A stretch of DNA of 35,656 bases from a virus, in IMG/VR virus record IMGVR_UViG_3300010392_000489, positions 1-35,656 of that record; one strand, given 5' to 3'. Numbering within the stretch: position 1 is the first letter of the stretch; each line of letters opens with the position of its first letter. The translations under genes and the position numbers were made by a program. The notes below the pieces were generated by a model. The model searched no databases and was not told the origin of the DNA. It saw nothing but the letters and a program-made list of their open reading frames with translations. This document shows, piece by piece, positions 1-35,656 of this stretch.

Positions 1-3000
1 CCGCCCGAGCCGACCTGATAGACGAGCAGGCCGACCGTCGTGCCGCCCGCCACCGCGAGGTCCGCGGTGATCTCGGCGTCGGTGTAGGTGACGGTCCGCT
101 CGGGTGACACCGCGCCGGTCTCCGCGCCGTTCACCATCCACGTTCGCCGCGTCGAGGCGGCGATCACCTGCGCTTCGTCTGTCAGCGTCTCCGAGAGCGT
201 GGTGAACTGCGTATGGTCGATGGCCACGACCCGATACTGCTCGACCTCGCCGGCCGGCATGACCGAAGGGCCGAACAGCGTCACTTCATCGAGCGACCGC
301 CGCCACCAGCGCGCCACAAGAGGCCCGCTCGAGTCGTCGAGGTCGTCGGCCTCGAAGATCGGCGGCGCCGGCCGGGTCGAGTTGCCCTCGATGAGCACCG
401 ACACGGTATCCGCGTCGTCGATGCCCGCACCGCCCGGGACGATCCGGAAATGGCGCGTCGCGTTGACCTGCCCGAGACCGCCGATCGGCTCATACTGTAG
501 ACCGTGCAACCCGCCGAGGCCGGTAATGAGCATGAACCGTTCGCCGTCGCCGGTGTGCGTTCGCGTGGCCTCGATGGTCTGTCGCATGCCGCGGACGATG
601 CCGCGCAGCGTCCATTCGGTGCCCGTGCCGGCCTCGACCTCATGGAACGCGATGATCTCGTCGCCGTAGATCGCCCAGTTGATGCCGTAGCCGATTTCTT
701 GCAGCGTGGCGTTCGTGAGGTCTTCGCCGTTCGGCAGGTCGACGGTCAACTCGTTTTCCCAGTCCACGACGCCGAGCGGCCAATCGTCAGGCAACGCATC
801 GCCCACCGTCACGCCCATCGTCGTCTGCATCTCGATGATGCCGACGGCCGTCCAGCGGTCGACGCCGCTCGGCGATTCGTAGACCGTGGCACCACGCCAA
901 CCCGACGACGGGCTGCTCGTCGCCGCCACGAACCCGATCCGCAGCGCCCGCACGGCACCGGGGCCGAGCGGCGGGATGTCGAGAACGTGGGTCAAGTAGT
1001 CGGGCAACTCGGACGTGACCGGGGCACCTGCCCCCGTCGGGATCGCGCGCGGCACCGGCGGAAGCGGGTCGTCGGTCGTGGTCTCGACCACCTCGCAGTC
1101 CATGCCGAAGTCGTAGGCACGCTGCCGGGCCTTCGTCACCCGCACGAGCCATTGCAAGTCGTATTGGTAGCGCAGGATCGGCTCGTCGTCGCCGTCGAGA
1201 TCCTCGTCGAACGTGAGGGCGATCACGCCCGTGGCGTAGTTGATCGAGTTCACCGTCGCCGCGACACCGGCCGGCAACCCCTCGAACGCGCCGGACCCGT
1301 CGTCCGTGAGTCGCGCGCGGCCCGAGGACTCGAACAGCACCTCGAGCTGCACGGTGTTCGGCAGGATGTCGCGGATCTCGGCGGTCACGCTGATCGACGT
1401 GCCCGCCGGCAACGATTCCTCGTGCCGGTTGTTGGCCCGGAACGTAAGGCACGTGCCCGGCATGACGTCCATGTAGTTCGGCGGCAGCGAGACCGAGCCC
1501 TTCGTCGACTCGATGAACATCCGGCGCCGAAGCTCGCGCGCGCGGCGTTTCGCCTCGTGCGGCCACACGACGAGCGGGCGAACGTTCACCTCGATGGTGT
1601 CGCGCGTCCCGCGGTCGAGGCTGCCAGGCGCTCGCACGCCGTCGCCTTCCTGCCCCTGCGCGCCGTCGTTGCTCGGGTCGACGAACGACACGAGCACGCG
1701 CTGCGGCAAGTCTGTCCGCTCTGCACGGTCTGCCACGAACCCGATCTGCTGCGGCGGGCTTCCGAGCGGACGCGCATTCAGGTGCCGCGTAGCAACCGGG
1801 ACGACCGGCAGGTCGCGCTCGTCGAGGAAGGTGAGGACCCCGCCGCGGTCTTGCACGGCGATGCCGAAGAAGGTGAGCAGGGGTTGTAGGGCCTGCCCTC
1901 GAGCCATGCCGCCCGGCATCGAGTAGCCCAACAGCGCCCGAACGCGCAGATCGGTAGACGAGAACGTCCCCTGCGGCATCACCTGCGCGCAGATCCGGTC
2001 GATAGCCTGCGAGACCGTCTCGCCGGAACGAGCTCGTAGCAGCGCAGTCACGCGCGGGAACGTGTTGTTGTGCGCGCCGAGGTTCCAATCGGAGATGGAG
2101 ACGTGCGCGATGCCTCGATGCGCCGATGCGTCGGGGACGTGCGAGGCAAGCGTCGGGTCCTGCAGTTGGTCGGGGAACCCGGCATACTCGGTAGCCGACT
2201 GCTGCGGGTCGTCGAAGACGAAGCCCGTGCCCTTCTCGCGGACGATGATGGCTGGCAGGCTCGCACTGCCGACGCTGGTCACCGCAGACTGCCCCTCCAG
2301 TGGCTCAAAGGTCAGCCTGTAACCGTCGGGGACGCCGAAACTGCCAGGCTCTTCAGTTCTCAGGAGGAGTCGATAGAGCCCGTTCGCGCTTGCCGGCGGC
2401 GGCCCTGACGGCTCGAACTGCGAGAAGCGGTAGATGCCGTTCGGAACCCAGATGTCTCGTAGGTCGTCCTCGTCCTCGTTCGGAATGCCTGGGATCGTCT
2501 GCTCGCCATCCAGCCGAATCAGTGCAAGGCTGGAGCTGCCATTCAGGAAGTTCCACGCACTCGACGCTGCACCCGAGTCGATGCGGCGAATCTTGGCGAA
2601 CTCGAACGGGCTGCCGGCAACACCGGTCGCCGGGGTCTGCCCTTCGAGGGGGACAAGCTCAATCGACGACAGCGACTCACCCGTATGCGGGGACACGAGC
2701 GCCACGCGGTAGTAGCCGATCAGCGTCGACGGGCTGACCGACTCCAGGCGAACGAGCATGTCCGTCGCCGGCTGCAGGTCAATGACGACGTTGTCGGCGA
2801 CCGAAGTCTGTAGCGCGGGCGTGAACTTGAGCGTTGTCGCACCGTCGGGCGCATCTTCGGCTACGAGGTATCCCTCGGCGTGCGAGCCAATGAAGACGCG
2901 ATCGCCGCGACGGAACGTTCCCGAACCGGTATCGATTGCGATCTCGCTAACGCCAGCCGAGTACCCACCTGGGTTGTTGACCTGGTACCCGTCTGCTGAC

Positions 3001-3545
3001 CCGCTGGCGAAGAACAGGCCCGTGAAGTCTGCAACCGTGGCATCGGTGGCGGTGATGACGAGTCGACCCGCAGAAGCCCCGGATCCGGCCTCAATCGACC
3101 AGCGTGTATCTTCGACGAGCGCGCGGTTGTAGCTCTGGACGTAGAACGCCCGCTCGTCGGCGCTGAGCACCTCGGGCCGGGCGATTGGGCCGTTGGCATA
3201 GGCGAGGCCGACGTCGGCACGGATTGACTGAACGAACGGACGCCCGCCCTTGCCGGTTTGCCCGTTGCCTTGCAGTTCCTCGCGGATGCCCTTGGTCCAC
3301 ATGTAGTGGCAGGGAACCCACGCTCGCGATCCGAAGATGTCCCATCGCGGGGCGCCCGGGTCGGTCGTTGAGAGTTGGAACCCCTCGAGGGAATCCGGCT
3401 TCGGGTTGCCGTTCTTCCCGAACAGCTCGGGGTATACGAACCTCTGGTCGATGTAGGAAGCGAGCAGCCCCCCGACGATCGCGGCACCGGAGCTAAGGGC
3501 GGCGCCCGACGCGGCTGCAATGCCGCCGAATGCTAGGGTTACCAT
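1..3545 (-). CDS. Large tail tip/host-attachment protein, GTA gp15-like (3' end outside window)
   Basis: I translated this frame by hand from the ATG at 3545. It stays open to the window edge, giving at least 1181 residues with no stop. The N-terminus has a small-residue, glycine-zipper-like segment (about residues 5-28). It is followed by LEGFQLSTTDPGAP and a segment ending in MWTKGIREE, like the start of lambda gpJ/GTA gp15-type tip proteins, which show a G-P-RVYG...W pattern there. Near residue 980 the motif TLRGIVRGMRQT, followed by HTGDGERFML, matches the C-terminal domain of Rhodobacter GTA Rcc01698-like proteins. The start overlaps the NlpC/P60 gene by 7 nt. The order DUF2460, DUF2163, NlpC/P60, tip protein is that of GTA gp12-gp15. 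The likely role is the baseplate hub and receptor-proximal tip. Family assignment is confident; which domains bind the receptor is unknown. Confidence 0.88.
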   Translation of the reverse strand, partial: MVTLAFGGIAAASGAALSSGAAIVGGLLASYIDQRFVYPELFGKNGNPKPDSLEGFQLSTTDPGAPRWDIFGSRAWVPCHYMWTKGIREELQGNGQTGKGGRPFVQSIRADVGLAYANGPIARPEVLSADERAFYVQSYNRALVEDTRWSIEAGSGASAGRLVITATDATVADFTGLFFASGSADGYQVNNPGGYSAGVSEIAIDTGSGTFRRGDRVFIGSHAEGYLVAEDAPDGATTLKFTPALQTSVADNVVIDLQPATDMLVRLESVSPSTLIGYYRVALVSPHTGESLSSIELVPLEGQTPATGVAGSPFEFAKIRRIDSGAASSAWNFLNGSSSLALIRLDGEQTIPGIPNEDEDDLRDIWVPNGIYRFSQFEPSGPPPASANGLYRLLLRTEEPGSFGVPDGYRLTFEPLEGQSAVTSVGSASLPAIIVREKGTGFVFDDPQQSATEYAGFPDQLQDPTLASHVPDASAHRGIAHVSISDWNLGAHNNTFPRVTALLRARSGETVSQAIDRICAQVMPQGTFSSTDLRVRALLGYSMPGGMARGQALQPLLTFFGIAVQDRGGVLTFLDERDLPVVPVATRHLNARPLGSPPQQIGFVADRAERTDLPQRVLVSFVDPSNDGAQGQEGDGVRAPGSLDRGTRDTIEVNVRPLVVWPHEAKRRARELRRRMFIESTKGSVSLPPNYMDVMPGTCLTFRANNRHEESLPAGTSISVTAEIRDILPNTVQLEVLFESSGRARLTDDGSGAFEGLPAGVAATVNSINYATGVIALTFDEDLDGDDEPILRYQYDLQWLVRVTKARQRAYDFGMDCEVVETTTDDPLPPVPRAIPTGAGAPVTSELPDYLTHVLDIPPLGPGAVRALRIGFVAATSSPSSGWRGATVYESPSGVDRWTAVGIIEMQTTMGVTVGDALPDDWPLGVVDWENELTVDLPNGEDLTNATLQEIGYGINWAIYGDEIIAFHEVEAGTGTEWTLRGIVRGMRQTIEATRTHTGDGERFMLITGLGGLHGLQYEPIGGLGQVNATRHFRIVPGGAGIDDADTVSVLIEGNSTRPAPPIFEADDLDDSSGPLVARWWRRSLDEVTLFGPSVMPAGEVEQYRVVAIDHTQFTTLSETLTDEAQVIAASTRRTWMVNGAETGAVSPERTVTYTDAEITADLAVAGGTTVGLLVYQVGSG

Positions 3546-3979
3546 GAGCCCCCGTATTCCAGGGCGGGGATCCGGAAGACGCCACGGAGTTTGCCCTCGA
3601 GCCAGCCCGCCGGAACGCGAGTCACCCGCCGCCGAATCGCATCGACGTGGACCATCCTCTCGCCCGGCAACAGCACCGAAAGGTGCCGAGCCCCAGCAAG
3701 CTGGTTGTCCCACTGCGAGACCGCGATGCAACCCGCGCCCGCGTCCTCGAACGGCACCTCGAGTAGGTGCTCGCGGCAGCGCGACAGGACGACGCTCGGG
3801 TCGGGGCAACGCGGGTCGTAGTCGCGGAAGTCCGGCAGGTCGATACCGAGCCCCCAGGCCGGCGCGAGGACGAGCCCGAAGCAATCGAGGCCCGTCTGCC
3901 GGCTTCGACCGTACGTCTTGTAGCGCACGCCCTCGTAGGACGCCGCCTCGCGCGCATAGTCGTGGCCGGTGTGGCTCAT
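3539..3979 (-). CDS. NlpC/P60-family tail peptidase (GTA gp14-like)
   Basis: This 146-residue protein has the size and position of the cell-wall peptidase of GTA-like tail tips. The sequence shows GLDCFGLVLAPAWGLGI near residue 30, so Cys33 is the expected nucleophile. RHLSVLL supplies His99, and MVHVDAI supplies a possible third polar residue, His111. Members of the family cut peptidoglycan stem peptides and help the tail cross the cell wall. The start ATG forms a 4-nt ATGA overlap with the stop of the DUF2163 gene upstream. The stop overlaps the start of the large tip gene by 7 nt, so translation is probably coupled. The fold is inferred from motifs and position only. Confidence 0.87.
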   Translation of the reverse strand: MSHTGHDYAREAASYEGVRYKTYGRSRQTGLDCFGLVLAPAWGLGIDLPDFRDYDPRCPDPSVVLSRCREHLLEVPFEDAGAGCIAVSQWDNQLAGARHLSVLLPGERMVHVDAIRRRVTRVPAGWLEGKLRGVFRIPALEYGGSW

Positions 3980-4869
3980 CGCTCGTTCGGCCTGCGGTAG
4001 GTGTCCTCGGTTGTCGGCATCTCGCTAATGCCACCGTGGTTGATGCCGTTGTCGTAGTCGACGATGCACGTTTGCTTCGTCCCGTCGCACCCGCTGAACA
4101 AGGTGCAGACATCCCCGACCTTGATCGGGAACGGCGCGCGCTCTTCGAGCAGCAACTCGCGGCCGACGTGCCCACCAATCAGCTGCGACGTGCCCGAGTT
4201 CGGACCGCTGGTCCACGTCACCTTGCCCATTGACATGAGCCCGTCGCGCGGTGGCGTCCACGATGCGGCGGTGATCCGCATCGCCGCGCGGTCGTGCGGC
4301 ACGCCGAGGATCTCGGACCCTACCGATGCGACCGCCTCGACCGCGGCGCTGAATGTCTCGATCGGCGTCGCGCCGCACTCCAGCGAGCCGAGCGTCTTCT
4401 CGCACTCGCGTTCGTAGAACCGGCCAGCCTGGAACGTGAGGTGCCGCTCGACGCCTTGCACGCTAGCCCGGAAGACGGTGCCGCCTTCCTGAATGTTCTT
4501 GATGTACCAGACGTGGCGCTTCGTCCAGGTCCACGGCCGTGCCCAGTCGATGACGTGATGCACGATGCGCGCGCCGTCGTAGCGACCGGCCCGGATCGCC
4601 GCGGCCTTGATGGTGTCGGCCGACAGGAATCCGATCATCTCGAAGTCGGACTCTGCTGCGGCCTCGCCCTGCTCGATGTCCGACGCGCTCGGGCCGAGGG
4701 GGACGTAGTCCTCGCGTTGGAACCGCACGGTCTTGTCATGCGATGCGAACCGCTGCACAACGCCGTCCGTGCGTTCGACGCGCCAGACGTTGCAGATTGT
4801 CCACGTCACGCGCTTGCGCAGCGACTCGATCTGCGCCTCGCCGAGGTAGTGGTTTCCGACGAGCGGCAT
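3976..4869 (-). CDS. DUF2163 / BR0599-family baseplate hub protein (GTA gp13-like)
   Basis: This 297-residue protein matches the DUF2163 family in length and layout. It has an N-terminal beta domain with FQREDYVPLGPSASDIEQ, a central segment with VWYIKNIQEGG, and the cysteine motif YERECEKTLGSLECGATP near residues 152-169 that is typical of the family. In Rhodobacter GTA the homologue (gp13) forms the hub between the distal tail protein and the tip. The C-terminus keeps a Cys and the CIVDYDNGINHGG pattern but lacks the usual GFPHVPG form. ATG at 4869 starts directly after the stop of the glycine-rich gene, and the end overlaps the peptidase start by 4 nt. Its place in the tip cassette supports the role. 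Confidence 0.87.
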   Translation of the reverse strand: MPLVGNHYLGEAQIESLRKRVTWTICNVWRVERTDGVVQRFASHDKTVRFQREDYVPLGPSASDIEQGEAAAESDFEMIGFLSADTIKAAAIRAGRYDGARIVHHVIDWARPWTWTKRHVWYIKNIQEGGTVFRASVQGVERHLTFQAGRFYERECEKTLGSLECGATPIETFSAAVEAVASVGSEILGVPHDRAAMRITAASWTPPRDGLMSMGKVTWTSGPNSGTSQLIGGHVGRELLLEERAPFPIKVGDVCTLFSGCDGTKQTCIVDYDNGINHGGISEMPTTEDTYRRPNER

Positions 4870-5988
4870 CTAGCCTTCCTCCGCCGATGAACCGATGATG
4901 TTCGACCCGCCGCTTAGGATGGTCGGCGCCCCGGCCGCGGCCGAGTAGCTGATCGCGAGGCCGGCCGCACCGCCTGAGCCGCCGGCCGCGACGCCCGATG
5001 CGCCTGCCGTGCCCGCGGCAGCAGCCGAGCCGCCCGCGCCACCGTTGCCGCCGCCCTTGACGCCGAGACCGCCGAGGCCGGTCACGAACGGGCCGCCGTC
5101 GCCGCCTTCGCCGGCAGGAGGGGTCGCCGCGCCACCGGGCGAACCGATGAACTGCCCGTTGAAGTCCATGTTGTAGCCGCGACCACCCCCGCCTCCGCCG
5201 CCGAGGATCGTGGCGTTCGACGAGCTGCCGCCGCCGCCGCCGCCCCCTCCGCCGCCACCGAGGATCGAGCCCGCGCACGAGATGATGAGCGGGACGTCGG
5301 CGCGAACAGCAGTGCCGCCATCCTCGCCATCGGCGCCGGCCGAGGCCCCCGTGCCCGAAACGCCCGCGCGACCGCCGACACCGCCCCAGCCGCCGATATC
5401 CGCCCCCTGCTCGACCTCGAGCATGACGAACGAGCCCGACGCCCATGAAACCCCGAGGTAGCTGTCGCCGGTCTCGAAGGCGTAGCCGTCCTTCGACAGC
5501 GCACCGAACGCCCCCGTCTGCTGCAGGATGACGCGCACGGCGATGGGGGCGCTGCCGTCGTAGCCGTTGTTGCCGACGATGTGCGCGAGGGTGTTGAACT
5601 CGCGCGCCTGCACGCCGATCGGGATGATGAGCCGCTGCGCGGGGTAGACGCTGCCCTCTTGCGCGCTACCGATCGGCTGGCCGTGCCACCCGGCGCCGCT
5701 CCACAGGAACATGCCGACGGCGCCCGCCGTCACGGTGCGCACGAGAGCGAGCGAGTCGCCGTTCTGCTGCATGACGTCGATGTTCGCGCTGCCGGCGTTC
5801 CAGACCCAGTACGGCACGCCCGGGCAGAGCCAGTCCGACGGACGCGGGAGCACGACTGATGCAGCCTCGGAAGACGAGACTTCCATGCACCGACGGTGCG
5901 GCGGCCCCCATTCGTGCTCGGCGCCGGCCTCTAGTGAGACGAGGTCCCAGCCGCCGAAGAATGCTTGCTCGCGTGCGCTCCAAGTCAT
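4870..5988 (-). CDS. Glycine-rich tail adhesin-like protein
   Basis: This 372-residue protein has two parts. Residues 1 to about 195 look globular and beta-rich, with many Trp residues (for example SDWLCPGVPYWVWNAG). From about residue 195 to the end it is dominated by glycine, alanine and serine, with an uninterrupted run of eleven glycines followed by SSS and further runs such as GGGGGGG. Glycine-rich modules of this kind occur in T4-type gp38 receptor-binding adhesins, where they pack as polyglycine-II helices. Its position inside the tip cassette, between the DUF2460 and DUF2163 genes, fits a receptor-binding side or tip protein. No family was recognised for the N-terminal part. The adhesin role is inference. 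The poly-G tract is encoded by GGN repeats near 5220-5265. Confidence 0.75.
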   Translation of the reverse strand: MTWSAREQAFFGGWDLVSLEAGAEHEWGPPHRRCMEVSSSEAASVVLPRPSDWLCPGVPYWVWNAGSANIDVMQQNGDSLALVRTVTAGAVGMFLWSGAGWHGQPIGSAQEGSVYPAQRLIIPIGVQAREFNTLAHIVGNNGYDGSAPIAVRVILQQTGAFGALSKDGYAFETGDSYLGVSWASGSFVMLEVEQGADIGGWGGVGGRAGVSGTGASAGADGEDGGTAVRADVPLIISCAGSILGGGGGGGGGGGSSSNATILGGGGGGGRGYNMDFNGQFIGSPGGAATPPAGEGGDGGPFVTGLGGLGVKGGGNGGAGGSAAAAGTAGASGVAAGGSGGAAGLAISYSAAAGAPTILSGGSNIIGSSAEEG

Positions 5989-6011
5989 GTCAGTTCGCCC
6001 CGGTCACCGCG

Positions 6012-7040
6012 CTAGCCCCAAAGCACCGGCGTCCGGTTGCCGCTGCCGTCTTCCTTCACGAACACCCAGGCCCTCGAACCGGCCGAGATCGTGCCGACTG
6101 AGTTGCCGAGGTAGTCGAGGACGGTGAGGGTGAATGAGCCGGTGTTCGCGATGAAGTGGTGCGGCCCTCCGGTCGGATAGCTGTCGAGGTCGTCGAGGAA
6201 GCCGTTGAGGGCGCCCGCCGTGTCGACCTCGTAGGCGAACGCCTCGCGAGCAGAGAGGTTGATGTCGTCCGTCTGTGAGGCCAACTCCTCATAGCCGTAG
6301 GGCGAACCGCCCGGCATGAGCGGCACCGGGTCGTCGAACTGAATCGACTCGATCTGAAACGCAACCTCGCCGCTCTCGAAGCCCGAGACGACGGCGTCGA
6401 GCCCTTCGTCAGTCGAGTTCGAGAACCGTGCCTGCGTGGCGTGATACCCGCCCCACGTCACCGCCTCGCCGAGAGCGGGCGCCGACGGCAGGATGACCTC
6501 GAACGAGGCCGGCTTGAACACGAGTCCCGAGGCGACCTGCACGCCCGCGACGGCGACCTGCGGCTCGATGCTGTCGCCCGAGTTGATGCCGAACAGCCGT
6601 GCTTGTGCCGCCGTCGCCGTGCCCTGCAGTGGAACGAGCCGGCGCGGGAACGCCCGCGCGGTCATGCCACCCGGGTCGTCATACTGCTTGCGCAGTTGGA
6701 ACCGGGTCGTCGTCCCGTCGCCGATGCCGATGAGTTGGTCGAGCATCGTCGGCGCGGTCTTGCCATCGCTGTTCGTCGTGAAGTCGATCGAGTCGATGAA
6801 GTAGAAGCCGTAGAACCCGCCGCGGCGCGCGAGGAAGAAGTCGGTGAGGGTGCTCGTGTTGACGATGCCGTCGTAGTTCTCGCGCTGCGCCGTCCATCGC
6901 CACTTCGGCTCTTCGAGGATCTGCACGCGGCTCTCGCCGCCGCCGTCCGCGACGGTGTATCGCGTGTCGAACGCAGGACCGCCCGCGAAACCGTACGAGT
7001 AGCCGGGAGGGAGGAAGACGGGGTCGATGGAGTTCGTCAT
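6012..7040 (-). CDS. DUF2460-family distal tail protein (GTA gp12-like), extended C-terminus
   Basis: The start is placed at the ATG at 7040 because it makes an ATGA overlap with the tape-measure stop, giving 342 residues. The N-terminal 200 or so residues match DUF2460/TIGR02217: PVFLPPGYSYGFAGGPAFDT, then RRWRWTAQ-like KWRWTAQRENYDG, then the FFLARRGGFYGFYFID motif characteristic of the family, then QLRKQYDDPGG. This family is the distal tail protein that caps the tail tube in GTAs and similar siphoviruses. The protein is longer than the usual 200-210 residues. The extra 130 residues end in a small beta domain (HHFIANTGSFTLTVLDYLG), which may be an add-on for fibre attachment. Family assignment is strong; the role of the extension is not known. 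Confidence 0.88.
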   Translation of the reverse strand: MTNSIDPVFLPPGYSYGFAGGPAFDTRYTVADGGGESRVQILEEPKWRWTAQRENYDGIVNTSTLTDFFLARRGGFYGFYFIDSIDFTTNSDGKTAPTMLDQLIGIGDGTTTRFQLRKQYDDPGGMTARAFPRRLVPLQGTATAAQARLFGINSGDSIEPQVAVAGVQVASGLVFKPASFEVILPSAPALGEAVTWGGYHATQARFSNSTDEGLDAVVSGFESGEVAFQIESIQFDDPVPLMPGGSPYGYEELASQTDDINLSAREAFAYEVDTAGALNGFLDDLDSYPTGGPHHFIANTGSFTLTVLDYLGNSVGTISAGSRAWVFVKEDGSGNRTPVLWG

Positions 7041-10000
7041 GGGCGGATGCCACTGCGCCCGCGAGCCGAAACTCCGGCGGTTGCGAGGGCTGCCTTCACC
7101 TGCTGGCCGATGGTCTGCCCGGCTGCCCAAGCCTGCTGCTTGTTCATCGGGGCGGTGACGTTGATCTGGATCGTTGGCCCGCCGCCGCCCGCGGACGCAA
7201 CGCCGAGGCGGCCCTTGCTGTCGCGCTGTAGCGGGACGATGGCCTCTTCGGTGCTCCGGCCGCCCTCGGCAGCCGAGTAGAGTTTGCCCGCGCGCTGGAA
7301 GAAGGTGGGCTCGCTGATGACCTGGCCCGACATCGCGGGGATGTAGCCGCCCGACAGCCGGGGGGAGAACGACGACGTAGCCGTCACACCGAAGCCGCTG
7401 ATGGCGGTGCCGTTCCCCGGGTTGCTATTGCTCGCAAGGCCCGCGCCGATGTTGCCGAACAGGTTGGCGAGGGTCTGCGTGATGAGCCGGTTCTGCGCGA
7501 TCCGCAGAAGATCCTCCGCGAGCGCCCGAACGGCGTCCCTTGCGGTCGTTGCTTGGCTCCCGAGCGTCGACAGGAAGTTCCCGAGCGACTGGCCCACCTG
7601 CTCGCCCGTCTGCGCCGCGCGTTCCTGCGCGTCCGCCAACTCCTCGAGCGCCGTCCGGCGGCGGACGTACTCATCGAACGCGCCATCCTTCAGCCCGGCC
7701 TGCCGCGCCTCATTCTCGGCGCGGACGAGTTCGATGTACTGCTCGCGCTCGCGGCCGACGAGTCGCAGCGCCTGCTCTTCCTGCTGCAGGGTGCGGAAAA
7801 GTTCGGCGCCGCGGTTCAGCCCGCCCCGGGTCGTAGTCTGCCGTCGCTCGGCTTCCTTCTCAACGAGGAGTTCGTAGACCTCGAGCAGCTTGAGGGCTTC
7901 CTGGTACTCGTCTGCCGTCTTGTCGACGCCGATGTCGGCGAGGCTGTTGAGGATCTCCTGCCGCTTCTGCAGCGCCTCGCGAGCTGTGCCCTGCTGCTCG
8001 AGCAGGGCGTTCTCGTCACGCAGCGAGCGGAGGATCTCGGCAGCACGCTCGCCGCGTCGCGGATCCAGACGGGCATCGATGATTCGCTCTTCCTCGTCGG
8101 CGAGTTGCTTGAGGACTGCGAGCTCCTCCTCGCGAAGCTTCCGCCCGGATGCAATGCGAGCGGCCGCGATCTCGGCCTGCCGCCGAATCTCCCGCTGCTG
8201 CTCAGAGGTGGCGCCAAGAAGTGCGACCTCCTTGCGCCGCTCTTCTACCAAACGAGTGATCGCGTCGACCCGTTGACGCTCTGTTTCGGCGACCTCCTTA
8301 GTCTGTTCGTTCCCAGTCCGCCCGGTTCGAGCAAGCTCGCCCTGGATGCGTGACGCCTCTTCCAGAACACCCGAGGCCGCCCCTTCCTTCCCTTCTAGGC
8401 GGTCAAACTCCGACGAGATGGCGGCGATGGCCGACTCGATGTCTGCCGCGATCCCGACGAACTTGAAGCGGGCCGGCCCGAAGATCGATGCCGAGAACTC
8501 CTCCTCGGTCACCGGCTGAAGCCGAAGACCGGTAAGCCGTTCGACCGCGTTCTCCAGAGTCGCGAGTTCGAGACTCGACTTCCCTAGTCGCTGTGCATCC
8601 TCGGTGAGCGCCCGCAGCTTCGCGATCGCATCCGGGGCGCGCTGCTGCAAGGCAGACAGGACTCGCTCGGCCGGGACTGTCGTCGTCGTTCCGGTCTTCT
8701 GGAGTTCACGCAGTTCGACCAACTGCTGGCTAAGCAGGTCGCGTAGCGAATCGGTCGCCCGCTCTGTCCCACGAAGCAACGCCGTCCGGATTGCGTCAAA
8801 CTGGCGTGCTGATGCCTCCGTGTCGGCAAGGTCTTCTTGGAACTTCTCCAGTTCCCTCGACGCATCGCCCACCTCGCCGCCGAACACTGCAAACGCCGCC
8901 CCTGCGACAGCGAGGGCCGTCCCCACTGCCACGATCGGGTTCGCGCGGGCTGCAAGTGCGAGGCTGCTAAGAGCGCGCTCGCTCCCGAGCACCGCCGTCG
9001 AGAACTGCTGAACCTTCGACAGCGCCGAGAACGTGACGAGCCCGGCGAGGCCGACCGCGGTTGCCTTGAGCGCGTTCGCGAGCAGGGTCCCGGCCTGGCT
9101 CGCGTTCTCCATAGCCTCGGTGTCGCCGGCCAGGATCCGAATTGCCTCGGTCCCGGTGTCGGTGATCTCTCGCAGCGCCGCAGACGCTCCCCGTTGCCCC
9201 GACTGGCGGAAGAATGCGTTTGACGCATTCCCGAGCTTCGCGAACGAGTCGCCGAGCGTTCCCGCCGTCGCCGCGGCTTTCTCAGATGCCGAACCGAGGG
9301 CGTCCTGGTCGCTCGCGAGGTCCGAGATTTCGCGCCGCGTGCGCACGAGGCTCGTGAGCAGATAGCCGAACTCGGTTCCGACGAGCGCGACCGCGTCCTG
9401 CAGGTCGATGTTCGCACCGGCGAGGTTCTCGAGCGCCCGCTCGTAGTTGCGCGGGTTGACGTCGTCGAACGTGAGGTTGAGGCGGTTGAGGGCTTCGGCC
9501 GCGCCATCGGCGCCGTTTGCCGGGTCCGCGAGTTGCTGCAGGATGCGCGCGAGGCCCGTGCCCGCGATTCGAGGCTGCACGCCCTGTTGCTGCAGCAACG
9601 CGACCGAGGCTGTGACCTGCTCGAGGGAGACGCCGAGTTCACGGCCGACCGGACCCACCTTGCGCAGTGAGTCGGCCAGGCTGCTGACCGAGGACGTTGT
9701 CGCGTCGGCCTTGCTGACGAGTTGATCGGCAACGCGAACCGAGTCCTCGATACCGAGGTTGAACTGGGCCAGCGTGTTGATCGTCGTGTCGCCAGCCTGC
9801 TCGAGGCCGATGAGCCCCGCACGGGCGAGGTCGCTGACAGACGGCAGCGCGGCAATCGCTTCCTCGGCCGAGGCACCCGCCTTGGCGAGGCCGATGAGCG
9901 TCTCAGTCCCGTCGTTGAACGAGAACCGCGAGCTTCGCGACAGGTCGTTCGCGGCGTCTTCGAGCTTCCGCAGTTCCTCGGTCGTCGCACCGGTGACCGA

Positions 10001-10405
10001 CTGCAGGATGCGCAGGTTGTCCTCGGCCGAGCTAATGGCGTTGATGCCGGCCCGGACACCGAGGAATGCCGTCGCGGCGACCGCAAGCTGCCGAAGGCCG
10101 CGCGCGGCGATGGTGGACGCTCCGCCGAGAGTTCCGAGCCGCCGGTTGAAGTCGCGCGCCGCCCGACCGCCACGGGTAAGTCCGGCGCCTGCGCGATCGG
10201 CTGCCGCGCCCGTGGCCGCGACTGGGCGCGTGGCCTTGCTGGCGCTGCCGGCGAGATCGTCGAACGTGCGGTCGGCCTTGTCGACCGACTTGCCCATCCG
10301 CTCGACAGCGCGCGCCGTCCGGTCGACCCGCTCCTCGAGCGCGCGCGCCGCCTTCTGCGCTTTCTCCGTCGAAAAGAAGACTTCGAGTCCGCCTAGATCC
10401 GTCAC
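7037..10405 (-). CDS. Tail tape measure protein
   Basis: This is a 1122-residue, alpha-helical protein lying between the tail assembly chaperones and the distal tail protein, the standard tape-measure position. Residues 110-380 resemble the TP901-1/PhageMin_Tail core (SSAEDNLRILQSVTGATTEE, SVSDLARAGLIGLEQAGD, VSLEQVTASVALLQQQGVQ). Hydrophobic stretches lie near residues 445-505. Long charged coiled-coil segments cover about 640-960. The C-terminus has the AEGGRSTEEAIVPLQRDSKG pattern seen in lambda-type tapes. The start is GTG at 10405, preceded by a GGGGGG-rich purine tract. If the usual 1.5 angstrom per residue applies, the tail would be roughly 170 nm; this is an inference, not a measurement. 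Small terminal peptidase domains were not seen. Confidence 0.92.
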   Translation of the reverse strand: MTDLGGLEVFFSTEKAQKAARALEERVDRTARAVERMGKSVDKADRTFDDLAGSASKATRPVAATGAAADRAGAGLTRGGRAARDFNRRLGTLGGASTIAARGLRQLAVAATAFLGVRAGINAISSAEDNLRILQSVTGATTEELRKLEDAANDLSRSSRFSFNDGTETLIGLAKAGASAEEAIAALPSVSDLARAGLIGLEQAGDTTINTLAQFNLGIEDSVRVADQLVSKADATTSSVSSLADSLRKVGPVGRELGVSLEQVTASVALLQQQGVQPRIAGTGLARILQQLADPANGADGAAEALNRLNLTFDDVNPRNYERALENLAGANIDLQDAVALVGTEFGYLLTSLVRTRREISDLASDQDALGSASEKAAATAGTLGDSFAKLGNASNAFFRQSGQRGASAALREITDTGTEAIRILAGDTEAMENASQAGTLLANALKATAVGLAGLVTFSALSKVQQFSTAVLGSERALSSLALAARANPIVAVGTALAVAGAAFAVFGGEVGDASRELEKFQEDLADTEASARQFDAIRTALLRGTERATDSLRDLLSQQLVELRELQKTGTTTTVPAERVLSALQQRAPDAIAKLRALTEDAQRLGKSSLELATLENAVERLTGLRLQPVTEEEFSASIFGPARFKFVGIAADIESAIAAISSEFDRLEGKEGAASGVLEEASRIQGELARTGRTGNEQTKEVAETERQRVDAITRLVEERRKEVALLGATSEQQREIRRQAEIAAARIASGRKLREEELAVLKQLADEEERIIDARLDPRRGERAAEILRSLRDENALLEQQGTAREALQKRQEILNSLADIGVDKTADEYQEALKLLEVYELLVEKEAERRQTTTRGGLNRGAELFRTLQQEEQALRLVGREREQYIELVRAENEARQAGLKDGAFDEYVRRRTALEELADAQERAAQTGEQVGQSLGNFLSTLGSQATTARDAVRALAEDLLRIAQNRLITQTLANLFGNIGAGLASNSNPGNGTAISGFGVTATSSFSPRLSGGYIPAMSGQVISEPTFFQRAGKLYSAAEGGRSTEEAIVPLQRDSKGRLGVASAGGGGPTIQINVTAPMNKQQAWAAGQTIGQQVKAALATAGVSARGRSGIRP

Positions 10406-10406
10406 G

Positions 10407-11152
10407 CTACGCGCCCCCCTCGAGCTTCTCCGCCATCACGCCAGACATCGCGCCGAAGACCTGCGCCATCCAGCCCCAGTGCTCGGGATCCACTCCGCGC
10501 ATATCGAACCATGCCCGCGCCTCGGACGGCTTCGTCTCGCCCTGGCACGCTTGGTGAAACCGCATGAACTCCATGAACAGGTGCTGCTCGGCGTCGTCGA
10601 TACGAGGGCGCTCGGCCCATCCGTCGGGCATACGACGGGGCGCGATGCCGCGGCGCCGCAGTCGCTCGTTCTCCCGTTCCCTCGCTTCCAGGTCCGCGAC
10701 CGCGTCGGCGTTGACCCGGAACCAGCGAAGGAACTCGGTCAGTTTCCCGAGAGGGCTTCCGGTCGGAAGACCTGCCGAGACTTCGACTGGATCTTGATCC
10801 AGATCCGAAGCTCGTCGAGCTCGGGATCGGCGAGAGCGGCAGCCATCGCGGCCGAGTCGTAGGTCCGCTCGGGGTCGTTCTTGATCTTCCAGTCGACGAC
10901 GAGCCCGGTCGCCGTGGCGATGGCGTCGATCTCGCGCGCGGCGTCCTCGTCGATGGGACCGTCGTCGTCGCCGTGCTGCAGAGCGTGTTCGTCTTTGGCC
11001 TGGGCGTAGGCCATGAGGTGCTCGGGGCACCATTCACGCCGCAGTAGGAAGGCGTCTCCGCTGTCGGGGTGCTCGACCCAGACGCCCTCGCGGGACTTCT
11101 TCGGGTCGGTGCGCAGGGACTGAAAGAGCGGGACGCCATTGTTCTCGGACAT
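10407..11152 (-). CDS. Tail assembly chaperone frameshift product (gpGT-like, 248 aa)
   Basis: This is the predicted -1 frameshift product of the chaperone gene that starts at 11152. Ribosomes reading 137 codons reach TCG GGA AAC TGA, where GGGAAAC (10748-10742) is a canonical slippery heptamer in the correct phase. A one-base slip places the ribosome in the -1 frame, which is open for 111 further codons to TAG at 10407. The added part is rich in Arg, Glu and Trp (LTEFLRWFRVN, AEQHLFMEFMRFHQ, EHWGWMAQVFGAM). In lambda the G/GT pair chaperones the tape measure and tube subunits. The second frame has no good start of its own near the junction, which favours frameshifting over separate initiation. 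Confidence 0.78.
10739..11152 (-). CDS. Tail assembly chaperone, gpG-like (unshifted product)
   Basis: This 137-residue acidic protein is encoded between the tail tube and tape-measure genes. It contains a short beta segment with VWVEHPDSGDAFLLRREWCP at residues 24-43, an acidic middle (EHALQHGDDDGPIDEDAARE) and a C-terminal helix ending in FRPEALSGN. Length, position and the slippery heptamer at its last codons identify it as the first of the paired tail assembly chaperones that bind the tape measure during tail assembly. Most copies should end at the TGA at 10739-10741, with a minority shifting into the longer product. The primary sequence alone would not identify it; context and the frameshift signal do. 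Confidence 0.8.
   Translation of the reverse strand: MSENNGVPLFQSLRTDPKKSREGVWVEHPDSGDAFLLRREWCPEHLMAYAQAKDEHALQHGDDDGPIDEDAAREIDAIATATGLVVDWKIKNDPERTYDSAAMAAALADPELDELRIWIKIQSKSRQVFRPEALSGN
10742..10748 (-). promoter_or_regulatory. -1 programmed ribosomal frameshift site GGGAAAC
   Basis: On the minus strand the bases read TC G GGA AAC TGA, a perfect X XXY YYZ heptamer in the phase of the upstream gene and directly before its stop. The lambda G-T site is GGGAAAG at the matching position. The -1 frame continues without a stop for 111 codons. No downstream pseudoknot was worked out. Confidence 0.78.
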
Positions 11153-11216
11153 GTGTTCTCGGGGGATTGGGGGTTCTCGGTGTGCGCCCCGCCGCTAAGC
11201 GGGACGCCGCGCGCCG
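11153..11216 (-). repeat. Tail tube/chaperone intergenic region with two near-identical palindromes
   Basis: This 64-nt spacer follows the tail tube stop. Beginning at that stop, the minus strand reads CCGCCTAGCGG and then, 12 nt on, CCGCTTAGCGG. They are two 11-bp palindromes, each with a 3-nt centre, that differ by one base. The first overlaps the TAG stop. They could form small RNA hairpins or act as a transcript-processing or binding site. The rest of the spacer carries CCCCC-rich sequence before the chaperone ATG, and I see no strong ribosome binding site. Confidence 0.4.
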
Positions 11217-12614
11217 CTAGGCGGAACGCTGGTAGAAGGACAGCACCTCGACCATGCGAGCGGTGCCGGCCGTGCCGTAGCCCGCGCCGTCGCTCGCGTC
11301 GTAGGGCGCACCGCCGGCCTCGGCGGTGAACGTGAGGTTCTGCGCGACCGGGTTGTTGCGGCCCGGGTTCGGGCGCTCGCTGACGTAGCGCGCCTTCGGG
11401 AACCGCCAGAGCTGGCAGCGACCGTCGGCGTCGGCAACCGCGATCTCGACCTCGTAGAAGTCGTCCGCGAGCATGCCGGCGTGGTAGGTCGAGTCGATGT
11501 AGAGCAGCGACATCTGCACCGAGGCGCTGAACGTCTGCTGGTTGATCGCGATCGCCCCGAGGTTCCGGGTCGCCGACACTTCCTGCGCGTTGTTCGCGAC
11601 GTTCATGCTGAACGACAGCGGGTCCACGCGGACAGCGTTCGTCTCGGCGAGGCCGTTCCGGAGCAGGCGCACCATGACCACGCTCTGGATGGCGTTCGCG
11701 AGCGGGTTCGAGTTCGCGATGACGGCCTCGTTCCAGTTCTGCACGTCGAAGCCGCCGACGGCCGCGCTCGTTGCGTCGTCGATGATCTGCTCGTCCTTGC
11801 CGATGAACGACATCGTGCCAGTCCAGCCGGCTTGCCCCGGCGCCACGGCGAGCTGCAGGCTGTTCGGGATCATGCCCCGGAACAGCGCCCAGTCGGTCGA
11901 GTCGAGCCCCGTCGTGCTCGTCGTGCCTGCGAGGCTCGTGTCGCTGTAGAAGCGCACGACCTGGAACGACCGCTCGTAGGTGCTGTTGCGGGTGTAGCCG
12001 CGCACAGCGTAGATCCGGACCGCGGTACCCGCGAGGTCGGACGACAGGCCTGCGTAGGCTGCAACCGAAGCCTCGCCTGTGTCGTTCACCAGCGTGATCT
12101 TCGTGGACGTCGGGCTGGCCCCCACGCGGAACACCGTGTCGAGGTTCTTGTTCCCGAACCCTGTCGCGAAAATGATCTCGCCCTCCGCCGGTGTCCGGTC
12201 CCACCCAGTCCCATGATTGAGCGAGCTGTCCGAAACCTCGAAAGTCACCGCCTCATCCGCCGTCGTCACATCTGCCAGCGGCGTGAACCCCGCCGACGTC
12301 CAGCCGTCCTCGCGCGTCACGACGCTGTCGTCGTCGGCGTAGAGCAGGCCGACGAGGAAGTCGTCGTAGGTGTCGAGGCTGTACTGCAGTTGCAGCGACC
12401 CACCGACGTTCGCGCTGACGATGACCGAGCCCGAAGACTGCGCGTCGTTGCGAACTTCGTTGCTCTCGTCGCGCTGGAACGCGGTGTTGTAGTCCTCGCT
12501 GACGAGCCGCAGGACCCGCAGGTTGTTGTTGCCGCTGTTGGGGACGGTCGTATTGCCGTAGGAGCCCTTCGTCTCCTTGACGTAGCCGAGTCCGGGATTC
12601 TTCGTAACCGTCAT
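11217..12614 (-). CDS. Major tail tube protein (Phage_tube_2-like)
   Basis: This 465-residue protein is rich in Ser, Thr, Asn and Val and appears to be all beta. The N-terminus has YGNTTVPNSGNNNLRVLRLV and DESNEVRNDAQSSGSVIVSA, close to the R...E...D..R motif of long siphovirus tube proteins of the Phage_tube_2 type. The family builds the inner tube of non-contractile tails. Downstream lie the assembly chaperones and tape measure, and upstream lies the tail terminator, which is the expected order. ATG at 12614 forms a 4-nt overlap with the terminator stop. Its length suggests that Ig-like or other surface domains are inserted in the tube core; they cannot be delimited by eye. Confidence 0.87.
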   Translation of the reverse strand: MTVTKNPGLGYVKETKGSYGNTTVPNSGNNNLRVLRLVSEDYNTAFQRDESNEVRNDAQSSGSVIVSANVGGSLQLQYSLDTYDDFLVGLLYADDDSVVTREDGWTSAGFTPLADVTTADEAVTFEVSDSSLNHGTGWDRTPAEGEIIFATGFGNKNLDTVFRVGASPTSTKITLVNDTGEASVAAYAGLSSDLAGTAVRIYAVRGYTRNSTYERSFQVVRFYSDTSLAGTTSTTGLDSTDWALFRGMIPNSLQLAVAPGQAGWTGTMSFIGKDEQIIDDATSAAVGGFDVQNWNEAVIANSNPLANAIQSVVMVRLLRNGLAETNAVRVDPLSFSMNVANNAQEVSATRNLGAIAINQQTFSASVQMSLLYIDSTYHAGMLADDFYEVEIAVADADGRCQLWRFPKARYVSERPNPGRNNPVAQNLTFTAEAGGAPYDASDGAGYGTAGTARMVEVLSFYQRSA

Positions 12615-13426
12615 GTCTGCACCTCGAAGTGGAATGGAAGCCGCACGTTGGACTGCCAGGTTTCAGCCGGCGTCCGCCCGATGACCGTCACGCTCGGAGT
12701 CCCGAACGTGAGGCCGTCGAATGAGCACTGGTCGAACGCTTGCACGATGGTTTCGCTTGCAGCCCGACTCGCGGCCTCCCCAGCGCCGAGCGGGAAGTTC
12801 GTCGCCACGAGCAGTCTGCCAGGTATCCGAACGGTCCTGACCTCGAGCTGCAGTGGGGTTAGCGCCTGGAAAGAGGCGAGCGCGAAGGGCGGCGAAACCG
12901 GTAGAGCGTCCGGCGCGTTGTCGAAGTAGGTCGGGATACCGAGCGGCGTCGCGACCGCCGCGTCCCACCGGTCCCGAATCGACCGGTAGGCGGTGATCGT
13001 GTTCGCGGCGATGCGCACGCCGACGATGCCCTGCGGTATGCGGGTGTCGTCGAACTCCCACGGCAGCGAGACCGCGACGCGGTAGTTGTTGCCCTGCCGG
13101 CCGATATCCCGGATGGTGGGCTCGTCGAGCATGTCGGCGCCTGCGTACGACTTGCCTCGGAACTCGGCCGACAACGACTCAGCGAGTGTGTAGGCAGCAG
13201 CGACGCCGGTGCCGGCAGCGACGTGCACCTCAGCATCAGCCGTCCCCGTGACGCGCTCGGTGGCGTTCGTGAGCCGCGCCGTGGACGACGGGCGGAACTG
13301 CCACACAAGCGCGGGCGGCGTAGCCGTGGCCGGCGGGGCGTTGCCCGGCAGGAAGGCCACACTTTCGCCGGTCGCCCAGGCGCGCGCGGCGTCCTCCATC
13401 GCGTTCGCTACGTCAGATAGCGCCAC
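12611..13426 (-). CDS. Tail terminator-like protein with two tandem domains
   Basis: This 271-residue protein starts at GTG 13426, inside the last 14 nt of the upstream gene. It looks like two copies of one fold. Residues 74-89 (GVAAAYTLAESLSAEF) and 214-231 (GAGEAASRAASETIVQAF) align as the long helix of a tail terminator. DIGR (107-110) aligns with VIGR (248-251), and LPWEF (121-125) aligns with LPFHF (263-267). The second copy, with RDRWDAAVATP and YFDNAPDALP, matches the DUF4128-type terminator pattern. Terminators form a hexameric ring that stops tube growth and joins the head. A tandem copy could form the ring as a trimer. The family is inferred from pattern and position. Confidence 0.72.
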   Translation of the reverse strand: MALSDVANAMEDAARAWATGESVAFLPGNAPPATATPPALVWQFRPSSTARLTNATERVTGTADAEVHVAAGTGVAAAYTLAESLSAEFRGKSYAGADMLDEPTIRDIGRQGNNYRVAVSLPWEFDDTRIPQGIVGVRIAANTITAYRSIRDRWDAAVATPLGIPTYFDNAPDALPVSPPFALASFQALTPLQLEVRTVRIPGRLLVATNFPLGAGEAASRAASETIVQAFDQCSFDGLTFGTPSVTVIGRTPAETWQSNVRLPFHFEVQT

Positions 13427-13922
13427 TTTGGAACTCCTGCATCGCGACCTGCAGCGAGTCGCCGAGCATCCCGCGCGGCGCGCTGACGTGGTATCCGCCG
13501 CGCACGAGAACCGTGCCAGCTACCCGCTTGCGTCGAGTCTTCGGGACGTGCGTCGCCTTGCTCGGGCCCGGGTCGCGCGGCGAGAACAGCCCGAACTCGA
13601 TGATCGGTGCGTGCGGGACGTTGTTCTGCAGGTAGATGCGCTGCCCGAAGTCGGCTCGGTTGATGAGCGTGAGCCCCGCCTGCATCACCTGCCCGCTACC
13701 CGGGTAGGACTGCCGCCCTTCGGTGTTGTCCGCACCGGACGGCCCGTCGATCGTGACGTGCCAGCCCGCGCGCAACTGGCCGAAGTTGACCGGCGACAGG
13801 TTGATCGCGCCTTCGAGCACTTTGAACGCGAACTTGCGGAACCGGGGCATGAAGACCCGGTCCGGCAGCTCTTTCACCGCCTCCCGTAGCCGCTTGGCGT
13901 AGTCGCGCGCGTTGCTCGGCAT
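13413..13922 (-). CDS. HK97 gp10-like neck/tail completion protein
   Basis: This 169-residue protein carries the pattern of the HK97 gp10 family: an N-terminal helix (RDYAKRLREAVKELPDRVF), then INLSPVNFGQLRAGWHVTIDG at about 40-60, and later VPHAPIIEFGLFSP at about 103-116. In this family the N..P...G.LR.SW and YA..IEFG segments are conserved. These proteins sit at the neck and help join or complete the tail. It lies between another neck protein and the terminator, with 2 nt to the upstream stop and a 14-nt overlap downstream. A basic loop (TRRKRVAG) near residue 130 is not typical of all members. Confidence 0.82.
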   Translation of the reverse strand: MPSNARDYAKRLREAVKELPDRVFMPRFRKFAFKVLEGAINLSPVNFGQLRAGWHVTIDGPSGADNTEGRQSYPGSGQVMQAGLTLINRADFGQRIYLQNNVPHAPIIEFGLFSPRDPGPSKATHVPKTRRKRVAGTVLVRGGYHVSAPRGMLGDSLQVAMQEFQSGAI

Positions 13923-13924
13923 CG

Positions 13925-14311
13925 CTACGCCCCCAACGCCACCGCGTATCCGATGAGGACCGCTTCGGCCGCATCGCCCGGGCCGAGGATCTCCTTGATC
14001 TCGAGCACCCGGTAGAAGGTGCCCGCGCGCACGCCGACCTGGTCGAGCATGGCCGGCGCCGTCGTGAGTTGCGCCCCCGGCACGACAACGGCCGTCATGG
14101 CCTGCTGCACGGTACTGTCGCTGAACATGCGCGTTCGGACCGGGTCCACGAGCATTGCCCGGATCGCAACGTCGGTCGCCGTCTCGGTGTAGAGGCGGGT
14201 CTCCGGGTCCTCGACTCGAGCGATGTGCCGCCAGGTCATCGCCGAGCCGAAGCCGTCGTCCTCGGTGGCGAACTCCTGCAACAGTTCCGCGAACTCGGCG
14301 CCGAGGGTCAC
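13925..14311 (-). CDS. Probable head-tail connector/neck protein
   Basis: The chosen start is GTG at 14311 because it gives a GTGA overlap with the stop of the fusion gene upstream. This yields 128 residues beginning VTLGAEFAELLQEFA. Starts further upstream would add an Arg-rich stretch. The C-terminal half (MFSDSTVQQAMTAVVVPGAQ, VRAGTFYRVLEIKEI) looks like a small beta-barrel, as in head completion or head-closure proteins. No firm family was recognised. Its place directly after a head-tail adaptor domain and before the HK97 gp10-like gene is where a head-closure protein is expected. Confidence 0.7.
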   Translation of the reverse strand: MTLGAEFAELLQEFATEDDGFGSAMTWRHIARVEDPETRLYTETATDVAIRAMLVDPVRTRMFSDSTVQQAMTAVVVPGAQLTTAPAMLDQVGVRAGTFYRVLEIKEILGPGDAAEAVLIGYAVALGA

Positions 14312-17300
14312 GACCGCGACACCCCCGATCCCTCGCCGCCTGCGAGCCACGGATACACGAGCCCTTCGGCTTTGGCGCGGCGCTTCGTCATGCTGCCGCC
14401 GCCGCCGTTCGCATACTCGGTCGTCTTCTCGAACCCAGCACCCTTGCGGGTCTCCCGGGTGACCGACCCCCGATTGACCTCGTTAGGCAACACGTCATCG
14501 CCTTGCAGGATGTCGCCGGCAATCAGGCAGGTGGCTTCCTTGATGAAGTCCGGGACCGTGCTCTGATCGACGAGGCGCCCCCAATCGTCATGGCAGCCGT
14601 AGCGCGGGTAGCACAGACGCTGGCCGAGGTGCTGCGGGACACCGCGCAAGAGCGGGGCAACCTGCGCCTGCACCCAGTCGCGCGTCGCCTCGCGGAGCGC
14701 GATCTCCTTCTCGTCCTGCGTCTTCTCGGTCCAGAACGTCGGGTCGCCAAACCGGTTCCAGTAGGCGTCGGCGAACGTGATGTCGACGAGGCTCTCCGCA
14801 TCGGCCTTGCCGGTGCCGTCTTCGACGATGAGCGTCGGCGGCGGCGCGTCCGTGCCGATCTCGTCCGTCCCGAAGTCGCCGTCGGCGCCGAGGATGTTCT
14901 CACCGCCATCGATCGCGCCGGCATCGATGGCGACGTCGCCTTGCGGATGGGCCGGGATGCCGGACAGCGTCCCGGCGGCCTGGTCGATGAGGAACCCGGC
15001 CGTGATGTGCCCGCGTGCCGTCCGGTGGATGCCGTTCTCGAACCGGCTCGCACGCTGCGTGTGCAGGCCGTTGAACTCCATCGGCAAGCTACTCGGGTCG
15101 ACGAGCGCCGCATTCGGGCGCGCGGCCGCGATGTCGGCCTGCTTGGCGCGGAACGCCGTCAGGTTCTCGTCCGTGCCGATCGGCGTCTTCGAGCTGAGTT
15201 GCACGATGACCTCGGCGACCGCATCCTGCCCCTTCGCGCGGATCGAGAACTCGTCGTCGATCGCGTTGAGCACCTCGAGCGTCTTCGCCTCGAAGTCGTC
15301 GGGATCGAGCCCGAGGTCGCTCTCGCCCTGCTCCCAGACCTTGAGCACCGGCCAGGGGATGAGTTTGAGCGGGGCGAGCTTCTCGAACGCCTCCTGAATG
15401 TGCTCGCGAACGAGGTGGATGAGAGGCCGCAGGCCCCACGTCAGCTTGAACGTGAGCGGCCCTTCCGCGACGAACGTGCCCGTGAGTTCGACCCAAGAGC
15501 CATCCTCCGCGACGTCGTAGACGAGGTTCCCGCTGTACTGCGCTGAGTTGTTGCCGCCAGCGCCCTGCAACCCCAGCACCGAGTTCTCGACGAAGACCGG
15601 GGCGTTGACTTCCCACGTCGAGAACGCGCCCGCAGTCGCCGTGAACCGGCCTCGGGCGGGGATCAGGCCGCTCGCAGCCTGCACCGTGACGGTCATCGAC
15701 TGCGTGACGGTGATGTTGTTCGGTGACACGTCCCAGGTCACACCGGCACCGAACTGCGCCACGCCCGGGATCGCCTCTCGCGAGACCGACGTCGCGTTGA
15801 CCGGCAGGTTGATGAGCCCGACGATGCCCGAATACTCGCCCTCGTCCGCGAACCGCCCCTTCATGCGCGCCATGAGCGACACGGGCGGCCCGAACGTGTT
15901 CGAGCTCATCCCGTAGAAGTGGTTGGCGTTGACGCCGATGTCGAGCGGTTCCCAGTCGCGGGTAACCGTGTTGAACGTGATGACCTTCGGGTCGACCGTG
16001 CTACCGCCAGGGAATGACGCCGCCGACGGGTAGAGGTCCGGGTCGCGGTCGTAGAGCAGCAGCGCAGACGAGATGTCGCCGACCTGCTGGCTTTGCCCGC
16101 CCACGAAGATCAGCGGGCAAATCTTCCAGCCGCCCGACGGGGTGATGAGCTTGAGTTGCAGCAGCCGCCACGCCTGGAACCCCGCGTCGATGTAGTCCTG
16201 CGGCCGGTGGACGACCATCTCCGAGACCTTGGGCAGGCCCGTGGTCTGCGCCGGCTCGAAGTCCTCGGTCCGCACGAGGCGCACGCCGGGGACCGTCGTC
16301 TGCAGGTTCTCCATCACCGCCCGCAGGTTCTGGGCGTAGGGGTAGCCGTTGACGTTCGCCGCGTTGGCACGCGAGATGGGGTCTCCGTGCCAGAGGGCGA
16401 TCTGCATGTCGTCCTGGCCGAGGTCCGTCCGCAGATCGGTCAGGAACTTCTTCCAGGCGTTGATAGTCTCCGAGAACGACCGCCACGGGCAGCCGTGGAA
16501 GTTCACGAAGGTCATGACCTCCGCGTCCCAGATCGCGAGCAGCGCGCCTTCCCACTGCGCGGGCTGCGACTGCCAGAGCGAGTTGCTCTTCGCTTGTGCG
16601 ACCGTGATCTCGGCAAGAAGCGACTGGTACCAGAGGCTGCCCTTCTGCCAGCCCAGGCACGCCGTCGTCGCGTTCGCGGTCGTCGCGCTCGTGCCGCCCG
16701 TGATCGTACCGGGAACCAGAACCTCGTCGTTCGTGTCGACGACGTAGAGGAACCCCTGCGCCGCGTTGAAGTGGTGCAGCGTCGCCGACCATGACCCGGC
16801 TGTGACGGTCTCGCCGATCGTCCATGTCTCCGGGAACGGGTCGTCGTCGCACTTGATGCACTGCACCGACACACCGCCGAGCAACACGTCGCCGCCCTCG
16901 TCCTGCACGTCGCGAGGCTCGAACGGGATCAGCCGGACGCCGCGGTTGGCAACGTCAGCTTCCTGCACGAAGTGCTCGTAGGCGCCGCGCAGCAGTTGGA
17001 GCTCCATCCCGAGGTGCGCCGCCTGCCCATCCGTGCCGTTGCCGTTCGGCGGGTTCTCCCACAGCCCGTTCGACGTGCCGTTCAGGTTGGGAACGTGGTG
17101 GTGAGCGACCCAGGTGCCGGCCGTCGTCTCATCCCCGACCGTATCGATCGTTGCCTGCCACGAGACGTTGCGCTGGTTGGTGACGACGTCGCTGTCGCTG
17201 AGCGTTCCCGTGACGTCGATGATGTAGAGGACGTCCGAGCCCAGCTCGTTGCCGACCAAGATCCGGAACGACGCGCCTCCCGAGGTCGTGCAGCGGTCGC

Positions 17301-17829
17301 CCTGGAAGAACTCCTCGCCAGCACCGACAGTGGCGCCGTCCAGCGTGATCGACCGCGCGGGCTTCGCCTGCCGGTCATAGAACGGCGTGTCGGACTTGTC
17401 CTCCGGGATGAACGAGTTGAGGACCGCGTCCTGCCGGCGAAGGCCGGGCTGGCCGTAGAGCGGGTAGTCGAGGCCGCTGGCCGCGATCGTGATCGACCCC
17501 GTGCCCGAAGTCCCGTCAGCGCGCTCGAATGTGACCGTCTCGCTCGGCGCGAATGCCGCGCCCGGCACACCGATGGACGGGTGGTCCCATGACTCGACGA
17601 TGTAGGTCGTGTCGGTGACCTTCTTGAGCACCCGACCACGCGCGAGACTCGTCCCGCACGAGAAGTAGGTATTCGGCACGACCTCGATCGAAGGCGCCGC
17701 GAGCAGCGTCATCAGCTGCCCGTAGAGCGGGTCGTGCGCGCCCGGGTTCGGGTCGACCTGCGTGCCGTCTGCGAGTGGCCGCCCGCGCCACTGGTCTCCG
17801 GCGATCAGGAAGTAGTGCGTGTTTGCCAT
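14308..17829 (-). CDS. Carbohydrate esterase-like (SGNH/SASA) protein fused to a DnaT-like head-tail adaptor
   Basis: This single 1173-residue reading frame has three parts. Residues 572-946 resemble a sialate-O-acetylesterase (CE6/SGNH) domain: FVGGQSQ gives the candidate nucleophile Ser580, VWEQGESD lies at 831-838, and FNGLH gives His923. A beta-rich insert of about 100 residues (695-795) interrupts it. Residues 1-560 seem to be a degenerate second copy: FLIAGDQWRG replaces GQSN, with LAIWDAE at 431-437 and VVHRPQDY at 539-546, and beta repeats inserted at about 80-115, 175-220 and 335-390. From Thr999 the sequence TLIVEDGTGKADAES and then FADAYWNRFGDP, CYPRYGC and VPDFIKEA match DnaT-like head-tail adaptors, whose usual N-terminus is close to TLIVEDGTG. 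I found no in-frame start at the junction, after a PPP linker. Such esterases remove acetyl groups from glycans; a role in decorating the neck is inference. Confidence 0.78.
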   Translation of the reverse strand: MANTHYFLIAGDQWRGRPLADGTQVDPNPGAHDPLYGQLMTLLAAPSIEVVPNTYFSCGTSLARGRVLKKVTDTTYIVESWDHPSIGVPGAAFAPSETVTFERADGTSGTGSITIAASGLDYPLYGQPGLRRQDAVLNSFIPEDKSDTPFYDRQAKPARSITLDGATVGAGEEFFQGDRCTTSGGASFRILVGNELGSDVLYIIDVTGTLSDSDVVTNQRNVSWQATIDTVGDETTAGTWVAHHHVPNLNGTSNGLWENPPNGNGTDGQAAHLGMELQLLRGAYEHFVQEADVANRGVRLIPFEPRDVQDEGGDVLLGGVSVQCIKCDDDPFPETWTIGETVTAGSWSATLHHFNAAQGFLYVVDTNDEVLVPGTITGGTSATTANATTACLGWQKGSLWYQSLLAEITVAQAKSNSLWQSQPAQWEGALLAIWDAEVMTFVNFHGCPWRSFSETINAWKKFLTDLRTDLGQDDMQIALWHGDPISRANAANVNGYPYAQNLRAVMENLQTTVPGVRLVRTEDFEPAQTTGLPKVSEMVVHRPQDYIDAGFQAWRLLQLKLITPSGGWKICPLIFVGGQSQQVGDISSALLLYDRDPDLYPSAASFPGGSTVDPKVITFNTVTRDWEPLDIGVNANHFYGMSSNTFGPPVSLMARMKGRFADEGEYSGIVGLINLPVNATSVSREAIPGVAQFGAGVTWDVSPNNITVTQSMTVTVQAASGLIPARGRFTATAGAFSTWEVNAPVFVENSVLGLQGAGGNNSAQYSGNLVYDVAEDGSWVELTGTFVAEGPLTFKLTWGLRPLIHLVREHIQEAFEKLAPLKLIPWPVLKVWEQGESDLGLDPDDFEAKTLEVLNAIDDEFSIRAKGQDAVAEVIVQLSSKTPIGTDENLTAFRAKQADIAAARPNAALVDPSSLPMEFNGLHTQRASRFENGIHRTARGHITAGFLIDQAAGTLSGIPAHPQGDVAIDAGAIDGGENILGADGDFGTDEIGTDAPPPTLIVEDGTGKADAESLVDITFADAYWNRFGDPTFWTEKTQDEKEIALREATRDWVQAQVAPLLRGVPQHLGQRLCYPRYGCHDDWGRLVDQSTVPDFIKEATCLIAGDILQGDDVLPNEVNRGSVTRETRKGAGFEKTTEYANGGGGSMTKRRAKAEGLVYPWLAGGEGSGVSRS

Positions 17830-17861
17830 CGTCGCGCCGCTGTCTTTTTGAAAATGACCGA

Positions 17862-17922
17862 CGCGGCTAGAGCCGAGAGCCGCGCCGGTCGCACCGAGAA
17901 CCAGTCATCCCCCGAGGACTGG
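17862..17922 (-). terminator. Pair of inverted repeats before the esterase/adaptor gene
   Basis: Downstream of the Lys/Ala-rich gene the minus strand has two hairpins. One has arms CCAGTC/GACTGG (17922-17917 and 17906-17901). The other has perfect 7-bp arms CGCGGCT/AGCCGCG (17884-17878 and 17868-17862) with a 9-nt loop. After the second comes GGTCATTTTCAAAAAG, which has a short T run but not a full U-tract. Partial termination or RNA processing ahead of the esterase gene is possible. Function is uncertain. Confidence 0.4.
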
Positions 17923-17935
17923 AATCCGTTGTTCG

Positions 17936-18217
17936 TTACTTGGCCGCGGCCGGGTCGGCCGGCTTGCTGTCGGCCGCTGGCTTGCCCTCGGCGGGCTTCG
18001 CCTTCGACTTCTTCGCCTTGGCCTTGGCCTCCGCATCCTTCGCGATCGCTTCGGCGACGGGGCTGTCGACCCGAGCAACGTGCTGCTCGAAGCGGCCCTC
18101 GACCGTCCAGTTGTCGTTCTTGATGCGGCGATCGACGTCCCACTTGTTCGCGAACACGAGGTCGCCCTCGGGCGTGCGCATGGGGACGGTGCTGTTGAGT
18201 TTCTTCTTCTCGGGCAT
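17936..18217 (-). CDS. Small Lys/Ala-rich protein next to the capsid gene
   Basis: This 93-residue protein starts at ATG 18217. The first 55 residues look folded (TVPMRTPEGDLVFANKWDVD, NDNWTVEGRFEQHVARV). Residues 58-93 are a low-complexity tail of Lys, Ala, Pro, Asp and Glu (AKDAEAKAKAKKSKAKPAEG). No family was recognised. It follows the major capsid gene across a spacer with a strong hairpin, a position often held by head decoration or capsid-stabilising proteins or by small connector proteins. A role in the head is inferred from position only. Candidate families include small neck or capsid-accessory proteins. Confidence 0.72.
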   Translation of the reverse strand: MPEKKKLNSTVPMRTPEGDLVFANKWDVDRRIKNDNWTVEGRFEQHVARVDSPVAEAIAKDAEAKAKAKKSKAKPAEGKPAADSKPADPAAAK

Positions 18218-18254
18218 TGCTCTGCTCTGCTGGGGGGTTCTGAGTTTGGGTGCC

Positions 18255-18281
18255 GACCCCGGATCACTGCGACCCGGGGTC
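18255..18281 (-). terminator. Hairpin after the major capsid gene (attenuator or partial terminator)
   Basis: A perfect 8-bp inverted repeat, GACCCCGG and CCGGGGTC, with an 11-nt loop lies 9 nt after the capsid stop. The following minus-strand bases are GGCACCCAAACTC, with no U-tract, so a classical intrinsic terminator is not met. A stem here could lower read-through or protect the 3' end of the abundant capsid transcript. Confidence 0.45.
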
Positions 18282-18290
18282 AGCGGCGCG

Positions 18291-19493
18291 CTAGTGCACG
18301 CACGGCCGGACTGCGAGGTCCGGGTCGAGGGTCGTGTAGCCGCCGAGCGCGTCGAGGATGACCCCGACCGCGGCGCCGCGCGCCTCGTAGAACATGCGCG
18401 CACGGATGGCGAGGCCGCTCTCCGGGTCGGTCGCGGTGTAGACGCGAGCGCCAGGGAAGTCGGCTTCGCTGTGCTGCGGCAGCGGCACCATCGCGAGCGC
18501 GAAGGCGTTGCGGTGGAACGCGAGGTCCGACTCGTAGTTCGCGACCGAGCCGACGAGGCCGACGGTCGAGACGAACGCCCAGGTCGAACTCGCGCCGAGG
18601 TCACGCCGCAGACGCGGGCTGATCGGCACGTCGGGCCAGTTGTTGCCGCTCGGAGCGGCGTCGGCCGTCACCGTGTACTTCTCGGCGATGCCGGTCGTGG
18701 AGTCGGTGATCTCGATCACCTGCCCCTCGTGCAGCGTCACCGACTGCGAGGTGCTCGTGTTGAGCCCGACAGTCAGGGCGTTCTTCTGCGGCGTGCCGGA
18801 GATGACCGGCGTCGAGCCCGTGGTGAGCGTCGCGTCGCCTTCGAGCGTCTGGACGTTCTGCGTCTCGAAGAAGTCGAAACCGTACTTCGGACCGATGTTG
18901 CCGGTCACCTGCGTCGAGATGCCTCGGTCGCCGGCACCCTGCATCTGCGCGAACGCGCTCGTGCCGAGCAGCGCCTCGGTCGTCACAGGCGACGCCATGT
19001 ACTGCAGCGTCGAACCCTGCGGCACCTTGTTCTCGACCATGAGCCTGCGGATCGCCGGGATGGACTTGTCCATCTGCCCGCGGGCCGTGCTGTCGAGGTC
19101 GTAGGTGTGCGGGACCTGCGAGGCGAGGCCGAGAAGCGCCTGGTCGAACCAGTCGCCGATCGCATCCGCCATCGGGCCGATGTGCTCCGAGATGAGGCGC
19201 TTGCCGCTGTAGGCGAGCTCCTTGTCGGTGACCGTGATCGGGACCTCCTTGTGGATGGTCAGGTCGATCTTGGCCGTGCCGGTCTTCAGGTCCTGGTACG
19301 TGCTGTTGGGCGCGTCCTCGGCCGTGAAGGTTGCCGGCTTGCGGATGTTGATCGTGTCGCCGAGACCGTAGTCGTTGCGTTCGGCCTCGAAGCCGCGGTA
19401 GACCCGCGACGCCATTCCCTTGCGATTCCGCAGCCACATGAGGGCGGAACGAGCCCAGAACTCTGGGTTGTAGTTGTTGAGACGGTTGGCCAC
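18291..19493 (-). CDS. Major capsid protein, P22 coat (gp5)-like
   Basis: This 400-residue protein starts at GTG 19493, with AAGGGGAGG 6 nt upstream as a strong ribosome binding site. It resembles the P22 coat protein family: an N-terminal arm (NNYNPEFWARSALMWLRN), then VYRGFEAERNDYGLGDTINI, then KEVPITVTDKELAYS, and near the C-terminus YESDLAFHRNAFALAMVPLP and RMFYEARGAAVGVILDALGG, which form the HK97-fold core. A middle insertion (about 215-285), SGTPQKNALTVGLNTSTSQ and following, may correspond to the I-domain region. It makes the icosahedral shell, together with the scaffold-like gene upstream. Length agrees with the family (about 400-430). The strong ribosome binding site fits high expression. 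Confidence 0.9.
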   Translation of the reverse strand: MANRLNNYNPEFWARSALMWLRNRKGMASRVYRGFEAERNDYGLGDTINIRKPATFTAEDAPNSTYQDLKTGTAKIDLTIHKEVPITVTDKELAYSGKRLISEHIGPMADAIGDWFDQALLGLASQVPHTYDLDSTARGQMDKSIPAIRRLMVENKVPQGSTLQYMASPVTTEALLGTSAFAQMQGAGDRGISTQVTGNIGPKYGFDFFETQNVQTLEGDATLTTGSTPVISGTPQKNALTVGLNTSTSQSVTLHEGQVIEITDSTTGIAEKYTVTADAAPSGNNWPDVPISPRLRRDLGASSTWAFVSTVGLVGSVANYESDLAFHRNAFALAMVPLPQHSEADFPGARVYTATDPESGLAIRARMFYEARGAAVGVILDALGGYTTLDPDLAVRPCVH

Positions 19494-19740
19494 GGCGGAC
19501 CTCCCCTTGAGAAATCAGGTGTTCGTTGCATCTCGCGGCGCGCACATGCGCGCTTCGCGTTGCGCGGATCCCTCTCGCGCCACCGCCGGGGTTCCCCCTC
19601 AGCGGGATGCGCTCCGATTCCTCGTGAGCACTTGCCGTCTATCCGGCCCGTCTCTCGCGCTGCAGCGTCCCGCGGATCCCTCTCGCGTTCGTGGTGCAGC
19701 ACCTACCGCTTCGCAGCGCGGCAGTCTGTCGCCGGAGGGC
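19494..19740 (-). repeat. 247-nt leader of the capsid gene with a 17-bp direct repeat
   Basis: This is the longest gap in the window. It holds two perfect copies of CGCGGATCCCTCTCGCG at 19563-19579 and 19671-19687, 108 bp apart. There is also a near-palindrome GGTGCTGCACC (minus strand, near 19695) and several GCGAAGCG/CGCTTCGC segments able to form hairpins. The only open frame across it on the minus strand is an Arg-rich shadow without a convincing start, so I regard it as noncoding. The final 20 nt carry the capsid ribosome binding site. It may be a structured 5' leader, promoter or protein-binding region. Confidence 0.6.
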
Positions 19741-20598
19741 CTACTCGGACCCCCTCCCGTCGCCCGAAGGCATGACCACTTCGAGCCCTTGATCGGCCGC
19801 GTCGTTGACGGCCTTCTCGAACTGCTCCTGCGTGTAGCCGGGCTGCAGTTCGACACCGGAAGCCCCCTGGCGGGGTGACGCGGGCGTGGTCTTGCCACCG
19901 ATCCCCGCGCCCTTCTTGCCGTCGCCTTCGAGGCAACGGGCGAACTGCTGGCGGTAGTCACCGGCAGCGAATTCGTCGGCAGTCATCGGGCCGTCGAAGC
20001 CCTGCTTTGCCGACATGAGTTTGTTCCCGTCCTTCACGAAGGCATGCGTGAAAGAGCCGTCTTCACGCTCGATGATCTCGATGCGCGCATCGAGATCGCG
20101 CGAGATCATGTCGCGCCACTCGTCTTGCGGCTTGAGGTGTGACAGCACCTCGCCCTTGACCTTGTCGCGGTAGCCGTCCTGCGCCGCCTTCTTGTAGCGT
20201 TCGCTGGAAGCCTTGATCTTGTTCAGTTCGTCGAGGATCGGCCCCTTCGCCTGCGCGACGGCGTCGCGGATCTTGTCGTCCGCGCTCTTGTCCTTCGAGC
20301 GCAGGTTCTCGATCTCCTTGCCGCGCGCCGTGAGGTCGGTCGACAAGGCGGCGATCTCCTCGGGCGTGTAGAGCGAACCGTCTTCCTTCGCGAACCCCTG
20401 CAGCCGCTTCTTCTGCCGCTCGAGGTCGGTCGTCGTGGCGTCGAGCTTGCCGCGAAGGGCGGCGATGTTCTCGAGGCCCCAGCCGTCGACCGGCTCGACG
20501 TCGAGGACGTAGTCGCCGCTGTCGTGCTGCGTGTAGAACTCGCGCTGCGCTTCGGGCACGGCGTCGAGGGAAGGAATCTTGCTCTTGAACTTGGCCAT
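19741..20598 (-). CDS. Scaffolding-like protein
   Basis: This 285-residue, highly charged protein lies directly upstream of the major capsid gene, the usual site for a scaffold. Residues 45-150 form long charged helices with coiled-coil character (KLDATTTDLERQKKRLQGFA, DLTARGKEIENLRSKD, LDELNKIKASSERYKKAAQD). Residues 165-215 look folded (IEIIEREDGSFTHAFVKDG). The C-terminal 75 residues are Gly/Pro/Gln-rich and flexible, with GYTQEQFEKAVNDAADQ near the end. Scaffolds guide coat assembly and then leave or are cleaved. Assignment rests on position, coiled-coil content and length. The start is ATG at 20598. The ribosome binding site is weak. Confidence 0.78.
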   Translation of the reverse strand: MAKFKSKIPSLDAVPEAQREFYTQHDSGDYVLDVEPVDGWGLENIAALRGKLDATTTDLERQKKRLQGFAKEDGSLYTPEEIAALSTDLTARGKEIENLRSKDKSADDKIRDAVAQAKGPILDELNKIKASSERYKKAAQDGYRDKVKGEVLSHLKPQDEWRDMISRDLDARIEIIEREDGSFTHAFVKDGNKLMSAKQGFDGPMTADEFAAGDYRQQFARCLEGDGKKGAGIGGKTTPASPRQGASGVELQPGYTQEQFEKAVNDAADQGLEVVMPSGDGRGSE

Positions 20599-20670
20599 CT
20601 GTCAGTGATCTCGGGGGAACGTCGTCGGTTCTCGCGAGCCTGAATGTGGCCTCAGAGTCAAGGAAAAGCG

Positions 20671-20684
20671 GTGGGGTTAGCGGC
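20671..20684 (-). promoter_or_regulatory. Repeated intergenic motif GCCGCTAACCCCAC, copy 1
   Basis: One of four exact intergenic copies of this 14-mer in the same orientation. It begins 26 nt after the minor head gene stop and ends 72 nt before the scaffold start. It is followed by CGCTTTTCCTTGACTC. Function is unknown; a phage-specific promoter or regulator site is possible. Confidence 0.6.
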
Positions 20685-20710
20685 TGGTTTTTCTGTGCGC
20701 CGCTGCGGCC

Positions 20711-21775
20711 CTACAGCTTGTGCAGCAACCGCAGCTCGTCCAGCGACAGCACCCGCGACAGCGAGGCGTCGACCATGTCGTCGAGCGTCAGCTTGCCCGC
20801 GCGCCAGGCCGCGGCCTTCGTCGGCCCGAGCACCATGTCCTGCTCGGCTGCCGACCGCGTGCGCAGCCACTCGCGATACCGGGTCCCCGCCGGCACCTGC
20901 CCGCCGAGCGATGCGCGGTTCCCCGCCGGCCTACCGACGACCGGCTGCAGGGTGCTGCGGCAGTTGGGGTGCTGCGGCGGCGTCGGGTGCGCCGAATCCG
21001 TCGCCCAGGTCTTGCCGTCCAGCGACGCGCAAATCTCCGACGTGCGCAGGTCGAGCGTCGAGACCCATCGCACCTTCGGCACGACGTCGGCGTTCCGGCG
21101 GAAGGTGATGTCCCGGGCGACGGCCGCGGTGTGCGTCATCACCGTCCGGGTCATCATCCGCATGGCGCGACGGGCCTCGACCATCTGCCCGTTCGTGTAG
21201 CGCAGCGCCTTCGTGCCCTGCAGCGACCGGACGATCTGCGGCGTCGACTCGCCCGCCACCATCCCCGCCTGCACCCGCGCCACGATCTTGCGCTCGGTCG
21301 CGCGCGGCACCCAGTCGTCGAACCACTCACCGAACTTGCGGCCGAGCATCGGCTGTTTCGTCGTGGCGGCTTCGACGACCGAGGCCGGCGGCGTGCGGAA
21401 CTCGACGCCGAGGATCGACTTACCGGTTTCCTTGAGCCACTGCACCTCGATCTGCGCGAGGTCGCGGGCCTCGGACAGGAGCGCGCTACGGGCCCGGCCC
21501 GATCCCTTGCGGACGATCTCTCGGATGGCTTGCAGGAGGAACCGCGCGCGGCGGTGTTCCACGAACGCGCGTCCGCGCGGCAGGCTGTCGAGACGGCTCG
21601 CGATATCGGCGGCGACGCGGCGCAAGACCTCACGCTCAAACGTCGCGCCGACGCGGGCCGCGGCCCCGTTCCCGAACTGGAACGTGAGCACGTCGTGCAT
21701 GATCTCGCGGCTCTCCCAGTCGGCCGCGAGTTGCCTCTGCGTGCGCCGAGGCTGCGGGAAGTCGATCGAGGTCAC
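20711..21775 (-). CDS. Minor head protein, Mu F / SPP1 gp7 family
   Basis: The start is placed at GTG 21775, where it forms a GTGA overlap with the stop of the small Cys gene, giving 354 residues. The C-terminal part carries the signature of Phage_Mu_F: RWVSTLDLRTSEICASLDG, followed by HPTPPQHPNCRSTLQPVVG at about 245-265. Before it comes the helical ARRAMRMMTRTVMTHTAAVA segment. The N-terminal 150 residues are helical and Arg-rich. In SPP1 the homologue (gp7) binds the portal and helps DNA ejection. It lies between the portal and scaffold genes, in line with that role. The extreme C-terminus (VLSLDELRLLHKL) is amphipathic. Confidence 0.88.
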   Translation of the reverse strand: MTSIDFPQPRRTQRQLAADWESREIMHDVLTFQFGNGAAARVGATFEREVLRRVAADIASRLDSLPRGRAFVEHRRARFLLQAIREIVRKGSGRARSALLSEARDLAQIEVQWLKETGKSILGVEFRTPPASVVEAATTKQPMLGRKFGEWFDDWVPRATERKIVARVQAGMVAGESTPQIVRSLQGTKALRYTNGQMVEARRAMRMMTRTVMTHTAAVARDITFRRNADVVPKVRWVSTLDLRTSEICASLDGKTWATDSAHPTPPQHPNCRSTLQPVVGRPAGNRASLGGQVPAGTRYREWLRTRSAAEQDMVLGPTKAAAWRAGKLTLDDMVDASLSRVLSLDELRLLHKL

Positions 21776-22014
21776 TGCGACTCGACCTCGATCACCATCC
21801 CTTCGATCCAGGTGCGAAGGCACTGGTCGATGCACAGGACGTCGCCGCGGATCTCACACTGCCCGCCCGATTCCCGGTCGACGACCCAACTACCCTCTTC
21901 GTCGTCGAAGTCGTGCACAGAGAACCGTTCGCCGGAGCCGACGGCGTACCTGTTCATGAGGATCCACTCGCCGGCATCGGTATCCGTGCCGCACATTGCA
22001 CAGCGAGCGCGCAC
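21772..22014 (-). CDS. Small cysteine-containing protein between portal and minor head genes
   Basis: This 80-residue protein is called from GTG 22014, two nucleotides after the portal stop, and ends with a GTGA overlap into the minor head gene. It has CAMC near the N-terminus and Cys residues at GGQCEIRG and VLCIDQCLRTW, a set that could bind a metal ion (two CxxC-like pairs). The protein is acidic (DFDDEEGSW). No family was recognised. Tight coupling to both neighbours argues that it is real and co-translated with the head genes. Confidence 0.7.
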   Translation of the reverse strand: MRARCAMCGTDTDAGEWILMNRYAVGSGERFSVHDFDDEEGSWVVDRESGGQCEIRGDVLCIDQCLRTWIEGMVIEVESQ

Positions 22015-22016
22015 GG

Positions 22017-23594
22017 TTACTCGTCCTCCGGTTCCGGCTCCTGCGGGTCGACTCCGCCCGGCGTGCCCGCCATCTCCGCCATGCGAGCGTCGATCTCGTC
22101 CTGCTCTTCCTTGAGTTCGGCGAGGTTCTCGTCGATGTCGAAGTCCGAGGCGAGGATCTTCTGCCGCTTCGCCTCCTTGAGCCGCTGCCGCTTGGACAGG
22201 TAGCCTTCGAGCGACTGCAGGGCGCGCGCCCCGACCTCGGGCGTGACGTCGTCGAGGAACTCCTTGTCGATGCGTGGCTGCACGGACTCGGGCAGTTCGC
22301 CGCTGTTGAGCCACTCCGCGACCGCCTCCATGATCTGACGCAGGACGACCTCGAGGCGAACGCAGAACGTCTGCAGGTTGTTTGCGGACTTCTTGTCGTC
22401 GACGGTGATCGCGCGGGCCGTGACGTTGCCTGTCGTGCTCGTGAGGTGCCGAGCGCCGAGCCGCTTGCACTCGTCGGCCAACTGCTCCATGTCCCGGAAC
22501 GAGAGCTCGATCGACTTGCCGTTCGGCTCGAGGAAGGCAGCGTCGGCGTCGGTGTTCTCGGTGTTGATGCGCTCGAGGGGGCCGAGCACGATCTCGCTCT
22601 GCACCTTGTCGCCCTTCTTGAACCCGGCGCTCGCCGCAGTCTTAAACCCCTTCGTGACGAGCGTGATGAGGCGCGCAATGCGCATGACGTGCGCGTGATC
22701 GCTACGGCTCTGGAAGTGCGCGAGGTTGACCCACGCCAGGTCTTCGAGCACGGGCTGCGCGTGATACGGGCCGAGCTGCTCGGTGTAGAACGGGAACAGC
22801 GGAATGCCGTTCTTCCCCGGGTTGTAGGCGCTGCCGTTGTCGCTGAACCAACGCTTCGTCTTGTCGTCGAAGCGCCACTCGGTTCGCGTGCCGTCTTCCG
22901 GGCCGATGCTCTTCTCGAGCTCGACGATGACGGTCTCGGTCTCGTGTTGGAAGTTGTCCGACTCGACGACTTTCTGCGCAACGAACCGGCAGTAGGTGAC
23001 GCGCTTGCGGCCGGCAGCGTCGGTCTCGTCCCGCACGTCGAGCACCGACAGGGCGTCGAGCCGCTGCGCGTAGACCCGGCGCGAGTCCGTTGTCGCTGCG
23101 CTCTCGCCGCTCTCGTCGCCGGCATCGACGAGGACGAAGTCCATGCCACGATGGATGCCGTAGAGCATGAGGTCGCGCGCGAACACGGTGAGCGACTTGC
23201 CAGATCCGTCCACGTCTTGGAGGAACTCGGAGAACTGCTCGGCAGGCTCCTGGTCCCACAGCAGATCCTGTCCGAACGGGCGGGCCGCGAGGTCGCAGAG
23301 CGTGTCGCGGTAGAACGGGAAGCACGTCGACCGCGAGACCCGGATCTCGTGGTTGCGGATCGACTCTTTCGCCTCGCGAGGCAGCCACTTTTCGGCCGAC
23401 TTCCGCATGGCGCGCGTGCCGCCGAGAAGGTCGTCGGGAAGCTCGCACGCTTCCCGCATGTCGTCCAGGGCCGGCCGCGCTAGGTCGGGGCGGGGCGACT
23501 GGTCATCCACGACCGACGGTAGCTCGGGCGGCCCGGCGTCGTACGGACGGGTCGCGTCGCGCAGATGCAACGGGCTCGGTTCGCGGATTGTCAC
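22017..23594 (-). CDS. Portal protein, DUF4055 family
   Basis: This protein of about 525 residues has the size and motifs of DUF4055 portals: RVSRSTCFPFYRDTLCDLAA near residue 90, FARDLMLYGIHRGMDFVLVD, IPLFPFYTEQLGPYHAQPVL, LEDLAWVNLAHFQSRSDHAH, then GARHLTSTTGNVTARAIT and a charged C-terminal coiled coil (SKRQRLKEAKRQKILASD). It forms the ring at the capsid vertex through which DNA is packaged. The start is uncertain: GTG at 23594 (weak GGA 9 nt upstream) or TTG at 23603. The upstream in-frame stop is the TAA inside the repeated motif, and both candidate starts lie within a perfect hairpin. It lies directly downstream of the large terminase. Confidence 0.88.
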   Translation of the reverse strand: MTIREPSPLHLRDATRPYDAGPPELPSVVDDQSPRPDLARPALDDMREACELPDDLLGGTRAMRKSAEKWLPREAKESIRNHEIRVSRSTCFPFYRDTLCDLAARPFGQDLLWDQEPAEQFSEFLQDVDGSGKSLTVFARDLMLYGIHRGMDFVLVDAGDESGESAATTDSRRVYAQRLDALSVLDVRDETDAAGRKRVTYCRFVAQKVVESDNFQHETETVIVELEKSIGPEDGTRTEWRFDDKTKRWFSDNGSAYNPGKNGIPLFPFYTEQLGPYHAQPVLEDLAWVNLAHFQSRSDHAHVMRIARLITLVTKGFKTAASAGFKKGDKVQSEIVLGPLERINTENTDADAAFLEPNGKSIELSFRDMEQLADECKRLGARHLTSTTGNVTARAITVDDKKSANNLQTFCVRLEVVLRQIMEAVAEWLNSGELPESVQPRIDKEFLDDVTPEVGARALQSLEGYLSKRQRLKEAKRQKILASDFDIDENLAELKEEQDEIDARMAEMAGTPGGVDPQEPEPEDE

Positions 23595-23607
23595 AGTCGA
23601 CAATCCG
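23584..23607 (-). promoter_or_regulatory. Perfect 9-bp inverted repeat over the portal start
   Basis: The minus strand reads CGGATTGTC, a 6-nt loop GACTGT, then GACAATCCG. The arms pair perfectly. Both possible portal start codons (TTG 23603, GTG 23594) lie inside it. It could act as an RNA hairpin that controls portal translation, or as a dyad bound by a regulator. Confidence 0.6.
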
Positions 23608-23630
23608 ACGGGGTGTAGGTCCCACCCGCA

Positions 23631-23644
23631 GTGGGGTTAGCGGC
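23631..23644 (-). promoter_or_regulatory. Repeated intergenic motif GCCGCTAACCCCAC, copy 2
   Basis: An exact copy of the 14-mer. It touches the last base of the large terminase stop codon and ends 27-36 nt before the portal start. The context CGCTAACCCCACTGCG extends the match with copy 3. Unknown function. Confidence 0.6.
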
Positions 23645-26205
23645 TACATCGACTCGGTCTCGAAGTCCGACAGCGGCGTCACGAGCGACCCGAACCTCTG
23701 ATGCACGAGGTAGCCCAGGGCGTCGCTCATGTGCGTGTATTTCTTGTCCTTACCCTCGTCGAGGTCGCCCCGGTCGTCGAGCTGCGTCATGTCCAAGTCG
23801 TCGATGAGGTGCGGGCACCGTTCCCGGTCGACGTAGATCCGGACGGTCTCGCTGGCGTTGCGCAGCCGGCTGTTCATCACGACCACCCGGTCGCGCTGCG
23901 CCGGGTTCGCCTTCGGAACGTCGATCTCGAATACCGGCCACTGCCGGCTGAGGTAATCCTCGATGGTCTGCCAGTCGGACCGCTCGGCGCTCGTCTTGCG
24001 CGCCCCGCCGGTCGCATCGCCGTAGCACAGCACCGGGCCCTTGTGCCGGCCGCCCCACTTCTCGAGCAGCCGCTCGCAGACGCGGCGGGTGTTGCTGTCC
24101 TCGTCGATCCAGACCTCGTCGATGACGGCGGTCACCGTCTCGAACGGAAGGTGGTACTTGCAGTAATGGCACTGCTCGCCCGACCGGCCCGGCTGCGCGA
24201 CCGCGCACCGGGGGCACTCGATGAGGTCGTATGCCTGCTCGAGGTCTTGCGCGACGACGGCGACGCCGGGCGAGACGTTGAAGTCGAACCCGAGCAGCAA
24301 CGGCTCATCGGGGTCGTACTGAAGGTCGGTGATGTTCCAGGCGCCGAACTGGTAGTAGGCGCGGCCGGCGTCGGACAGGAACTCGCCGCCGTATTCCTGC
24401 CGGAACGAGCGGTCGTCGAGCTCGCGGCGAGCGGACGCGATCTTCTCGGGCGACAGGACGAGCCACGACGGCCACGGGTAGTAGACGCCCCAGCCGTCGA
24501 GGTCGATGGCCTTCTGCAGCAGCTTGTAGAAGTGGTTCTTGCCGCGCGGGCGGCCGATGAACATGCCCCAGCCCGGCGGGCGCCCCTCGGTGTCGAGCGC
24601 GGGCTTGACGGACGACGTCCACGCCTCGGGCTTCATGTCCGCGAACTCGTCGAGGACGACGCCGTCGAGGTGGATACCCTCGACGCGCTTCGGCTGGTCC
24701 ATGCCGATCACGTAGAGCCGCGCGCCGGTGACGAACTCGAAGTAGCGGTCCGAGATGTTCATCGAGCGCAGCGCCCACTTCGGGATCCACGCGCGGAACC
24801 GTTCCCACGAGATGCGCTTCGCCTGGTCGTGCGTCGGCGCGAGGTAGGCGTATTTCGGCTCGAGCACGCCGTCGGGCGGTGTCAGGCAGCCGTGATGGTT
24901 GCCGCCGAAGTGGAACGAGCCGTAGAGCAGGCGGTGCTGCGCCTCGACCGTCTTGCCGGAGTTGCTTGTGACGATGCCGCCGTGATGCAGCACGTAGAGG
25001 TTGCTAGGCAGCGCAACCGTGATGTCGAAGGTCCGACACGTTCGCCGTCCGACCGGTGTCAGACCGATCCGGTCACCTCGAACGTTGTGCAGCACGAGCC
25101 CTGATGTATCGACGGACCCCTTCTTACGAAGGAAGGGGTCCAGAGCATCGATCAAGCGCAGGGCGCACTCGTTCGATGTCGTCTTGACGTCGTAGACGTA
25201 TCCGTTCTTGTACTTCTCGCGCCGATCAGCGTGGATGGTGAGGTCTTCTTGGAAGTACTTGAAGATGATCTTTCGGCAGGCCTCGACCACGCTTCGGGAC
25301 TGCATCCCGATCTGCACAACGATTCTGCGCTCGGTACTCCTGTAGATCGACCCGTCCGTGTCAATGATCCCCGCGAGCAGCGCTAGGCAGGATTCACGAT
25401 CCCACGTGTCGACCTCGTCCCAGTCGATGACCTTCTCATGCGCATAGCGCCCGTGGCACCACTCTCGATAGAAAGGGATGGCGTCGATGACGTAGGGGCC
25501 GACCCTGACCATCCAGCTAAAATTCTGGCTACGCGCCTTCCTGGCGACTCCGCCCAGTTCGCGGGCCACCGCGTCAGGGACAACATTGTCATCACTCGAT
25601 ATCGTGAGGGTTGTTTTCCGGCCCTCATACCGTCCAGCGTTTTGTTCCCGGCAACATCCATCGCCCAGCATTGCGCCAAGGCTGTAGGTGCGCTCGACGC
25701 TCTTGCTGCCTCCCTGGATCAGATCTCCGAGGTAGATCCGACGGACGCGGTGCCGCTTCGTAAGCATCTCGAGCGAGACCCGGCCGAACCCCAGGGCGGG
25801 CAGGTGAGGTCGTCGCTTGTCGAAGTCTGACTCATTGCACGCCCACAGTCTGTGATTCGGTGTTGCTTCAAGGTACGTGCGCCGTCGCGACGTCAGTGCC
25901 AAGACGCTCTGCACGCCATTGTCCCAAGACCGCGTGACAGTAGTCACAACGGGGTGCCCCTCGTCGAACCCGACGACCTCGTCACCGGGCCGAAGATCCT
26001 CGATCGCGCGGGGCCCCGATGGCGTTGCTACGAGTGTGCCCTCTGCCAGACATCTTCGCCCGGCGGCAATGACATCGAACCGGTTGCGCGACGAGAGGAA
26101 CCGGCGACGCTGCCGGTGCATCCGCATCTTGCCGCCGAAAGTCCGCAGGAACGCCGGGTCGAACAGCGAGGGTGCTTCCTGTTCCGCTTGCTCGACCGCG
26201 GTCAC
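23644..26205 (-). CDS. terL: Large terminase with in-frame intein
   Basis: The 853-residue precursor starts at GTG 26205 (GTGA overlap with the small terminase). Without residues 52-415 the mature protein would be 489 residues, the normal TerL size. Removal joins AAGRR to SGKT and restores a Walker A motif, GRRSGKT. The ATPase continues with KYAYLAPTHDQAKRISWERF and Walker B GVVLDEF (Asp519, Glu520). The C-terminal nuclease shows GFDFNVSPG (Asp641), CYGDATGG (Asp730) and THMSDALGY (Asp828). A four-cysteine zinc-ribbon-like insert (Cys664, Cys667, Cys679, Cys682) lies in the nuclease domain. TerL packages DNA into the prohead at the portal and cuts the concatemer. Without splicing the ATP-binding loop would be broken, so splicing should be essential. 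Confidence 0.95.
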   Translation of the reverse strand: MTAVEQAEQEAPSLFDPAFLRTFGGKMRMHRQRRRFLSSRNRFDVIAAGRRCLAEGTLVATPSGPRAIEDLRPGDEVVGFDEGHPVVTTVTRSWDNGVQSVLALTSRRRTYLEATPNHRLWACNESDFDKRRPHLPALGFGRVSLEMLTKRHRVRRIYLGDLIQGGSKSVERTYSLGAMLGDGCCREQNAGRYEGRKTTLTISSDDNVVPDAVARELGGVARKARSQNFSWMVRVGPYVIDAIPFYREWCHGRYAHEKVIDWDEVDTWDRESCLALLAGIIDTDGSIYRSTERRIVVQIGMQSRSVVEACRKIIFKYFQEDLTIHADRREKYKNGYVYDVKTTSNECALRLIDALDPFLRKKGSVDTSGLVLHNVRGDRIGLTPVGRRTCRTFDITVALPSNLYVLHHGGIVTSNSGKTVEAQHRLLYGSFHFGGNHHGCLTPPDGVLEPKYAYLAPTHDQAKRISWERFRAWIPKWALRSMNISDRYFEFVTGARLYVIGMDQPKRVEGIHLDGVVLDEFADMKPEAWTSSVKPALDTEGRPPGWGMFIGRPRGKNHFYKLLQKAIDLDGWGVYYPWPSWLVLSPEKIASARRELDDRSFRQEYGGEFLSDAGRAYYQFGAWNITDLQYDPDEPLLLGFDFNVSPGVAVVAQDLEQAYDLIECPRCAVAQPGRSGEQCHYCKYHLPFETVTAVIDEVWIDEDSNTRRVCERLLEKWGGRHKGPVLCYGDATGGARKTSAERSDWQTIEDYLSRQWPVFEIDVPKANPAQRDRVVVMNSRLRNASETVRIYVDRERCPHLIDDLDMTQLDDRGDLDEGKDKKYTHMSDALGYLVHQRFGSLVTPLSDFETESM
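24961..26052 (-). mobile_element. Intein with LAGLIDADG homing endonuclease, inserted in the TerL Walker A
   Basis: This is a 364-residue in-frame insert (precursor residues 52-415). It begins with Cys52 in CLAEGTLVATPSG (block A), has TPNH at 115-118 (block B), LAGLIDADG-type motifs at 175-184 (SLGAMLGDGC) and 276-285 (LLAGIIDTDG), TCRTFDITV at 389-397 (block F) and ends HGGIVTSN with Asn415 followed by Ser416 (+1). The penultimate residue is Ser instead of the usual His, which may slow or alter Asn cyclisation. GC content is lower than in the flanks by hand count: 52% in 25201-25260 and 58% in 25261-25320, against 72% in 24421-24480. This agrees with horizontal arrival. Two endonuclease motifs suggest an active or recent homing element, though this was not tested. 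Confidence 0.92.
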
Positions 26206-26735
26206 GATCGGGTGACATCCTCGTCTTCGGCGTCAGCGTCGGACTCGTCCGACGGCGCGGCGATCTCTTTCAGCTCGGCCGGCAGGTCGTCCTCGGCGTC
26301 CACTTGCGACGTGTCGGCGTGATGGCCGGCGAGCGTCGATAGCAGCTTGGCGATGCCCTGCACGACCTGCTCGGCGTCGATGCCGCCACCTTCGAGTTGC
26401 GCGCGGACTTCGGGGCGGGCCCACCGCTCGGGGAACCTGCGCTCGAGTAGCCACTCGCATGCGCGCGAGGACTTCTCCGAGTGCTTGTTCATGCGCAGGA
26501 TCCACCGGCGCTCCGCGTCGGCCTCTGCCTGCTCGCAGCGTTCCTTGAAGATTTCGTTGCGTCTGCGGAAGGCGCGCGCCGTGTTGACGTTCACGCCGTT
26601 CACCTCGGCCGCGACCTTGAGCGACGCGCCGGTCTTGACCGATACGAGGATCTTCTCGCAGACCGCGTCGGTCATCACCTCGCGGTCGCGCCCGACGGCG
26701 TTCTTCTTCGGGCTCGTAATCGGCTTGTCGTCCAC
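26202..26735 (-). CDS. Probable small terminase subunit
   Basis: This 177-residue protein starts at GTG 26735, with GAGGAG 9 nt upstream, and ends in a GTGA overlap with the large terminase. Residues 36-62 (GASLKVAAEVNGVNVNTARAF) look like a helix-turn-helix of the homeodomain-like type. They are followed by a basic helical stretch (NEIFKERCEQAEADAERRW) and HSEKSSRACEWLLERRFPERW. This RFP..W ending before an acidic tail is common in small terminases that recognise the packaging site. The last 45 residues are very acidic (SDESDADAEDEDV). The context next to TerL is strong, but I did not recognise a specific family. Confidence 0.8.
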   Translation of the reverse strand: MDDKPITSPKKNAVGRDREVMTDAVCEKILVSVKTGASLKVAAEVNGVNVNTARAFRRRNEIFKERCEQAEADAERRWILRMNKHSEKSSRACEWLLERRFPERWARPEVRAQLEGGGIDAEQVVQGIAKLLSTLAGHHADTSQVDAEDDLPAELKEIAAPSDESDADAEDEDVTRS

Positions 26736-26741
26736 CGTCGG

Positions 26742-27098
26742 CTACTCCTCGTCGGCGGGGGCTGCCGGCGGGGCGTCCTGCGCCGCGGGCGCCTCCTCCT
26801 GCACGATGAATCGCCCGTTGCTGAGGTAGACCGCCGCCATGACGATGCGGGCCGCGTAGTGCGGGTTCTCCGTACACCACGACTCGATGAACTCGAAGTG
26901 GTCCACCTCGGCGACCGGGTCATCGCATTCGCCCGACTCGCGCTTCTGCTCGAGCGTCATGTTCAAGGCGCCGATCGGCACCTTGCAGTACTGGCAGAGG
27001 GTCGCGATGAGGTTGGACAGCGGCGCGTTGCCGATGACCTTCCGCGGCGCGGCGTCGGTAGCGGGGGAAGTCTCGGGGGATTCGACAGTCTCGGTCAT
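26742..27098 (-). CDS. Uncharacterised 118-aa protein before the terminase genes
   Basis: The start is placed at ATG 27098; the frame extends upstream but is then Arg-rich and crosses the repeated motif. The central part (NAPLSNLIATLCQYCKVPIG, then HFEFIESWCTENPHYAARIV) is probably helical, with Cys-x-x-Cys at CQYC. The N-terminal 20 and C-terminal 20 residues are low-complexity Thr/Pro/Ala. I recognise no family. The gene is 6 nt from the small terminase, so it probably belongs to the packaging operon. A repeated 14-bp motif stands 35 nt upstream of the start. Confidence 0.7.
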   Translation of the reverse strand: MTETVESPETSPATDAAPRKVIGNAPLSNLIATLCQYCKVPIGALNMTLEQKRESGECDDPVAEVDHFEFIESWCTENPHYAARIVMAAVYLSNGRFIVQEEAPAAQDAPPAAPADEE

Positions 27099-27133
27099 GC
27101 TGCCAAGACTGCGGGATTGCGTGGGGTGGCGCA

Positions 27134-27147
27134 GTGGGGTTAGCGGC
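27134..27147 (-). promoter_or_regulatory. Repeated intergenic motif GCCGCTAACCCCAC, copy 3
   Basis: An exact copy of the 14-mer. Its TAA is the stop codon of the dATP/dGTP diphosphohydrolase-like gene, and it ends 35 nt before the next start. The downstream context ACCCCACTGCGCC partly matches copy 2. Unknown function. Confidence 0.6.
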
Positions 27148-27553
27148 TCTCGGTATGCGGCTCCACCGGCTCCGGGAACCGCCCCAGAACCGCGTCGGTC
27201 GCCGCCTGCAACTCGGTCATCCACCCGTCCGCGCACTTCGGCGGGCGGTCGTCCTGCCAGTTACCGCGCATCATGCTGTCGCGAATGACGACGAGCCCGG
27301 CGATGGCCTTCGTGACGTGCGAGATGCCGCTGTCTTGGTCGACGTCCTCGCCTTCCCACCATTGCATCAGGTGGCGCAGCACGGCGTCGTAGTAGATGGA
27401 CGCGCGGACACCGACCGCGCGGTAGTTGTGCCGGCCGTACTTGCAGGCGCCTTCGAGCATCGCGACGCCGATCTCGGCGAGGACCGGCGCGGGGACGGTG
27501 CTCATCGGGGGCTTGCGGCAGCCGACGGCGTCCTTCGGGTTTGTGTCCTTCAC
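27140..27553 (-). CDS. dATP/dGTP diphosphohydrolase-like protein (DUF5664/MazZ-type N-terminal domain)
   Basis: This 137-residue protein starts at GTG 27553 with a GTGA overlap upstream. The N-terminus TNPKDAVGCRKPPMSTVPAP, then LEGACKYGRHNYRAVGVRA, then AVLRHLMQWWEGEDVDQDSG and HVTKAIAGLVVIRD is the pattern of the phage dATP/dGTP diphosphohydrolase N-terminal family (also called DUF5664). The helical, acidic E..D motif is MazG-like. Relatives hydrolyse dNTPs, and some supply the base-Z pathway in phages with 2-aminoadenine DNA. No PurZ homologue is in this window, so that pathway cannot be claimed. It may shape nucleotide pools. Confidence 0.82.
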   Translation of the reverse strand: MKDTNPKDAVGCRKPPMSTVPAPVLAEIGVAMLEGACKYGRHNYRAVGVRASIYYDAVLRHLMQWWEGEDVDQDSGISHVTKAIAGLVVIRDSMMRGNWQDDRPPKCADGWMTELQAATDAVLGRFPEPVEPHTESR

Positions 27554-27930
27554 GACGCCTTCTTCCGGGCCTTCCTAGCCCGCTTGTGTTCTTCCAACGC
27601 CTCGATCGCGCGGTCCTGCCGCAGGTAGTGCCGCTCGAGCCGGCGCAGCGTGCTACGGAACTCGGTGCCGTGGTCGCGGACCGCGCGGCCTTCCTGCCAC
27701 GTCAGCGCGTGCGCCCACTCGTGCAGCAGGGTCTTCCGTTCGCGCAGCATCCGGTTGCGGCGAATCTTGATGACGAAGTCGCGCGGGCGGCCGGCCTCGT
27801 TCTCGTAGAGGTAGACGTGGCCCCACTCGCCCGGAACGTCCCGCGCATGCGCCATCCGCACCCGCACCGGCAACAGCGGCCGCTCGCACGTCCGCAGGAT
27901 GTGCAGCAAGAGGCGCAGGTTCTTCCTCAC
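27550..27930 (-). CDS. SprT-like zinc metalloprotease domain protein
   Basis: This 126-residue protein starts at GTG 27930, in a GTGA overlap with the phosphoesterase stop. Residues 66-74 carry KTLLHEWAH. The HExxH motif (His70, Glu71, His74) is a zinc protease active site, and DHGTEF at 86-91 supplies the likely third ligand (His87). SprT-type proteins have about this size. The N-terminal half is beta-rich and basic (EWGHVYLYENEAG, FVIKIRRNRML). SprT-family proteins elsewhere act on DNA-protein crosslinks; the role in this phage is unknown. It is coupled to a phosphoesterase and a nucleotide hydrolase. Confidence 0.82.
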   Translation of the reverse strand: MRKNLRLLLHILRTCERPLLPVRVRMAHARDVPGEWGHVYLYENEAGRPRDFVIKIRRNRMLRERKTLLHEWAHALTWQEGRAVRDHGTEFRSTLRRLERHYLRQDRAIEALEEHKRARKARKKAS

Positions 27931-29252
27931 AGTTTCAATCCTTCGAGCCAGTTGCCTTGCGGCTCGGGGTCGAGGCACTTCGCCGTGCGCTCGTAGACCC
28001 GGCCCTCGACGGTGAGACGGTCGGGGTTGCCCGACACGACGATGGGGGACTGCTGCACGCTGCCGTCGGGGTAGAGCGTCGCGATGCCGAACCCGCGCTG
28101 CCAGCCGTTGTTCGTGCCCTTGATGTAGGACCGCCCGACCTCGTGCCTCGCGCCCATCGGGGTCGTCATCCACGACAGCCCCTCGTCCCGCTCGGTCGTC
28201 CCGAACGCGAGGCCCGCGCGATGGATGTGCCCCGACTGCCCCGATCGGCCGGCGTCGCGCAGTTCCTCGCGCGCGGCGTTGATGCCCGTCCGCGTGCCGT
28301 GGTGGATGCGGTAGAAGCCGAACAGCAGCAGGCCCGGCTTCGCGTCCACCGTCCCGGGCGGCGACAGCGGCGTGCCGCCGTGGAACAGCTTGACGTCGAA
28401 CGCATCGAGCCCCATGAGCCGGTCCACCCGCAAGTCCCGCAGGTTCGCGAGCGCGGGCGCGACCTGCGTGAGGTAGCGAGAGAGGCGGTCGCCGAGGTCG
28501 TGGTTGCCGCAAGTCGAGAACAGGTCGCCGTCATGCACCTTGCGGACCTGCGCGAACATCGTGCGGTGGAAGTCGAGTTCCGACTGCAGCGACTGCGTCC
28601 ACCCGGGAATCTTCGGGTGACTGCTGATCTCGCTGCCCTCGAACGTGTCGCCGTTGAGCAGGACGCCGTCAGGCCGCAGGTCGCGAACCACCTGTAGGAA
28701 CGCCGCCCACACGAACGGGCACAGGAACTGGCTGTGCGTGTCGCTGATGGACAGCAACACGTAGCCCCGGCGCGGCATGCGCACCTGGTCCGGATCGGCG
28801 ACGTAGGGGCGCACGTACCGGTCGTAGTAGCGCGCGGCGTGCTCCGACCGGCTCGCCCTCGCGCGGTTCGCGCGCCACAGCCGGCTGCCTGGCTGGTCGC
28901 GCAGGCCGGCGACCTCGAGCGCGTGGTTGAACTGCCCGTACTCCCGGTCGACGTGCTCGATGGGGTAGTGACCGTAGAGCTCGTATCGCCGCCGCGAGAT
29001 GCTGCGGAACTCGTGGTAGGGGTTCGTCGCCTCGTCTTCCGCTACGCGGATGATGTCGGCGAGCAAGTCCTCGGGCGTCGGCTGGACATTTGCGAATCGC
29101 TTGCCGTTGCGCAACTGCTCGGCCTTGGCCTTCTCCTTGGCCTTACGCTGCAGCGCCTTCGTCCGCTCGCGTTCGTTCTTGGCGACCGACTCGGGGGCGG
29201 CGAGCAGGTCGCTAACGAGCGACGACTTCGGCTTGCGCTTGCGGCCGGTCAC
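27927..29252 (-). CDS. Calcineurin-like metallophosphoesterase with HNH-associated-repeat-like N-terminus
   Basis: The start is placed at GTG 29252 (GTGA overlap with the 85-aa gene), giving 441 residues. The five metal-binding motifs are visible: SISDTHS (Asp171, His173), LNGDTFEG (Asp202), CGNHD (Asn250, His251), HHGT (His317-318) and SGHIHRAG (His342, His344). This is a calcineurin-like phosphoesterase, acting on phosphodiesters or phosphates. Before it, residues 15-60 are charged coiled coil and 78-117 carry SISRRRYELYGHYPIEHVDR followed by FNHALEVAGL, similar to the HNH-endonuclease-associated repeat. That suggests nucleic-acid binding. The substrate is unknown. It is an early member of a coupled enzyme cluster. 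Confidence 0.87.
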   Translation of the reverse strand: MTGRKRKPKSSLVSDLLAAPESVAKNERERTKALQRKAKEKAKAEQLRNGKRFANVQPTPEDLLADIIRVAEDEATNPYHEFRSISRRRYELYGHYPIEHVDREYGQFNHALEVAGLRDQPGSRLWRANRARASRSEHAARYYDRYVRPYVADPDQVRMPRRGYVLLSISDTHSQFLCPFVWAAFLQVVRDLRPDGVLLNGDTFEGSEISSHPKIPGWTQSLQSELDFHRTMFAQVRKVHDGDLFSTCGNHDLGDRLSRYLTQVAPALANLRDLRVDRLMGLDAFDVKLFHGGTPLSPPGTVDAKPGLLLFGFYRIHHGTRTGINAAREELRDAGRSGQSGHIHRAGLAFGTTERDEGLSWMTTPMGARHEVGRSYIKGTNNGWQRGFGIATLYPDGSVQQSPIVVSGNPDRLTVEGRVYERTAKCLDPEPQGNWLEGLKL

Positions 29253-29506
29253 CGAGTCTTGACCCCCTCGCAGTCCCGGACGTGCCGCTGCAGGGCGCTC
29301 GCCCCGAACGGGTAGTCCTCGTGCTCGACGAGCGCGCGGTGAAGGTCGGTCCAACTCACCGACGTGTTACCGGCCCGATGCACCTCGATGAGTTCGCGCA
29401 CTGGCCCGAGCCAGCGGTCGCCGCCCGCGCACGTGCCGCACCGCTTCTTCGACTTCGGGTTCGCGAGCAGGCGCTGCACGAGCGACGGCGTGTTCTTCTT
29501 CGACAT
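29249..29506 (-). CDS. Small Cys/His-containing helical protein
   Basis: This 85-residue protein starts at ATG 29506. It has CGTCAGG near residue 23 and a final HVRDCEG. Between them lies a helical region with TSVSWTDLHRALVEHEDYPF and GASALQRHVRDC, which could form a helix-turn-helix or a small zinc-bound fold. Its stop overlaps the phosphoesterase start (GTGA). No family is recognised. It may be a DNA-binding partner of the phosphoesterase, but that is inference. Confidence 0.68.
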   Translation of the reverse strand: MSKKNTPSLVQRLLANPKSKKRCGTCAGGDRWLGPVRELIEVHRAGNTSVSWTDLHRALVEHEDYPFGASALQRHVRDCEGVKTR

Positions 29507-29507
29507 G

Positions 29508-29705
29508 CTATGCGGCCCCGTAGTCGTGTTTCTCGGGCTCTTCGCCGCGAACGTCGCTTCGGAAGTACCCGATGAGACGCCCGCAGATCGACAGGCCGTA
29601 GAAGCGTCCCGACAGCCCGCCATCCCACGATTCATCGCGGGCGGCTGTCGAGACGTGCATGTGGCTGGAGTTGACGTGCCAGCCCCAGCAGAAGCGGAAA
29701 GGCAT
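29508..29705 (-). CDS. Uncharacterised 65-aa protein
   Basis: This 65-residue frame starts at ATG 29705 and stops 1 nt before the 85-aa gene. It is rich in aromatic and His residues (FRFCWGWHVNSSHMHVS), with a GLSGRFYGLSICGRLIGYFR segment. I recognise no function. The start has only a weak AAGG-type ribosome binding site. Spacing to both neighbours and the lack of another frame support a real gene. Confidence 0.55.
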   Translation of the reverse strand: MPFRFCWGWHVNSSHMHVSTAARDESWDGGLSGRFYGLSICGRLIGYFRSDVRGEEPEKHDYGAA

Positions 29706-29724
29706 CGGGGGATCGCCTTCCCGG

Positions 29725-30165
29725 CTAGTCCGCCGTGGCCGTGAGTTGCCCGATGGCGAACGTCGGAGTGATGCCGCTCGAGATCGCGAGCGACGCGGTG
29801 AGCGCCCCCGAGACGATCGGCGTGCCGGCGCCGGACGACTGCGCGACAACCGAGAAGTGCGTCGCCGTCTCACTGCCGCCGGTGGCTGCCGGGAACGCGA
29901 CCTCCGCCGCATTCGACACCGTGTCCGTCGAGACCGTCCAGCCCGAACCCGTGCGCGCCACCGCTACGCGGGCGTAGCTGGTGTAGGCGCATTCGTTCGT
30001 CGTCGCATCGCCGGCCTCGCCCGGGTCCGCGGTGTGCAGCGCGACGTAGAGGCTGCCGGCCGCACCGCTCGGCTGCAGACCGCTCGCGTCGCCGATCTGC
30101 GCGAACGCGGTGTTGAGGAAGATGAGGTTGAGAAGGGCGGTTTCCGCCGAGTTGAAAAGGGACAT
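29725..30165 (-). CDS. Small virion/tail-fibre-associated protein (Gp80-like)
   Basis: This 146-residue protein starts at ATG 30165, with GGAGG 9 nt upstream. The pattern SLYVALHTADPGEAGDA, then ECAYTSYARVAVART, then a W.VS..TVSNAAEVAFPAA segment, then ATHFSVV and a final GALTASLAISSG matches a family of small phage structural proteins found next to tail fibres (Gp80-like). They are all-beta and may link fibre proteins to the virion. It sits between the large tailspike-like genes and the enzyme cluster. The exact location in the virion is unknown. Confidence 0.75.
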   Translation of the reverse strand: MSLFNSAETALLNLIFLNTAFAQIGDASGLQPSGAAGSLYVALHTADPGEAGDATTNECAYTSYARVAVARTGSGWTVSTDTVSNAAEVAFPAATGGSETATHFSVVAQSSGAGTPIVSGALTASLAISSGITPTFAIGQLTATAD

Positions 30166-30184
30166 TCGTTACTGCCTCCGCTAG

Positions 30185-32539
30185 CTAGAGTGTGATGCCG
30201 ATGCCGAGCCCCATCCGGGGCCGGCTCTGGTCGACGCCCGCGGTGCCGTTGTGGGCGCGGGCCGTCATGGACAGGGTCGCGTTTCCCGCGAGCGCGCCGA
30301 CGCCCGTCAGCGTGCCGCTCGCCGAGATCGAGAAGGACGGGCCGCCGGACAGGGCGCCGACGGCGGTCAGTGTTCCGCTCCCCGACAGCGCCAAGGTCGT
30401 GCTGCCGGAGATGTCGCCCGGCGCCAGCAGCGTCGCCGATGCGGTGAGACCGAAGGTCGCCGCCCCGGCAAGTTCACCAAGCCCCGTAAGCGTGCCGGCC
30501 GCCGAGACTCCGAGCGTGGCGTCGCCCGAGATTGCGCCGGCCGTCGCGGGGTCGAACTCGAAAGCGCCCGCGTCGGGCGTCGTCGAGTCGCGCGTGTTCC
30601 CGGCGTAGCTGTCGAAGTCGTCGCCGACCGGGACCGCCGTGCCGTAACCGATCGCGGCCGAACCGCTTTGCAGGCTCCAGTCTGTACCGGAGACGAACGA
30701 CGGGTCGGTGTCTTCGAGGTTGTTCGATGCGGTGATCGAGACCCCCGACGTCATGGTCGTCGTGGTGGCGTTCGGGCAATAGAGCAGGTTGTTGCGAACG
30801 AGGCAGTTACCGGTGCCATAGTCCGCGACGCTCACCAGTTCCGCGTCACCCGTAAGGCTCTCGCTCGTGTAGAGCGTGTTGTGATAGACCTCGATGTCTT
30901 CGGGGTCGGGGGTGATCGTCCCGCGTTGTTCGACTCGGATGCACTGCACATCCACGAGGCTCGTCGCGTCCGTGACGAGGAACCGATTGTTGCGAATCGT
31001 CGTGCCCTTGTTCCAGATCGTGAGAGGAACCGGGTAGGCCGTGTCGCGATACTTGCAGTCGAAGTCGTTCCGCTCGATGAGAACGTCTTCGACGCGGTTG
31101 TCCTGGCTGGCCGACGCGGACCCAACGCCTACGCACCATGCCGTGTTGTGCACGAAGGTGTTGTCGCTAATGACGACGTGACTCGTCGTGTCCGCGGCGG
31201 TCGAATAGTCCTTGCTGTGCAGCTTGATGCTGTGCTTGTCGGACTCGGCGTCATCAAAGTCGCAACCCGAAACCACCAGCCGCTCGTTGAACGGAAAGCG
31301 CAACAGGTGCTCGGTCGTGATGCTGTGGAACAGGCTGTTGAGCACCGCACCGTCACGAGCTGAGAAGTAGGCACCGTATTGCGTCCCACTCGGGTGATCG
31401 CAGTTCGCGATGCACAGGCCGGCGCAGATATCGACAGAGAAGAAGTCCGGCGTCTCGTGGCCGAACCCGTACATCTGCGAGAACCCCGCAGCTCGGATGC
31501 GGTAGAACAACAGGTCGTCGCCTCGGTAGCCGAGGCTGAACAACCGACCCGCGGAACTGGCCGGCGGGTCGAACTCCAGGTCCATGACCCGGAGGTCGTT
31601 GCACTCGTCGTCCGTGCTGCCGACCTGGATCACCGACGCCGTGTGCTGCACGTCGATGATCGGGTTGTTCGTGAAGATACCCCGAGCATCGGGGCTCGTG
31701 CCCGTCCCGAACGCGCCAATGAGGCTCGCGCCCGTGTCGGAGTCGAGCGTCACCCCAGCCGACGCGACGAACGTCTCACCGCGCCGGAACAGCACCCGCT
31801 TGCCGGATGCGTAGTGTGTCGTCATGACCGAGTCGAAGTCCGAGCTCGTCACCTGCGTCGCCCCGGAAGGTGCACCGGTGAAGGTGCCCGAGGTGCTAAC
31901 GCAGACCGTGTCCGTGCCAGCGAACACGGTGTCCGCATCGGTCACCGTGATGTCGACCGTGTCCGAGGCGGACGCCCCGGTAAGCGGGTCGGTGACCGTG
32001 AGCGTGACGGTGTAGGATCCGGGCTGATCGAAGACATGCACCGCAATCGGTCCGGTCTTGCCCTTGCTGTAGGTCTCGTTGCTGTCGTCCCAGTCCCAGC
32101 GGTAGTGCAGGTGATGGAACGGGCGCGACACGCCAGAGGCCGTCGTGCCCGTTGCGTCGAAGTGCACGTTCATCGGGGCGACGCCTGACGTGCGCGTCGT
32201 CGCAATCGAAATGGTGACGCCTTCGTTGAGCGTGCCCGACGCGGACATCGACAGCGAAGCGGCACCGGACAGACCGCCGACGCCGAGCAGGGTGCCCGTC
32301 GCCGAGAGCGCGATCGGCGCCGTTCCGACGAGCGCACCGGTAGCCGCAAGCGTCGCCGCGGCAGAGAGAGTCGCGGACGCAGAACCCGACAACGCGCCGA
32401 CGCCCGTCGCCGTGCCCGAGGCCGTCATCGAGATCGACGCCGTGCCCGAGATCGCGCCGGACGCACCGGCGTCCGGGTCGGACTGATAGGCCCCGATGTC
32501 TAGCTGGCGCTGGTATGCGCCGATGTCGCGCCCGGCCAT
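30185..32539 (-). CDS. Large beta-helix tailspike-like protein with PKD domain and flanking repeats
   Basis: This 784-residue protein starts at ATG 32539. Residues 28-107 hold four 20-residue repeats with consensus G-A-L-S-G-x-A-S-x-x-x-S-A-S-G-T-L-x-G-V. Residues 110-201 are a PKD domain (YRWDWDDSNETYSKG, VFDQPGSYTVTLTVTDP). The middle, about 200-660, is a parallel beta-helix with repeated Asn/Val/Phe turns (VVISDNTFVHNTAWCV, VLIERNDFDCKY, YHNTLYTS). Residues 668-759 hold about five more copies of the same repeat. It looks like a receptor-binding or glycan-degrading virion protein. No catalytic residues were identified. The N-terminal DIGAYQ resembles ends of beta-helix surface proteins. Confidence 0.85.
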   Translation of the reverse strand: MAGRDIGAYQRQLDIGAYQSDPDAGASGAISGTASISMTASGTATGVGALSGSASATLSAAATLAATGALVGTAPIALSATGTLLGVGGLSGAASLSMSASGTLNEGVTISIATTRTSGVAPMNVHFDATGTTASGVSRPFHHLHYRWDWDDSNETYSKGKTGPIAVHVFDQPGSYTVTLTVTDPLTGASASDTVDITVTDADTVFAGTDTVCVSTSGTFTGAPSGATQVTSSDFDSVMTTHYASGKRVLFRRGETFVASAGVTLDSDTGASLIGAFGTGTSPDARGIFTNNPIIDVQHTASVIQVGSTDDECNDLRVMDLEFDPPASSAGRLFSLGYRGDDLLFYRIRAAGFSQMYGFGHETPDFFSVDICAGLCIANCDHPSGTQYGAYFSARDGAVLNSLFHSITTEHLLRFPFNERLVVSGCDFDDAESDKHSIKLHSKDYSTAADTTSHVVISDNTFVHNTAWCVGVGSASASQDNRVEDVLIERNDFDCKYRDTAYPVPLTIWNKGTTIRNNRFLVTDATSLVDVQCIRVEQRGTITPDPEDIEVYHNTLYTSESLTGDAELVSVADYGTGNCLVRNNLLYCPNATTTTMTSGVSITASNNLEDTDPSFVSGTDWSLQSGSAAIGYGTAVPVGDDFDSYAGNTRDSTTPDAGAFEFDPATAGAISGDATLGVSAAGTLTGLGELAGAATFGLTASATLLAPGDISGSTTLALSGSGTLTAVGALSGGPSFSISASGTLTGVGALAGNATLSMTARAHNGTAGVDQSRPRMGLGIGITL

Positions 32540-32545
32540 GCTGCG

Positions 32546-33853
32546 CTAACTCCCGTCCGGGATGGAGTAAAGGGCCGCGTCCTTGAGCAACGCGCCACCG
32601 CCCGCGGTGTCGTTCAGCGAGTAGTCGTCGCTCGCTCGGTTCGTGAACGGATCGGCACTGAGCGTGATGTCGTTCGGCCCGGCCGCCGGTTCCCCGGCGT
32701 GACTTGTCGTTGAGTTGAACGCGCCGCTCGTGTTGCTGTAGACGGCGTTGTAGTCGCACCACCACAGGTGGTTCGGCGAACTGACCGAGTCGTTGATCCC
32801 GTAGCCGCCGTTGTAGGCGATGACGCTTTCGGTGACCTGGATGATCTTCGGGTAGTCCGTGCCGGCCGTGCCGGTTGTCCCGATGCCATCACCCGCGTTG
32901 TCGACGATCGTGCAGTTGTCGATCGACACCATCTGCCCGAAGCCGTAGCCGGCGATCCAGACCCCATCGCCAGCGCAGTCGTAGATCAGGCAGTTCGAGA
33001 GGACGACGCCCGACATGCCTTGCGTGAACGCGAGGCCCGAGTTCCCGAAGTAGGTCTCGCCCTGCCCGTCGAAGGTGCAGTTCTGGAAGTGCGCCCCGCC
33101 TCGCGAAGACAGGATGTCGAACCCGGTGAACGTAGACCCGGTGAAGTAGCAGCCCCGCGCGTAGACGTTCGCGTAGGTGCCGCCGACGTTGAAGAAGTTG
33201 CTGGCAGCGCCCGCGACGTCGATGACGACATCGATGAGGCGGATGTGGTTGCCGCCTCCGGTCGCGGTGATGAAGCTGCTACTCCCGCCGCTCGTGGAAG
33301 TGAGTTCGACGCCCTCGAGGTGAACGCCGACGTCGGCCTCAAGCTGCATCAGCCGGAAGTTCCCGTTCGCGCGGATGATCGGGCGACCGCTCGCAGCCTC
33401 GATCCGAATCGGTGCATCGGTCTCGCCCCAGGTCGTGTTCGCGCCAGGGAAGAAGTCGACGTGGTCGTAGGTGCCCGAGGCGAGCGAGATCGTCCAGCCC
33501 GGCGCCCAGTCGCGCGAGTCGCTGTTCGTCGTGTCGGCGTCGAGCGTCTGCCGGGTGCCGTTGACGTACCAGTTGTCGGCCGTATAGGTGCCGTCCGAGG
33601 ACTCGGCGGTCACGAGCGCAGTGCAGGTCGAGACGCCACCGGTGAACGCGGTGATGCGCGCCAGCTTGCGCGAGCCAGCGGGCGTGTCGACCCAGACGTA
33701 GTCCGTGCCGTCGTCCGCGACGCCGGTGAAGTCGACGGTCTCGTTGAGCGTGACCGTGGTCCCGCTCCAGTCGGCGTTCGTGCCGCTACCGTCCGAATCC
33801 GAGGGCGCGGTGTCCGACCCGGTCGATGCGTTGTAGGGAATGATGGCCGTCAT
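32546..33853 (-). CDS. Parallel beta-helix tailspike-like protein
   Basis: This 435-residue protein starts at ATG 33853 (TTG at 33865 would add four residues; ribosome binding is unclear). It has a beta-rich N-terminus (WSGTTVTLNETVDFTGVADD), then a right-handed beta-helix region with many Asn-Asp-Gly turns (VVLSNCLIYDCAGDGVWIAG, VSIDNCTIVDNAGDGIGTTG). It ends with the common capping stretch LSADPFTNRASDDYSLND and GGGALLKDA. This final motif is known from many beta-helix surface and phage spike proteins. It is 6 nt from the next tailspike gene. It may form a paired or branched spike with the 784-residue protein. Confidence 0.82.
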   Translation of the reverse strand: MTAIIPYNASTGSDTAPSDSDGSGTNADWSGTTVTLNETVDFTGVADDGTDYVWVDTPAGSRKLARITAFTGGVSTCTALVTAESSDGTYTADNWYVNGTRQTLDADTTNSDSRDWAPGWTISLASGTYDHVDFFPGANTTWGETDAPIRIEAASGRPIIRANGNFRLMQLEADVGVHLEGVELTSTSGGSSSFITATGGGNHIRLIDVVIDVAGAASNFFNVGGTYANVYARGCYFTGSTFTGFDILSSRGGAHFQNCTFDGQGETYFGNSGLAFTQGMSGVVLSNCLIYDCAGDGVWIAGYGFGQMVSIDNCTIVDNAGDGIGTTGTAGTDYPKIIQVTESVIAYNGGYGINDSVSSPNHLWWCDYNAVYSNTSGAFNSTTSHAGEPAAGPNDITLSADPFTNRASDDYSLNDTAGGGALLKDAALYSIPDGS

Positions 33854-33892
33854 GTTCGACGCCAACCATCCCGCCCCCGCCCCTCCCTGTCG

Positions 33893-33906
33893 GTGGGGTT
33901 AGCGGC
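33893..33906 (-). promoter_or_regulatory. Repeated intergenic motif GCCGCTAACCCCAC, copy 4
   Basis: An exact copy of the 14-mer, starting 27 nt after the stop of the 68-aa membrane gene and ending about 27-39 nt before the tailspike start. It is followed by a GGGAGGGGCGGGGG purine run. Unknown function. Confidence 0.6.
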
Positions 33907-33933
33907 CTGCTTTCCGGCCGCCGCCTCGGGTTT

Positions 33934-34140
33934 TCAGCCGCCGCGTCGCTTCGTCTTCAACCGCTGCAACCCCACCAGCAACACCAGCCCAACCGCGATC
34001 GGCCAGCCGAGCACGCACTCGGCGAGCAGGACGAGATGGTCGCGCCAGCCGTCGATCGGCTCGTCGTCCGTCAGGCAGTAGGCGTAGACCAGCAGGCCGG
34101 CGGCGACGTAGCAGGATGCGGCGAAGACGAGGGTTGTCAC
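33934..34140 (-). CDS. Small membrane protein (two predicted TM segments)
   Basis: This 68-residue protein starts at GTG 34140. It has two hydrophobic stretches (TLVFAASCYVAAGLLVYAYC and LVLLAECVLGWPIAVGLVLL) separated by an acidic loop (DDEPID), and a basic C-terminus (KTKRRGG). The layout fits class II holins or other small phage membrane proteins. It follows the EF-hand lipoprotein by 12 nt. No endolysin is present in this window to support a holin role. Confidence 0.6.
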   Translation of the reverse strand: MTTLVFAASCYVAAGLLVYAYCLTDDEPIDGWRDHLVLLAECVLGWPIAVGLVLLVGLQRLKTKRRGG

Positions 34141-34152
34141 GGGCGCCCCCGG

Positions 34153-34455
34153 CTACTCGCCTTCGGACAACCGGCGCGACAACAGCTCGATCAGCAGCGC
34201 CATCGACTCGGGGCTGCCCTCGAGTTCGCGGACTTCGTCGAGCGACACGAAGCCGTCTTCGTTCGTGTCGAGCAGCGGGACGAGGAACGGCGCCTTCTCC
34301 TTGAGGTAGGCGGTGCCCACCTTCTGGATCGCGAGGTCAGCCGTCGACTCGACGAACGACTGTAGGCGCTCGCGGCCGGGATCGCCTCCGCCCCAGCAGG
34401 AGCAGAGTAGGATCAGGGGAAGGGCGCAGAATGTTGCGCGGAGTGGTTTCTTCAT
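34153..34455 (-). CDS. EF-hand lipoprotein
   Basis: This 100-residue protein starts at ATG 34455, with GGAG 5 nt upstream. It has a signal sequence of basic residues and a hydrophobic stretch (LPLILLCSC) ending at Cys20, a lipobox-like L-C-S-C. The loop DTNEDGFVSLDE at residues 63-74 fits the EF-hand consensus exactly (Asp63, Asn65, Asp67, Gly68, Glu74). The helix before it (AYLKEKAPFLVPLL) supports a calcium-binding hand. A periplasmic, membrane-anchored calcium sensor is the direct reading. A link to lysis or superinfection exclusion is only a guess. Confidence 0.68.
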   Translation of the reverse strand: MKKPLRATFCALPLILLCSCWGGGDPGRERLQSFVESTADLAIQKVGTAYLKEKAPFLVPLLDTNEDGFVSLDEVRELEGSPESMALLIELLSRRLSEGE

Positions 34456-34476
34456 GTCGTCTCCATCCTCACAGGT

Positions 34477-34776
34477 TCAGGAACTCGTCAGCCCGGGATT
34501 CAGGAAGCCCAGGTACTTGTTGAAGCGCACCGACGAACCGCGGATGTGCTCGTCGGGCTCTATCCGGTAGACCACGAGGCGTTCGATCTGCTCGCCCGCC
34601 TTCGCGCAGCAGTTGCATGTGCCACCCTCCGCGTTCGCTCGACCAACGAAGCGTGTGCTGCCGCCTTCGAGATGTGCCTCGGCGATCTCGGTCTCGGGGT
34701 CTGGGTGATCCCAGTCGAGGAAGAGATCGCTGTCGAACAGGTCGACGAGGATCGTGCGGTGCGGTGCGAACCTCAC
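34477..34776 (-). CDS. Uncharacterised 99-aa protein
   Basis: The start is GTG 34776, because it makes a GTGA overlap with the upstream 33-aa gene. The open frame continues upstream but would cut through that gene. Residues 1-50 are acidic and hydrophobic (TILVDLFDSDLFLDWDHPDP), then a CNCC motif and the C-terminal VVYRIEPDEHIRGSSVRFNK. It may bind a metal. No family recognised. Confidence 0.55.
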   Translation of the reverse strand: MRFAPHRTILVDLFDSDLFLDWDHPDPETEIAEAHLEGGSTRFVGRANAEGGTCNCCAKAGEQIERLVVYRIEPDEHIRGSSVRFNKYLGFLNPGLTSS

Positions 34777-34874
34777 CCGAACAACTCCATCCCGATCAGG
34801 AAGGACACAAGCATCATGGTCACCCAGCAGGTGACCTTGATGTCTTGCAGAAGCTTGCGTTCGTCTTCGCTCAT
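34773..34874 (-). CDS. 33-aa single-span membrane peptide
   Basis: This tiny frame is MSEDERKLLQDIKVTCWVTM plus a hydrophobic stretch ending LIGMELFG. It starts at ATG 34874 (ATGA overlap with the 65-aa gene stop) and ends in a GTGA overlap with the 99-aa gene. Both coupled ends support a real gene. A cytoplasmic charged head followed by one membrane segment resembles small phage toxins or holin regulators. Function unknown. Confidence 0.5.
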   Translation of the reverse strand: MSEDERKLLQDIKVTCWVTMMLVSFLIGMELFG

Positions 34875-35068
34875 CGCCGGAACCCCCAGATCCCCGCCAG
34901 CAAGTGCTTGGCAAGGCGCTCGGTTTCACGAAAGGTAAGTTCGACGTACACGGATTCGCCGTCGCGGTTGTCGATCTCGAGGCGGAGGCCGCTGTAGACC
35001 TCGCGATCATCGGAGACGCGAAGCACCGGTTTGCGTTCGTCGCCCTCGTCGTATTCGGGGAACCTCAC
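34871..35068 (-). CDS. Uncharacterised 65-aa protein
   Basis: This 65-residue protein starts at GTG 35068 (GTGA overlap with the coiled-coil gene) and ends in an ATGA overlap with the 33-aa gene. It has an acidic start (RFPEYDEGDERK) and a YVELTFRETERLAKHLL segment that is probably a helix. No family recognised. Confidence 0.55.
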   Translation of the reverse strand: MRFPEYDEGDERKPVLRVSDDREVYSGLRLEIDNRDGESVYVELTFRETERLAKHLLAGIWGFRR

Positions 35069-35376
35069 GATGATTCCTCCACCTTCGCGAACTCGCCGAG
35101 GTCCACCCCGAGCGCTTCCGCCACCGCGCGCAGCGCCGCAAGCTTCTCGTCGTTCTCGCAGTCCGGCTGCCCAGTCGCGTCGTCGAACTTCTTCGCGGCC
35201 TTGAGTAGCTCGCGCAGTTCTTCGACCTCCTTCTTGAGCGCTTCGAACTCAGCGCGCGAAACGCCTTGCACGAACTCGATGACCTGCTCGCGATTGGGGT
35301 AGACGTTCGGCTGGATAGGCTCGATGCCTGGCCACTTCTTGGCGAACGCATCGCCGACATTGGAGACCATGCACAT
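35065..35376 (-). CDS. Small coiled-coil protein
   Basis: This 103-residue protein starts at ATG 35376 (MCMVSNVGDAFAKK), with GGAGGAG 6 nt upstream, a strong ribosome binding site. The frame upstream of this start is Arg-rich and was not used. Residues about 35-60 form an amphipathic helix (AEFEALKKEVEELRELLKAA), likely a coiled coil. The C-terminal ALRAVAEALGVDLGEFA is helical. The N-terminal VYPNREQVIEFV is not assigned. It may be a phage scaffold-type or regulatory protein; no family is recognised. Confidence 0.62.
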   Translation of the reverse strand: MCMVSNVGDAFAKKWPGIEPIQPNVYPNREQVIEFVQGVSRAEFEALKKEVEELRELLKAAKKFDDATGQPDCENDEKLAALRAVAEALGVDLGEFAKVEESS

Positions 35377-35378
35377 GG

Positions 35379-35630
35379 CTAGCTCCTCCGCCGCTTCGGC
35401 TTGTCCACGATGCGACATGCCGCCCCGCCAAGGAGTGCGAAGAACCCGCCAAAGCACAGGAGCAGCAGCCCGATCGCTACAATGAGCGCGAACCCACCCC
35501 ACAACGGCGCCGTCACCCACCACCACGACCAGTCGATGACGCCGCAGAGCTTGAGGACGAGGAACGTGATGAAGAGGGCGCCGGGGAGACCGACGCCGAA
35601 TTGTGCTTGCGATTGGGGGCGATTGCTCAT
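35379..35630 (-). CDS. Small phage membrane protein (two predicted TM segments, Fragile-X-F-like pattern)
   Basis: This 83-residue protein starts at ATG 35630 with GGAGG 7 nt upstream. It has GVGLPGALFITFLVLKLCG, a WSWWWVTAPLWGG turn and LIVAIGLLLLCFGGFFALLG, then a basic end (DKPKRRRS). The LPG.LF..FLVLKL.GVI.WSWWWV.APLW pattern occurs in small phage membrane proteins, some annotated as transmembrane Fragile-X-F. Function unknown; a holin role cannot be shown without an endolysin nearby. Confidence 0.7.
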   Translation of the reverse strand: MSNRPQSQAQFGVGLPGALFITFLVLKLCGVIDWSWWWVTAPLWGGFALIVAIGLLLLCFGGFFALLGGAACRIVDKPKRRRS

Positions 35631-35656
35631 CCCTGCACCTCCGCTTCCTCAGGCTC
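35627..35656 (-). CDS. Possible 3' end of an upstream gene
   Basis: The minus strand reads EPEEAEVQG in one frame and ends at TGA 35627-35629, in an ATGA overlap with the membrane gene start. The acidic end and the coupling fit another gene that begins beyond the window. Only ten codons are visible, so no call on the product is made. Confidence 0.4.
   Translation of the reverse strand, partial: EPEEAEVQG

Follow-up and report, generated by a model that had tools for sequence, protein, structure and literature searches.

The question raised by this locus is whether a phage head-tail adaptor can carry a very large esterase-like extension and, if so, where on the virion such an extension would stand and what it would do. 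The window (the whole stretch of viral DNA analysed here, 35,656 nucleotides long) contains the following genes in this region:

18,291–19,493, minus strand: major head protein (PHROG_283, E 1e-51)
14,308–17,829, minus strand: fusion gene of 1173 aa, in which an esterase-like N-terminal part is followed by a head-tail adaptor (one open frame from ATG; gap-free in IMG/VR 3300005600_000060)
14,311–14,835, minus strand: adaptor domain of the fusion gene, residues 999–1173 (PHROG_477, Pfam DnaT_2, AlphaFold)
13,925–14,311, minus strand: head closure Hc1 (PHROG_161, E 5e-7)
13,413–13,922, minus strand: tail completion/Neck1 (PHROG_169, E 2e-17)
12,611–13,426, minus strand: tail terminator (PHROG_179, E 4e-20)

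The fusion gene occupied the usual adaptor position, with the major head protein preceding it and Hc1, Neck1 and the tail terminator following. The Hc1 gene has a probable GTG start, which by sequence reading overlaps the adaptor stop as GTGA. A scan of positions 14,000–18,700 for promoters and terminators gave no promoter-like site and one terminator-like site, against 2.3 expected. The tail-tip genes of the window were of the RcGTA type (DUF2460, Phage-tail_3), like those of roseophage R4C.

The adaptor end of the protein was readily recognised. Residues 999–1169 matched PHROG_477, “head-tail adaptor Ad1” (E 3e-26), and Pfam PF20557, DnaT_2 (87 bits for a cut-off of 27), covering nearly the full Pfam profile (positions 2–160 of 168), and the AlphaFold block means for residues 1001–1110 were at pLDDT 86–97. 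The DnaT-like adaptor that the original prediction had placed at the C-terminus is confirmed by these two profiles. The single 1173-codon frame was also as predicted (on the minus strand, none having been named), and frame and profile matches together bear out the fusion, an architecture that we consider well supported. The GC content at the third codon position was 82–97% in all 20 blocks of the frame, and this evenness leaves no sign of a frameshift. Two other IMG/VR contigs, from samples possibly not independent of that of the window, contained the entire frame (3300005600_000060) or spanned the junction (3300027820_000158) without gaps, so that no hidden stop or frameshift, an eventuality raised beforehand for residues 985–999, was found. 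The four base differences inside the gene all fell at third codon positions, and the proteins matched at 100%. The stretch from residue 918 to residue 1052 has no in-frame ATG, GTG or TTG, in agreement with the earlier remark that no start codon lies near the junction.

How unusual this start is was seen in a survey of adaptor frames, with relatives from two locus searches (best 80 of 271 and best 80 of 306). Among the 173 loci scanned (L006–L178), five had no adaptor match (L090–L093 and L096). Two of the remaining 168 lacked the VEDG-type motif. Distinct frames numbered 109; two ran off an end, and the other 107 were complete. The farthest possible start codon was situated 2–8 residues before the motif in 98 of the 107 frames, whereas 998 residues precede the adaptor domain in the window protein. 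A short lead of this kind is common in the family but no requirement, so that the longer one does not keep the window protein out of it. As had been proposed, only a few residues separate the beginning of the adaptor half from the normal stand-alone start. All 107 frames had a compact C-terminus, 149–199 residues from the motif, and additions were exclusively N-terminal. A start at least 10 residues before the motif was observed in nine frames, four of which are fusions (the window copy L008, L088, L094 and L159). Four of the other five (L014, L033, L169, L111 and L112) also possess a start 1–4 residues before the motif, the nearest in L111 being at 12. The proportion of four in 107 is not a natural frequency, because loci were fetched by VEDGTGK-type patterns and L094 through an SGNH query only. 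A further scan of genome contigs (18 loci) gave no additional fusion, as judged by frame length. Five prophage candidates, L188, L189 and L190 (the three longest frames), L191 and L192, were rejected by eye, showing ordinary-looking internal starts and no recognised added domain. The frame of L190 had a length of 283 by program and of 162 codons by eye. In the class of G004, PF20557 itself was present in 19 of 385 genomes; in the class of G001, 4 of 369 had it (3 above the cut-off).

The 998 residues ahead of the adaptor could be divided as follows:

16,153–17,829, minus strand: module 1, residues 1–559, a possible SGNH copy that has degenerated and contains beta-rich insertions (motif reading only)
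14,998–16,134, minus strand: SGNH/SASA-like module 2, about residues 566–944, possibly interrupted by a beta-rich insertion near 690–795 (SASA match below the cut-off at 831–933)
16,078–16,101, minus strand: GGQSQQVG, residues 577–584, candidate block I with Ser580 (sequence)
15,316–15,336, minus strand: WEQGESD, residues 832–838, candidate block III (sequence; inside the SASA match)
15,007–15,036, minus strand: NGIHRTARGH, residues 932–941, candidate block V with His935 (sequence)
14,836–14,997, minus strand: Gly/Asp/Ala/Pro-rich linker, about residues 945–998, without ATG, GTG or TTG (composition and start-codon list; limits estimated)

The original prediction was right about Ser580 in GGQS, but placed WEQGESD at 831–838 instead of 832–838 and chose His923 (NGLH) as the catalytic histidine, for which His935 is the better candidate. 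SGNH enzymes usually carry an Asp three residues before this histidine (DxxH); an Asn is found there at both sites (Asn932 in the case of His935). Pfam SASA (PF03629) matched the long protein at residues 831–933 with 19.6–20 bits (E 6e-4 to 8e-4), below the gathering cut-off of 24.8, and the module is for this reason named SASA-like and not a SASA member. Residues 560–998 alone scored 15.0 bits (E 0.02). When the presumed insertion was removed, the match began at profile position 60 instead of 124 and scored 17.7 bits, again below the cut-off. The candidate block motifs resemble those of SASA/CE6 SGNH esterases, whereas the module of the window seems to be interrupted by an insertion. An NCBIfam search with four pieces of the protein gave zero matches. 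The CE6/SGNH-like identity is favoured by the candidate motifs and by a second lineage, described below, whose SASA domain scores above the cut-off; since the SASA score of the window itself is too low and NCBIfam gave no match, “CE6-like” is probable and not proven for the window protein.

Module 1 gave no Pfam match. It contains GDQW at residues 11–14, WDAEV at 434–438 and VVHRPQ at 539–544, and is possibly a degenerate SGNH copy, in which case the two modules would form a tandem. Profile–profile comparisons of module 1 with module 2, of module 2 with the SASA domain of locus L069 (E 0.15) and of module 1 with that same domain were not significant, and are weak evidence either way because each alignment was built from two or three sequences that were near-identical or close. 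In the AlphaFold model of the full-length protein, residues 1–990 were mostly below pLDDT 50, so that the structure searches with this model, in which no adaptor or SGNH protein was seen among the matches listed (50 per search), are not meaningful. Sequence searches of solved structures returned no relative, either with the whole protein (up to E 1) or with module 2 (up to E 10). Two matches of the adaptor profile (E 0.06 and 0.12) and three of the A2 profile were discarded as chance-like.

The esterase part of the window had no relative among phage records, and was present in none of the 385 genomes of the class of G004 in a search run without a positive control. The large pre-adaptor genes of two Vibrio phages were not significant as relatives (best E 1.1).

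A second lineage gave a clearer picture. In L069, a SASA domain (37.3 bits) and a DnaT_2 adaptor (110 bits) are encoded in one frame, and the same order is found in L094 (29.5 and 113.6 bits), the cut-offs being 24.8 and 27, respectively. They show the domain order that the original prediction had proposed to look for, and an above-cut-off SASA domain on a DnaT_2 adaptor is a new observation. Its existence on the same adaptor family makes the SGNH–adaptor reading stronger than it would be from the window alone. The SASA domain of L069 retains GDSL, GTND and DQIH, and had no relative among phage or plasmid records. With the whole L069 fusion, 378 phage records matched (30 of them listed), none covering more than 80% of the query in one place. 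In Marchewka and ctIqW946 the matches extended upstream of the adaptor, but correspond there to separate annotated genes. In-frame start codons lie 14 and 10 codons before the L069 junction, from which translation could also yield a free adaptor.

The structure model of the N-terminal half of L069 resembled esterases, its first 160 residues, including the GDSL block, being mostly below pLDDT 60. With VIA-align, 19 of the first 23 rows were by title esterases, thioesterase I or PAF acetylhydrolases, the last accounting for eight. SGNH-type esterases scored Z 5.5–6.4 (for example 6xpm, a sialate O-acetylesterase, 6.3; 2waa, 6.0; 1zmb, 5.7), all values being below 8 and such that, by the guidance of the tool, they may reflect merely a common arrangement. 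Foldseek gave 2wao_A with probability 0.99 and E 0.05.

Three loci, L119, L123 and L026, were collinear with L069 without the esterase part (major head protein 80–87% and adaptor 71–73% identical). On a quick adaptor tree of 77 rows, in which 34 of 74 inner branches are open, the SGNH label corresponded to two changes and the starred branches forced two; on this tree the fusions of the window lineage and of the L069/L094 lineage are shown to have arisen separately.

Other cargo was found on proteins in the neck position. In L091-type loci, the SASA domain of L069 (83% identical; 34.2 bits in L091, which like L069 and L094 passes the cut-off of 24.8) is carried by a different protein, whose gene in L091 lies directly upstream of a Neck1 gene and whose stand-alone versions start at the point where the fusion joins. 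In L157, an Ig-like domain is present on the adaptor.

We propose that the free N-terminus of the adaptor acquired a large SGNH esterase-like extension. As in solved adaptors of other phages, twelve copies would form a ring under the portal. The C-terminus would grip the portal (in JBD30 it is wedged into it; PMC11445458), and the N-terminus would point outwards. A ring of this kind implies about twelve esterase-like arms around the neck, each on a flexible linker. Less surely, as the phage approaches the cell the arms may remove O-acetyl groups from acetylated capsule, exopolysaccharide or lipopolysaccharide, or at the least bind these glycans. Of the two modules, the second would act as the catalyst and the first would be a degenerate copy that perhaps binds glycans. 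An outward display site with some twelve arms is our best reading of the adaptor N-terminus; neck display and enzyme activity are what we infer from it, and we give the whole proposal, deacetylation or holding included, slightly more credence than doubt.

Among known neck enzymes, gp12 of phi29 belongs to the pre-neck appendages, and gp4 of P22 is, to our knowledge, not fused to an SGNH domain. Like gp12, Dpo7 of Staphylococcus phage vB_SepiS-phiIPLA7 is a pre-neck appendage enzyme (PMC5380687); both degrade glycans or teichoic acid near the neck, but are separate appendage proteins outside the adaptor. The gp4 neck protein has lysozyme activity and forms a dodecamer at the head-tail connector, the sole virion-associated lysin then described at the neck according to a 2017 review (PMC5380687). 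It resembles the arrangement proposed here in being an enzyme at this connector and differs in being a peptidoglycan hydrolase. That review places phage depolymerases mostly at the tail or baseplate, and names a pre-neck appendage enzyme as the exception. Collar whiskers and neck fibres are made of a separate trimeric coiled-coil fibre protein, whereas the arm of the window is part of the adaptor itself. No described example of an esterase fused to a head-tail adaptor was found among the matches listed from the open-licence literature, and the original prediction likewise knew of none; extra N-terminal domains on adaptors as such are known. The adaptor of R4C, in 12 copies, has an N-terminal Ig-like attachment domain (residues 1–106) outside the shell (PMC10276861), similar in location and different in kind, the domain described there being no enzyme.

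The extension might instead be a lectin-like arm that binds glycans without catalysis, a pseudo-esterase aiding adsorption. Module 1 has GDQW where a Ser is expected and module 2 has Asn932 where an Asp is usual, and the related adaptor of L157 carries Ig-like cargo. In 936 lactococcal phages, the neck passage structures as described in PMC6669499 display carbohydrate-recognising C-terminal domains, some similar to a carbohydrate-esterase binding module, but on a separate trimeric fibre protein unfused to the adaptor. We consider this alternative rather unlikely, given that module 2 possesses Ser580, WEQGESD and His935 and that the independent L069 domain keeps its three motifs. Still less probable is a structural role, with the extension bracing the neck against the capsid. 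The R4C authors propose a local-stability role for their Ig-like domain (PMC10276861), and in phage 812 an adaptor beta-sandwich on the outer neck surface contacts the capsid (PMC12886913); some 1000 residues with esterase-like motifs would nevertheless exceed the apparent need, and near relatives of L069 have no extension at all. Gly/Asp/Ala/Pro-rich linkers are often accessible to proteases, and the linker at the junction could mark a polyprotein that is cut, its esterase part going free into the lysate or being packaged on its own while the virion keeps an ordinary adaptor. We consider cleavage very improbable, although the arguments against it are indirect: two products would be obtained more simply from separate genes, and the join arose more than once. 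That an assembly error or a hidden frameshift has fused two genes is hardly credible given the gap-free junction in two other contigs, the purely third-position differences, the even third-position GC and the comparable fusions in other contigs.

Returning to the esterase-like arms, a similar join made independently in another lineage suggests that domains which modify or bind sugars are displayed around the neck of some phages. A broader hypothesis, which we put forward tentatively and with somewhat more doubt than belief, is that tailed phages in general use the N-terminus of small neck proteins to mount domains facing outwards. Surface-active cargo would have been joined repeatedly, in frame, to the beginning of such proteins: DnaT_2 adaptors received SGNH esterases on at least two occasions, a different neck-position protein received the same esterase once, and a third adaptor took up an Ig-like domain. 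The virion would thereby have a twelve-fold enzymatic collar that strips acetyl groups from cell-surrounding glycans, placed at the head-tail junction and not at the tail tip. The collinear L069 (with the esterase) and L119/L026 (without) open the question of esterase arms on the neck to a test by comparison. If twelve esterase arms do stand on the neck adaptor, phages would have a further site for enzymes that meet the glycan layer. The adaptor N-terminus would then be a natural display site, able to carry some 1000 residues while the head-tail joint stays intact, and potentially useful on laboratory phages.

In this 35,656-base IMG/VR virus record the fusion gene was, as originally predicted, one continuous frame of 1173 codons; it had an ATG start and occupied an ordinary head-neck-tail arrangement in which the major head protein gene was followed by a small gene and then by the fusion gene:

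18291-19493, major head protein
14308-17829, minus strand, fusion gene
13925-14311, head closure protein Hc1, adjoining the fusion gene
13413-13922, tail completion protein Neck1
12611-13426, tail terminator
11217-12614, minor tail protein

The fusion gene ends, and Hc1 probably begins, within one GTGA at 14308-14311, an overlap consistent with coupled translation. Further genes of the window were:

23644-26205, minus strand, large terminase subunit (853 aa, PHROG terminase match at residues 416-838)
6012-7130, minus strand, DUF2460 protein
3-4178, minus strand, Phage-tail_3 / Rcc01698_C protein
30185-32539, minus strand, PKD and sub-cut-off beta-helix protein
32546-33865, minus strand, beta-helix protein, adjoining the preceding one

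The terminase carried an intein-like insert, in which Hint_2 scored 34.6 bits against its cut-off of 28.4 over residues 52-121 and LAGLIDADG matched 274-345 below cut-off. The DUF2460 and Phage-tail_3 / Rcc01698_C proteins correspond to a predicted tail tip like that of the Rhodobacter gene transfer agent, a hint that the host may be alphaproteobacterial. The last two genes listed may encode tailspikes or depolymerases.

The C-terminal 175 residues (999-1173) make up a complete adaptor by their matches to the DnaT_2 and PHROG_477 profiles, and AlphaFold modelled residues 1001-1110 with confidence (block means 86-97). Both the DnaT-like adaptor and the missing start codon near the junction had been anticipated from the first inspection. 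Production of a separate adaptor from an internal start is very unlikely, since the VEDG motif lies at residue 1002 and there is no in-frame ATG, GTG or TTG from residue 918 to residue 1052. The comparison set of 168 adaptor loci comprised 112 distinct by match sequence and 107 distinct complete frames, and in 98 of the latter the farthest possible start was 2-8 residues ahead of this motif. Nor is the frame likely to be an assembly accident, because the junction was gap-free in two further IMG/VR contigs, the four base differences inside the gene all fell at third codon positions, and third-position GC was even over the whole frame. The linker at residues 959-998 contained 8 Gly, 7 Asp, 6 Ala and 5 Pro among its 40 residues.

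The CE6/sialate-O-acetylesterase-like region of the original prediction is probable, with profile scores below cut-off. In module 2 (residues 566-944 approximately), the series GGQS (Ser580), FGPPVSL (646-652), WEQGESD (832-838) and NGIHRTARGH (His935) fits an SGNH esterase. The Pfam SASA profile (PF03629) matched the window protein at 831-933 with 20 bits (E 6e-4), below the cut-off of 24.8, and residues 560-998 alone with 15.0 bits (E 0.02). The stretch of about 100 residues between FGPPVSL and WEQGESD may be an insertion; upon its removal the match began at profile position 60 instead of 124, still below cut-off (17.7 bits, E 0.003). In SGNH-type esterases an Asp usually stands three residues before the catalytic His. 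Module 2 has an Asn three residues before His935, the candidate for this role, so the activity of this predicted esterase is not assured. Residues 1-559 showed, by eye, a similar run of degenerate motifs, and gave no match to Pfam profiles or to module 2. Single-sequence scans, which reach close relatives only, found no relative of the N-terminal half in the phage collection and only near-identical copies in viral contigs.

The strongest support for an esterase-adaptor fusion came from outside the window, where a comparable architecture recurred. Among the best 80 of 271 adaptor loci, four contigs (L068-L071) carried a 449-aa fusion protein or a fragment of it, with SASA within residues 1-273 (37.3 bits) and the DnaT_2 adaptor at residues 275-447 (110 bits), both above cut-off. 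Its SASA domain retains GDSL, GTND and DQIH, and a diverged copy, 85% identical, was present in contig L094. Contigs L119, L123 and L026 had the same genes and order as L069 (major head protein 80-87% and adaptor 71-73% identical). Their adaptor begins alone, 66-71 bases past the head protein gene, whereas the fusion gene of L069 and L094 begins at the equivalent site, 65-66 bases past it; judged by sequence, the two sets form a with/without pair for the esterase part. A quick tree built from 77 adaptors required two changes in the SGNH label, two being forced by starred branches, and on this evidence the fusions of the window and of the L069 group would have arisen separately.

AlphaFold modelled the adaptor of the L069 fusion with confidence and the esterase half partly so (block means of 71-86 for residues 181-240, but mostly below 60 for residues 1-160). 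Of the first 23 VIA-align rows, 19 had titles naming esterases, thioesterase I or platelet-activating-factor acetylhydrolases, at Z 5.5-6.4; these scores are modest, and values below 8 may reflect a common arrangement. They included 6xpm (sialate O-acetylesterase), 2waa and 4xvh (CE2) and 1zmb (acetylxylan esterase); eight rows were entries of one PAF-AH family. Residues 275-446 matched 8q01_b, a chain of a phage 812 neck entry whose protein is unnamed in the row (Z 5.5). Foldseek against the PDB gave no match at E 0.001 or better. Against viral models there were 14 matches at E 0.001 or better, three named DnaT-like and most without a name, followed by an SGNH_hydrolase-domain protein at E 0.009.

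The L069-type SASA domain has also moved to a further protein. In contigs L090-L093 it was 83% identical, and a Pro-rich linker connects it there to another C-terminal protein, which stands alone in L200-L203 (154 aa), its start coinciding with the fusion join. This protein had no match in Pfam, PHROG or phage records, so a neck role is suggested by gene position, Neck1 being the next gene after the fusion at L091:5001-6308. The DnaT_2 adaptor of L157/L159 (L157:4722-5519) bears a third kind of N-terminal addition, an Ig-like domain about 96 residues long that scored 26.8 bits against IG_AIR9, slightly short of the cut-off of 27.5; in the near relative L163 the adaptor stands alone. All of these additions, including that of the window, are N-terminal, and the C-terminus was compact in 107 of 107 adaptor frames. 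Ten proteins directly upstream of the adaptor, picked from 108 cluster representatives, were scanned, and four had a domain above cut-off (the first four below). Accessory genes in this slot were:

L040:2018-2782, Laminin_G_3
L087:3986-4981, DUF1565
L021:4222-4974, family 2 glycosyltransferase
L160:4094-4993, TylF-like methyltransferase
L152:2334-3719, repeat-like protein without Pfam match

The slot is perhaps an insertion hotspot. Given the variety of these genes in other phages, insertions ahead of the adaptor may be common and at times end in frame.

No description of an esterase fused to an adaptor was found in the open-licence literature searched. The fusion is less than categorically new, since the neck protein gp4 of P22 has lysozyme activity and a depolymerase is known from a pre-neck appendage (PMC5380687), carbohydrate-binding modules occur on neck passage structures (PMC6669499), and the R4C adaptor is itself decorated, with a peripheral N-terminal Ig-like domain outside the shell (PMC10276861). 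Adaptors whose structures have been solved in other phages form dodecamers that lie between portal and stopper, and that of JBD30 has its C-terminus wedged into the portal (PMC11445458). If built like them, the DnaT_2 adaptor would form a dodecamer ring at the portal, and the esterase-like part of every fused copy would point outward from the neck, tethered by the Gly/Asp/Ala/Pro-rich linker. The most likely use of such arms would be to deacetylate or bind acetylated surface glycans while the phage crosses the glycan layer.
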